Position numbers and translations under genes: made by a program. A stretch of 64,000 nt of DNA from Dasypus novemcinctus (taxonomy: Eukaryota; Chordata; Mammalia; Cingulata; Dasypodidae), in assembly GCF_030445035.2 (NCBI RefSeq), contig NC_080699.1, positions 806,001 to 870,000 on the forward strand. Reading direction: 5' to 3'. The notes under the pieces are model-generated. The model did no database searches, was not told the DNA's origin, and saw only the letters and a program-made list of their open reading frames with translations. Below, one piece after another: positions 1 to 64,000 of the stretch. The first letter of the stretch is position 1. Every line of letters starts with the position of its first letter.

Positions 1-490
1 ACTCACTTTCAGTAAATTTTCTGAGATTCTGCTATTAGGAAACCCAAATTTTCTCAAGTTGCTTTCAACAATCACTGTGTTTCCTCATTTATATGTAAAA
101 GAAGTTGGTGGTTTGTTGGTGAATTTCATGTCGCCTTGGCTAGGCTTCAGTACCCTGTTGTTGGTGAAGCACTGCCTAGTTGTTACTGCGAGAGTATTTT
201 GTAGGTGGGATTTGCACCCATAATTAGTTGATTGCATCTACAATCAACAAAGGAGATTGTCTTCAGCAATGTGTGTCATCCCTTATCCAGTCAGCTAGTG
301 GTCTTAAAAGCCAAAACTGAGCATTTCGGGGGTCATCTTCAGCATTGACTCTTGCTGGAATTTCTAACTAGCCGATTTTCCTGGGGAACTCTAAGGAATT
401 CAGCGTCGCCTTTACTGGGGGTTCCAGACTGCATCTGCCAGAGTTCAGACTTGCCAGTATCTGTGGTTGCCTAAGCCAATTCCATATAAT
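1..490 (+). repeat. Left half of an old interspersed repeat split by the U6/L1 insertion
   Basis: AT-rich to mixed sequence with no open frame of note. Its last bases (near 484-493, TATAATAAA) resume at about 2971 on the far side of the L1/U6 unit. The right part ends near 3047 in a segment reading TTCTGGAGAACTCTGGCTAATACAG, which is the familiar edge of an old mammalian interspersed repeat. I cannot name the family. The split is seen directly; the family assignment is inference. Confidence 0.45.
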
Positions 491-529
491 AAAAGTCAAA
501 ACTTCTTTTTAAAAAAAATTTATTGAAGC

Positions 530-1540
530 TTATCATTCATACATGAACATACATAAACAATAAGTATACAGTAATATTTGTGAACTTATAAAACAAACAT
601 ATACAACATCATACAGGGCTCTAATACCTCACCCTACCACAATACCTTGCATTGTTGTTAAACATTTTTAATGACTAAAGAGCATCCTCAAAATATTACT
701 ACTAACAAAAGTATTTTCCCCCCAACCCACCCTATTATTGTTATCTTTATATCATTTATATATGAACATATATAAAAAAATTAAGTATATAGTAAAAGTT
801 GTGAACTTACAAAGCAAACATGCTTGACATTTTACAGGGGTCCCATACATCAATTCTCCACCAACACCTTGCAATGTCATGAGACATTTATTACAAATTA
901 TGAAAGAATATTATCAAAATCTTGCTACTAATTATAGTTCTTTTTTTTTTTTTTTTAATTTAAAGATTTATTTATTTATTTAATTTCCCCCCCTCCCCTG
1001 GTTGTCTGTTCTTGGTGTCTATTTGCTGCGTCTTGTTTCTTTGTCCGCTTCTGTTGTCGTCAGCTGCACGGGAAGTGTGGGCGGCGCCATTCCTGGGCAG
1101 GCTGCTCTTTCTTTTCACGCTGGGCGGCTTTCCTCACGGGCGCACTCCTTGCACGTGGGGCTCCCCCACGCAGGGTACACCCTTGCGTGGCACGGCACTC
1201 CTTGCGCGCATCAGCACTGCGCATGGCCAGCTCCACACGGGTCAAGGAGGCCCGGGGTTTGAACCGCGGACCTCCCATATGGTAGACGGACGCCCTAACC
1301 ACTGGGCCAAAGTCCGTTTCCCTAATTATAGTTCTTATCTTATATTTGGTGTATTTTTCCCCCAACCTACCCTAATATTATTTTTAAAATATGTTTTTAT
1401 GACAGAAGTTGTAAACTTACGAAACAACCAGGTACATGTAAAGAATTCCCAAATGACATCCCTCTATCAACACGGCACACTGTGGTGGTACATTTGTTAC
1501 AGATTATGAGATAATATCATCAGATTATTACCAGGTCCAC
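530..1540 (-). repeat. Three imperfect tandem units in the L1 3' UTR
   Basis: Units near 530-745, 746-930 and 1335-1540 share the same order of words: a GTGAACTTA(C/T)AAA-like block, a CA-rich block, then a cysteine-like ACACCTTGCA or ACACTG block, and a CCCCAACCYACCCTA spacer. The third is displaced by the SINE at 942-1321. Unit length is about 200 bp. Duplicated blocks in an L1 3' UTR are seen here directly; whether this is typical of the subfamily I cannot tell. Confidence 0.55.
942..1321 (-). mobile_element. DAS-type tRNA-derived SINE
   Basis: A poly-T start and a GGGCCAAAGTCCGTTTCC end show minus orientation. Read on the minus strand it opens with the tRNA-like head (GACTTTGGCCCAGTGG, then GGTTTGAACC-like B box, seen reversed as GGTTTGAACCGCGG). 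It lies in the L1 3' UTR and is flanked by an exact 14-bp target-site duplication CTAATTATAGTTCT at 928-941 and 1322-1335. Confidence 0.92.
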
Positions 1541-2174
1541 AGCGTACTTTCGGCACATTTTTTCCATACTCCCCCATTATCAACACTGTACCTCTTTGGC
1601 ATAGATGCATGAATATTACACTATTACTGCTAACCACAGTCCCTAGGTCACTCCAGTTGTGTTTTCCCCATGCTTCTCCACATTCCCACCACCCTGCAAT
1701 AGTTTGCTCTAGCTAACAAAGACACTCTTGCTTTTGTACCATCAAGCACAATTCTCATCCACTTCTTGGTTTACTGTGCTATTCAGTTCCTAGATTATTC
1801 TCTAGCATTTTGTCAATTGGCATTTACATACCTAGACTACCATTTTCAGCCACATCCCCATTTATAAAACTAACTGTTACTCACCATGTGTTACCGTCCA
1901 CTCTATACATTTCCACACTTTTACAGTAAAGCTAATTAAAACTTTTACATACATTAAGCATCAGCAGTCCGCTCAGTCCTCCTCTTATCTCCTTTAAGAA
2001 TCTACCACCTACCACCAGGTCTTGAAGATATTTTCCTACATTTTCTTCTAGAAGTTTTATGGTTCTTGCTTATATATTAAGGTTTTTTATTCATTTTGAG
2101 TTAATTTTTGGATAAGGTGTGAAGTAGGGGTCCTCTTTTCTTCCTGTGGCTATGGATATCAAGTCCTCTCAGCA

Positions 2175-2540
2175 CTAGTTGTTGAATGGACCAGGTGGGT
2201 TTGATGGGCTTGTCAAATACCACTTGACACACATGCGAGGGTCTGTTTCTGAACCATGGATTTGATGCCATTGGTCTATGTGTCTGTCTTTATACCAGTA
2301 CCTGGCAGTTTTTACCAGCGTAGCTAGGTAATGTGATTTAAAGTCTGGAAGTGAGAGTCCTCCAACGTTGCTTTTCCTTTTCAGGACCCCTTTCACCTTT
2401 CCAGATAAATTTGATAATTGTGTTTTCCATTTATTTAAAAATACTGGTGGAAATTTTATTGGGATTGCATTGAATCTGTATATCAATTTGAGTAGACTTG
2501 ACATCTTAATGATATTTAGTCTTCCAATATGTTCTTCCAA
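2175..2540 (-). pseudogene. L1 ORF2 C-terminal remnant
   Basis: An open frame of 121 codons aligns with the region of the young L1 ORF2 after the reverse transcriptase palm. Shared words include [16 protein letters not shown] and LPDFK. It is only a fragment of a protein normally near 1,270 residues and lacks endonuclease, catalytic FADD and the cysteine-rich end, so it cannot be functional. It belongs to the 5'-truncated L1 of the U6/L1 chimera. Confidence 0.85.
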
Positions 2541-2859
2541 TTATTTAGACCTTTTAAAATTTCTTTTTTAACATTGAGTTGTAGTTTTCTGAATACAAGT
2601 TCTTTACATTGTTGGTTAAGTTTATTCCTGAATATTTCGGTTTTATCTGCCATATTTTATTTTCACTACTCTTTTGACACTTTTAATTACTTTTATTGAT
2701 ATAATCTTCATTTCTAGACTCTCTTCCAGGCCTCTCTCTCCTGTCTTTTCTTTTCAGGCTGTAGTACACCTTTTAGTATTTCCTGCAAATCCGGTCTCTT
2801 GGTTACAAACTCTCTCAATTTCTGTTAATCTGTGGATATTCTAAACTCGCCCTCATTTT

Positions 2860-2970
2860 AAAAAAAAACATGGAACAGGTCATGAATTTGTGTGCCATCC
2901 TTACACAGGGGCCATGCTAATCTTCTCTGTATCATTCCAATTTTAGTATATGTACTGCTGAAGCAAGCAC
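2860..2970 (-). pseudogene. RNU6 (pseudogene): U6 snRNA retropseudogene fused to L1
   Basis: On the minus strand this is essentially a full-length U6 snRNA. It starts GTGCTTGCTTCAGCAG at 2970, carries the invariant ACATATACTAAAATTGGAA and ACAGAGAAGATTAGCATGG blocks, and ends in GTTCCATG plus nine T at 2860-2868. By hand I count about 14 differences from the mammalian U6 sequence, mostly C-to-T or G-to-A as expected from CpG decay. The oligo-T end is followed at once by L1 ORF1 sequence in the same orientation, so U6 and L1 form one chimera. The mutated 5' end and lack of a recognisable proximal sequence element argue against expression. Confidence 0.93.
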
Positions 2971-3047
2971 TGTATAATAAATTTTTACACACACAGGTGC
3001 ACATCTCAGTGATTCTGTTTTTCTGGAGAACTCTGGCTAATACAGAT
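2971..3047 (+). repeat. Right end of the repeat split by the U6/L1 insertion
   Basis: Starts with TGTATAATAAA, which repeats the TATAATAAA left at 484-493, and ends with GGCTAATACAGA. Joined to the left part across the insertion it gives a continuous repeat end. The 9-bp identity is the best candidate for the target-site duplication of the chimera. Confidence 0.5.
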
Positions 3048-3704
3048 GATGATGGGAAAAATACATTTAATGGATGAGGAAAGGAAGATTTACAGAGGTT
3101 TGTAATTTGCTTGGCAGTCTTGTCCTTCAGAAGAAAGCATGGTGGGTAAGAGGCAGGAGACAGATGCTTGGCTGGACAGACAAGGGAGGCAGTGGAGCTG
3201 GTGATCCATCGGGCTGGGCAGGCAAGGGAGGTGGTGGAGCTGGTGATCCACCCGGGCTGGGCGGGCAAAGGTCACTCTGTCTTCACCACCGCCTTGTGGA
3301 TGGTGTCACCCCTTGACCTGCAGCTCAGGAGGGCACAGAGCAGGCCACGGCATGCTCCTGGTTTGAGCAGGGAGCACCAGGTGCCTGGGCCCCACAGATT
3401 TCTGGGAAGAGGCTGAGCTCTCTGAGGCACTGCTCATCTGGATGTTCCCTTGCACAGGCAGCCGTTACCCTGCCGTGGGCTGGAGGTGCTGAGACCTCAG
3501 TGCGCACCTTGTGGGGAGAAAGCATGGAAGGGCGGGGCCACGTCCTCTCACTGCGGCTGCTTCTGCCCCGTCCATTCTTCCATCCGTTTGCTCCACCTAG
3601 TACCTGGTATTGGGGCCTCATGATATTGCTTTCAGAAGGGAATGCTCGACAGTGGCCAAGAGAAAGCAAAGGTAGAAGGGAAGGAAAGCAGGCACTGTTG
3701 ACCT
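3048..3704. other. Unassigned sequence with a short minisatellite
   Basis: I see no gene. The only structure is the 42-bp tandem listed separately; open frames here are on both strands and overlap freely, as expected for moderately GC-rich non-coding DNA. Confidence 0.5.
3170..3271. repeat. About 2.3 copies of a 42-bp tandem repeat
   Basis: The unit GCAAGGGAGGTGGTGGAGCT followed by GGTGATCCA recurs with CAAGGG at 3181 and 3223 and CAAAGG at 3266, so the period is 42-43 bp. Copies differ at a few sites. Confidence 0.75.
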
Positions 3705-3938
3705 CAGGGGACAACAGGTCATAGCCACGATCAAATCTGGTGGGTTTGCCTGTTTTTACAAATAAAGTTTTATTGAAACTCCTCCATCCCCGTATGTTCA
3801 CATATAGTTCCATGTAGTTTCTGTGGTTGCTTTTGCCCTACAGTGGCAGGTGGGTAGTTAGGACAAAAGATCATATGGTCTGCACAGCTTCAAATATTTA
3901 CTGTCTGGCTCTTTACAGAAAAAATTTGTCAACCCCTG
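3705..3938. mobile_element. Short non-autonomous hAT-like DNA transposon
   Basis: It begins CAGGGGACAACAGG at 3705 and ends TTGTCAACCCCTG at 3938, giving imperfect terminal inverted repeats starting CAGGGG. The flanks GTTGACCT (3697-3704) and GTTCACCA (3939-3946) agree at 6 of 8 bases, as expected for an old 8-bp hAT duplication. The interior (AATAAAGTTTTATTGAAAC; TTTACTGTCTGGCTCTTTAC) matches a common ancient eutherian repeat that I recall but cannot name with certainty. Confidence 0.75.
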
Positions 3939-3998
3939 GTTCACCACAAAATTTTGCTTAGGGAAGTCTTGATAGGACATACACAGTTAACAGCATGC

Positions 3999-4411
3999 TT
4001 TTTTTTTTAAAGATTTATTTTTTATTTATTTCTCTCCCCTTCCCCCCTGTTTCTGCTCTTTATTTCCATTCTCTGTGTGTTCTTCTGTGTCTGCTTGCAT
4101 TCTTGTCATGTGGCACCAGGAAACTGTGTCTCTTTTTTGTTGCTTCATCTTGCTGCATCAGCTCTCCGTGTGTGCGGCGCCACTCCTGGGAGGACTGCGC
4201 TTTTTTCATGTGGGGCGGCTTTCCTTGCGGGCGCACTCCTTGTGCGTGGGGCTCCCCTACATGGGGACACCGCTGTGTGGTACAGTGCTCCTTGTGCTCT
4301 GCAGCACTGTACATGGGCCAGCTCCACACGGGTCAGAGGCCCTGGAGATCTAACCCTGGACCCTCCAGATGGTAGACGGACGCTCTATCAGTCGAGCCAC
4401 ATCCGCTTCCC
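3999..4411 (-). mobile_element. DAS-type tRNA-derived SINE
   Basis: Poly-T and AAGATTTATTT at the left and a tRNA-like head read on the minus strand at the right (GGGAAGCGGATGTGGCTCG). The candidate target-site duplication is TTAACAGC at 3987-3994 and 4412-4419. This copy is more diverged than the one at 942. Confidence 0.88.
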
Positions 4412-4499
4412 TTAACAGCCACGCCTGCTTCCCTTAAGCTCCAGTTTAAGCCAGACTCTGCTAGGTAGGCACCTAGAGGCCAAGGTGTACTAGCCAGCC

Positions 4500-5080
4500 G
4501 GAAGGCGCCGAGCTGAAGCAAATACCAGAACGCTGCTGGCTTTTATAAAGGGTGTCTATTTGGGGTAGAAGCTTATACTTACAAGGCCCTGAAGAGTCCA
4601 ACTCAAGGTTACTTCTTCACCAAAGTCTGTTGCCACGTGTGGAAGCAAGATGGCGGGCGGCGTCGGCCTGGCCTCTCCTTCCTCTTCCTCTTGAGGCTCC
4701 AAGGGCCCAGCTCCCTTCGATCTCCCTGTCGCCGGCACAGGGTTTGTCTCTCTTCCTGGGGCTTCAGCTCTGTGGGCCTTTTCCTTTCTGTCACGGGGCA
4801 GAACCACGACGCCCAAGCTCTCTCCTCTTCTGTATCTTCTTTTGTGTGTCTCTCGAGTGAGTGTCCGTTTATACAGCCCACCGAGGGGTGGGGCCTCAGC
4901 CTGAGTTACACCGCCCTGACGTGGCCGAATCCAAGCCCTGATCTTAACATAAGAATCAAAGACTTAATCAAAGACATCTCAGCCGGATCTAGTGCAATCA
5001 AAGGGGCTCACGCCCAGAGGGGCAGACAGGTTCACAAACCTGTCTCTCTTCTGGGAATTCATAAACAATCTCAAACGGCC
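4500..5080 (+). repeat. Interspersed repeat, family X copy 1
   Basis: The opening (AATACCAGAA, then TATAAAGGGTGT, TATTTGGGGTAGAAGC, TCACCAAAGTCTGTT, GAAGCAAGATGGC) is shared in order with the sequence at 14715-15140. The tail has ATCAAAGACATCTCAGC and ends near TCATAAACAATCTCAAAC. This looks like a lineage-restricted repeat, perhaps an LTR or DNA element; I cannot name it. Confidence 0.6.
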
Positions 5081-6640
5081 CCCCAGGTGGAGGAGACCTG
5101 GCCCTCGCTGAGCAGCTCGCGCCGTGCAGTGCCACGTGTGAGTGCACCGTGGTTATGTAGGACGTGTTTCGGGGACAGAGGAGGACAGCTGGCCCTGCTG
5201 GGGCCCAGGAGCGGTGGCCCCAAGTGGGATGACTGCTCTGTGGCTTGAAGGGCGACCAGGCGCGCCGTCCACCTGGGAGAGGTAAGGTGCTTACCAAGAG
5301 GCCGGCTCCTAGGAAGCCGTGGGAAAGCAGGCCAAGCTCCAGGGCCTACCCGCTGGGGACGCAGAGCGGGAGGCTGGTGGCCACGGCCGTGCGGCAGGGC
5401 CAGCGGCAGCGTGCCTGTGCCCGGGAGCCTTCTCAGAGCATACGGTGGCCCTCCTGGAGGGAGTGAGGAGCAGTGGGACGCAGGCAGGACAAGGAGGGAG
5501 TGCCTGTACCTCAGGGCTGGGAGCCCGGGGCTGTTTCCTCTGTGAGTGGAGCTCTGACCGCGTGGCTGTGCTGGACGGGTCAAGTGTGGCACATCGAGGG
5601 CAGTCACAGGGCAGACAGTGTGACACGCCTGACAACGGTGATGGGCAGAGCCTGGCTCGCAGCAGAGGTTCTAGAAACGTTCCGGATTCTTCCATCCGGC
5701 CCTGTGGTGGGTCGCCCCCTGCTCCATGGTGTGGCCGCTGCGTGACTCCGCCTTGGTCCCTCGTCTGTGGAGCAGAGCTGGCGTTGTCCGCGTCCTGGAT
5801 GGCACGATGAGGCTCCGGCAGGCACCACGAGGGGAGGGGAGGTGCCTGGGGACTTTGCGTTGGCACCGCTGGCGGGGTGGACACGCAGCCATGGTGGTGG
5901 CAGCTGGGGTGGACATGCAGCCGTGTCGGGGGCGCCCCGCCAGCGCCTCCTGGCCTCTCGACTGGGATTCCCGCCCTCGAGCCGCGGCTTTCCCTGCCCT
6001 GTCCCGACGCAGGGCGAGAGCCCGGGGCCTCCCCCGGGGACGCCTGGCGCAATGTGTGGGACCAGGGGCTTCTCTCTGGGTCCAGCCTCGGCTCCCAGGA
6101 AGTTATTTGCGCAGAACGGCTGCACTAACCCTGGGCGCTCCTCCAGGAGGTGCTGGACCGCCGTCCACGGAGGAAACGCTCCGCGAGAAGTGACGTAAGC
6201 CTCGGGGCCAGCGGGCAGGGCCCTGGAGCTCGGGGCGCCTTCCTGCCGCTCCGGTTAGGGCGGGCCTTTGGGAAGGGCGGCCTCCTGCGGCTGTGGGAGG
6301 GGGTCTGCCCGGTTCCCAGGCCGTGCGGCGGCGCAGCACGGCTGGCAGCCTCCGGGGTCCTTGGCCCCGGGCACGGGTTTTGCTGCAGTGAATACAGTTG
6401 CATCGATTTTTCAAGAAAAGAGCAGATCTTAGGAGGAAAGGGAGGGAGGGTGGAGACGGGGCCCTCGGAGAGCAGCTCAGGCCGTTCCCAAGGCTTGCAC
6501 TGTCGGGAAGTCAGCGCCGAGGGGGCCTGGGGAGGGAGCCTCTTCATCTCCTGGCGCGCAGAGCCCTGAGCTGGAAGCTTGTGCAGTAGGTGGCTGCAAA
6601 TACCACAGCCGTGGGCACAGGTTTTATCGCGTTTGATCCC
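5081..6640. other. GC- and CpG-rich sequence, no gene recognised
   Basis: Long overlapping frames occur on both strands, which is what high GC content alone produces. I find no recognisable domain, no splice-bounded exon that I can defend, and no repeat family. Confidence 0.5.
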
Positions 6641-6644
6641 TCAA

Positions 6645-6795
6645 AAGTGCAGTGACAGAAACAGCACCCTTAAACCTCTCTTATAGATTCTAGGCTCAGA
6701 GAGGCTAAGGAACTTGGCTGCGGTCACACAGCTTGCACATGCGACTCCGCTCTTCGGAGTTCCCGGGTTCCCACACCTGTCAGCCTCATGATGCT
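6645..6795 (-). repeat. MIR SINE fragment
   Basis: Contains CTCAGAGAGGCTAAGGAACT, then GGTCACACAGCTTGCA, the reverse complement of the MIR core. Ancient mammalian repeat. Confidence 0.8.
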
Positions 6796-7574
6796 CAGCA
6801 GGTGAGACTACCCTGAGTGCCTGCGTTGCCGAATCACAGCTCCGTGTCAAGCGGCCTGCCCACGTGCTCTGTGTGGTCAACTCACCCTGGTCAGTCAGTT
6901 TGCCCACAGCTTGCCCTTGGCCAGCACGGCCGAGCGTGGGGGCTTTGGGCCGCCCTGCACTGCAGCCTCGGGCACCGGTTCTCAGCCCCGGTGCTACGTC
7001 CTGCAGCAGGAGCACCCGCTGTGGCCCTTACTCCAGTACCCGGGCAGGGCGCTGGGGCAGCGGCTTGGACAGTGTGTCCAGCAGGGCCAGCTGGGCGGCC
7101 CCCAGGGCTCAGCCATGCCACAGCCCTGGAGCCTCCCACGGGCCGGCCGGGCTTCCTGGCGGGCACTGCGCGTGGACACACAACTGGCCGGTCCCGGCAC
7201 CCGCGCCCCTCGCGCAGCGCTTCTCTCTCCCCAGCCCCCTTGCCTCCGTGGAGGCTGAAGCCCAGACCCTGCACGGCCCCTCCAGGCCCCTGGGTGCCCA
7301 GGCCCCGCGCCTGCCTCCGGGCTGCACCTCCCGCGCTGGGAACGGCTCAGAGTCTCTCGCAAGGGCGAGCTTTGCCCCTCCCGGTGGCAGGAGGGTGACA
7401 GATGCTGCTCTGTGCCGTGACAACCCGAATGTTGCTAAAACCTGGGAGGACGTGGAAACGAGTGGTTTTGTAACTGGCTTCTGGCCCCAGAGCCTCGCTT
7501 TAATGCTCATTTTTAGCCTGTGTTTGCAGCTAAGTGCTTTCCTGTGCGTGCCCGTACACAGCCCGGGACTGGCA
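6796..7574. other. GC-rich sequence, no gene recognised
   Basis: Open frames up to 363 codons start here on the + strand but overlap equally long minus-strand frames and run on into repeats (MIR and SINE) at their ends. No protein family is recognisable. Treated as non-coding. Confidence 0.45.
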
Positions 7575-7690
7575 GGACAGATGCCGTTTCTCCTCGTTGT
7601 TCACACAGGGAAACAGGCTCTGAGAAGAGCTGCCCTGCCCAGGGTCGGTGAGACCAGGCGAGAGCGCGAGGCTTCGGCTCCCAGGCTTTT
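7575..7690 (-). repeat. Probable MIR SINE fragment
   Basis: The order GGGAAACAGGCTCTGAGAAG, then GCCCAGGGTCGG resembles the reversed MIR core (aaactgaggctcagagagg, then gcccaaggtc), with heavy divergence. Confidence 0.5.
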
Positions 7691-7846
7691 CCCCCAGCGC
7701 CGGGTTGACTTTCCCCCCGCCCCAGGAGAGTCTCCACCCTCGGGCCGCCACACTCCCCGCCGCCCACAGGGCCTCCCTGGCCTTGCTGCCTGCCTGGGGA
7801 GAACCTCGAGCCCTGGGCTTTGGAGGAGGAGGCTGCCTGGCTTTTT

Positions 7847-8105
7847 AAAAAAGATTTATTTATTTACTTTATTTTTATTTTGCTCGCCTTCTCAAGGAGG
7901 CACTTGGAACAGAACCCGGGACCTCCCACGTGGTAGGCGAGTGCCCAACGCCTAAGCCACATCTGCTCCCCATGGACTGTGGCATCTGCTTGTTGCAGTG
8001 CGGGTGGCATCTGCTCGTCTTCTTCAGGAGGCACCAGGACCTGAACCCAGGCCCTCCCATGTGGTAGGCAGGTGCCCAACTGGTTGAGGCACATCTGCTC
8101 CCCAA
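7847..8105 (-). mobile_element. Dimeric tRNA-headed SINE
   Basis: Read on the minus strand there are two tRNA-like heads in tandem, each starting GGGGAGCAGATGTG(C/G)C and each followed by an anticodon-arm-like block and a GGGTTC box: one at about 8105-7975, one at about 7973-7850. A short A-rich tail (AAATAAATCTTTTTT) ends it. This is a related but distinct type from the 400-bp single-headed SINEs. Confidence 0.8.
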
Positions 8106-8537
8106 GAGGCTGTCTCTGTATGGTCTCCAGGTGGGTCTGGCAGGGGTGGAGTCAAAGGTCTTCTCTTTAATGTTGTAGAAATCGACGACTGTGACAAAAT
8201 AAATTCACTGTGTGGGTTCAACATCAGAGCAAGGATATCAGTGAACAATGTAAGGACAAATTAATCGAAATTATATCATCTGAAGTACAGGGAGAAAAAT
8301 ATTAAAGTAAAATATATAGAGCCTCAAAGACCTGTGGTATAACATCAGATGTTCTAACAAATTTATAATGAAGTTAAAGAAGACAGTGAAAATGACAAAA
8401 TTAAAAATTAAGTAATAAAGCCAAAATCCCAAAATTTGATGAAAAGCATTGATTTATAGGTCCAAGAAACATGGAAAATTCCAAAGAGGATAAATATAAA
8501 GAAAGCTTCTGCAAACCAAATATGAAGAGAAAGGGGG

Positions 8538-8957
8538 GGCGGGGGACTTGGCCCAGTGGTTAAGGTGTCTGTCCGTCTACCACATGGGGGCCGTGGTTCA
8601 AACCCCGGGGCCTCCTTGACCTGTGTGGAGCAGGCCCATGCACAGTGCTGATGCGCGCAAGGAGTGCTGTGCCACACAGGGTGCCCCCCACATAGGGGAG
8701 CCCCACGTGCAAGGAGTGCACCCCGTAAGGAGAGCCGCTCAGCGTGAAAGAAAGTGCAGCCTGCCCAGGAATGGCGCCGCCCACACGGAGAGCTGACACA
8801 GCAAGATGACGCAACAAGAAGAAACACAGAGTTTCAGTGCCTCTGATAAGGATAGAAGCGGACAAAGAGGACACAGCAAATGCACACAGAGAACAGACAA
8901 CAGGGGTTGGGGGGAGAGGTGAGAGAAATAAATAAATAAAATCTTTGAAAAAAAAAA
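8538..8957 (+). mobile_element. DAS-type SINE inserted in arm A only
   Basis: The tRNA-like head starts GGGACTTGGCCCAGTGG and the element ends in AAATAAATAAATAAAATCTTT plus poly-A. The matching position in arm B (about 29125-29130) runs straight through with only a short G/C run, so the SINE arrived after the duplication. The flanking A- and G-runs make the target duplication hard to delimit. Confidence 0.9.
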
Positions 8958-9441
8958 GGGGGAAAAGTGTACCACATGATGGGAAAACTGGTAAGAATCA
9001 GAAACGTCAAAAACAATGGAGTCCAGAAGACAACGAGGGAGCATCTTTAAAGAAATGAAAGGAAAACCTGTTAACCCATAATTTTATATGCAGTGAAAAT
9101 AACCTTCAAATGAGAAAAAGTAAAGACATTTTTAGATAAAATTTAGCTGAGAGAACCTGTCACCAGGAGAAGCACACTACAAAAAAATGCTAAAGCTGTT
9201 TCTCGGGCTGAGGGGAAATAATAGCATTTGGAAACTTAATTATACCCTAAGAAAAGAACACCCACTAGAAACTGTGCTTGTTTTTCTTTTCATAATTGTC
9301 TTACGAGACAATTGACAATTGAAAGTAAAGATACTAGCAGGGTTTGCCTCCTACCCGTCCCTGAGCAAGCCCCACGCACCTGCATAAATCCCGCTCTTCC
9401 CTCCAGCCTGCCCTCTGGCGACGGCGACGTCTCAGCACCTG

Positions 9442-10095
9442 GTGGCTGAGAAGCTGCATGAACGTCTCATCGCTGACTCCAGACTCACCACGAGTCCCTC
9501 GGCTGGACACTGCCTTCCCCGTCCAGGCATCGGGACCACTGAGAGCCTGAGTCCTGAGAGGCCAGCGCAGACCCCAGCCAGGAGCGTGTCTTGCCCCCTC
9601 AGTGCCTACTCGTCCACGTGGCTGCCCAGGCAGGATTGCTGGGAAAGAGACGTCCAGCTTCGACTTGAGCCTCCCACCCGCACCTCTAGATTAGACACAG
9701 ATGTAGATCCTGAGATGAGACTTCTCTCTGAAACAAAATGCAATGGCGTTGTGAAGGGCCCAGCGATGCTGGGGGTATGTGGACCTCACCTTCATGGCTT
9801 CCCAGAAGACAGTCAGACCTTCCCAGAACACTGCCTTCCAGAGCCGTTTCTCTCGGGGGTTCCCACCAGCCACAGGGCTGGCCAGCAGTCCATCAGCTGG
9901 ACAGAGAGGGCTCGTAATTCTAGGGCAGGGTGGGGCAAGGCAACGCCCTTATTTAAATTATTTTGGAGATTTAGAAATAAAGGATTGTTATTTCCAAAGA
10001 GATCTTTTAACATTTCTAATAACAATTACATTTTTAAATTTTGCTCTTGCGCTACAGTGATTGTTGGCCTGTTCCTAGAAGCATTCAATGAATAG
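9442..10095 (+). other. Open frame in the duplicated core, probably non-coding
   Basis: 217 codons, with a related 177-codon frame on the minus strand in arm B (28125-28658). The first 150 residues agree closely. Of the differences I can trace in the shared frame, six change the residue and one is silent, so there is no sign of protein constraint. The frames diverge at the C-terminus by an indel. No domain is recognised, and no signal peptide or membrane segment is apparent. Read as a shadow of recent duplication. Confidence 0.4.
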
Positions 10096-10418
10096 AAAGT
10101 GGTTTGTGTTGGCTACAGTATTTCATATCACTTTCATGCTACTGTTTATATTGGCTAAATTTGCATTTTTACTTTGATCCTGGGATTATACTATGCCCCC
10201 GATTCAAAAATTGGAGCAAGGTCTTAAATATGATTTACTGAAGTATAAAAGTCATAATGAAAACAATAACAGAAATGCAACATTTCAAAATAAAGCCATA
10301 AATAGCAAAAGGCATTCTAGTGTAAATATTGATTATAAATTCATACTGCAATATGTGAGTCTCTGAGAATGACAATTTTCTACAGCAGTCAAAAAGAGAA
10401 AGTCCCTTACATAAAACA

Positions 10419-10551
10419 CAGTGGTACTCGTCATTAAGTGATTCTGGGAGACATGATGAGTACCGAAAGCAACAAGTACCAAACAATTTTTTCCAAAAAG
10501 TGTAAAGTAATAAAGTTAATGTGTTCCCAAAGACACTGCACATTTCTAAGG
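10419..10551 (-). mobile_element. Truncated Tigger transposon end in arm A
   Basis: Starts CAGTGGTACTCGTC, a slightly deleted form of the terminal repeat whose complement ends the complete Tigger at 27662. It stops at the arm boundary, about 130 bp in, with no remaining transposon beyond. This marks arm A as the derived copy. Orientation is opposite to the Tigger of arm B. Confidence 0.8.
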
Positions 10552-10729
10552 CACTTGGCTGTGGGGCAGCAGGTGCAGGTGGGTGATCCCCAGTTTGTCC
10601 ACAGGAGCCAAGGGGTCAGGCCCCAGTCACGCCTTTACTTTCCCTTGGTCAACGAGGGTCACCCAGGATGAGCAGCAGCGAGTGGCCACTCTCCTTCCTT
10701 CTCTTGCACTCAATTCCCTCGAGCTTCTC

Positions 10730-10800
10730 CCGCCGTCTTTCCTTCCTCCCTCCCTCCCTCTCTCCATTCCTGCCTCTCTCCCTCCCCGCCCCCATTTCTT
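10730..10800. repeat. Pyrimidine-rich low-complexity tract
   Basis: CTTCCTCCCTCCCTCCCTC-like interrupted run, purine-rich on the other strand. Confidence 0.85.
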
Positions 10801-10825
10801 TCTCTTACTCCTTTGTTCCCTTTCT

Positions 10826-11730
10826 TTTTCAGAAACTTTAGATTACATAAATGTTACATTAAAAATGTAGGGGATTCCCATATGCCCCACTCACTCTCCT
10901 TCCCAGACTTCCCCACATCAACAGCATCCTTCATTAGTGTGGTACACTTGTTAAAATTGATGAACACAGACTGAAGAACTGCCACTCACTGTGGATTATA
11001 GTTTACATTATAGTTTATACTCTGCCCCACACAATTTTGTAAGTTATGACAAAATATACAATGGCTTTGTATCTGTCATTGCAATGTCATGCAGGACAAA
11101 TCCAATGTCCCAAAATGTCCCCATATTACACCTGCTCTTCCCTCTCCATCCCTCAGAACCTCTGGTGGCCACTGCCTCCCTTGATGAATGTTCTTCCATT
11201 GCTGGAATAATAATAAGTCTATAGCAGAATAATAGTAAGTCTATTTTAGTCCATTGTTTTTTCCCCAGTCTTGAGGATTTTGGGCTGGTGATGCCCACTC
11301 CACCTCTAATTGAGAGGGCGCTTAGATCCCATGGGGCAGATGGATGGAGCGCTCTTCCTTGCAGTTGTAGACTCTCTCTGTTCCTTGGGATGGGCATTGT
11401 TCATTATCATCACCTTGCTAGTTGTCCTGGATGAGTCCAGTGAACAGGTATTGCGACTCTGCTGCGATTCAGGGCCCAACTGGTACATGGAGAGACCAAG
11501 TATTTAAATCTCATGGACATAAACCCACTAACTCTAGTACAAACTAAGGTTCGAAAGGACGGGGCAGCAGAGCCCAGCAGAGCCGTGTGTAGGGAAACCA
11601 CAACTGAGTCAGCTCTGTCACACGGGGAGCATAAATTCCAAGTAGGCCACTGGCAGGTGCCAAACTCCTGAGCCGTGCCTGCCTATGGCGTCTGTCGTCT
11701 CCAGAGCCCTCGGAGCCCCGCTGTTTCCCT
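10826..11730 (-). mobile_element. 5'-truncated L1, 3' UTR only
   Basis: Matches in order the 3' UTR of the older L1 at 31960-32900: GGGATTCCCATATGCCCCA, the GATGAACACA and TTATAGTTTACATTATAG blocks, CTCCATTGCTGGAATAATAA and ATTGAGAGGGCGCTTAGATC. No ORF2 is present. This is one of several truncated copies of the same long-3'-UTR L1 lineage. Confidence 0.85.
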
Positions 11731-13264
11731 GTCCTCTGCCCGTCGCTCTCCCACCCCTCCGGGGTCCTGCCTCCCTCAGTCAACAATCCACTCAGGGTGT
11801 CCCTTGATGGACCGTGGGGCTGGGGCGAGCATCAGGAGTGGGGCTGGCGACGGTGGCCGGGGAGCTCTGAAGTCTTTCTCCCTGGCTGTGTCCCCAGCAC
11901 CGGGCACACCTGTGCGGTGCAGTCCCGGGCTCAGTTTTGCCAACAGAACCTCGATCTCTTCTCACTGCCATTCCCCGTCACGGCTGTTCGTTGCCACACA
12001 CTGTGCAAAGTGCTCGAACTGCGTAATCGAGGGTGAGTTCTCCACCTTCTCCTAGCTGCATTTCTCGATCTGTAAAGTGGAAAAACGACGCTGTTCGTCC
12101 GTGAGGAAGCCTGTGTTTAAAGGACGCTGGTGATTTACGCCAAGCCGGCACGCAGCTGCGGGATCCTGATCTGAGGGCTGGAGCGGCGCCCTGCCTGGCC
12201 TGGGCTCATGCCGGCGCCCGCAGCTCCAGCCGCCCTCGGTCCCGCTTCCCCCGGAGGTGAGTTTGAAGGAAGCTGCCGGATCGCCGTGCACGTGGGGCTT
12301 TTCCCCAGCGTGTGCCGAGGAACGCTGCCCGCGCGAGCCTGGCGCTTACACTGGCTCTGAGCGCGCTGCACCGGCGAGACCCTTGGATGGCTCTGTGCTG
12401 ACCCACGGGCAAGTCCGACCGTCCTCTGAAGGAGAACGCAGGTCCGAGGATGGAGGATGACGTGACCACTCTCCAGAGGGCGGCGCTGACGTCCTTCTCA
12501 GTGGATGCACTTTCCAGACAGCGGGCAGGGAGGGGAGGCTCACCTGCCGTCCTGAGAACCGGGCAGATTCAGCTTGCGAGCAGGCCACCGGGGCACGCGT
12601 TTCATACACAGAACGCCTAAGTATACGCGCAGGAGCTTACATTTAAATCACGGTGTTTTTTAGTTTATAAGGAGATGGCACTACACGTAGTTCAGCCATC
12701 CCGTGAGGACGGCATTCTTCTTTCACAGGGAAGTGGGAGCTCCTGAGAGACTAGGAGCTTGCCTGAGCTGAGCGGGTGGCAGGTGGGAGCCTCAGTCCTG
12801 CTGTGCGTGCACTTGTCTCGCTCGCGTGCACACGGGTGCACTCTCGACGCCTCGACGGCATGCGAAGCGCGAGGACGCCTCGTCTGTCCGACTGTTGCGG
12901 CCGTGCGAGTGTGACAGCGGGTTGTGCTGGGTGATGCTCCGACACGTCTCCACCTGTCCCCGGGATCCTGGCCGCCAACACAGCACGGCGCTCCCTGCGC
13001 AGAGAGCGTCCAGCCCCAGGAGGGCCGTGCCAGGAGGGCAGGCAGCGAGCCGGTGCCGCGGCCAGCACGAGCGCGGGGTGTGTGGCTGCAGGGACAGGCC
13101 TCGCGCCCCCCACTGAAGACGCGGCCCTCATGCACAGCTGGGCGGGCGCTCCCCACGGCAGCCAGTCTGACCGCTTGTCCCAGGCCAGGTGACCTGCGCC
13201 TGCGTTTCCCAGGCCACGCCTTGCAGGCCCGCAGAGGCCTTGGGCTCCGGCCGTGGGCCTTGAG
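11731..13264. other. GC-rich block with MIR-like pieces
   Basis: A GC- and CpG-rich block with weak MIR-like remnants near 12010-12120 (+, CTCGATCTGTAAAGTGG) and 12690-12800 (-, TTTCACAGGGAAGTGGGAG). Overlapping frames on both strands (up to 254 codons) show no recognisable product. Confidence 0.45.
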
Positions 13265-13440
13265 CTGGCTGTACCTGACGGCCGTGTGTCTTTGGGTGAG
13301 TTACTTCTGTGCCTCGGTCTCCTTATCTCTAAGTCGGGGTGATGATAATGCCACGGTGGCCTCGTGACTCGTGGGTGGCGGTGAGGATTAAAGGCTCCTG
13401 GTACCTGCAGATGGTATTTATCAACAGAAGGTCCTGGGCA
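13265..13440 (+). repeat. MIR SINE
   Basis: Clear forward MIR core: GTGTGTCTTTGGGTGAGTTA, GTGCCTCGGTCTCCTTATCT, GGGGTGATGATAATG and GGTGAGGATTAAA in the right order. Confidence 0.88.
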
Positions 13441-13944
13441 CAAAACGTCGTGGCCACAGCCCAGCGCCTGGTGCGTTACCCACGCAGCCGCCGCTCGTGT
13501 CACACAGGGTAGCACGGGACGGCGCTCTCTGGCTTGTGGGCCTTATTGCAACCAGTCTCTGAGGAATGAGTAAGAACCGCCTTTCTGGGCGTGCCCGGTG
13601 CTCTGGCTTCCCCAGCCGGGCCTGCAGATGCTGGCGCCCAGGAGGCTCCTGGTCTGGCGGCCGGTGGCCGTCGTGGTTGCATGCCTGCTGCGTGGGGAGG
13701 CCGTCGAGGACCTCGGCGGAGAAGGAATCCCTGAACAAGTGAAAGCCGAAGCGACCCGTGCTGTGGAGCCACGGCAGCGGACACCCAGGAAGCACGCTGA
13801 GGACCCTCCCTCCCTTCTGGAGGCTTCTAGGGGATGCTCCTCTTGACCCGGTGCGGGTTCAGTAGGGGTAGAGTGTATTTAGGGAGCGTGGGCTTGGAGC
13901 CGATGGCTGATTCCTCACGTCAGCGCTGACGCCGGGCGCCGCAG
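13441..13944. other. GC-rich sequence, nothing recognised
   Basis: No repeat family, RNA gene or defensible exon seen. Confidence 0.4.
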
Positions 13945-14042
13945 ACCCCATGACCCGGTTTCTCACCCGTGAGGTCAGAGGGTGATAACATCAACCCCTC
14001 AGGGCCATTGTGAGGATTAAACAAGTTGACGTAAGAGACCCT
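13945..14042 (+). repeat. MIR SINE fragment
   Basis: Forward MIR order: ACCCGGTTTCTCACCCGTGA, GGTGATAACATCAACC, then CATTGTGAGGATTAAACAAG. Its 3' end runs into the 28-bp tandem repeat. Confidence 0.75.
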
Positions 14043-14125
14043 TAGGACCAGGCCTGGACTCAGAACCACTTAGGACCAGGCCTGGACTCAGAACCACTTA
14101 GGACCAGGCCTGGACTGAGAACCTC
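14043..14125. repeat. 28-bp tandem repeat, three copies
   Basis: The unit begins TAGGACCAGGCCTGGACT and recurs at 14043, 14071 and 14099, giving an exact 28-bp period. The first two copies are identical; the third differs by a C-to-G change (GACTGAGAACC). The AGGCCT core is palindromic. The unit may have grown from the end of the adjacent MIR, where MIR normally reads gaacagtgcctgg. Confidence 0.93.
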
Positions 14126-14714
14126 TACGCGGCAGTGGAGACACGCAGAGGAGCTCGCCGAGCAGCGCGTCGAGGGCCTGGTTTCCAGCAGTGCCCGGCG
14201 GTGGAGCACTGAGAGGAGACAACAGGAAGTGGCTCTCCCACTCTTGAACTTGACTGTTTGCTCAGGCTGTGGCAGAAACTGCTGTGGTTGCCAAACCTAA
14301 TCCCTTTTCCTCTGACACAGAGGAGTCTATGTTCACTCTGATGTGGGGAGGGTGGCCAGGTGACGAAATCCTGGCCAGGGCATGTGGGCTGAGCATGGGT
14401 GCCACGTCCGGGCCGCTGAGGCGTGAGCCTCCACCATCTCTTTTGTTGGCGGGCGGATGCAGAAGTCCTGGGGGACGCTGGAGCCAAAGTGCGAAGGATC
14501 CTGGACCCCTGAATTACTGTGTGGACGTCGACTTGCCGTCAGGAGCACATGATTGCCCTCGTGTGGATGGGAATTACACTTTGTTGTGACTTCTGGTCTT
14601 TGGGAATTTGTTACTTGGCAGTTGGTGTTTTCCTTAACTGATAAAGGGTTGTGGTTAGTGTGAGACCAAATAGTATTTCAGGTGAGATGTCTCCCGTGTT
14701 AGCCAACAGGGTGC
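14126..14714. other. Unassigned sequence
   Basis: No repeat family or gene recognised in this stretch. Confidence 0.4.
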
Positions 14715-15140
14715 TGATGCAAAATACCAGAAATTGGTTGGTTGTTATAAAGGGTATTTATTTGGGGTAGGAACCTACAGATACCAGGTCATAACGCGTA
14801 AATTACTTCCCTCACCAAAGTCTATTTTAACGTTTGAAGCAAGATGGCTGCTGACATCTGCCAGGGTTCAGGCTTCCTGGGTTCCTCCCTTCCAGGCTCT
14901 TGCTTCTCTGTGGGTTCAAGATTCCTCTCTTCCTGCTTGCTTCTCTTTCCTCTGTGAGCTTACTTCCCAGGGATCCAGCCTCATGACTTCCCCTCTCTGT
15001 CCTCTTCCAGGTCTCCCTCACGACCTCCTCTCTGTCTCCTCCAGGTCTCCCTCATGGCTCAGTGGACCAAGGAGCTTGGAGCTCCTGACAGGGATGTCCA
15101 GTGATCACTGGGCATCTCAAAATGGACCAAGACTGGACCA
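14715..15140 (+). repeat. Interspersed repeat, family X copy 2
   Basis: Shares with 4500-5080 the ordered words AAATACCAGAAA, TTATAAAGGGTATT, TATTTGGGGTAGGAAC, CACCAAAGTCTATTTT and GAAGCAAGATGGC. The middle is a CT-rich stretch with short internal duplications (CCAGGTCTCCCTCA twice, near 15008 and 15043). Confidence 0.6.
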
Positions 15141-15349
15141 ACTGGGCAACAGAAAGTACTTGCTGAAAAATAAATTTAGATAAGAATTCATGGCAAGAAG
15201 CATGGGAAGTAGCAAAGAAAGATCACCAAAGAATAGGTAGAGAAGGGTTTGTGGTACAGAAAAAATTCGGGGCTTCCTTGGCAATGAAACATGACCATGG
15301 TTTGGTCTAAGAAAATAAACAATGGCCATTAAATATTTTCCTTTTAGCA

Positions 15350-15670
15350 TTAATAACCTTTATTTTTAGGTAAGTTTTAGATTTACAGAAGAGTTACACT
15401 AAAAGTTTGGGGAATTCCAATATCCTCCCCCCACACACATGGTTTCTTTCCCCTTTTGTTAACGTCTTACGTTAGTGTGGCACCTTTGTTACAATCGATG
15501 ACCCCACACTGAAGCGCTGCCACTAGGCATGGCCTACAGTTTGCATTACGGTTACACTTTGCGCTGAGGAGTTTTGTAGGCTTTATAGGCTTTGGCAAAT
15601 GTATGATGCCACGTATTTGTCATAGCTGTGATGTACAGAACATGCTAAATCTTATCTTGAGTTACATATA
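15350..15670 (-). mobile_element. Old L1 3' UTR fragment
   Basis: Reversed L1 3'-UTR words appear in order: GTTTTAGATTTACAGAAGAG, TTGGGGAATTCCAATATCC, GTTAGTGTGGCACCTTTGTT, and GGCTTTGGCAAATGTATGAT. More diverged than the copies at 10826 and 31930. Confidence 0.7.
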
Positions 15671-15895
15671 TGCCATGTTTTCCTGTGGACTCATTTATTA
15701 GTAGAAAGTTTCTAAATGTAAAATTGTTCAGAGAAATCACTATCTTTTGCAAAAATTAAGTATGAGGCCAAGAATTGGTGCAGCGAGTTAAGCAAATGAA
15801 GACAATTTTTCATTAATGCAAGAGTTAGAGAGCAGAAAAAAAAAAACCTCAAAACAATAGTTTTTCAGTGCACATCAGAAAAGGTGGAGGAAACT

Positions 15896-16110
15896 ATTTT
15901 TTAAAAAGATTTATTTATTTATTCCCCCCCCCCACTCCTTGTTCCTTTCTTTGTCGTGTCTTCTCTGTGTCCATTCGCTGCGCATTCTTTCTGTATCTGC
16001 TTGTCTCCCTTTGTTGCATCATCTTGCTGTGCCAGCTCTCTGTGGCGCACGGGCCAGCTTGCCTTCACAAGGAGGCCCTGGGACGTGAACCCAGGGCCAG
16101 TAGGAGGAAG
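15896..16110 (-). mobile_element. DAS-type SINE, internally deleted
   Basis: Has the poly-T, AAGATTTATTTATTT and TGTTGCATCATCTTGCTG blocks of the family, then jumps to the head region with the middle missing. Similar flanks GGAGGAAACT (15887-15896) and GGAGGAAGCT (16111 on) are a likely target duplication. Confidence 0.75.
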
Positions 16111-16359
16111 CTTTTAAAGTGTATTTGCTGAAAAAGGGAGGGGAGAAGATGGAAAAGAAGTTAGCAATTACTGGTCTCTCTGATGAAAAGGATTACATGT
16201 TTTCAGTTACATGTGTTTAGTTGGCAGATATAAATCTTTAAAAACCTACAAACCCACATACCCACTGCATGGCTAGATTTTAAAGATTGGCAAGGATGTG
16301 AAAAAGCCAGAATCCTAATGTAACCTGCCCCATGCCCAGGGTCCCCTTGTCAGTTTGCT

Positions 16360-16680
16360 CATTTTTTTTTCCTTGTTTTTTCCTTGTTGTTTTGTCTATT
16401 CTTTATTTTTTGCTTATTGTCTGCTCATTGTCTGTTTATTTTTTTCTTTAGGAGACACCAGTAACCGAACCTGGGACCTCCCATGTGCAAGGTGGGTGCT
16501 CAGCTGCTTGATCTGCATCCGCTCCCTGCTTGTTTTTGTTTTTGCTTGTTGCCTGCTCGTTGTTTTTTCTCATTGTGTGTTTATTTTTGCTCAATGTCTG
16601 CTCATTGTTTGTTTCTTTAGGAGGCCTGGGAATCAAACCCAGGACCTCCCGTGTGGGAGGTAGGTGCATCTACTCCCCTG
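16360..16680 (-). mobile_element. Dimeric tRNA-headed SINE
   Basis: Two similar halves, 16360-16518 and 16519-16680. Each has a TTGTCTGCTCATTGT-like spacer, TTTAGGAG, then a tRNA-like block with CCCAGGACCTCC or CTGGGACCTCCCATG reversed. The head orientation is minus. Confidence 0.75.
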
Positions 16681-16744
16681 ATGCATTTTGGATAGGAATG
16701 TTAAACGGCTCAATTATTTTGGGGAAAGGTCTGGCAATTTCTTA

Positions 16745-17560
16745 TAAACCTATGAACCAGTGATTCAGCTTCTAGCAAGAAAAGTATTTACCCATAAAAA
16801 GATGATGCAAGTATGCTTATAGCGGCTTTATTCAGAGCAGTCTCAAACTGAAAACAGCTCACATGTACATTAGCAGATCATGCGTGCATTCACTAAAGTA
16901 CGTTATGGACAAACGGTGGAACGTATGTCAGCACTACAAAGAGCGAGCGCAGACACACGGCAGGAGAGCCTCAAAGTCATCCGCGTGGAGGAAGCCTTAC
17001 ATCGACGGAGGCGGCCGTGCAATTCCACGCACGCGGGCAAAACGAGCCTACAACGGAAAGCCAGGAGAGCGGTTGCCTGGAGGTGGAGTGGGTGGTGGGT
17101 GGGGACAGAGACTGATCAAGAAGAGGCAAAAAGGAACTTTCTTGGGTAATGGTAATAGTCTACATTTTGATGGAGAGTTGATTTACACAGGTGTATGTAT
17201 TTTCCAAAACTAATCTCAAAAAATGTAAGATTTGTGTATTTCATTTTATAGAAATTGTATCTCAAAGAAAAAGAGGAAAAACACAATTATTGAATTCTAA
17301 TTAACAATAGCTGTGTGGAAGCCTTTAGGGGTGAAGTGTATTGGATTCTGTAATTTACTTTGAACACATGAAAAAGTAAGATGGGTGGATGGATGGAGAG
17401 AGGGATGAGTAGGTAGACAGATGCCTGATAAAGAAAATCAAATAAAATTGTAATAGCAGAGTCTAGGTGTGGGTATAGGAGTATTCACTATAAAATTCTT
17501 TCAGCTTCTCTGTATGTTTGAAAGTCTTCACAGTATAACATTGGAGAACACACTCAAGCA
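16745..17560 (+). mobile_element. Old L1 3' end
   Basis: Forward old-L1 3'-UTR words in order: GCGGCTTTATTCAGAGCAGT, CATTCACTAAAGTACGTTAT, GGAGAGCGGTTGCCTGG, TGATGGAGAGTTGATTTACA, and the end block TTCAGCTTCTCTGTATGTTT. The ORFs do not extend through it. Confidence 0.75.
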
Positions 17561-18089
17561 ATAGCAGATAGTTTTGGATGCCATATGTGCAGGAGATGAT
17601 AAAAAACAAGGAGAGAAAGATACAAGGCAAGTCCGTGGAAACGGTGGTGTCTCGAGGTAATGAAGGGCTTTGCTCTGTCTTCTTGGCTGTCCCTCTGGCC
17701 TTTCCTCGGCCTCTGGACCTTAACTGCCCATGAAGGAGGGACTGAAGCCTGCTGGGAGCGCCCTGTTCCTGGGTGGCTCTTCTTGCCTGGTGTTTTGTGT
17801 GCTCCTGTCTTTTCCCTAAGTTGCCAGTTTCTCCAGGTAAGATTCCCACAGTTGCCCCCTGGGAATGGGGAAGGGCTGGCCTATAAGCTGTGCCCCTGCC
17901 TTCTGCGTTGGAGGATAAACCTTTGGCTCTTGCTGGGGTGGAGAGGGTGGCCCTGCAGTCGCAGGGGATGGGGAGGAGAGCTGGCTCTCTCTGCTCTTGT
18001 AAAACTTTACACCAGTCCTCGTGTTTTCAGACCCAAACCACGTAACTTGTTGCTGAGCCTTCGAGGGTGGTCGGGCTGGACTCCTTGGG
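17561..18089. other. Unassigned sequence
   Basis: A plus-strand frame of 172 codons crosses this stretch, but I see no domain or compositional sign of coding. No repeat recognised. Confidence 0.4.
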
Positions 18090-18507
18090 GCAGGCTGAAT
18101 TGGGTGCCCCGGAAAAGTGCGCCCTTAATCGTAAAGCCATGCCCGGGGAGTGGCCCTTGGCACATGCCACCCGCTTGAGGACGTTACTTGGGGGAAGGTC
18201 TTAGTCCTGTGACTGGAGACCCGGAGAGAAGCCCTGGGGAGTAGGAGCCGGGCTCAGCGGACCTGAGAGTGGGGAGGAGCTGCCATGGGCACCGCCCTCG
18301 GTGGAAGAGCCAAGGAGCCCGAAGACGCCGACTGGGAGAAGCGCGCCTGCTGCCGCGGGACTCCTGAGCCAGCAGATTCCTGCTTAAACCCAGGGTGTGG
18401 GGTGTCCTAGCTGCTGGGGGACTAAGGCAGTCCCTGCAGGCCCCAGATTTCAGCTCTAGGTCAGGTGCTCTGTGGATTGAATTAGGAACCCCAGTGTGGA
18501 CATGTTC
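18090..18507 (+). repeat. Interspersed repeat family Y, left pieces
   Basis: The stretch 18090-18400 and the stretch from 18467 both start like (CTG)AATT(G/A)GG...CCCC...TCTTAATC and share later words with 18898-19200 (GGACGTTACTTGGGG against GGTGGTTTAGTTAAGGGG). They appear to be two copies of one repeat, of unknown class, with the second split by the SINE at 18508. Confidence 0.4.
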
Positions 18508-18897
18508 TTTTTTTTTTTTTTTTTTTTTTTTTAAAGATTTATTTTTATTTATTTAATTCCCCTCCCCTCGCCCGGTTGTCTGTTTTCTGTGTCTTTTTGC
18601 TGCGTCTTGTTTCTTTGTCCGCTTCTGTTGTAGTCAGCGGCATGGGAAGTGTGGGCGGCGCCATTCCTGGGCAGGCTGTACTTTCTCTCACGCTGGGCGG
18701 CTCTCCTTACAGGGTGCACTCCTTGCGCGTGGGGCTCCCCTACGCGGGGGACACCCCTGCGTGGCAGGGCACTCCTTGCGCGCATCAGCACTGCGCATGG
18801 GCCAGCTCCACACGGGTCAAGGAGGCCCGGGGTTTGAACCGCGGACCTCCCATGTGGTAGACGGACGCCCTAACCACTGGGCCAAAGTCCGTTTCCC
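18508..18897 (-). mobile_element. DAS-type tRNA-derived SINE
   Basis: A long poly-T (about 25) at 18508 suggests a relatively recent insertion. The head ends GGGCCAAAGTCCGTTTCCC. The target-site duplication is GACATGTTCTT at about 18499-18509 and 18898-18908. It closely resembles the copies at 942 and 49308. Confidence 0.93.
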
Positions 18898-19200
18898 GAC
18901 ATGTTCTTAATCTCAACCCACATTCTGTTGGCGTGACCCCGTTGCGACAGGAGCTCTTGAAGAGGTGGTTTAGTTAAGGGGAGGCGTACAGGGGGGTGGG
19001 CCTTGACGGGGTGGCTGGAAGCCTCGTGGAGGGGGCTCGAAGCACGGGTCAGCGGAACCCGGAAGAGGAGGTGGACATCACCGTGGCACCAAGGAGTGGC
19101 CGCCGTCCAGGACGCTTCCAGTCCCCCAAACCGCGCGTTCAGCCATCCAGCGTGTGGTCTTGTCGGAGCAGCCGGCGGTGACAACTGTGTCCCACCTCCA
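18898..19200 (+). repeat. Interspersed repeat family Y, right piece
   Basis: Continues the repeat interrupted by the SINE: TTAATCTCAACCCACATTCT, CGTGACCCCGTTGCGACAGG, then GGTTTAGTTAAGGGGAGG. Confidence 0.4.
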
Positions 19201-19794
19201 GATGCCCCTTGGAGCCCGCCCGTCCCTTCGTTCCTTTGAATTATTTCACTGGTGTTTTTTGACAGGGTCTCCAGGAGGGAGCGGAGAGAAATGGGTCCAG
19301 TCCCTCGTGTTTAAACAGCTGTCCTGCTTGACACTTTTCAGAGTTGACACCAGAAATGCAATGTTTTTTTAAAGATTCAGAAATAGAGGTTTAGCTTTCT
19401 TGTTACTGTTTTTGATTTTAAGTATAAAGTATACTTGGGTAATTCATCTGCTTTTTAATAACCTGGGTAATTAACAAGAATTAACAATATGTATTAAGCA
19501 AGTCTCACCTTTACAAAAGAATGGGTGGGACCCCTCTCCCGTTTCTCCCGCTGGAGCAGCCCCTTACGTCTGTTGTCACCCACCCACTGCCGAGCCGGGC
19601 TGGGGAGGCGGGCGCTCCCTGGCAGCACGTGGCCGAGGAACGGAGATCCCGGGGCGGCGGACGAGTCGAACCGGAAGGCGCCTCTCGTCTCCGAGCACCC
19701 GTGGCTGGCTGCGATGTGTTCATATCCATTTGTTCTGGCTCCAGTGTGAAGTCACCGAGAGAGCTTTCATGTGTGTGTGTTTAATTCAAGTTCT
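19201..19794. other. Unassigned sequence
   Basis: A mixed AT-rich and GC-rich stretch with no gene, RNA or repeat that I recognise. Confidence 0.4.
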
Positions 19795-20290
19795 ATGGTT
19801 TGGAAACTTTATAGTGGTAACATATATACAACATAAAATTTCCCATTTTAACCACTTGAATAAATTCAAAGGTGTCAGCTCCGTTCACAATGTTGTGCCA
19901 CGACCTCCATCCGTCACCAACGTTCCCGTCACTCGACAGAAGCCTGCGCCCCTCAGCTCCGTACCCCCCGCCCCCAGGCTGCACGCGTAATCTGATTTCT
20001 GTCCCTATGAATTTGCATATTCTAGTTATTCCACGTACGTGAGACCCACAATATTAGCCCTTTCGTGGCTTATTTTACTCATCACGATGTCTTTGTGGCT
20101 CATCATGTATCACACCCCTTTCCTTTTTCAGATGAACAATATTCCATTGTGTGGCAACACCACATCCTGTTTTTCCATTCATCTGCAGATGGCTTGGGTT
20201 GCTTCCAACAGCGGACTATCGTGAATGATGCTGCAGTGAGCACTGGGGTGCATTTATCGGTCCAAGTCCCTGGTGCATACCTAGAATAGG
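19795..20290 (-). mobile_element. Old L1 3' UTR fragment
   Basis: Reversed old-L1 words in order: CATATATACAACATAAAATT, CCGTTCACAATGTTGTGCCA, GAATTTGCATATTCTAGTTA, AATATTCCATTGTGTGGC and TGGCTTGGGTTGCTTCCAAC. Typical of an ancient L1M-type 3' UTR. Confidence 0.85.
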
Positions 20291-20479
20291 GAATAGAGTT
20301 TTATATACAGATAAAATTTGAAAGATATAATACTAAGTGAAAAAAGCAGAATATAAAATTTTATATACAATAAGAACTCAATTATATTTAAAGGAAAAAA
20401 GCGAAGAAAAGTAAACTGAAAAAGACACATGAATTTTTAAAATTAGAGATGTAGGTTTATAAAACTCATGCATTACCGA

Positions 20480-21567
20480 TGCGGTTCCCACGCATCACAC
20501 CTGCACGGGTGCGTTGCAGTCGATGGACAGCCTTTTGCGGCTCTGCGGTTACCTGTTGTCCGTGCGAGCAGGGGTGCCCGCTCCTGTGTCTGATGGTTTA
20601 TCCTCTGTAACCAGCGTCCCCCTGGCCCCGCCTGGTCTCCGTGAGCTTAGGGTCCCTTTCCCAAGCTCAGCCGCAGTCAGGCTGGACGACCCTCCCAGGC
20701 CTCGGGACGGTGAACAGCAGAAGGCCCCGGAGGCGGACCTTGGGCGAGGGGTCCCTCAGCCCCAACTCGGGTGAACTTGAGGCGCTGCCTTGGCCCCGAG
20801 GGAGCCTCCTGGGAGCAGGAAGCCCTGGGGGCAAGAGCAGCAGAGCTCGGCTCCCTCCGCCAGCTCCTAATCGCTAACTGGAACCCGTTCCTACGTCCCC
20901 AGGGCCTGCCGACGACTACGCAGAAGCTTCTCCTGGAACGAGTGTTAAACCGCCGTTAGCAGGGACCGCGTTTGCGACGTTCTGACAAGTCACCGCCAAC
21001 GAACTCTTGACTGGCAGCGGCTTCAAGGAGCATCAGGGTCCGTTGCAGGGAGCGGGCGGGGGCCAGCCGTGCTGGGGGCCGCGCCTTAGGGTGACCCCGC
21101 GTGGAGAAGGCGCAGCCAGGCCCCGGGCGGTGCCTGTGCCTCGGCCGTCCCGGCGCGGGCTGGGCTCCTGCCCTGCTCTCTGGTCAGTCCTGCCCCGTGT
21201 GGCCGTGAGCTGTCTTCACTTTACGTCGTGGGCAGAAGCGAGCGTGGAGGGCGGCGCTGGCGAGGTGGGGCCCAACGCTCGGGCCGCCCGGGCCTGGGAC
21301 CCCGGTTAGGCGACGTCTCGCTCCAGAAGGAGAGGAGGGACCCGGGCCACCACCCACGTGGTTTCCTCCCGGCCAGCGTCCCGGGCGTCGGTCTGGGGGT
21401 GCGGGTGCTGGGCTGAGCGGCTCCTGCTGGGCCATCGGGGGCCGGCAGGGGGCGCGCCCCCGGGCCTGGGCTGTGGACCTGCACCCGTGTCCTTTGTCCT
21501 GCTCAGGATGGGCTTTGTGGTGACAGGAGCGGCTTGGGGACGTGGACACCTTTATTAGGTCTCCGTG
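20480..21567. other. GC- and CpG-rich sequence, no gene recognised
   Basis: Overlapping frames on both strands without recognisable product. Candidate CpG-dense block around 21040-21500. Confidence 0.45.
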
Positions 21568-21790
21568 TATAAATGCCACCTCCCTCGGGAGGCCTTCCTG
21601 ACCTCCCCTTCCCACTGCGCGCCCCTGATGGCTGCGGGCCCCGAGGTGGCGAAGGGTCCACGAGAGCGGGCGGGGCCTGCATCTCCACCCGTGCGCCGCG
21701 CCTGGCCCGGGCCCTCACCCCACGTTTCCCTGACCCCGTCTCCTTACCGCTCGTCCCTCCCTGTCGGCTCAGCGTCGCACTGTCCAGCAC
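21568..21790 (+). repeat. L2 LINE fragment
   Basis: L2 3'-region words: AAATGCCACCTCCCTCGGGA, GGCCTTCCTGACCTCCC, then CTCCTTACCGCTCG. Ancient mammalian LINE, strongly diverged. Confidence 0.6.
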
Positions 21791-22430
21791 ACGTGTTCCT
21801 CACAAGGCTGGAAGTTAGAAGCCACCGATGGGACGGGCCTGCGTTTTACTGTCCCCGCATCCTTCCTGGCGTGGGAGGGGACGCCTGGTCGGGCCTCACC
21901 TCTGCCGCTGACCTGCGGTGGACGGATGCGCCGCCCGCGTGAGCAGGCCCCGCGCTGTGACGCACCCCCTCCCCTGGTTCCCCAGGTAAAAGGGGAAAGA
22001 CGAAGCCCCAAGTGTCTCCTGAGGATCCGTGTCAGGACTTTAAACCCTGGGCCAGATCCCAGAATCCCTGCAGGGTCCGAGACCCCACAGCTGAGTGATG
22101 GACAGTGGTGGACCCAACTGTCGGGCTGGGCTGAGCCCTCTGCCTTGATTTCCCCAAATGTGCACTGGGTTAAGAGGCTCCCAGTGGAGCGTGGCGGACC
22201 ACGGTGCCACGCACGGCCGTCCTCAGTGGAAGATGCGTGCGACCCCCGAGTGGGTGCTGTGGACGCGCCTTTGCTGTCACGGAGTCCAGGACGGAAGGCT
22301 GTGTCCAGGGACGTCCTGCGTGGGACCTGGCAGCGTCCGTGGGGACTGGGGCTGGACACAAAGCAAGGCGCAAAAGAGATTGGGCAGGACCAGAGAGAAA
22401 CATGGCAGTGGTCCTGGCGGAAACGTTGAT
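21791..22430. other. GC-rich sequence, no gene recognised
   Basis: Nothing recognised beyond the GC-rich composition; long frames lie on both strands. Confidence 0.4.
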
Positions 22431-23004
22431 GTCCTTTAGAAATTAAAAATAAGTTTTAAAATAACTTAAACTGGCCAATAAGGAAAATAGTAGTATAGAA
22501 GTTTAAGAAAAAGCTGGTTTCTCACTGCATACTGTCCTAACCCCTGCCCATTTCCCTAGGAGAGGCGTTTTACATTTATTTACTCTCTTTTGGTAGTAAA
22601 ATGTTTATACTTGTGTTTTTTTGATTGATCAATTTTAGATATTAGTTACTGACTTTCTGCCATTGATCTATTAGGATTTTACCACCCTATACTCCCCTTT
22701 CCTCAACCTTTTAATTCAGACTACAGCACCACTCTACTTCTTTTATTAACTCTACGTCATACACTTACCGCTCTGTTTCTCGTTCCACTGCAGATGGTAT
22801 TTCTTGGCTTGCGGATGGGACGCTTGGACCCCGCCCTTCTGTCAGCTCTCCTTCCTGCTCTCCACCTTCCATCTTCAATCGTCTGAACTTGTACATTGTC
22901 AACATTGAAATGGACGTAAATAGTGGTAATATTTGCACCTGTGCTAAAACCAGAAATGTCTTCTGTGCTTATTTTATGGATTTAGTCTAAGAACTGAAGA
23001 TATT
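22431..23004. other. AT-rich sequence, nothing recognised
   Basis: No gene and no confident repeat assignment. Confidence 0.4.
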
Positions 23005-23093
23005 TTTTGTTTTTCAGGAGGTACCAGGATTGAACCCAGGACCTCATACGTGCAATGCAGGTGCTCAACCGCCACACTACACCAGCTCCGCTG
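23005..23093 (-). mobile_element. Short tRNA-headed SINE
   Basis: Read on the minus strand: GGAGCTGGTGTAGTGTGGC, then GGTCCTGGGTTCAATCCTGG, i.e. A- and B-box-like blocks followed by a short A-rich tail. One head only, with no long body. Confidence 0.7.
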
Positions 23094-23498
23094 AAGGACA
23101 TTTTGACTGTTTATTGCAAAGCCCAGTTTTGTGCTGTGATTGTATGTTCTCCCTTGCAGACTTGGGATCTTCCTATAGTCTCTAAGTGCTTTCTTTACTG
23201 GCACGATCAGCTTTCATTCACCCGTAGTTTATTTTCAAACACTTGATCTGAGCCGGCCTCTATTAAACACCCTCCATCTGTTCTGCCCAGGCCCCTCCGG
23301 TCTTGGGCGCTCTGGCCTCTGTCCTCTGCCTCGCTGCCCTAAGATGCCGCACTGCCACCTCTGGACGTCCCTCGCTGCTTCAGGATCCCCGAGCCCCGAC
23401 CTCCCCTGTGCTTGGTTTTCTTCTCTGCTTGCTGGGCAACATCCTAATAGCATCCCATAAAAGGGTCATCAAAAATAAATTAGTTTCTTTATTTTTAA

Positions 23499-23820
23499 TG
23501 GGGAGCGGATGTGGCTCAAGAGATTGGGCTTCCGCCTACCACAGGAGAAATCCCGAGTTTGGTTCCTGGTGCCTCCCGGAAAAGGTGAGGTGGTGCAGTG
23601 GGCTGACGCAACAAGGTGACGCAACAAAAGAGACACAAGGGGGAAAGACAATGAGAGGCACAGCAAACCAGGGAGCGGAGGTGGCTCAGGTGATTGGACA
23701 CCTCTCTCCCACATGGGAGGTCCTGGGTTCGGTGCCTCCTAAAGAGAAGACAAGCAGACACAGCGAGTGCAAATGAAGGGTGGGGATAAATAAAATAAAT
23801 CTTACAAAAAAACAAAAAAC
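23499..23820 (+). mobile_element. Dimeric tRNA-headed SINE
   Basis: Two heads in tandem: GGGGAGCGGATGTGGCTCA at 23500 and GGGAGCGGAGGTGGCTCAGG at about 23671. It ends AAATAAAATAAATCTTAC plus an A-rich tail. Confidence 0.82.
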
Positions 23821-23829
23821 ACTGAGTTT

Positions 23830-24240
23830 TGAATTCCTGCAAGTGTTCTTTTTCTGCCCTCAGTTTAGCTGATAATTTGCCTGGGTAGAGAGTTCTGTAT
23901 TTAAAATTCCTTTTCCTGAACCTTTAAGGCTTTATTTCTCTGTCTTCTCTAATAGCTTTCAGTATTGCTGAGGAGAAAGCTGGTGCCAATGTGATTCTAA
24001 TTCCTTTGTAGGTGATCTTTTATGGTCCCTTTTTCTTTATCCTTTTGAAATTTTACAATAACGTGTCTAGGCAAGGACCCATTTCATTGTGCTCTGGACT
24101 TGGGGGCCCATTCTATTTAAAAATGCCTGTCTTTCACTTCTGGTAAATTCTTTCACATACTTTTTTAGATAATTTTCTTCCCTTTGTTTTTCTGAACTCT
24201 CTCTTCTTTCTCAATTCTTGCTGGTCAAGTCCAAGTGATG
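23830..24240 (-). mobile_element. Old L1-type fragment
   Basis: Reversed old-L1 5'-UTR/ORF1-like words: GTAGAGAGTTCTGTATTTAA, TAGCTTTCAGTATTGCTGAG, CAATAACGTGTCTAGGCAAG. Fully decayed. Confidence 0.6.
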
Positions 24241-24384
24241 AAAACACAGACAAACTCAAATTGTCCTCTTTACAAGGGGTAAGTTATTGGCCCAACAACT
24301 AATAGTCCAGGGCAGCAGGGTCGGCTTTGACCACTCACGGATCCGGGGGTCAAGCAACTTCCCCAGAAGGCAATTTTTTTTTTT

Positions 24385-24480
24385 TTTTAAACTTTCCACT
24401 GCTGACTCACTGGGTGGCCTTTGGTTGGTAATTCCAAGCTCATTGCCTCAGTTTACCCATCTGAAATCAAACCACAACCT
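24385..24480 (+). repeat. MIR SINE fragment
   Basis: Forward MIR-like order CACTGGGTGGCCTTTGG, GCCTCAGTTTACCCATCTGA. Confidence 0.65.
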
Positions 24481-24614
24481 GACTGGTTTCCTTCTCTAAG
24501 ATCTTGTTCTGTATATAGAGTTTTACTTTTCTTCTTCTCCTAAATTTGTTCCTACAAGCTGTTCTCACTGCCAACTGATCTTGGTTAGAAGGGAAGTCGT
24601 TAAAATAGTAATAA

Positions 24615-24770
24615 AATACTAACAACAGCTTACATTTATTGAGTGTTTTCTATATATTAAGAACTCTGCTAAGTGATCTTTTTTCATACTAACAACATTT
24701 TTCAGTAAGTGCTCATTACATTATGTCTGTTTACCATATAAGGAAACTGGACGGAGAGGCTACCTGGGTT
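24615..24770 (-). repeat. MIR SINE fragment
   Basis: Reversed MIR order: CAGCTTACATTTATTGAGTG, AAGAACTCTGCTAAGTGAT, then ATATAAGGAAACTGG. Confidence 0.75.
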
Positions 24771-24899
24771 TGGTTTACTCTGGAGAGGTATTCTTGATTA
24801 TTTTATGGCACGACCTTTGGGAGCAGCATGAAGGCAAAGTGCTCATGGTCCAAAGACCTGCTCATAGGTCAGGACTGGCCAACTTCAGCGGCCAGAGAA

Positions 24900-25020
24900 C
24901 TGGAACTAGTCAGGAGATTTAGAAAGAACTTAGTGATCATGAAATCTAACAATCTCTTTCAGTCCACAATTGTGGAAATTGAGATAAATAAGTTGTATGA
25001 CTTGCTCAAGTTCATACATA
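24900..25020 (-). repeat. MIR-like SINE remnant
   Basis: TTGTGGAAATTGAGATAAAT followed by TGACTTGCTCAAGTTCATAC has the layout of a reversed MIR or related SINE core. Confidence 0.5.
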
Positions 25021-25477
25021 ACAGGACCATACTATCAACACTGATTTAAAAATTCCTTTTCTGATTAATTACCAATAAATGAGCATGAGTTTTCAGTAAT
25101 AACTTGATATACATACTCTTTGTTTCAAGAAACAAATTAGATTCTTCTCATTGGTATGTTTCATCAAACTCAAGCAAAATTTCTACCCTTGTCTAGTCGT
25201 TGTTCTCCTACAGGTATGCTGACTTCTTAGATACATGTGATTTATTTTTACTATGAGGAGAACAATTTTGAACCATGCTTCTGTAGGTTTATTTTCTTCT
25301 CCAATGATTATATTAATCAATACCTGTAAGAAATGAGGTCACTGGGCTTTATTTAAACATGAAGCAAGAGCTTCAGACGGCTCTGTATTTGAGCAGTTTC
25401 AGAGTGCTTCAATGCTGAGCACTAGGACGAATTGTTGCCAACCCATTAAAATCAGCTTCTGGACATTGACTGCGGTA
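25021..25477. other. Unassigned sequence
   Basis: AT-rich; no repeat or gene recognised. Confidence 0.4.
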
Positions 25478-25750
25478 CAGTCATACCTTGGAATCCACTG
25501 CTTTGAAACTCGTCAAATTTGGTACTAGACACATTTTGATGTGAAAACTTCATCCTGTTTGTTTGGTACTCAACATGCAAGCTAGAACTCGTGGTGGTGT
25601 CTGCTGCCTCGTGACTCATTATTCTTTCCAGCCCAAGCAAAGGGTCACACATCAGTCCCATGGTAGCTCTTGTCATGTGCACATCCCGTTGCGGTCTTGT
25701 CTCAGCTTCTGTGGCCATTTTGTGTAGTTTTCTGCTTTTTTTTTCTCATA

Positions 25751-25894
25751 ATGGGTCCTAAGAAAATGAGCAGTGATAGTCCTGAGCAAAATAGAAAATT
25801 ACTTCGCACCACCATTGAGCAAAGAAACAAAATAATAGTAACTATGAGAGCAGTATCCGCATCACTGATTCACCAGGGAACACATTCTGCCTAG
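25751..25894 (+). pseudogene. Tigger transposase N-terminal fragment
   Basis: Starts MGPKKMSSDSPEQNRK, the form expected for this transposase family, and reads 48 codons before the frame fails. The remainder of the DNA-binding region follows after the SINE at 25984-26390. Confidence 0.65.
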
Positions 25895-25983
25895 AACAGC
25901 TGCCGCCACGATCATTAAGAATAAAGAAGTGACAAAAGGCTGATGTTGTGAAAGATGTTAAAGCAACAGCAAAGCAGCTTTCC

Positions 25984-26390
25984 TGGGACGCGGATTTGGC
26001 CCAGTGGATAGGGTGTCCGTCTACCGCATGGGAAGTACACGGTTCAAACCCCGGGCCTCCTTGACCCGTGTGGAGCTGGCCCATGTGCAGTGCTGATGCG
26101 TGCAAGGAGTGCTGCGCCATGCAGAGGTGTCCCGGCGTAGGGGAGCTCCACACATAAGGAGTGCGCCCCGTAAGGAGAGCCGCCCAGCGCGAAAGAAAGT
26201 GCAGCCTGCCCAGGAATGGCGCCGCACATAGGGAGAGTTGACGCAGCAAGATGACGTAACAAAAAGAAACACAGATTCCCGTGCCGCTGATAAGGATAGA
26301 AGTGGTCATAGAAGAACACACAGCAAATGGACACAGAGAGCAGATGACAATTTTAAAAAAACAAAAAATAAAACAAAACGAAAAACACAA
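25984..26390 (+). mobile_element. DAS-type SINE inside the Tigger
   Basis: Starts GGGACGCGGATTTGGCCCAG and ends in an A-rich tail. Similar flanks CAAAGCAGCTTTCC (about 25971-25984) and CAAAGCAGCGTTCC (about 26389-26402) give a 14-bp target duplication with one mismatch. The Tigger frame resumes after it. Confidence 0.92.
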
Positions 26391-26428
26391 AGCAGCGTTC
26401 CCAAACACTCGAGGAAGTTGAAAAGCTG

Positions 26429-26749
26429 TTGTTAATTTGGGTAAATGAAAAGCAGTTAGCAGACAACAGTTTATTGGAAGCCATGATATATGATATGTTT
26501 GAAAAACAAACCAAACTGAGTGATGAGAGTGCTGAAGCTTTTAAGGCCAGCCACGGCTGGTGTGAGAATTTAAAAAGAGGCCCAGCATCCAGTGTCGTGA
26601 GACGTGGCGAGGCAGTGAGGGCTACTAGAAAGGCTGCTGATGAATTCATCAGTGAGTTCAAGACTACGAAGAGGCCGAGGGTTTTATTTCCCACTGAGAT
26701 TTTAATTGTGATGAGACCAGAGTCTTTTGGGGGGAAAAATGCTGAGTAG
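26429..26749 (+). pseudogene. Tigger transposase DNA-binding (CENP-B-like) remnant
   Basis: The 106-codon frame includes LIWVNEKQLADNSL, SHGWCENLKR and RRGEAVRATRKAADEF, the second helix-turn-helix layout of CENP-B-type Tigger transposases. It runs to a region like the start of the DDE domain (PTEILIVMRPES for what is normally an N-D-E-T motif), with the acidic motif damaged. Immediately after, the sequence jumps to the C-terminal part, so the catalytic core is deleted. Confidence 0.75.
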
Positions 26750-27414
26750 AAACTCCATCACAAACAAGGAGAAGGTATCACCAGGCCAGAAGCTGTGGCC
26801 AGAAGCTGTGGCTCAGAGAGACTTCGAAGGGTTTAGGCTGACCCAAGCCTGCAGGTGCAGCGGGACAGTTGACCAGGACATTGCAACTTTGGGCCAATCC
26901 GTGGGTCTGGAGGTCGATGCTGCTTATGTCGCAGAGTTAGAGGAGGAACATCGTAAGAGCTCAGCACCGAGGAGCTGCAGGAAGGCGAGAAGGAGCAGCA
27001 GCGAGAGGTGCTGAAGAGAGTTCCTCAGGGGAGGAGGAGGTGAGGGCGGATGTCCCCAGCTCCTTGATAAAGAAATGTGTGCAAAAAGGGCAGAAGTTCA
27101 GAACTTTGAGGAAAAGGACCATCCGGACAAAGCTCTGACAAGCAGAAATGTGAATTTATAGAAAGACCAATTTCACACTTTCGAGGAATTCTGAATAGAA
27201 GACAGAAGCAGTCCTCACTGGGTAAGATTCTAGTGAAGGTGACAAAGAGTGTGTCAGAGCCTGTGGTGCAAGGTGAAAAGAGGCAGAAAAGAGAAAGAAC
27301 AGCTGAAGTACAAGTGCCCGACCTTCTCTTGGAGGGAACCCTCCTCCCAGCAGCGCTCCATGTGACCGCTCCTCCTCACCGCTCCCCTCCACCATCCCAT
27401 CAGGCCACGGACTC
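26727..27414 (+). pseudogene. Tigger transposase C-terminal remnant
   Basis: The translation contains WPEAVAQRDFEGF, SVGLEVDAAYVAELEEEH and, in another frame, SSLIKKCVQK- and KVTKSVSEPVVQGEKRQK-like stretches, the expected tail of the family (W-E-, then L-G-, then acidic and basic tail). Frames shift at least twice. Not functional. Confidence 0.7.
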
Positions 27415-27519
27415 TTAGTCAGGTACAGTGAAGTTTTTACTTTATTTAATCTAAGTATTAATTTTTAGGTTAATTTCTCATATAAAGTAATGATATGCAA
27501 CCCCATCTTTTTACATATT

Positions 27520-29480
27520 ACCTTAGAATGTGCAGTGTCTCTGGGAACACATTAAATTTATTTACATTATTCCTTATGAGAAAAAATTGTTTGGTACTTG
27601 TTGTTTTCGGTACTCATCATGTCTCCCAGAATCAGTTAAGGACGAGTACCGAGGTTCCACTGTGTTTTATATAAGTGACTTTCTCTTTTTGACTGCTGTG
27701 AAAAATTATCATATTCAGAGATTCACATACTACAGTAAGAATTTATATATATATTTACCTTAGCATGCCTTTCGATATTTATGACTTTGTTTTGAAATGT
27801 TGCATTTCTGTTACTGTTTTCATTATGTCTTTTATACTTCAGTAAATCACATTTAAGACCTTGGCCCAATTTTTGAATCGGAGGCATAGTATAATAACAG
27901 AATCAAAGTAAAAATGCAAATTTAGCCAATATAAACAGTAGCATGAAAGTGATATGAAATACTTTAGCCAATACAAACCACTTTCTATTCATTGAATGCT
28001 TCTAGGAACAGGCCAACAGTCACAGTAGCGCAAGAGCAAAATTTAAAAATGTAATTGTTATTAGAAATGTTAAAAGATCTCTTTGGAAATAACAGTGCTT
28101 TATTTCTAAATCTCCAAAATAATTTTAAAAAGGGCATTGCCTTGCCCCACCCCGCCCTAGAATGACAGAGTCCCCTCTGTCCAGCTTGATGGACTGCTGG
28201 CCAGCCCTGTGGCTGGTGGGAACCCCCGAGAGAAACGGCTCTCGAAGGCAGTGTTCTGGGAAGGTCTGACTGTCTTCTGGGAAGCCATGAAGGTGAGGTC
28301 CACATACCCCCAGCATCGCTGGGCCCTTCACAATGCCATTGCATTTTGTTTCAGAGAGAAGTCTCCTCTCAGGATCTACATGGGTGTCTAATCTAGAGGT
28401 GTGGGTGGGAGGCTCAAGTCGAAGCTGGACGTCTCTTTCCCAGCAATCCTGCCTAGGCAGCCACGTGGACGAGTAGGCACTGAGGGGGCAAGACACTCTC
28501 CTGGCTGGGGTCTGCGCTGGCCTCTCAGGACTCAGGCTCTCAGTGGTCCCGATGCCTGGACGGGGAAGGCAGTGTCCAGCCGAGGGACTCGTGGTGAGTC
28601 TGGAGTCAGCGATGAGACGTTCATGCAGCTTCTCAGCCGCCAGGTGCTGAGACGTCACCGTCGCCAGAGGGCAGGCTGGAGGGGAAGAGCGGGATTTATG
28701 CAGGTGCGTGGGGCTTGCTCAGGGAGGGGTAGGAGGCAAACCCTGCTAGTATCTTTACTTTCAGTTGTCAATTGTCTTGTAAGACAATTATGAAAAGAAA
28801 AACAAGCACACAGTTTCTAGTGGGTGTTCTTTTCTTAGGGTATAATTAAGTGTCCAAATGCTATTATTTCCCCTCAGCCCGAGAAACAGCTTTAGCATTT
28901 TTTTGTAGTGTGCTTCTCCTGGTGACAGGTTCTCTCAGCTAAATTTTATCTAAAAATGTCTTTACTTTTTCTCATTTGAAGGTTATTTTCACTGCATATA
29001 AAATTATGGGTTAACAGGTTTCCCTTTCATTTCTTTAAAGATGCTCCCTCGTTGTCTTCTGAACTCCATTGTTTTTGACGTTTCTGATTCTTACCAGTTT
29101 TTCCATTGCGTAATATGCTTTCCCCCCTTTCTCTTTGTATTTGGTTTGCAGAGGTTTTCTTTATATTTATCCTCTTTGGAATTTGCTGTGTTTATTGGAC
29201 CTATAAATCAATGTTTTTCATTAAATGTTGGGGTTTTGGTTTTATTTCTTCAATTTTTAAATTTGCCATTTTCACTGTCTTCTCCTTTAACTTCATTATG
29301 AATTTGTTAGAACATTTGATGTTATCCCACTGGTCTTTGAGGCGCTATATATTTTACTTCAGTATTTTTCTCCCTGTACTTCAGACTATATAATTTCTGT
29401 TAGTATGTCTTTATATTATTCACTGAGATCTTTGATCTGATGTTGAACCCACACAATGAATTTATTTCATTATTGTACGT
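27520..29480 (-). repeat. Arm B of the inverted duplication
   Basis: Reverse complement of 8175-10551. On its left side the Tigger element continues beyond the arm (to 25478), and on its right side the old L1 continues beyond 29480 (to about 29590). Neither continues beyond arm A, so B appears to be the ancestral site. The arm lacks the SINE found in A. Confidence 0.9.
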
Positions 29481-29590
29481 CAGAGTTCTAGAATTTCTAT
29501 TTGGCTGTCTTTAAAAATGTTTATATTTTTCTGTTGAGATTCCCTATTTGTTCATTCATCAGGATCACCTTGTCTAGTGATTCCTTTTTC
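28780..29590 (-). mobile_element. Old L1 fragment partly within arm B
   Basis: Reversed L1 5'-UTR/ORF1-like words: TTGAAGGTTATTTTCACTGC, ATTTCTTTAAAGATGCTCCC, GTTGTCTTCTGAACTCCATT, GAGTTCTAGAATTTCTATTTGG and TTGAGATTCCCTATTTGTTC. No usable frame. Confidence 0.65.
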
Positions 29591-29594
29591 TTAA

Positions 29595-29870
29595 ACTTTT
29601 AAAATTTTGGAATAATTCCAAACTTACAGGAGAGTTGCAAAAATAACACAAACACATACAGAGAACTCCAATATAATATCCCCCTTCCCAGATACCCAGA
29701 TCCATCAATTTTAGCCAAATTATTTTGCCATATTTGCTGAATCATTCTCTATTATCTATCTACCTACCTATCTCATCTATCTTCTGAACACTTAGGAGTA
29801 TGTATACATCATACTGTTGAACACATAACAGTTACCTTTACATTTCTTAAGAACAAGGATATTTACTTTT
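29595..29870 (-). mobile_element. Old L1 3' UTR fragment, left part
   Basis: Reversed words ATTCCAAACTTACAGGAGAG, AGAGAACTCCAATATAATAT and TATTTTGCCATATTTGCTGA. Interrupted by the SINE at 29871, then resumes at 30268. Confidence 0.7.
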
Positions 29871-30267
29871 TTTTTTTTAAGATTTATTTCTCTCTCCTTT
29901 CCCCCTCCACCCCGGTTGTCTGCTCTCTGTGTCTATTTGCTGCGTCTTCTTTGTCCGCTTCTGTTGTTGTCAGCGGCACGGGAATCCGTGTTTCTTTTTG
30001 TTGTGTCATCTTGCTGTGTCAGTCTTTGTGTGTGCGGTGCCATTCTTGGGCAGGCTGTGCTTTCTTTCCTTCTAGGCAGCTCTCCTTACGGGGAGCACTC
30101 CTTGCATGTGGGGCTTCCCTACGCAGGAGACACCTCTGCGTGGCAGGGCACTCCTTGAGCGCATCAGCACTGCGCATGGGCCAACAACTCAAGGAGGCCA
30201 GGGGTTTGAACCGCGGACCTCTCATGTGGTAGGTGGATGCCCTAACCACTGGGTCAAGTCCGCCGCC
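29871..30267 (-). mobile_element. DAS-type tRNA-derived SINE
   Basis: The poly-T start and reversed tRNA-like head at the right end show orientation. It has an exact 16-bp target duplication AAGGATATTTACTTTT at 29855-29870 and 30268-30283. Confidence 0.95.
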
Positions 30268-31039
30268 AAGGATATTTACTTTTACAACCACCTTAAGTAT
30301 AGTTATCAAGTTCAAGAAATTTAATCTTGATATAAAGCTATAGTCTATATTCCAATTTTTCTTATGTCCCAATAATGTCCTTTCAGCCTTTTCTCCTTCA
30401 TTATTATATCTAGTAAAGGATCATATATTGAATTTAATTGTCTGGTTGCTCTTTTATTTTTAATTGTAGAAACATATATGCAACATAAACTTTCCCACCT
30501 AAACCGCTCCCTGTATACCATCCAGTGGGATTCACCATATTCACAATGTTATGCTACCTTTACCACCATCCATTACAGAATTGCTCCATTGCCCCAAAGA
30601 AATCCTGCAACCATTAGTGTCAATTATTTCTTTGAAGATATATAAAAGGGCTGCTTTGAAGTATTTGTCTACTAAAGCATTTTATCTGGGACATCTTAAA
30701 CCAGTTTCTATTGATTGTTTTTCATTTCTTGACTGCTGGTCACATTTTCCAATTTCTTGGCATTTCTAGTAATTTTTATTGTTGTATTGGACATAGTTAA
30801 TAATACATGGAAGAGACTTCTGATTGTGTTACATATCTCTAAGGAGTGCTCATTTTTGTTCTAGTAGGCAGTTCAATTTGGTTACTTTGAATTTGTGTAA
30901 TCTTAGTTTTATACTTTGCTGAAGTGATCAATGAAAAGCCCAGTGTGTTTACCAAGACCTTCTATTTTGATGAGATTCAAACTCTAAACTCTGTCTCCAT
31001 TTGGACTTTGTCAGGATTTGGTATGAAGTTTTGCTAGAA
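30268..31039 (-). mobile_element. Old L1 fragments, right part
   Basis: After the SINE, old L1 3'-UTR words continue to about 30640 (CATATATGCAACATAAACTT, TATTCACAATGTTATGCTAC). From 30640 to 31030 sequence resembles reversed L1 5'-UTR (TTCTTGACTGCTGGTCACAT). Boundaries are approximate. Confidence 0.55.
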
Positions 31040-31929
31040 TGAATCTAGAACAGATCCTACTCTAGGGAGTTGGAAACCAGGGGATACTCAAAATCTTTCC
31101 AGGGGGTCTGCAAGGTCAAAACTGTTTTCATAACACTCCTAAGACGTTATTGAGTCCTTCAGCATGTTGGCATTTGTAGTGATCGCGCAAAAGGAATGTG
31201 GGTCCCGCTGGTGCTGAGCTTGAGTCAGGGCAGTGACAACAAACTGGAACAGAGTCGTTTCCTTCTTCCTGCTGTGCTCTCACTGTCGACAAAAATTCAG
31301 CTTCTTTTAAAAACATCATTGATGAAGCAGTAAAAATTAATAATTTTATTTAATCTCATTCTTTAATGGTTCACTCAGATAAAAGCACTTATATTATTAT
31401 TTGACTGCAAGTTGAATTAGCTGCTTTTTTCATGGAACTTTTTTTCTTTGAAAGAATGTCTGATGACTTCAAGTTATGTAGACTTGAGTACTTGGAAGAT
31501 ATATTTTTAACAATGAACAAAGTGAGCCCGTCACAAAAGGAAAAGAACAGTATTCATTACTGATAATAAAATTCAAGCTTTCAAGTGAAAATTAGAATTT
31601 TGGAAAACTTGTATCTGTCACCATGAGCTTGACAGCTTCACAATAATTAAAGCCTTTTCTGATCGGATTGGTCATGGTATTAACAAATGTGTATTTTTGA
31701 TACTGTATTATGAAATACATTAACATTCAGAAAAATCTAATAATTCAGTGAACCAATATTTTACAAAAGACCAATGTCTGCTATAATAAAATGATGCATG
31801 GTTTTAAGATCCATTCAAAGTATAAGAAGACAGTGTATTTTAATGTAATAGAGTATGAAAAGTTTAATAATAAAATTTCAGAGTCCACATTGAAACTAAC
31901 CTTTAAGAAACTACCAGTTGTCCAGTTTT
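31040..31929 (+). mobile_element. hAT DNA transposon fossil, left half
   Basis: Contains remnants of a hAT-type transposase in the + direction. The last readable part (about 31791-31929) includes FKIHSKYKKTVYFN and TLKLTFKKLP, which are near the C-terminal dimerisation region. The match then breaks off at TTGTCCAGTTTT where the older L1 is inserted, and the transposase continues 16 kb away at 48060. No intact frame. Confidence 0.7.
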
Positions 31930-34862
31930 TTTCTCTTTTCACCATTTTATTTTATTTTTTAAGATACATAGGTATCTTAAATGTTACATTAAAATGTTAC
32001 CTTAAAAAATATAAGCGGTTTCCATATATCCCACTCCCCACACCCCTCACTTTCCCACATCAACAACCTCTTTCATCAGGGTGGCACATTCATTGCCTTT
32101 GATGAATACATGTTGGAGCACTGCTACACAGCCTGGATTATAGTTTACGTTATAGTTTACACTCTCTCTTGTCCATTCAGTGGCCTATGGCAATATATAA
32201 TGTCCTGCATCTGTCCCTACAAAATCATTCAGGACAACTCCAAGTCCAAAATATGTGCCATATCACATCTCTTTTTCCCTCTCCCTGCCTTCAGCAACTC
32301 CCATGGCCACTGTCTCTACATCAGTGATGTAATTTCTTTCATTGCTAGAGTCATAATAATTCTATAATAGAATACCAGTAAGTCCACTCTAATCCATATT
32401 TTACTCTTCCATCCTGAGGACCCTGGAATGGGAATGCCCATTCCACCTCTAAATTGAGAGGGGGCTTAGATCCCACATGGCTGTTGGATGGGGTTCTCCT
32501 GCTTGCAGATGTAGACTCTCTCAGTTTCTTGGTGTGGTGGTTGACCATCCTCATCTCCTTGTTAGTTGATCTGGGTAAGTCCAGCGAACTGGAGAGTAGG
32601 TGTTGTAACTCTGCTGAGGCTCGGGGCCCAGCTGGCACATGGCCAGTCCAGAGATTCAAGTTTCTGAATATACACCATCCCCAGCACCAACCACAGGTTC
32701 AGTAAAAGTGACAGAAGAGACACATGTAGAAAGGTCACATCTGAGTCTAACTCCATCACACTCAGGAGCACAAATTCCAAAGTGAGCCCACTGGCAAGGC
32801 AGAGAACTCCAGAGCCATCAGCCATGACTATAGAACCTGTGTGTCTCTGTAGCCCTCAGAAGTACCAGTACCTGGGGTTGTATCTATTTTGGCTGTCTCT
32901 GAGATCCTGCTGAGATGTACATAAATGCAATCCCTCTGATGACCTCCCGACTCATTTTGAAGTCTCTTAGCCATATAAACTCATTTGTCTTTACCGTTTT
33001 TCCCTTTTATTCAAGGTCTTTCTAGTTGCATCACCAGCTGGTGCTTGGTAGTAAGCCCTTGGTGCCAGTGAAGCTCATCCTGGGAGTCATGTCCCATGCT
33101 GGGGGGAAGGTAATGTGTTTACACTCTGAGTTTGGCTTATAGTGTGGCCACATTTGAGCAACATGGATGCTCTCAGGAGGTAACTCTTAGGCACCCTACA
33201 GCTCGAGACCTAGTTGAAATTTCAAGCACAGGTTCATAAGCATAGTCAACAATGTCAAGGGCCCATCAATGGACCATCCTTCTTCACTGGTCTTTGCCCT
33301 TGCACTCGGAGGATTGCTGATGTTCCACTGAGGACTGTGACACAGCTCCCCTGGCTAGAACTCAGCACTCCCTCAGTTGTCGTGTGTAATTCTGCTCTAT
33401 GTCAATACCCAATGAGCATCTGAACTTATCTATATACCCTATTTGCATGCCCTGGAGAACTCCCTCCCATGCATCCCCCATCAGTGACACCCACACAAAT
33501 GCTCCACCCCTGCCATAGTTGAACCCCTCTGTGATCCAAAACTTCTTCAGAAATGAAGCCTAAAATATTGCCAAATTCAATTAATAGGAAAATAAAATAG
33601 TAATGATAGGTGTAAAGATTAGAAATAAAATACATAATAATTTAGAAAAAGTAAAATAAAGTAAAAAATAAATTCAGGTATTAAAAAATGAAAAATATCA
33701 TACAAAATTCTTTTTATTTTTGCCTTTCATCACTGCAGTAGGTGTTGTCCTATATGTACAGTGGCAAGGCAATCTCTTCCATTTCTTCCTCAGTGTCTTA
33801 CTTTTTTTTTTTTTTTAATTATGTCTTCAAAAAAGTTTTAGGTCACAGCAAAGTCACATACAGAATATAGGGGAATCCCATATACCCAATATTCTCCTCC
33901 TTTTCCCCCTGGCCAGCAATGATCTTTTTACATCTGGATGTTATATTTGCTACAGCTGATGTATAGATATTGAAAAATAGCTACTAACCATGGTTCCATT
34001 TGGTTTACATTATGGTTTATATTTTAGACTGTACACTTTTCTAAATTTTTAGTTATATTATGGTTTACATTTTAGACAATATACTTTATAAATTTTTGGT
34101 GAAATTTAATATGGCCTATATCCATCATTGCATGACCTTGTGGAACACTTCCATTGCTCCTCAGTTACCCCCCTTCCATCTATTCTATTCCTCTCTCCAC
34201 TTCCCCTCGGGGCCCACAGTGACAACCAAGCTTCACTGTTTGAAGAACCAGATTTATAGATACTTGCGACAATGCTGAGGGCTTGACACGCTAGTCTGTC
34301 CTCCCCAATTGGGAGCCACCAATGCTCTCAAGAGACACTCTTCCCTCTGTTTGAGAGCATCAGGTCTCCCCAAATGGGGGAACAACACCTTCCTGCTCAT
34401 TGTATGGGTCTCCACCCCCTGATATAACACACTGTGCAAGATGAGCACTCACACGCTCCCCAGAAGCCTGCCCCAGGTGCACCCTGTGCCAGATGCTCCC
34501 ATCAGACACCTTAAACCAGTAACCCTTCCTTATTAATTTTTCTAAGGATCTTTCTCAACGTTATAGTTTCAACCACTTAACTGACAATCTCCCACGTTCA
34601 CCAGCTCCCCCCAAAACCTCCCCCCAATTTCACGGACCATCTGACCCATCCTCCCAACCCTAACTCCCCTCAAGCCTGCAAAGCCCCATCCAATAGTATC
34701 CTTATACCCCTGTCTTATCCCTTCCCTGCACAACTACTTACCTTCACTTTATCATAGATTTCGCCCATGCTGGCATCAGCTCACAACCTTTCTCTCCCCT
34801 GCAATTTCCTGTAAGCTTATCATCCAGTCTCTAGCTCTCTGAGACAGCTTGATTTGCTTATT

Positions 34863-37800
34863 TCATATTAGAGACGTCATGTGGTATTTGTCCTTCAATG
34901 CCTGGCTTGCTTCACTCAACATAAGGTCCTCAAGATTCATCCATGTTATCCCATGTGTTAGTACTGTATTCCTTCTTACAGCTGAGTAGTATTCTACTGT
35001 ATGTATATACCACATTTTGTTTATCTGTTCATCTGTTGATGGGCATTTGGGTTGATTCCAACTTTTGTTAATAGTGAATAATGCCACTATGAACATTGGG
35101 TGTGCATATATCAGTTTGTGTCCTTGTTTTCCGTTCTTCTGGGTATATACCGAGAATTGGAAATGTTGGGTTATATGGCAAATCTATAGCTAGTTTTTTG
35201 AAGAATTGCCAAGCTGTCCTCAACAATGGCTGGATCCTTCTGCATTCCCACTGCAGTGGATAAGGGTTCCCATTCCTCCACATCCTCTCCAACGTTTGTA
35301 GTCCTCTGTTTTTGTTTTTTTTTTTAATAACTGCCAGTCTAACGGTTGTAAGATAGTATCTCACTGTAGTTTTGATTTTCATTTCCCTAATAGCTAGTGA
35401 TGTTGAGCACCTTTTCATGTGGTTTTTAGTAATTTGTATTTCTTCTTTGGAGAAGCATCTGTTCAAATCTCTTGCGCATTTTAAAAATGGATTGTTTGTC
35501 TTTTTATTTTTGAGATATAAGATTTCATTATATATGCTGGATATTAGGCTTCTATCAGATATATGGTTACCCAATATTTTCTCTCATTGGGTAGGCTGTC
35601 TTTTCACTTTCTCGATAAACTCCTTTGAAGTGAAAAAGGTTTTAATTTTGAGGAGGTCCCATTTATCTGTTTTTTCTTTCACTGCTTTTGCTTTCATTGT
35701 GAAGTTCATGAAGCCATTTCCTCTTACAAGTTCCTATAGATGCTTCCCTACATTGTCTTCCAAGGTCTTTATGGTCTTGGCACTTATATTTAGATCTTTG
35801 ATCCATCTTGAGTTGATTTTTGTATAATGTGTGAGATGGTGTTCCTCTCTCATTCTTTTGCATACGGATATCCTGTTCTCCAAGCACCATTTGTTGAAGA
35901 GGTCATTTTCTCCCACTTGAATGGACGTGGTGGCCTTGTCGAATATAAGATGACTGTATATGCAAAGATCTGTATCAGAACTCTCAGTTTAGTTCCAGGG
36001 GTCAGTATGTGTATCCTTGTGCCAATACCATGCCATTTTGACCACTATAGCTTTGTATATGTCTTTGGCTATTTGGGGCCTCTTTCCCTTCCAAATAAAT
36101 TTCATAGTTAGATTTTCCAGTTCATTAAAAAAATGCTGTGTTGATTTTTATTGGGATTCCATTAAATCTGTAGATCAGTTTGGGTAGGATAGACATCTTA
36201 ATGATGTTTAGTCTTCATATCCCTGAACATGGAATGTTCTTCCATTTATTTAAGACTTCTTTGATTTCCTTTAACAGTGTTGCGTAGTTTTCTGTGTATA
36301 AGTCTTTTACATCTTTAGTTAAATTTCTTCCTAGGTATTTGATTTTTTAATTTACTGTTGTAAATGGTATTTTCTCTTGATTTCTTCCTCAGAGTGCTCA
36401 TTATTCGTGTACAGAAATGCTACTGATTTTTGTGCATTGATCTTATAACCTGAGACTTTACTGAACTGATTTATAAGTTCTTGAAGCTTTGTTGTAGATT
36501 TCTCAGTGCTTTCTATGTATAGGATTATGTCATCTGCAAATTGTGAAATTTTGACTTTTTCCTTTCAAATTTGGATGCCCCTTACATCAGTTTCTTGCCT
36601 CAGTGCTCGAGCAAGTACTTCTAACACAATGTTAAGTAGGAGAGGTGATATGTGCATCTTGTCTTGTTCTTGATCTTAGAAAGAAATATTTTAGGATTTC
36701 ACCATTGTGTATGTTAGCTGTGGGTTTTTCATATTTACTCTTTATCATGTTCAGAAAGTTTCCTTCTATTCCTATCTCTTGTTGCGTTTTTATCAGGAAA
36801 GTTTGCTGTATTTTGTCAAATCCTTTTTCTGCAACTACAGATATGAGCATGTGACTTTTCCCTTCAATCTGTCATGTGGTGTGTTACATTGATTCCTTAC
36901 GTTGAACCATCCTTGCACATCAGGATGAAGCCACTTGGTCCTGGTGTGTAATTCGTTTGATGTGCTGCTGAATTTGATTAGCAGGTATTTTGTTGAGGAT
37001 TTTAGCTTCCAGGTTCATTAAAGATATGGGTCCGTAATTTTCCTTTCTAGTGGTGTCTTTTGCATTGGTATTAGGGTAATGTTATCATCATAGAATGAGT
37101 TAAGCAATGTTCCTTCATTTCAATTTTTTGGAAGAGTTTAAGCAATATTCGTGTTAGTTCTTTATGGAATGTTTGGTAGAGTTCACCTGTGACGCTGTCT
37201 GGCCCTGGGCTCTTCTTAGTTGGGAGGTTTTTAATGACTGATTCTATCTCTTTACTTGTGCTTGGTTTGTTGAAATCATCAATTTCTTATTTCATCAATG
37301 TAGGCTGTAGAAACATCAATGTGTTTCTGGAAATTTGTCCATTTCCTCTACATTGTCCTCTTTGTTGGCATATAGTTTTTCAAAGTATCCTCTTACGATA
37401 CTCTTTATTTCTGAGGGGTCACTAGTGATAGTCCCTTTCTCATTTCTTATTTTATGCATTTGTAACTTCTCTCTTTTTTCTTTTTAGTCTAGCTAAGGGT
37501 TTGTCAATTTTATGGATCTTCTCAAAGAACCAGCTCTTTGTTTTCTTTATTTTTTTCTAGTGCTTTATTATATTCTATTTCATTTAGTTCTGTTCTGATC
37601 TTTGTCCTTCCTTCCTTCCTTCCTTCCTTCCTTCCTTCCTTCCTTCCTTCCTTCCTTCCTTCCTTCCTTCCTTCCTTCCTTCCTTCCTTCCTTCCTTCCT
37701 TATTAGTTTGTTGTTTTTTTTACTAATTCCTCCAAGTGTACAATTAGATCTTTGATTTTAGCTCTTTCTTCTTTTTTTTGACATATGAATTTATGGCTAT

Positions 37801-38795
37801 GAATTTCCCTTTCAGTACAGCTTTTGCTGCATCCCGTAAGTGTTGATATGTTGTGTTGCCATTTTCATTTGTTTCAAGGTAGTTACTGATTTCTTTTGAG
37901 ATTTCCTCCTTGACCCACTGTTTGTCTAAGAGTGTATTGCTTAACTTTCATATCTTTGTACCTAATCTAGTTCTCTGGCCCTTGTGGATTTCCAGCTTCA
38001 TTCCATTGTGGTCAGAGAAATTACTTTGTATGATTTCGTTCTTTTTGAATTCATTGAGACTTTTTCTTTTGTCTAGCACGTGGTCTATCTTGGAGAATGA
38101 TCCACATGCCCTTGAGAAGAAGAATGTATATCCTGCTGTATTTGGGTGTAGTGTTCTGTTTATGCCTACTAGGCCCAGATCCTCTAATATATTGTTCAAA
38201 GTCTTTGTTTCTTTATTGATTCTCTATCAAGATGTTCTGTCTAACAGTGATAATGGTGTATTAAATTCCCCAGTATAATTGTAGAGGCATCTATTCCTTC
38301 ACTTAGTTTTTCCAGTGTTTGTCTCATGTATTTTGAAGTGCCCTAGTTATGTGCATAAATGTTTATGATTGTTCTTTCTTCTTGAAAGATTACCCCTTTT
38401 ACTAATATACAGTTTCCATTTTTGTCTCTTACAATAGTTTTTCATTTAAAGTCTATTTTGTACAATAGTATAGCTAGCACTCCTGCCCTTTTTTGGTTAT
38501 TGTTTGTTTGCAAGATTGTTGGCCAGCCACTCACTTTTAACCTCCTTGAATCCCTGCATCTAAGGTGGGTTTCTTGTAGACAGCACATAGATGGGTCACA
38601 TTTCCTTATCCATTCTGCCAATCTGTGTCTCTTGACATGTGAGCTTAATCCATTAACATTCAGTGCTATTACTCTCAAGGAAATACTTACACTTGTCATA
38701 TTTTCTTTGTATTTGTGTGTGTCATTTATTGTTTTTATTTCTCTTTTTGTCTTTTTAGTTGTTCTTACACTCTCCTCCAAGTCTGTCTCTCCTGT
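34863..38795 (-). pseudogene. ORF2 (L1): Older L1 ORF2, disabled
   Basis: The same protein as in the young L1, read in many short frames: endonuclease (near 38442-38780, SLRVIALNVNGLSSHVK and CCLQETHLR), a thumb-like part, and the C-terminal part (34863-35890, e.g. NPYPLQWECRR). Stop codons and frameshifts run throughout, and the reverse transcriptase palm reads only in patches. A large TTCC microsatellite at 37605-37702 sits inside the frame. Not functional. Confidence 0.85.
37605..37702. repeat. (TTCC)n microsatellite in the older L1
   Basis: Uninterrupted CCTT repeats of about 24 units. At the equivalent place the young L1 has only TTTCCTTCCTTCTTC (near 44318), so the array probably grew out of this L1 seed. 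Confidence 0.97.
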
Positions 38796-38967
38796 TTTGT
38801 TTTGTTTTTTCTTTCAACCTGCAGAACTCCCTATAGTATTTCTTGAAGGGCAAGTTTCTCATTGGCATACTCTCTTAGTTTCTGTTTATCTGTGAATATT
38901 TTGAACTCTCCATCATTTTTGAATGCCAGCTTTGCTGGATAGAGTAATCTTGGCTGGAATTTTTTTT

Positions 38968-41519
38968 TTTTAATATTTATTTATTATTATTATTTTTAAT
39001 TACATTAAAAAAAATATATGAGGTCCCATTCAACCCCACCGCCCCCGCCCCCCACTCCCCCCACAGCAACACTCTCTCCCATCATCGTGATACATCCATT
39101 GCACCTGGTAAGTTCATCTCTGAGCATCACTGCACCCCATAGTCAATGGTCCACATCATAGCCCAGACTCTCTCACGTTCCATCCAGTGGGCCCTGGGGG
39201 GATCTACAGTGTCCCGTAATTGTCCGTGAAGCACTATCCAGGACAACTCCACGTCCCGAAAATGCCTCCACATCTCATCTCTTCCTCCCGTTCCCCACAC
39301 CCAGCAGCCCCCATGGCTACCGTTCCCACACCCATTCCACATTTTCTCTGTGGACATTGGATTGGTTGTGTCCATTGCACACCTATGTCAAGTGAGGGCT
39401 TAGATTGCACATGGGTACTGGATGCACTCTTCCCGCTTCTAGTTGTAGACACTCTAGGCTCCATGTTGTGGTGGTTGACCTTCTTCAACTCCATGTTAGC
39501 TGAGTGGAGTAAGTCCAATAAGTCAAAGTGTAGGAGCTGAAGTCTGTTGAGGCTCTGGGCCTGGGTGTCATATTATCAGTCCAGAGATTCAAATCCCCTA
39601 CATATATCTTAAACCCAGCACCAACTACAATTCCAATAAAGTAGCATGCAAGTCTTGTGAAAAGAGATCCCCTCTGAGTCCATTTCCATCACGCAGAAAC
39701 ACCAGCTCCAAAGAAGGGCCATCTGTCATGGCAGTGAACCCCTTCTGCCATGACCATAGAACCCGTGGGTCTCTTTATCCCTCAAAAGAACCAATACCTG
39801 GGGTTGTATCTACCTTATCTGTCTCTTAGACTCTGTTCAGTTGTACATAGGGGTATTCCTTCTGACAACCTCCAGACTCTTTTTTAGAGACTCACAGCCT
39901 TATAATCTCATTTCTCCTTTCCATTTCCCCCTTACATTAGGTCAAACCGCTTCCCGAAGTCATGTTATTATATGTAGACAGGTATATTCTGCTGTTCCGC
40001 ATTGAATCTTTGATTCAAGGTCATTTTCTAGTTGCTTCTTCAGCTGGTATGTGGTAGTGATCCCTCGGTGCCAGGGAGGCTCATCCCCGGGTGTCGTGTC
40101 CCACGCTGGGGGGAATGCATCACATCTACACGCTGAGTTTGGCTGTGAGAGTGGCCACATTTGAGTAACATGAAGGCTGTCAGGAGGAAACCCCCAGGCA
40201 CAATGCTACTCTAGGCCTTGTTCTTATTGCAGGTGCATAGGCTCAAAAGTGTAGCCATTAGTATCAAGAGCCCACTGTTGGGCCCTCCTTCCTTCCTGGT
40301 TCTTGCCGTTGCACCTGGAGGATTGCCGCTGCTCTCCCAGGGCCCACAACAGTGACCCCCTGGCCAGGAGCCCAGTACCCCCCCAGCTGTTGTTTTTAAT
40401 TGTTTCCACTATGAGTATATATAGACATTACCATATACCCTGGGCATATGCCCTGTATAACTCCCTGTCAACCATATATATCCTGTCAATAACATCCCAT
40501 ATCAGTATTCCTCCGCTGCCATTGTTGAACCACTCTGTGATCCAAAACTTCCCGTAAAGTGAATCCCAACATAATGCCAGCTTCAGAAGAGTGTTAGATC
40601 ACCAAAATTCATATATATAATATACAGTATTTCCCCAGATCCACCATAAAACCTTTTCCCTTCCACAGCAATAATCTTTTAACTTATTCATATCATATTT
40701 CCTGAAACTGATGTACAGATTCCGAAACTATAGTTTTCAAACAAGGTAACATTTGTGCTTACTATGTGGTCCATACTTTAGGTTGTACAGTTTTCTAAAT
40801 TTTTTAGTTATCCTATGTTTTGTCTTATGGTTTTCATTATTAGTCTGTCGTCCCCTATATGTTTTTGGTGTAACATTAGCTGTTTTATATTCATCCTCGT
40901 GTACTCTCACATAACTCCTCTTTTGCCCCCTTATTTACCTTTGTTCCATCCATTGCACGTCCATTTTCCCCTCCCCTTAGGGCCCACAATGCCTGCCAAT
41001 CTAATGCCCTGGGAGCCGTCCTTTCTCACGAGAGATACAGTTCTCTCTATTCGATGGCATTAGTCTTCCCCAGGATATGGGTCCACCCCACCCAATGGTA
41101 GAACCCACCTTGGCAAAATGAGCCTTCAGCTATTCCCTCCGGAGTCCGTCCCACATCAGACCATACCCCCTGAGCGTCCTAACCAGGTAACCCTCCTACT
41201 TATACTTTGATACGTTTTACTCAACATTTAGTTCTCAATGAACTTCTGGCACTCTCCCATGTTTGTATGTTGCCCCTCCCTCCCACCTATTTCTTGGACC
41301 ATATTACCCCTCTTCCCATCCCCAGCCCCCCTCAAACCCAGAAAACCCCACCCGAAGGTAACCCCTTGCCCCCATTTTGTCCCTTCTTTGTGCTCATACT
41401 TACCCCCAGCTCATCACAGATTCCACCCCTACAGACATTAACTCACAGCCTTCCTCCACCCCCCGATTTCCAGTAAGCCACTTTTCCAGACTCTAGCTCT
41501 CTGAGGCAGCTAACTTATT
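38968..41519 (-). other. Long 3' UTR of the young L1
   Basis: Starts after the ORF2 stop near 41520 and ends in the oligo-A. It is 2.55 kb. A C-rich block (reads GCCCCCGCCCCCCACTCCCC on plus, near 39040) makes a G-rich tract in the RNA near the 3' end, a common feature of L1 3' UTRs. It aligns in order with 10826-11730 and 31960-34860. Confidence 0.85.
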
Positions 41520-44500
41520 TCATATCATTGAGGTCATATAGTATTTGTCCTTCAATGCCTGGGTTGCTTCACTCAACATAAGATTCTCAAGGTTCATCCA
41601 TGTTATCACGTGCGATTGTAGTGTATTGGTTCTTACAGCTGAGTAGTATTCCATTGTGTGTATATACCACATTTTATTGATCCACTCATCTGTTGATGGA
41701 CTTTTGGATTGATTCCAACTTTTGGCGATGGTGAACAATGCTGCTATGAACATTGGTGTACATATATCGGTTTGTGTCCTTGTTTTCAGATCTGATGGGT
41801 ATATACCCAGCAGTGGTATTGCTGGGTCATATGGCAAATCTATGGATAATTTTTTGAGAAACTGCCAAACTGTCCTCCAGAATGGTTGGATCCTTCTGCA
41901 TTCCCACCAGCAATGGATGAGTGTTCCCCTTTCTTCACATCCTCTCCAGCATTTGTATTCTACTGTTTTTTTCATGGCTGCCAATCTTATGGGAGTAAGA
42001 TGGTATCTCATTGTAGTTTTGATTTGCATTTCCCTGATAGCTAGGGATTTGGAGCATTTTTTCATGTGCTTTTTAGCCATTTGTATTTCTTCTTTGGAGA
42101 AGTGTCTGTTTAAATCTTTTCCCCATTTTTTAAATGGGTTGTTTATCTTTTTGTTTTCGAGATCTATGAGTTCTTTATATATGCAAGTTATAAGTCTCTT
42201 ATCAGATATATGGTTGCCAAATATTTTCTCCCATTGTGTGGGTTCCCTTTTTACTTTCTTGACAAACTCCTTTGAGGTGCAGAAGGCTTTAATTTTGAGG
42301 TAGTCCCATTTATCTATTTGTTCTTTTGCTGCTCGTGCTTTTGGTGTGATATTCATGAAGCCATTTCCTATTACAAGGTCCTGTAGATGTTTCCCTACAC
42401 TGCTTTCTAAGGTCTTTATGGTCTTGGCTCTTATATTTAGGTCTTTGATCCATCTTGAGTTGATCTTTGTATAAGGTGTGAGATGGTAATCCTCTTTCAT
42501 TCTTCTTCATATGGCTATCCAGTTCTCCAGGCACCATTTGTTGAATAGGCCATTCTCTCCCAGTTGTGAGGGTATGGTGGCTTTATCGAATATTATATGG
42601 CTATATACATGAGGTTCTATATCTGAACTTTCAATTCGATTCCATTGGTCTGTGTGTCTCTCCTTATGCCAGTACCATGCTGTTTTCACTACTGTAGCTT
42701 TGTAGTATGTTTTGAAGTCAGGAAGTGTGATTCCTCCTATTTCGTTTTTCTTTTTCAATATGTCTTTGGCTATTCGGGGCCTCTTTTTATTCCAAATAAA
42801 TTTCATAGTTAGTTTTTCTAGTTCCTTAAAGAAGGCTGTGTTGATTTTTATTGGGATTGCATTGAATGTGTAGATCAGTTTTGGTAGGATAGACATCTTA
42901 ATAATATTCAGTCTTCCTATCCATGAACAGGGAATATTCTTCCATTTATTTAGGTCTTCTTTGATTTCCTTGAACAATCTTGTATAGTTCTCGATGTATA
43001 AGTTTTTTACCTCTTTAGTTAAATTTATTCCTAAGTATTTGATTTTTTTATTTACTATTGTGAATGGTATTTGTTTCTTGATTTCCTCCTGATCTTGCTC
43101 ATTATTGGTGTATAGAAATGCTACTGATTTTTGCGCATTGATCTTATAACCTGCGACTTTGCTAAACTCATTTATGAGTTCTAGGAGCTTTGTTGTAGAT
43201 CTCTCAGGGTTTTCTATATATAGGATCATGTCATCTGCAAATAATGAAATTTTGACTTCTTCCCTTCCAATTTGAATGCCTTTTATATCTGGTTCTTGTC
43301 TCAGTGCTCGAGCCAGTACTTCCAAGACAATGTTAAATAGGAGCGGAGACAATGGGCATCCTTGTCTTGTTCCTGATTTTAGAGGGAAGGATTTCAGGAT
43401 TTCGCCATTGTAAACAATGTTGGCTTTAGGTTTTTCATATATACTCTTTATCATGTTCAAAAAGTTTCCTTGTATTCCGATCTTTTGGAGTGTTTTTATC
43501 AGGAAGGGGTGCTGTATTTTGTCAAATGCCTTTTCTGCATCTATAGATATAATCATGTGGTTTTTTTCTCTCAATCTGTTTATATGGTGTATTACATTGA
43601 TTGATTTTCTTATGTTGAACCATCCTTGCATACCTGGAATAAATCCCACTTGGTCATGGTGTATAATTCGTTTAATGTGTTGTTGAATACGATTAGCAAG
43701 TATTTTGTTAAGTATTTTTGCGTCTAGGTTCATTAGAGAAATTGGTCTGTAATTTTCCTTTCTTGTGGTGTCTTTGTTTGGCTTTGGTACTAGGGTAATG
43801 TTGGCATCATAGAAGGAATTAGGCAGTGTTCCTTCTGTTTCGATTTTTTGGAATAGTTTCAACATGATTGGTGTTAGCTCTTTCCGGAATGTTTTGTAGA
43901 ATTCCCCTCTGAAGCCGTCTGGCCCTGGGCTCTTCTTAGTTGGGAGATTTTTAATGACTGATTCTATCTCTTTGCTTGTGATTGGTTTGTTAAGATCATC
44001 AATTTCTTCTTTCATCAGTATGGGCTGCTTATGTATTTCTAGGAATTTGTCCATTTCCTCTAAATTGTCATTTTTGTTGGAATATAGTTTTTCAAAGTAT
44101 CCTCTTATGATAGTCTTTATTTCTGTGGGGTCAGTGGTGATATCACCTTTCTCATTTCTTATTTTGTGTATTTGCATCTTTTCTCTTTTTTTCTTTGTTA
44201 GTCTCGCTAAAGGTTTGTCAATTTTGTTGATCTTCTCAAAAAACCAGCTCTTGGTCTTGTTTATTTTTTCAAGTGCTTTCTTATTTTCTATTTCATTTAG
44301 TTCTGCTCTTATCTTTGTTATTTCCTTCCTTCTTCTTCCTGTTGGGTTACTTTGTTGTTGTTTTTCTAATTCCTTCAAATGTGCAGTTAATTCTTCAATT
44401 TCTGCTCTTTCTTCTTTTTTGATATATGAATTTATGGCTATAAATTTCCCTCTCAGTACCGCTTTTGCTGCATCCCATAAATTTTGGTATGTTGTGTTAT

Positions 44501-45338
44501 CATTATCATTTGTTTCAAGGTAGTCATTGATTTCTTTTGAGATTTCCTCTTTGACCCACTGTTTTTCTAAGAGTGTGCTGTTTAATTTCCAAATTGTCGT
44601 GTGAAGTCTGGGTCTCTGTCCCTTGCAAATTTCCAGCTTGACTCCACTGTGGTCAGAGATATTGTTTTGTATGATTTCGATCTTTCTGAATTCATTAAGC
44701 CTTTCTTTGTGGCCTAGCATATGGTCAATCTTGGAGAATGTTCCATGTGCGCTTGAGAAAAATGTATATCCTGCTGTGTTTGGGTGTAATGATCTATATA
44801 TGTCTATTAGATCCAGCTCTTCTAATATACTGTTCAAATGTTTTGTTTCTTTAGTGATTCTCTTTTGAGATGTTCTGTCCAGAGTTGATAGTGGTGTATT
44901 AAAATCCCCCACTATAATTGTAGATGCAGCTATTCTTTCACTTAGTTTTTCCAGCGTTTGCCTCACGTATTTAGAGGCGCCCTTGTTAGGAGCATAAATA
45001 TTTATGATTGTTCGATCTTCTTGACAAATTGTCCCTTTCACTAAAATATAGTATCCTTCTTTGTCTCTCACAATTGTTTCGCATTTAAAGTCTATTTTGT
45101 CTGATATTAATATAGCTACTCCTGCCTTTTTTTGGTTGTTGTTTGCTTGTATGATTGTTTTCCAGCCATTCACTTTCAACCTCCATGAGTCTCTGGGTCT
45201 AAGATGTGTCTCTTGTAGGCAGCATATAGATGGGTCGTATTTCCTTATCCAGTGTCCCAGTCTGAATCTTTTGATAGGTGAGTTTAATCTGTTGACATTC
45301 AGTGTTATTACGTTTAGAGAGTTATTTATGGTAGCCAT
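41520..45338 (-). pseudogene. ORF2 (L1): L1 ORF2 protein (endonuclease / reverse transcriptase), one in-frame stop
   Basis: From the likely start MATINNSLN (ATG ending the N-terminal extension; an upstream in-frame ATG at 45434 would overlap ORF1) the frame spans 1,272 codons, about the length of human ORF2p (1,275). In order: apurinic-type endonuclease with [19 protein letters not shown] and SDHSGVKLE; reverse transcriptase with [16 protein letters not shown] and the catalytic FADD; and a cysteine-rich tail C-x3-C-x7-H-x4-C near CWRGCEERG. The frame is broken once, by TGA at 42509-42507, between CLENWIAI and the next codons AGA AGA ATG. The older copy here has TGC (Cys) there. The part after the stop is 326 codons from its first ATG at 42500. 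The truncated product would retain endonuclease and polymerase but lack the cysteine-rich tail. Readthrough or sequencing error is possible. Confidence 0.9.
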
Positions 45339-45418
45339 ATTTTGGTTGGATTTGTGTTTGTTATATTTTGTTTGTATTATTTTATTTTCCCCTTCTATTT
45401 TTGTCTTTCTTGTTGCTT

Positions 45419-46390
45419 TTACACTCTCCTCCATCTCTGACTGTCCTGTTTTTTCCTTTCTTCCTGCAGAATTCCCTTAAGAATTTCTTGAAGGGGAGGG
45501 TTCTTGTTGATATACTCTTTCAGTTTCTGTTTATCTGTGAATATTTTGAACTCTCCATCATTTTTGAATGCTAGTTTAGCTGGATAGAGTATTCTTGGTT
45601 GGAGATTTTTTTCCTTTAGTACCTTGACTATATCATACCACTGCCTTCTTGCCTCCATCGTTTCAGATGAGAAATCAGCACTTAATCTTATGGAGTTTCC
45701 CTTGTATGTGATGGTTTTCTTTTCTCTTGCTGCTTTTAGAATTTTTTCTTTGTCTTGAGCATTGGATAATTTGACAAGTATATGTCTTGTGGTGGGCCTG
45801 TTGGGGTTTATGACCAGTGGAGTGCACTGTGCTTCTTGGATATGTACATCTGTCTCTTTCAGTAGATTTGGGAAGTTTTCAGCTATTATTTCCTGCAACA
45901 CTCCTTCTGACCCCTTTCCCTTCTCTTCTCCTTCTGGAATGCCTATAATACGTATGTTTGAGCGTTTTGCGTTATCATTCAGGTCCCTAAGTCCTATCTG
46001 GATTTTTTCTACCTTTTTATTGACCACTTCTACTATCTGTTTGATTTCCAATGCACTGTCTTCCACATCACTAATTCTCTGCTCTGCCTCTTCTAGTCTG
46101 CTGATATTTGCTGCAAGTGTATTTTTGATTTCTTGAATTGTGGTGTTCATTTCCATCATATCTGTTATTTTTTTGCGCATGTCTGCAATTTCCCCTCCAA
46201 GTGTTGTCTTCACGCTGTTAACCTCTTTCATTACTTCATCAAATTTGTCGGTGATAAATGTTCTGAGATCTTTCATTGCTTGTGCGAAGTCCTGCCCCCC
46301 TTCCTGATTTTCAGTTTGTTGATTGGATTCAGCCATGTTTTCCTGATTACTGGTTTGGTTTGTAGATTTTTGTTGCTGTCTTGTCAACAT
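45419..46390 (-). CDS. ORF1 (L1): L1 ORF1 protein (RNA-binding chaperone)
   Basis: 323 codons, unbroken, near the 338 of human ORF1p. In sequence order it has a long coiled coil (about residues 20-145, e.g. [13 protein letters not shown] through [13 protein letters not shown]), an RRM (about 150-245, from [11 protein letters not shown]) and a C-terminal nucleic-acid-binding domain (about 250-320, with [18 protein letters not shown]). The protein trimerises on L1 RNA and acts in the ribonucleoprotein for retrotransposition. It lies upstream of ORF2 in the same direction, with about 80 bases between its stop and the likely ORF2 start. An intact frame of this length in a retroelement argues for a recent insertion. 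Confidence 0.93.
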
Positions 46391-47887
46391 TTTTTCTTTG
46401 ACGGGTTTAATCAGTTCCTTAGCTTCTTTGTCTAGTCTTGGAGATTAATTAGCTGTTGTTTTTGCGTGAGTGTTATATCTTCTCTTTGTCACTTTGTTCT
46501 TCTTATTCCAATTTCTTATTGCTAGTTAAGCTCACTTTAAAGGAAAGTATTGGTGCTGGGGAAAGTCAATTGTGTAAGGAAGGAGAAAGTGTGAAGTAGT
46601 ATTGGTGATATATGTTTACAAAGCAACAATATGAGTTCTGGGAGGATGGAGGTTAGATCATGTAAATTGTGTAGAGTTATAGTAGTAGGAAAGTACCTAT
46701 AATGAGGTAGACGACTGAATATGGGAGGAATGTCGTATGTACTAAGAGGCTGTTGTTTTCGTGAGAGAGGGAAAGAGAAAAGAAAGGTAATAGTTTCAGG
46801 GACGAATACCAGATGGAAAACTAAACAAAGGTATTAGAAATTAAGAGTTAGACACTTTGTGGATCAAAGAAAGGGAGATGGAATATAGGAGAGATAGCAG
46901 ATGGTGGAGGATATCAAGTTGTAGGGGAAAGGGGATAGTGTAGATAGGCTAAATCTATTCACAGAGAAATGAGGCAGTGGAGGGTGAGGAAACCCAGCAA
47001 ATGTGAGGTATTTCCTGTAGGACCTATTGTATTGTTAAGGTAAAATAGTATAAGAAGAATATTGGGGACAAGAAAGAGAGGGTTGAAAAAAAAAAAAAAA
47101 GAACAACAAGAACAACAACAACAACAAAAAATTAAAAAATTAAAAATAAAAAAACAAACAAAAAAAAACCCAAAGAACAGAAACCCCGCCGCCAGGCTCG
47201 GCTGGGCTCAGCTGGGCTCCGGTCCCCCGCCCGCCGCCCGCCGCGGCTCGGCTGGGCTCGGCTGGGCTCGGCTTTCCCGCCCGCCGCCTGGCGCGGCGCA
47301 GCGTGGCTCAGCTCTCCCGCTCACCGCCCGGCGTGGCGCGGCTGGGCTCGGCCGAGCTCAGCTGGGCTCCGCCCCTCCGCCCGCCGCGGCTCAGCCGGGC
47401 TCGGCCGGACTCGGCTACCCTGGCCGCCGCCCGCTGGGGCTCCGCGCGGTGCTAGCTGCCTCGGCTCCACCTACCCAAGGAGGGAATCCTCCACACGTAG
47501 CTGGGATCTCCGTGTATATTTCACAGATGGATCCTCTCTGTTACCTTCCCTCCAAATCGATGTCCAGACACCTCTGGACCAGGAAAAATCCCGAAACAGC
47601 CGGTCCCAAAGAGTCTCCGACGCCTCCCAGCCGATTCCCCCCAGGAGCTAGTAACCGGGAAGTTCACTCAGCCGCCATCTTGCCTCCCCCTCCTGAAAAG
47701 TCCCAATTTATATCTGATAGACCAGTCCTTTCCGTTACCTTCCCACCAAATCGATGTCCAGACACTTCCTGCCCTGAAAAAATCCTGAAAAAGCCTGGTC
47801 CCGGAGAACCTCCAGCGGTGCCCAGCTGCCTCTTCCCAGGAGAGACGGCAAGGCAAGCTCACTCAGCCACCATCTTGCCGGAAGTCC
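46391..47887 (-). promoter_or_regulatory. 5' UTR / promoter of the young L1
   Basis: The 5' end (high plus coordinates) has two imperfect tandem units of 194 bp: TTACCTTCCCTCCAAATCGA at 47541 and TTACCTTCCCACCAAATCGA at 47735. Each unit carries the motif GCCRCCATCTTGCC, in transcript sense GGCAAGATGGYGGC, at 47671-47688 and 47868-47879. This matches the YY1-type motif near L1 promoter starts. Next is a very CpG-rich block at 47180-47460 made of GGCTCGGCTGGGCTC-like units, then an AT-rich stretch to ORF1. CpG-dense and monomeric 5' ends are typical of L1 promoters. Confidence 0.7.
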
Positions 47888-48047
47888 GGAATTTTTTTAT
47901 TTTAGTACCTTGAATATGTCATACCCCTGCCTTCTTGCCTCCATAGTTTCAGATGAGAAATCAGCACTTAGTTTTATTTAGCTTCCCTTGCATGTGATGG
48001 TTCTCTTTTCTCTTACTGCCTTCAATATTTTCTCTTTGTATTGAGCA
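47888..48047 (-). mobile_element. Older L1, ORF1 part beyond the young insertion
   Basis: Continues the older L1 after the young L1: TTTTAGTACCTTGAATATGT to TTGAGCATTG matches ORF1 of the young copy at about 45612-45765. Ends there by 5' truncation and meets the 12-bp target duplication at 48048. Confidence 0.88.
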
Positions 48048-48395
48048 TTGTCCAGTTTTGATGTAGTAAGAATATCCACAATAATCCAAAAAAGCTATTA
48101 TTTATACTCCTTGCCAGATTTTTTCCCTATTTTTAAGCCAAAATAAATTGACTTTGGCAATGATACGAGAATCCATCTATAGCTGGACATTAAAGAGATT
48201 CACAAAAATATATAATATTTAATATCACTATTTTTTTGTTTGGAAAGTATAGTTATTTTTCACGTTAAAAAGTATGGGCTTATTATCTTATTAATTAACA
48301 AAGAAATATTTTTAAATGAGTCAGTTTTAATTTTTAATAGGTCAGTATCGCTGTTTAAATGTGTCCTGAGGTTCTGAGACCTCACTTGACCTAAG
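48048..48395 (+). mobile_element. hAT DNA transposon fossil, right half
   Basis: Continues the transposase sequence that stops at 31929: AAGAATATCCACAATAATCC and GAGAATCCATCTATAGCTGG, then the 3' region AAAGTATAGTTATTTTTCAC and an end near CCTGAGGTTCTGAGACCTCA. The conceptual C-terminal words (LDIKEIHKN) fit hAT dimerisation domains of the ZBED/SCAND3-like type. Confidence 0.7.
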
Positions 48396-48547
48396 CTGCC
48401 TGATATCAGGAAATTACCAGTAAAGCAGATGCTTGAGGCTGTGTGTCTCTGTTCCTGGGTTGCCTGGTCCTTCAGTGTCCTGTATCTTCCTTATCCTTGC
48501 TCTTATCAGGCTGACTTGGGGCAAGACCTGTCATTTCTTTTCTTCCT

Positions 48548-48655
48548 CTAGAAAGTGGCTCCATGGAGATATGCTAGCCTTGCTCTGTCCTTCTCCAGCA
48601 CATACCTGGCATGTAGTTGGTACTCAGCACATCTCTTTTGAATGAATGAGTAAAG
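48548..48655 (+). repeat. L2 LINE 3' end
   Basis: Order AGAAAGTGGCTCCATGGAGA, CTCCAGCACATACCTGGCAT, GTAGTTGGTACTCAGCACAT and GAATGAATGAG fits the L2 3' end. It is followed by a short (TG)n. Confidence 0.75.
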
Positions 48656-49307
48656 GTGTGTGTGTGTGTGCTGGGACTGAAATTTATATGGAATTTGTCT
48701 CCTAAGCCTGTATTAGTTCAACACTTCCATTAAATAGCAAATAACAACAAGTTCTAATAGTAAGGACCAATGATTTTGAAGGAACCCTAGTGCTATCTAG
48801 TCAAGGGTTGCTTTTGATTTAGAGAACTCTTAGGTGATCTTTAGATAAAAAGCTAACAACTCTGCCTGTGTAAATAGCTGCTTTAAACCCAAGGGGCCCA
48901 TAAACTTTGGGCAAATGGAGTCTTAAATGAAGGCGTGTCCCCTCCACAAATGACAGGCAGGTGGCATGCCAGTCGTGGCCTCCCCCCACATGAAAACGCC
49001 TGTGGGAAGTATCCCCACCTGAAACCCTGCTCTCCGCCCATCGCCTCTTTGTTGTGCTTTATTGTGGTTGCACCTGTTCGCTCCTGAGCGTTTACTGAGG
49101 GCTGGAGGAGGTAAAACGCTGAGCAGGCACAGCCTGTACCCTGTAGGAGCGTCTGTGTGGCTGGGGATGCCACACAGAGGGTGACCAGCTCAGGTGCGTT
49201 GACAAGGGCAAAACTCTACGGCAGGAAATAAAGGCCCAAGTCATTTGGGACCTGGGGACAAGGGGGCAAAGCTATGTCACAATGGAAGTATTTCTGTAGA
49301 GCTGGAT
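48656..49307. other. Unassigned sequence with a short TG run
   Basis: GTGTGTGTGTGTG at about 48657-48672. Otherwise no recognised gene or repeat. Confidence 0.45.
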
Positions 49308-49733
49308 ATATTTTTTTTAAGATTTATTTTTTATTTATTTCTCTCCTCTTCCCACCCCCCACCACCGCAGTTGTCTGTTCTCTGTGTCCATCTGCTGCGT
49401 GTTCTTTTTTGTCCACTTCTGTCATTGTCAGCGGCACGGGAATCTGTGTTTCTTTTTGTTGCGTCATCTTGCTGTGTCAGCTCTCTGTGTTTACGGCACC
49501 ATTCCTGGGCAGGCTGCACTTCTTTTGCGCTGGGCGGCTCTCCTCACGGGCGCACTCCTTGCACGTGGGGCTCCCCTACGCGGGGGACACCCCTGCGTGG
49601 CAGGGCACTCCTTGCGCGCATCAGCACTGCACATGGGCCAGCTCCACATGGGTCAAGGAGGCCCGGGGTTTGAACCGCGGACCTCCCATGTGGTAGATGG
49701 ACGCCCTAACCACTGGGCCAAGTCTGTTGTTCC
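49308..49733 (-). mobile_element. DAS-type tRNA-derived SINE
   Basis: A complete-looking copy with target duplication CTGTAGAG(C/T)TGGAT at 49294-49307 and 49734-49747. It closely resembles those at 942 and 18508. Confidence 0.94.
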
Positions 49734-50044
49734 CTGTAGAGTTGGATTTTGACACATAACTTGAAGGAGGTGGATGCTGTGGATTAGAGGAGAGAAACTA
49801 TGGGATTTGAAGAAAGGAGCGTTGGGGAAAGGAATAAACATAAAAACGTTAAAATGAAACTGACAGAACGTTTGGCAACAAGACATGCAGTGTGGTAGGA
49901 AATAGAGAGAGATGAGAAACAGCCAGACTCCAAGCTGAGAGGTTTAGATCTGAAATGATAGTTTCCACCCAGTGGAAATCTACTATGTGAGAGAGGAAGG
50001 AGTGGAGCTTGGAGCTGCTAGAGGCCAGAGACCACTGGGAGGTT
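49734..50044. other. Unassigned sequence
   Basis: Nothing recognised. Confidence 0.4.
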
Positions 50045-50560
50045 GTGGTCGTTTTAGAGCAGTGTTGGCCAGTAGAAATGTCATGCAAGCCACATATGTA
50101 ATTTAAAATTTTAAATGTGGTAACATTAAAAAAAGTGAAAGAGAAAAAAGTGAAATTTATTTAAATAGTATGTTTTATTTAACCTGGTGTATCAAAAATA
50201 TTTCAACATGCAATCAATAAACAAATTGTTAATAAGACATATAACCTTTTCATGCTAAGTCCTTGAATCCTAGTGTATTTACAATCACAGCACATCTCAA
50301 TTTGGAAGCTAAATTTTCATTGGAAATACTTAATCTGTATTTAGATATTATGAATTTACAGTTGAAAAGCAGATTCACTTACGTTGTTCTAAACACAGTC
50401 AAATTTTCCCAATAACTGGATTGAATATAGGTTACTAAATTCAAAATAAAGTTAAGCAAAAGAAAATCATCAGTTCCTTTGCAGTATTAGGCATATTTTT
50501 ACGCGCTCAGTCGGCATATGTGATAAGTGGCTACGTGTTAGACAAATCGGGTCTAGAGAA
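50045..50560 (+). repeat. Old interspersed repeat, family Z copy 1
   Basis: Starts AGCAGTGTTGGCCAGTAGAA and has GAGCCACATATGTAATTT-like text, TTTCAACATGCAATCAAT, then TTTACAATCACAGCACATCT and GTGATAAGTGGCTACGTG. It shares this order with 58495-58770. Probably an ancient eutherian DNA transposon; I do not name it. Confidence 0.6.
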
Positions 50561-51994
50561 CAGACTTGGGGCGATCGCTGAGAACTCGGGTGGAGGACAT
50601 TCCCGTAAGGACAGCCTTGGACTGATGCGCCGAGGAGCAGAGGGAGCAGATCCTGAGGAAAGGACGATGGCTTCGTGGATCTAAGACGCTGATGCTGATT
50701 CCCGACGGCAGGGACGCGGTCCTGCTCGTCTTTCACGTCCTCACCCAGCGCGGAGCTTGTTAAACACCGACTGAACTGGGACGGCCGCTGCAGCTCAGCG
50801 CTTGTGGTTATTTTCAGTTTTCTCAGGACATAGCTGATTTGTTCATATTTGTCTGAACCTGGATATCCACTTTCAGCTTGTTGTCATCAGCATTTGGTCG
50901 CAGAGAGAGCAGAGGGCTTCTGCTTCTCAGGGCCCTAGATCAGAGAACACGGAGCCCAGTGAGGCCTGCAGCTGAGGCGAGCTGGAGCCGGGCGGTCTCT
51001 CTTTTTTCCACTCTTCTACCCCCCACCCTTCCAATCGCTGCTTCTTTCTTAGGATTATTGTCCCCAGCATCTACCTTGGAATAGAATTTGTATGTGGACT
51101 AATGCCCAAAATGAATGAAGAGAAGATTTCCCAGCTCTTCAAAATCCGGGAACTTGTGACCTGGTCCCGTTGTTCCTGAGCTGGAGAGCTCTGGCCGCTG
51201 CGCCGAGAATGGACGGTGGGACGTCCTGCCCCGCAGAAGCCCCACCGGCTCTTCTCAGTGAATGCAGGGTGAGAGGCTGGCCCTGGCCCACCTGCCAGGC
51301 CGGTCCTTCACCACCGGCCCAGCCGAACGGCCGCATCATCTGGGCTTGCTAGTGGTCCGTACTCACTTTTTAAACACAATGCTCGTGTGTGAGATTTTCC
51401 TGGAACGTAAAGTTGTGCATCACAGAATTCATTCATTTGCCCATGTGTTGAGCTTCCCTCCTTCCCTAACAAGCCGTCACTGAGCATTGGCCGTTCACCG
51501 GGCTCCGTGCGGGGGCTCAGAGATGATCAAAGGAGCTGGTCAGCAGGGAGCTGGGAGGGGGCGTGCGTGGAGCTCAAAAAGCAGAGCGTGTGGACGGTGC
51601 TCCAGGGAGGCCACGCGCCAGGCAGCAGAGTCATGGGCCAAGGACCGCAGAACGACCCGGCACTCGCAGGGGCCTGCTGGGTGCGCTGGTGGCAGGGCAG
51701 CTCCAAAGAGCTTCAGGTGCGCTTAGAGGAGCCACGAGCACAAGAGCGATGCCCAGGGCCTCCAGCGCCCCCGCACCCACCGCTGGAGTGCCCGCGGCAG
51801 CTCACCTGGCAAGTGCCGCCTACGTAACGTGCTCTCTCAGGGAGGAGACTCTCAGGGATTAATTTATGTGTAATGTTGGGAGACATGCTTTATTTTGAGG
51901 GAAATGATGCCTCTCGGTAGAAATGATACATTCAGGGCTGAAAAGGGCCTGTTAGAAATCATCAGCTTGTTTTTTATGTGACGAAACAAATATT
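50561..51994. other. Unassigned sequence
   Basis: Partly GC-rich, with overlapping frames on both strands. No gene or firm repeat recognised. Confidence 0.4.
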
Positions 51995-52112
51995 AACATT
52001 CACTCAAATATAAGCTGCAGGCGGGAAGGAATTTTGTCTTTTTCTCCCTGCGTTATTTCCAGCATCTCCCTGTAATAGAGTTTGGCTCATGGTCGACACT
52101 GTGCGTTTGCGT
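51995..52112 (+). repeat. L2 LINE 3' end fragment
   Basis: CAAATATAAGCTGCAGGCGG, AAGGAATTTTGTCTTTTTCT and CCAGCATCTCCCTGTAATAG follow the L2 3'-end layout. Confidence 0.6.
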
Positions 52113-52149
52113 GTGTATGTGTGTGTGTCCGTGTGCATAAGAATGAGTG

Positions 52150-52330
52150 CATAATCAGATACTGAGCATGACTATGCATCAGGCATTGGACTAGGCTCTT
52201 GGCATAAATTATCTCATTTCTTTTTCACAATAAGATGCGGGTATTTATTAACTCCCGTATCACCGGTGGGTGAAACTTGAATAACTTGCTCACGCTAGCA
52301 GATTTGGTAAGTGGAAAAGCTAAGGCCAAA
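52150..52330 (-). repeat. MIR SINE fragment
   Basis: Reversed MIR order: CATCAGGCATTGGACTAGGC, ATAAATTATCTCATTTCTTT, then GAATAACTTGCTCACGCTAG and TTGGTAAGTGG. Confidence 0.8.
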
Positions 52331-52635
52331 GCTTTCTTCGTGCCTCCTTGTGACCGCCTGCCATGCGCGCCTGTTCTCAGGGGAGAAGGTGGAAGCAGTC
52401 CCCAGGGTTGCCTTTCTTGACATAGGAGGGCAACGGGACAAGGCCAGACAGACATATATTGACAAAGTGCACAAGCAAAGGTTCAAGCATCTTGGTGGGC
52501 CCCCGAGCCGGGTGGCGCCAGGAGGCCTCTGTAAGCAGGCCACGTGGCCTCGGGGTAGCGGCTCCAGCAGGGGTGACAGACTGAGCCGGGCAGCTGCCCA
52601 TTGGCTCTCGGGCCCACCCTCTGCCTTCCCCTACC

Positions 52636-53043
52636 TTTTTTTTTTTTTAAGATTTTTATTTATTTATTTATTTCTCCCCCTCTCACCCCCCAGTTGTCTG
52701 TCCTCTGTGTCCATTCACTGTGTGTTCTTCTGTGTTCGCTTTTATTCTTATCAGAGGCACCAGGAATCTGTGTCTCTTTTTGTTGCATCATCTTGTTGTG
52801 TCAGCTCTCCGTATGTGCGGCACCATTCCTGGGCAGGCTGCACTCTCTTTTGCGCTGGGCAGTTCTCCTTACAGGGCGCACTCCTTGCGCGTGGGGCTCC
52901 CCTACGTGGGGGACACCCCTGCGTGGCACGGCATTCCTTGTGCACATCAGCACTGTGCATGGGCCAGGAGGCCCTGGGTTTGAACCCTGGACCTCCCATA
53001 TGGCAGGCAGATGCTCTATCAGTTGAGCCAAATCCGCTTCCCC
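52636..53043 (-). mobile_element. DAS-type tRNA-derived SINE
   Basis: Has poly-T, AAGATTTTTATTTATTTATT and TGTTGCATCATCTTGTTGTG; the reversed head ends CCAAATCCGCTTCCCC. The target duplication is unclear because of CT-rich flanks. Confidence 0.9.
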
Positions 53044-54379
53044 CTTTTTGTTTTTAAAACCCAGCTCAAGTGCCAACTCCTCTACGGTTCTCTGAATCCA
53101 AAGCTGGCAGCTCGCTTGGGGCCTTCGGTACCCTCCTACCTGGATTCGGGGCATGATCCCTGGTAACTTTCCCACCACCAGCCTCCTCGTCGTGGTCTGA
53201 AATCCTTCTCCTCTCCTCCCCAGGTGGACGTACCAGCTAGCTGGCAGGGAAGTGCCTCATGCTCAGGCGTGTGGAGTGCTGGGGCGGCTCAGGTCGTGGC
53301 ACGGGTGCTGGGTGCGGGCTTCTGCCCAGGCAGAAGGAAGCAGGGGGGCCTTTTGCAGCTCAGTGGCCACATTCCCTGCGCATGCCGGGCTTGGTTGTGA
53401 CAAATCAGCTTGTCGGAGGCAGGGCTCTTTCCTGGCCTGGGCCTCTCCCGGCAGTGCAGGACAAAGCGCGTCAGCGCGTTCACCCGTGGCTGTGGACACC
53501 GAGAGGGAAGACCTCTGAAGACTGCCGCTCTCCGTCCAGGGGCCGGGGCGGGCCTGGCGGCGTGTGTGGGCCTGTGTGCGCTGGGGTGTGTCCAGGCTCA
53601 GTGGCTGGGCAGAGGGACTAATGGGCACGTATATTTTGAGAATGATTCCTTGGTGTTTCTAATTCATTACCAGTTGAAGCCTGTTTTAAAGTACAATTGA
53701 CTCAGTTTCTCAGCCGTTCAAGCCTGTTATTATGTGCCGTGTTCAGGATTTAATGCAGTAGTCTGCCCTATAAGAGCTCACCGTCCTGCTTGCCTCGGCC
53801 TCACCCGTTTATGAATTTGTCCAGTTTTCGCCTGGCCACATCCTCCCAGCCCTGCCCCGGGGGAGCTTGGCGGCTGCTTTTGCTCCCCTGCCCTGCCCTG
53901 TGACCCCTGCTCGGCTTTGAAGGTCGCACTCCCCGGGGTGAAATCAGCTCAGGCAGCCGCCCCGCGCCCGGGCACGCGTGCCGCTCGGACGCCTCTAAGT
54001 CTTCGCCCAACTTGACAGACCGCTGCCAGCCCCGTAGAGACACCTGGAGGGCACGGAGCAGCTGCGTCTTGGCTCAGAAGCCACAGTCTCGCCGGCACAG
54101 GGCCGCGCGCCCACCGCGAGGGCCGCCGGGAATGTTCCGGGAAGTGCCAGGATTTAGAAAGGACTTTCCTTTAATCCTCATGGCTGGTTGTCCTCACCGA
54201 GCCTGAGCACTTTACGGGCATTTTGAGCTGTGATTTTCGTGGTGCTACCATATGCCTAATGAAGTGATAATTTATGGGCGCGTGGGCCTGAGGAGCAGGG
54301 GGACCGGTCTGTCGCACACCGAGGCTGAGGCCTGATTCAGAAGCTGCGCACGCTGGGCCCGGGGACACGCGTTGGGAGG
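53044..54379. other. GC-rich sequence, no gene recognised
   Basis: Possible weak L2 resemblance near 53060-53110 (CCAGCTCAAGTGCCAACTCC). Otherwise overlapping two-strand frames only. Confidence 0.4.
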
Positions 54380-55260
54380 ACCTCAATGATGCGCTTCATT
54401 TTTGATCTTCAACGTCAGTGTTTGCGGAAGGCCGCGGGCAGCGGATGTCCTTCCAGCTGGGACGGCCCGAGCCGCAGGAGGTCGTCGCGGCTGAAGGCGA
54501 AGGCCGTCGCCCTGGGGGTGGCAGGCCAGGCTGCGGCTCGGCCTGCGGGCGTCCCGAGGCGGCTCCGGGCTCCAGGCCAAGCTGGCCGTCCCCTTGCAGG
54601 CTCCCTTGGGGTCGGCGCCTGTTCTGGATTCCTGAACGGCCGTCTGAGCCGCCGCGCGGCCCGCCTGCCCCCAGCGCCCCTGACCCAGGCGCCTGCCCCC
54701 CGAGGCCCCCACCCTGGATGGGGCTGGAGTGCCGCTCGCCCGCCGGCCGCCGCCCGAGCTCCTGCCCAGCGCCCAGGCCCTGCTGGTGAGGCGGGCGCGG
54801 GGCCCAGTGAGCGCCCGGGGCCCGGGGAGGCCCCTCCTCGTCGCGGGCACCTCTGCATCGTCCTGTCCTCCTGCCTCCGCACGGGACCCCCGCCGGCGAG
54901 TCCTGAAGCCCCTCGGGGTCCCGCCCCGCCGTGCCCAGGCCGGGCCGGGTGTCCTTGCAGGGCTCCGCGGGTGCCGGTCGGTGGCCTCGCTGCGGCCGTC
55001 ACGTCCACGCGACACAGGCCGGGCATCCCCAAGCTCACGCAGGCCGTCCCCGCGACGTCTCCCGAGGGCCCCGGGCCCTGCTGGGCAGAGCTGCGCGGCC
55101 GCTGCTTCAGGCCCACAGGCCACCAAACCCCTGTCCACGCGGGAGCAGGTGGGCGGGCCCAGCAGGGCAGCCCTTAGAACCGGCTCAGGAAACGCTTCCC
55201 CGAGGGTGTCCCCTATATGGCGTGGGACGCGCTTCAACCACAAACGATCGTCTGTTGTTT
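54380..55260. promoter_or_regulatory. Candidate CpG island
   Basis: The densest GC and CpG stretch outside the L1 5' UTR. CG dinucleotides recur every few bases. Continuous frames of 263 codons (+, 54386-55177) and 286 codons (-, 54383-55243) overlap almost completely, which reflects lack of AT-rich stop codons and not two genes. It could be a promoter of an unseen gene or a GC-biased conversion hotspot. No exon recognised. Confidence 0.35.
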
Positions 55261-55967
55261 ACTGAGATTCGCGTGGACCCCTCGGGCATTTTTATTTGCT
55301 GAGTCTGGCGGTCCTACCTGCACATCCTGAACGTCAGCGGCTCTCGATGGGGGGATTTCCTGCCCGCCTCCCCCGCCCCGGCCACACTTGTCAGTGTCCA
55401 GAGACGTTTCTGAATACACAGCTTGCGGTGTGTTACCGGCGTCTCGTGGGCAGGGCAGGGGTGCAGGGACAGGCCCCCTGACGGAGATCTGCCCAGACCG
55501 AGGGGTGCCAAGGGGTCCCCGCGCCAGCTGCCCTGACTCTCCCCGCCACGCCCTTGGGGGGCAGCCCCGCGCTGACGCTGCCCTCGAGCTTCTCCAGGGC
55601 CTCGGGGACGCAGTTCTGCTGCTAGTGGAGGAGGGGACACTTCCTTTCCCTGCGAGAAGCCTCTGTGGCCGGGTGGTGAGAGGTTTCCATTCACTGCTGT
55701 TACAAACGCCTGGGCTACCGCTGACTTGGGGTCAATTTTCATGAACGTTTCTTGGCCTTAGGGTTTTGGGACCATGAGAACAATGTAAAATCAAACCCTA
55801 ACCCAAACCCCTACGAAGCAAATCCCTAAGTTTTCAAATTTTTTTTTTTTTTTGAGGAGAAAAAACTTTTAATGATTTTGCAAGAACGGATAAAATGGCC
55901 AGCACTCAAATTCTTAAGTAACACTTTTGCCTATGCCCACCTGTCCATTGCCTATCTTTCCATCCAT
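55261..55967. other. Unassigned sequence
   Basis: GC-rich to mixed; ends in a T-run at 55843 and AT-rich sequence. No repeat or gene recognised. Confidence 0.4.
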
Positions 55968-56069
55968 CTCCCTCCCTCCCTCCCTCCCTCCCTCCTTCCC
56001 TCCCTCCCTCCCTTCCTTCCTTCCTCCCTCCCTCCCTCCCTTCCTCCCTCCTTCCTTCCTTCCTTCCAT
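55968..56069. repeat. Pyrimidine-rich (CCCT/CCTT) microsatellite
   Basis: Runs of CCCTCCCTCCCT and CTTCCTTCC form an interrupted tetranucleotide tract of about 100 bp. The frames through it translate to Pro-Ser-Leu repeats and are artefacts. Confidence 0.95.
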
Positions 56070-57495
56070 GCAGAAACGCTCAAGCTCTTTGTTGCCATCC
56101 AGGGCTGGTGGGTGGTGGTTTTTCCCCCTAGCTCATCTTTTTTACTGAGGATTCGGCTCGCGGATGGTTCTGGCTTTATGTGTGAGCCTCAGCTCCAGCT
56201 CCTGGTCTTGCATATCCATGGCCCCCTTCCGTCCCCCGCGAGGGAGGTGGAAAGCCCAAACCTCTGTGCTCGTGTCTGCAGCTTCCCAGGGAGCCCCAGG
56301 GCAGTCGCCGCTTCTCACTCCACCCACCTTCTCACTCCTCTAGGTTTTGCCGTTCTCTTGTCTCTGACATCTGTGTACCTCCTTTTTATTTTTCTTGCAA
56401 ATCCAGCTATGCATTTAAAACAATATTTTTGTCACACATTTTCCCACCTTTTCAGGGCCTTAGATAGAGGATTTCCAGGTACCTTACCTAGATCTTGCTT
56501 TGTATTTCCAGGACTGGAAGTCACTAGCAAGGACCTCAATCCTTTGCACCTCAAGTCTGCATAAATGCCTATTCCTGAGCCTGGCATGTGCAAGTGGTAA
56601 GTATCGTCTGCTCCATTCCTCGGGCTGTAACACACTAAGGCACTTCATATCCTGCTCTGCTCAGGAGACTCAGGGAAGGGTCTGGGGTAAGAGCCCCACA
56701 ATCCCAGGAGGCATTGTCTGGGCACCTGCTCTGAAAATCCTGAGCAAGGCCTGGATTGTGTCCTTATGATGTAAAATCAGAGGTTGCTGTTTCAAAGGGC
56801 ATGATTTTTGAAGATACCTCAGGCTACATATCCTCATTTTCTTTCAAAAGGGTTGAATAGATAATGCCTCCCAAAATGTAATACCATACTAGATTTACCA
56901 CCTCTGGCAACATATATTTATTACTTTTTCTAACCTAATAGAGGTAATGCAATTCCCACTGTCATTTTAAATTGTACTAACTTCCCTATTTATCAACTCT
57001 ACTTCCCAAGGTTTTCCTTTCGGCTTCCTCTTTTCCTCATGGGCTTCCTTTCCTCTGCTTCCCTCTCCAGACATGTTCTTCATTTCACTCTTCCCTCAGC
57101 TACTGGCAGAGCATAAAATAGGAATTGTACTGCAAAGCAGAAGGAAATTATTTTCTGCCATCTGCCAATAAGGTATTTCTTTCTTCAAGTCTTTGATGTT
57201 ATTTAAGCTGACAAAAAAGAAATCACTTCTCAACAGAACTTTAATATCTTACTTTTATTTATTCCCCATGGATTTTATTTCCACAAACACTAAATTTTAT
57301 AAATTTGCCAACAAATACCTTTCATTATATGAAATAACTTTCATTATATGGTTATAGTCACATGAGAATCTCAAAATATATGACGGTCACTATGAGAAAA
57401 CCTCTCTTCTCACTCTCCACCGTTTTGAAGATGGAAGCGCTCCTCTCAGAGCTGGCAAATGGTCCACATGAGATTTTAATGAAAGGACTGTGTGT
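56070..57495. other. Unassigned sequence
   Basis: No gene, RNA or firm repeat recognised in this 1.4 kb. Confidence 0.4.
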
Positions 57496-57499
57496 CCTG

Positions 57500-57960
57500 G
57501 TTGCTAAAGCGAATACCATGCAATAGGTCAGCTTAAACAATGGGGATTTTATTGGCTCACAGCTTGGAAGCTGGGGTAAGTCCAAGTCGAGGGTGTCATG
57601 GCCATGCCTTCTCCCAGAAGACGGTGGCACTCGGCGGCTGGCTCCTCGGTCCTTGACTTTTCTGCCACGTGGCAGTGCACATGATGCCTCTCCTGGCGTT
57701 TCCTTTCTCTTCCAGGTTCCACTGACTCAGCTTCTGGCTGCTCTGGTGGCTCTCTCTCTCTCTGTGGCCTTCCTTCCCTATAGTCGTCCCATCATAGCAC
57801 GCCGCTGGGCCACACTCGCCCTAGCTGAAGGAACCTCACCAGGAGGTCTCCTTACTAGACCCACACCCGCAGGAACGGTTAAGTTTAAGACGTGTTTGTC
57901 TAGCAAAACTCCCAACCACCACACAGAGGTACGAGCAGGGTGAGGGACAAACGAGATGTC
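57500..57960 (+). repeat. Possible interspersed repeat
   Basis: CAATGGGGATTTTATTGGCT, GGTGTCATGGCCATGCCTTC, then a CT-rich middle. It has the general layout of family X (AGGGATTTATT-type start, then a C/T-rich middle), but I cannot align it convincingly. Confidence 0.35.
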
Positions 57961-58494
57961 ATAGCATCCAAAGACCAGCAAAGGGAGAAGCCATGACCCC
58001 TGCTAGGCCAAAGGGAACTTGCTGAGCCCAGGGGCAGCGGGACTGAGGAGGAGGTTTGTCTGACGTTAGCTGTGGTCACGGGCAGCAACGCTGCTGCCAG
58101 AGAGCCCCGAGCAGGCTCCAGGAAGAGGCTGCCCTGGCCGAGCTCAGTGGGAGCAGCCCGGGGGGCGTCCGGGAGTGGATCCCACAGCGCTCGTTCCCAG
58201 GGCAGAGAGCACAGTAGAAAGAGTGACGAGTGGACTTGGAGGGCAAACAGAGTAAACAGCCCCAGGCAAGTGTCCACCCAACTCTAAGCTTTGAGGATGC
58301 CACAATGACAAGGCAAAGAGTTTATCCCTATTTTCAAGACTAGAATGAGGCCAGGAGTATTTTACTAGCTATACTGGATTCTGATAAAAGCAATTATAAC
58401 CATAGATTCAGACTCATTTTTGTGGGTTAGCCTCATTCTTGTTTTAAGCACATGGTAAAACACATGCTTCAAGTCCCAGAAAGAACCAAGGCTC
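57961..58494. other. Unassigned sequence
   Basis: Nothing recognised. Confidence 0.4.
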
Positions 58495-58770
58495 TAGAAC
58501 CCCATGTGTCAACCAAATATGTAATTTTAAATTTTCTAGTAGTCGCATTAAAAAAGTAACAAGTAACAGGTAAAATTAATTTTGATAATATATTTTCTTG
58601 AACACATATCTAAACTATCATTTAAACATGCAATCAGGGTAGAAGTTATTAATGAGAGTTTATACTCTTTTTTCATATTAGGTCTTCAACTCTTACACTT
58701 ACAGCCCATCTCAAATCATATTAGCCACATCTCAAGGGCTCATAATCAGCAAGGGGCCAGGGCTACCCCA
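58495..58770 (+). repeat. Old interspersed repeat, family Z copy 2
   Basis: ATGTAATTTTAAATTTTCTA, TAATATATTTTCTTGAACAC, TAAACATGCAATCAGGGTAG and TACAGCCCATCTCAAATCAT match the order at 50045-50560. Confidence 0.6.
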
Positions 58771-60168
58771 GGGACAGAGTGGCTTGAGATCCTGCCCGTT
58801 GTGGCTTCAAGAGAAGCTGTAGGCAAGAATCTGGGAAATTAGAGCCCATCTCTCCGATATTTCCAACTACTTTTTGTTCGTTTTAGTAAACTCATATGGA
58901 AGTGGAGCATACACGCCGAGGACACGAGCCATTGGTGCCATTCAAAGAATTTTCACAAAGTTAACAAACCTGTGTAATTAGGTCTAAGATAAAGAAACAG
59001 AAAAATAACCACAGCCCAGAGGGGTCTCTCAGGCCACTCCCGGTCACCGCCCGCCGAGGGGAGGACGGCCCTGTCATCTAACACCACAGCTTCGCTCTAC
59101 CTGCTTGGGAGCCATGTGTGAATGGAAACTACATTGCTTCATTTCCCAAAATCTGTGTTCCACATTATGCTTGTGTGTGGTGGTAACGTATTCCTCCCTC
59201 TGAATCACAGCCCACAGCTGACTTCACCACAGTTCATGGTTAAAGAGCACCTGGACTGCTTCCTGTGTTGCCACGAGCAGCTCACACCTGCCTTGGTGGC
59301 CGTCTGCTGGGAATGTCCCCCTGCTTCCCTGACTCAGGAAATGGAGACGTGCCCTTGCCTGCCCTTCCCTCCTCCCCCTCAGGGCTTAAAACTGGAAGGT
59401 CTGTCTTAGCAAAGTGATGGAAGCAACACTCAGCATTCTATTTGGAAAGTGATTATTTCTTTCACATCTTATATGTTTTGTTTCTTGTTCTTGTCCAACA
59501 TTGATTGCTAGCTTTTATAATGCTTCATTAAATAGGACTGACAATAATGGCTTAGTCCAATTTAATATATTAGAATGCAAGTTTTTAAAGTGCTTTCTCC
59601 TAAGTAAAATACAGATTTCTCTAAGTAAGTATTACTTATTTGGCCTGAAAATTTTGAGCAGCACTGGCTCGGACTATAAAGTAAAAATCTTTGCTTCTCA
59701 GGTATCATTCAAAATGAATAGATGACTAGAGCTACTACCTCTCAGTGACTCCAGTGACCTGACTCAGTGTATAATTTGGACACTTGACATTTTTGCAACA
59801 AGATGCGCATATGACAAATTCTTTTGTCCATCTGATTGGGAGAGGTGGCCTCTGGAGGCCAGGAGGACCAAATACAGGTGAACACAGGCTGAGCCGCCAT
59901 TATTTCAGTGTCTGCTAATTAAGACCAAGTTAAAGTGGAAGCCACTGAGCCTGAGCGTGGGCATGTAACAGTCCAGTGCACACTGCAGCTATGAGCAGGG
60001 ACAAGGGGCCTGCTCAGGAAGAGGGCTGGGCGTTCGGGAACCAGCGACTGAACTGTGAGCTCCTTTGCAGCGTGGCTTGGGACCTTGTATGCACAGCTTG
60101 ATCCCAGGGCGTTGGATATGCACATACCTGTATTCCTTGCTACTTCCACCATTTTTTTTTTTAAAGAA
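58771..60168. other. Unassigned sequence
   Basis: No gene or repeat that I recognise in this stretch. Confidence 0.4.
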
Positions 60169-60587
60169 GAGACTTGGCCCAGTGGGTAGGGCGTCCGTCT
60201 ACCTCATGGGAGGTCTGCGGTTCAAACCCCGGGCCTCCTGGATCATGTGGAGCTGGCCCATGCACAGTGCTGATGCGTGTAAGGAGTGCCGCGCCATGCA
60301 GGGGTGTCCTCCATGTAGGGAAGCCCCACACGCAAGGAGTGCACCCTGTAAGGAGAACCACCCAGCGTGAAAGAAACTGCAGCCTGCCCAAGAATGGCGT
60401 TGCACACACAGAGAGCTGACACAACAAGATGACGCAACAAAAAGAAACACAGATTCCCTTGCCGCTGACAACAACAGAAGTGGACAAAGAAGACAACGCA
60501 GCAAATAGAGACAGAGAACAGACAACCGGGGTGGGGGGGGGGAAGGGGAGAGAAATAAATAAATAAATAAATCTTTAAAAAAAAAGA
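60169..60587 (+). mobile_element. DAS-type tRNA-derived SINE
   Basis: Head GACTTGGCCCAGTGGGTAGG at 60171 and tail AAATAAATAAATAAATCTTT plus poly-A. Preceded by a T-run and AAAGAAGA, so the duplication is uncertain. Confidence 0.9.
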
Positions 60588-60619
60588 GATTCCGCTACCG
60601 GCGATAGTAATTTCAATAG

Positions 60620-60860
60620 ACTCCATCCAATATTTGGTGAACCCCATGTGTGTGCCAGGCACTGGACAAAGGGCTGGGGAGGCCAAAATTATCAAGACCC
60701 CTTCCCTCCCTTGGAGAGCCACGAAGTCATCATGGTCCCTGCAGGTGAAGAGAGTAAAGAGAGGAGCCGCCATGCACGACCTGCCATCCTTTCAACAACC
60801 TGACGTTATTCCCGTTTTACAACTAAAAAGCACTGAGGCACACGTTATGCCAGGGGTTGC
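60620..60860 (-). repeat. MIR-like SINE fragment
   Basis: CCAATATTTGGTGAACCCCA, TGTGTGCCAGGCACTGGACA and, later, CGTTTTACAACTAAAAAGCA follow the reversed MIR layout. Confidence 0.6.
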
Positions 60861-60989
60861 AAAAACAAACGATTCCAGGTATAAGGAAAGTAACAAAAAT
60901 GAGCAAGCAGACCAGGTATAAGGTGAGGGAACTGGTGAGGACTGCAGAGAATTGGAGCAATCGTGCTTCAGTGAAGACACTCAACTTCA

Positions 60990-61660
60990 AAACAAACTGA
61001 AATAAGAGCAGCCTCCTGGGCCAAACAAAACACGGCTCCTGTGTGGACCATCACAGTCATCCAAATTCAGAAGATGGGAAAGAACATTAAATTCTCCTGA
61101 GCACCCCATTCTCAGTGCTCTCACAATGGAATGGTGACAGAAACATCAAAATCATTTCAGGTCAGGTAATAAAGTCCATCTTACCTTAATAGGTTGTAAA
61201 ACAGGTTACAAAGTAGTAGTGATCAAACCCTTGGAATTTAAAAGATTCATCAATGGAATAGAAGAGAAATTATAGAAATTCAATTTTGTATAAATGACAG
61301 TCTAGAAACAGTCTCACAATGGGGAAAAAATCACTGTTTAATAAGCATTTTGAGGACACTGGGTATCCCCAGGGAGGAGAATGAACTCTGAACCATCCTC
61401 TAAAATGTGGTATTGTAAGTAATGAATCATAGATAGAACATTTTAATAATCTTTCATCAGTTGTAATAAAGGTAGTTACTGTTAAAAAATGCAATTATAT
61501 AAAAAAAGTGCTATCATCAATAGTAACAAATGTTCCACACCAATGCCAGGTGTAGGTGGTGGGGCAGGGGGGTATGGGAATACTGCATTTTATGAGGGTT
61601 ATTTTGTAAACTCACAACTTCTCTAATAAAAAGAAAAATAACAAAAAAGAAAAAAAAATG
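60990..61660 (+). mobile_element. Old L1 3' portion
   Basis: Old ORF2 C-terminal words in translation (GTGYPQGGE-like after FNKHFED near 61338) and the 3' end with a poly-A at 61628-61660. It is adjacent to the next L1, which starts at about 61709. Confidence 0.75.
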
Positions 61661-61708
61661 TAGGCATGGTAAGTCAAAGAATGGATTATTTTAAAAAATC
61701 TGTCAAAA

Positions 61709-63126
61709 AGGGAGAACCAGCAAGATGGTGGCAGAGTAAGGAGCTCCTAGAGTCAGCTCCTACTACAGGGCAGTTAATAAACACCCAGAGCTCTCTGGAG
61801 CTAGCTGAAGCACCTGTTTGGGGGGTCCAGAAGAGCATCCTGCAACATCCTTGAAGAAATGGAAGGAGGAGGCTGCCCATCTGCAGAGAAGACTTGTAAG
61901 TAGAGGCTCCATGCCCCGAAGGCCGGTGCCCATCCTCCACTGGAGGCACAAGCTGTCTCAGAAGCTGATCTGCAGCTGAAATTGAAAGCTCCACTTCCCA
62001 AAAATGGGGGAGGAAGAGACAGTTGGGCACCTTTTTCAGCTAAAGCATAATCCTGGGAACAGCTAAAGTTTGAGCCTGTCCAAGTTAGAAAGAGGCTGGG
62101 AGCTGCCATCTTAACTCTGCGCCTGGCACTAGGGGAAGTGGGGCAGACTGAAAATCCCAGTGCTGGGGGGAACTGGCTTCTTTCCATCCAGGTCAGATTA
62201 CAGCTCCAGCCTAGGCCCCAGTGCCACCTCCTGCAGGGAGGAAGCTGTGGGGGACCTGCGCCAGCCTCTCTGGGAAATTACTGGCCAAGCTGCAGAGGCC
62301 GGTGATTATCCTACTCTGGTGGCATGAGCCACCCCAGGAGCTATTCTGTGACTGGAATTGGAAGTTCCATTTCCCAAAAACAGGGGAGGAGGAGACGGTT
62401 GGCTGCCCATTTCGGCTACTGATTGGTAGTCTTGACTGGCTAAGGTATAACCCTGGGAACAGCCGGGGTGTGAATCAGCCCAAGTTGGAAAGAGGCCGGT
62501 GGATACCATTTTGATTCTATTCCCAGCCTGAGGGGAAGCCAGGCTGGCCAAAATCTCAGTTTCGGCAGGAACCAGGTTCTTCCACCCAGATTTGTCTGCA
62601 GCCCTGGCCTAGGCTTCAGTCCCACCTCTGGCAGGGAAGAGGCTGAGGGCCCTGCACCAGCCTATCCAGGTAACTGCAGCTAACTTTGGCTGGCACAGAC
62701 TGAAAATCAGAAGACTACCGGGGCAACTGCAGTCATCTTGGACCCACTCTGCAGAGATTGCTGCCCACTTGCATCTCCATCCCTGCCCCAGGCAGGGCAG
62801 AAAGTCTCTCTGGCATCAGTCTCTCTGGGCAACTACAGTCTAGGTCTGCATGTGGATTATTCCACACAGCTGTGACTCTGTCCTTCCTCTGGCAAAGGAG
62901 AAAGTTGGAAGAAGCTTCATTGGTCTCTGGTGCAATGAGGGCAGCTTGAGCCTCCACAGCTTATAGCACCAACTACATCCTTGGCTCCTACTGCACAACC
63001 AGCAAGGGAGAAAGGATAGGAAGCCCTAAACTAAAGAGAAAAACTGCATCTGGAAAAAATACTCTAGTAAGCCAGATGTGAAGACACCAACAAAAAATTA
63101 CAATTCACACCAAGAAACAGGAAGCT
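61709..63126 (+). promoter_or_regulatory. L1 5' UTR with two ~377-bp tandem units
   Basis: Similar words recur with period 377: GAAATTGAAAGCTCCACTTC near 61977 and GGAATTGGAAGTTCCATTTC near 62354, then GGGGGAGGAAGAGACAGTT against GGGGAGGAGGAGACGGTT, and CCCTGGGAACAGC in both. A third partial unit appears near 62740-62850 (GCAACTACAGTC). Monomer-built L1 promoters are known in mouse; this is a parallel. Confidence 0.65.
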
Positions 63127-64000
63127 ATGACCCAGTTAAAGGAACAAGATAAGCCTCCAGATGACATAAAGGAATTGAGACAACTAACCATAGATGTTCA
63201 AACAAATCTCCTTAATAAATTCAATGAGATGACTAAAGAGATTAAGGATATTAAGAAGAAACTGGATGAACACAAAGAAGAATTTGAAAGTATATATAGA
63301 AAAATAGCAGATCTTATGGGAATGAAAGGTGCAATAAATGAAATTAAAAAAACACTGGAATCATATAATAGCAGATTTGAGGAGGCAGAAGAAAGGATTA
63401 GTGAGCTTGAAGAAATGGCCTCTGAAAGTAACATACAAAAGAACAGATGAAGAAAAGAATGGAAAAAATTGAACAAGGTCTTAGGGAACTAAATGACAGC
63501 AAAAGGCATGCAAATATATGTGTCATGGGTGTCCCAGAAGGAGAAGAGAAGTGAAAAGGGGCAGAAGGAATATTTGAAGAAATAGTGATAGAAAACTTCC
63601 CAACCCTATTGAAGGACATAGATACCCATGTCCAAGAAGCACAACATATTCCCATCTGAAAAAATCCAAATAGACCAACTCCAAGACACATACTAATCAG
63701 AATGTCAAAGGCCAAAGACAAAGAGATAATTCTGAGAGCAGCAAGAGAAAAGCAATGCATAACACATAAGGGATACCCAATAAGATTAAGTGCTGATTTC
63801 TCACCAGAAACCATGGAGGCAAGAAGACAGTGGTGTGATATATTTAAGATACTACAAGAGAAAAACTCCCAGCCAAGAATCTTATATCCAGCAAGACTGT
63901 CTTTCAAAAATGAGGGTGAGATTAGAATATTCACAGATAAACAGAAACTGAGAGGATTTCTAAGCAAGAGACCAAATTTTCAGGAAATACTAAAAGGGTG
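63127..64000 (+). pseudogene. ORF1 (L1): L1 ORF1, disabled, runs off the window
   Basis: ATG at 63127 follows the 5' UTR. The coiled coil (residues about 15-100; EITKEIKDIKKKL) is in the first frame. It ends by a 1-base shift near 63437, where the true frame continues in another phase (MEKIEQGLRELNDS). The RRM starts VCVMGVPEGE-like but has TGA at 63552-63554, and another TGA at 63657-63659. The C-terminal domain follows ([18 protein letters not shown]). So one frameshift and two stops: not functional. Confidence 0.85.

Follow-up and report, generated by a model that had tools for sequence, protein, structure and literature searches.

The minus strand of the window (the whole stretch of Dasypus novemcinctus DNA that was analysed, 64,000 nucleotides) carries a full-length U6 snRNA retrocopy joined directly to a 5'-truncated L1, and its sequence makes one chimeric insertion event by far the best reading of the whole insert. 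The best explanation of this event is probably that mature U6 RNA was ligated to L1 RNA before reverse transcription. The single locus is ordinary; its value lies in a U6/L1-rich genome whose junctions bear, without experiment, on the choice between ligation and template switching.

Results

Architecture of the locus

Read 5' to 3' on the minus strand, the locus consists of host repeat, TTTATTATA, two bases, U6, T9, L1, 12 bases, TTTATTATA and host repeat again, and the insert spans 494-2972. The observed features are as follows.

1..493, no strand: left part of a host dispersed repeat, class unnamed (paralogous copies from the joined-flank search; 301-493 formed part of the query)
485..493, no strand: left copy of the TATAATAAA target site duplication, on the 3' side of the insert in minus-strand reading (sequence, joined-flank search, chance test)
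494..505, minus: 12 bases of unexplained origin that separate the L1 tail from the left duplication (absent at the 3' end of the relative L004)
506..2030, minus: L1 3' untranslated region and short A tail (collinear with relatives; L004 served for comparison at the 3' end; inner bound set approximately by eye)
943..1321, minus: tRNA-derived SINE, which we take to be of the DAS type (armadillo SINEs), a later insertion into the L1, flanked by its own 15-bp duplications (928-942, 1322-1336)
2178..2542, minus: ORF2 remnant, approximately human ORF2p residues 807-911 (phmmer to PDB chain 8uw3_A, E 3.4e-24, and four other sequences)
2714..2858, minus: remnant of the ORF1 C-terminus (dsRBD-like domain), which forms the 5' end of the L1 part (PF17490, 26.2 bits; alignments)
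2860..2868, minus: T9 tract at the U6/L1 junction, overlapping the last U6 model positions
2864..2970, minus: full-length U6 snRNA retrocopy (Rfam; comparison with the modal young U6)
2971..2972, no strand: two additional bases that separate U6 from the right duplication (sequence)
2973..2981, no strand: right copy of the TATAATAAA target site duplication, on the 5' side of the insert in minus-strand reading (sequence, joined-flank search, chance test)
2982..3045, no strand: right part of the host repeat, which resumes beyond the insert (joined-flank search, alignment)

The U6 copy matches RF00026 (Rfam) over model positions 1-105 of 105 (101.7 bits, E 2.8e-25). The L1 starts at 2859 (AAAATGAGGG), runs downwards in the same orientation as U6 and has a short A-rich end near 506. 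These matches, together with PF17490 at the L1 start, confirm the first-pass annotation, which had described a full-length minus-strand U6 joined directly to L1 ORF1 sequence of the same orientation. Compared with the modal young U6, the copy differs at 13 of 102 positions and has lost all seven CpG sites, indicating that the insertion event is old.

The insert is bounded by the 9-bp direct repeat TATAATAAA at 485-493 and 2973-2981. The first-pass annotation had recognized this duplication, with coordinates off by one (484-493 and 2972-2980). A match of at least 9 bases at the duplication positions arose by chance in 25 of 20,000 draws from the window and in 124 of 20,000 shuffled flanks. The 9-bp duplication implies the cut AATAAA/TTTTT, unlike the usual TTTT/AA site of the L1 endonuclease. 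An alternative 14-bp duplication, AAAAATTTATTATA (after GTGTGT), gives the canonical cut TTTTT/AC, but a 12-bp interruption is needed in one copy. The endonuclease motif TT/AAAA is absent with the 9-bp duplication and present with the interrupted 14-bp reading.

Several other features were observed in the window. Inverted copies at 8197-10551 and 27521-29467, approximately 17 kb apart, are 94% identical across one segment of 1618 bases and 88% identical across another of 346 bases. A minus-strand L1 at 38960-46444 encodes an ORF1 of 341 aa and an ORF2 of 989 + 328 aa, with Pfam endonuclease, reverse transcriptase and L1 ORF1 domains, and it has a long 3' untranslated part in common with the young U6 chimeras. 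A second, more broken L1 copy lies at about 34300-38900, and a very GC-rich repeat with a copy spacing of 40-53 bases occupies 47171-47449.

The L1 partner

The L1 part begins with the ORF1 C-terminus (PF17490, 26.2 bits against a cutoff of 22.2; one stop given as X). An ORF2 piece begins approximately 170 bases past the ORF1 stop, and the 3' untranslated region then follows; most of ORF2 is missing as an internal deletion. The Pfam search of the ORF2 remnant gave no match, while the PDB sequence search did match. The relatives L002, L006, L007 and L008 are collinear with the window across the same ORF2 gap in single alignments, and PF17490 is also present in L007. Because the gap is common to relatives, it is a feature of the family and not damage to the window copy. 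This layout resembles that of HAL1 (half-L1) elements, which are described as encoding ORF1p only (PMC5753468), and membership of the partner in that family is putative.

Evidence for a single insertion event

The two flanks were joined at the duplication and used as the query of a whole-genome search, with matches listed from 40 of 131 candidates. The query matches the window as two pieces, 1-193 and 185-257, whose overlap is exactly 9 bases. Among the matches listed, 38 lie outside this locus, and 8 of these cross the join by more than 20 bases. All 8 were fetched, and the insert was missing from each, with small length differences just after the join (paralogous sites). The remaining 30 reach no further than query position 205, many ending at 190-199 as the repeat turns variable, and are uninformative either way. 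The host repeat had no match in the rest of the window or in 95 other loci. The host repeat runs through in all 8 join-crossing paralogs, in agreement with the earlier claim that its text continues across the gap.

The U6 is complete and lies two bases from the target duplication, and its oligo-T abuts the 5'-truncated L1 directly, with neither an A tail nor a duplication in between. An A tail and an own duplication are hallmarks of a U6 poly(A) retropseudogene, and the window U6 has neither. A target duplication between U6 and L1, which the first-pass annotation had named as counting against a single insertion, was looked for at the junction, and none was seen. One insertion event, as had been proposed for the U6 and the 5'-truncated L1, is supported on four grounds: a duplication flanks the whole insert, paralogs of the host repeat are unbroken at the site, no duplication separates U6 from L1, and many sister insertions take the same form.

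Sister U6 loci

A genome search with Rfam gave at least 48 U6 matches, of which the top-scoring ones were taken, and a 28-base pattern of the U6 3' end gave 302 genome matches (100 listed; control, 0). The sample of 88 U6 loci comprised the 48 top Rfam matches and 40 of the 100 listed pattern matches, namely 26 with a perfect 3' end that were not already collected and the first 14 with one change. As raw counts, 44 of the best 48 U6 copies have a flanking exact repeat of at least 9 bases, and 40 have one of at least 12 bases. Of these 44 repeats, 34 start with AA and 38 are preceded by T or C; the repeat ends at the first U6 base in 38 of the best 48 copies.

A usable L1 reference was available for 60 of the 88 loci, which formed the junction sample. 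The others were 5 loci beside a DAS SINE, 9 with A-rich tails (among them the duplicate L053), 1 further duplicate (L059) and 13 without a usable reference; the SINE and A-tail labels were assigned by eye. The L1 set used for checking consisted of long chimera inserts and two minus-strand L1 copies of the window, one of which has a Pfam-supported ORF1 and ORF2 (L1 ORF1 domains, endonuclease and reverse transcriptase). Among the 60 junction rows, 58 match checked L1 sequence, the exceptions being L060 and L065. The longest L1 insert, L042, lacks a long open frame and matches the end of the Pfam-supported window L1, indicating that it is an L1 with a long 3' untranslated region.

In L022, L035, L076, L081 and L093 (5 of 88 loci, by eye), U6 is joined to a DAS-type SINE and not to L1; snRNA/Alu cases are given as rare in human (Doucet 2015, PMC4476161). 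In L016, L020 and L040, the sequence after U6 matched neither the L1 references nor a SINE and is accompanied by an A-rich tail and a flanking repeat; these three are possibly U6/mRNA chimeras.

Base composition of the junctions

Of the 60 junctions, 46 have a run of five Ts, 2 a run of four and 12 a longer one, in a sample whose loci were chosen with at least four Ts and in which the Rfam score favours five, so that shorter tails were missed. Four Ts were found in 5 of the 40 pattern-chosen loci. Exactly five Ts occur without an upstream L1 T at 34 junctions, and those five therefore come from U6. At the long runs, the L1 reference has a T just upstream in 12 of 12, and these Ts suffice for the observed length in 11; in L092, the run exceeds five plus its L1 Ts by one. 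An upstream T was present at 13 of the 48 other junctions compared with 12 of 12 long runs (Fisher P 3.7e-6).

Sorted into long runs, short runs with an upstream T and neither, the junctions number 12/13/35, compared with 14.1/11.2/34.7 expected for random blunt joining of a five-T U6, for junctions that align from the first L1 base; joints with added bases, which could be a mark of template jumping, fall outside this set. The counts are 10/13/35 without L060 and L065. The observed values fit random blunt joining, indicating that shared bases are not in excess at the junctions.

The first L1 base shows a mild enrichment of A (26 of 60, 17.2 expected, uncorrected P 0.011) and a depletion of C (4 of 60, 10.0 expected, uncorrected P 0.019). 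Plain blunt joining does not predict this mild and unexplained departure. The first-pass annotation had further noted that the AAAA at the L1 start would pair with the oligo-U end of U6. An AAAA start occurs in 1 of 60 sister junctions compared with 3.4 expected, so such pairing is no general rule; what stands of the idea is the mild over-representation of A as the first base. The breakpoint dinucleotides of the 60 junctions were AA 7, TG 7, GA 7, GG 6, CA 6, TA 6 and AG 5, with all others at most 4, and in these counts, taken without a background comparison, no RNase-A-type cleavage rule (pyrimidine before purine) was evident.

Discussion

Joining of U6 and L1

We propose that a hybrid arose by end-to-end joining of mature U6 RNA with the 5'-incomplete RNA of an internally deleted, half-L1-like element. 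Most likely, an RtcB-type ligase would have linked the 2',3'-cyclic phosphate end of U6 to the 5'-hydroxyl of the cut L1 RNA before reverse transcription. The L1 machinery, acting in trans, would then have copied the hybrid into the host repeat by target-primed reverse transcription, and the SINE would have arrived later, inside the L1 part. Two elements of this scheme are what we infer: that U6 and L1 were ligated rather than connected by a blunt template jump, and that another element provided the L1 proteins.

Moldovan 2019 is said to be the original report of U6/LINE-1 RNA ligation. RNA ligation of U6 and LINE-1 RNA is described in a review (PMC13247085). The primary transcript of human U6 is described as carrying four Us and as maturing to five Us with a 2',3'-cyclic phosphate (PMC10415362). 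The five-T pattern observed in the sister junctions matches this mature, ligatable form of human U6. The near-constant five-U end and the blunt joining thus favour ligation of mature U6 over homology-guided template switching, as support and not as proof. Counting against the preferred reading are the unusual cut implied by the 9-bp duplication, the two bases beside U6, a T9 tract that exceeds five Ts, the base bias at the L1 start and the over-long run of L092.

Template switching, in which the L1 reverse transcriptase leaves the L1 RNA and continues on the U6 3' end during target-primed reverse transcription, would also give one insertion. Doucet 2015 (PMC4476161) interprets the chimeras in this way, and Law and Burns 2026 (PMC13174262) include it as one of their two models. 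A blunt end-to-end template jump could leave the same scar as ligation, and ligation does not account for the mild preference for A as the first L1 base. However, shared Ts are not in excess in the 60 junctions, where short runs with an upstream T number 13 compared with 11.2 expected, and U6 contributes five Ts in nearly every case, as mature human U6 would. We consider template switching unlikely. The first-pass annotation had attributed the chimera to this process; that attribution keeps some probability, while the junction counts and the later work cited in the review (PMC13247085) lean to RNA ligation.

We see an even chance that the U6/L1 chimeras of this genome are a genome-wide scar of RNA ligation, with a five-U mature end, no excess of shared bases and near-random L1 breakpoints apart from the mild A excess and C lack at the first base. 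If this is true, a genome rich in such events is a natural record of the sites at which L1 RNA was cut before ligation. A narrow literature search found no published version of this junction test.

The L1 breakpoint and nested insertions

All 16 of the other L1 copies aligned at the junction extend further upstream as L1, across CTTTC/AAAAATGAGGG or a closely similar sequence (four of the seven other excised loci from the window-junction search and 12 short fetched stretches). Three further copies with nested insertions at the breakpoint, L003-L005, were kept apart from these 16. In the window, U6 replaces the L1 bases upstream of the breakpoint. Because the L1 extends upstream in all 16 other copies, the window breakpoint is real.

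The T9 tract may consist of five U6 Ts and four Ts from the L1 TTTC with one C-to-T change. This reading also requires one A fewer than in most relatives, and L002 likewise has four As. Slippage or a longer U tail is equally open as the source of the tract.

Independent nested insertions were found at the same ORF1 site, CTTTC/AAAAATGAGGG. L003 (1480-1650) has a U6 with an A tail and L1 on both sides, L004 (1120-1520) and L005 (1315-1520) have SINEs, and each of the three shows an imperfect duplication of L1 bases. Within this L1 family, the endonuclease may favour the site; the three copies were found by a search favouring U6 and T runs, and their number is no measure of a hotspot. A hotspot of chimera formation at AAAATGAGGG was also considered and dropped, since L003, L004 and L005 are nested insertions with imperfectly duplicated L1 bases. 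In L117 (600-690), a 3'-truncated U6 (approximately the first 45 bases) is nested in L1 ORF1 with the duplication GAAGCACAATGT on either side, and it sits approximately 270 bases further upstream in ORF1 than the window breakpoint site.

The nested U6 of L003 and the nested SINEs of L004 and L005 lie at the very L1 site of the window breakpoint, and they lend some plausibility to a two-step origin, in which the L1 came first, U6 then entered the CTTTC/AAAAATGAGGG endonuclease site and the L1 upstream of U6 was lost. The window, however, has no L1 upstream of U6, no AAAATGAGGG beyond U6 and no A tail on U6. Moreover, two bases separate the host duplication from the start of U6, and a deletion would need to end exactly there. 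We regard an origin in two steps as very unlikely.

That the U6-L1 hybrid is a multi-copy element, itself amplified, is scarcely credible: U6/L1 pairs are very numerous in the genome, but L1 breakpoints and flanks vary between copies across the 88 loci, the two same-flank pairs (L036/L053 and L058/L059) look like copies of genomic regions, and among the matches listed for the window junction (41 rows) only L003, a nested case, matched U6 next to this L1 site, the second listed U6 match being the truncated U6 of L117, nested elsewhere in ORF1 with its own duplication.

Comparison with known systems

The preferred reading, a single insertion of a probably ligated U6-L1 RNA, places the locus among the known U6/L1 chimeras. 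Such chimeras were the subject of Buzdin 2003 and Garcia-Perez 2007, as cited in Doucet 2015 (PMC4476161), and for the human lineage Law and Burns 2026 (PMC13174262) catalogue 180 U6/LINE-1 chimeras without deciding between ligation and template switching. The first-pass annotation had presented the locus as extending the phenomenon to a new lineage. This cannot be upheld, as Doucet 2015 (PMC4476161) already covers the armadillo lineage, with 174 analysed U6 copies, 136 of them with repeats, the highest of 48 genomes.

In common with mammalian U6/L1 chimeras, the window locus has a full-length sense U6 at the 5' end, a direct joint after the oligo-T, a 5'-truncated L1 and a flanking duplication. 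It differs from them in that its L1 is internally deleted, its duplication is short and, if read as 9 bp, implies a non-canonical cut, and the copy is old, with all CpG sites of U6 lost. The U6 poly(A) retropseudogene in L003 resembles the window in having U6 beside the same L1 site; in L003, by contrast, the U6 carries an A tail and sits between stretches of L1 with L1 bases duplicated, all of which is missing from the window copy. As in HAL1 elements, the relatives of the L1 partner retain ORF1 without most of ORF2, and this layout recurs in several copies. In contrast to HAL1, a short ORF2 remnant is present, and the window copy itself keeps only the end of ORF1.
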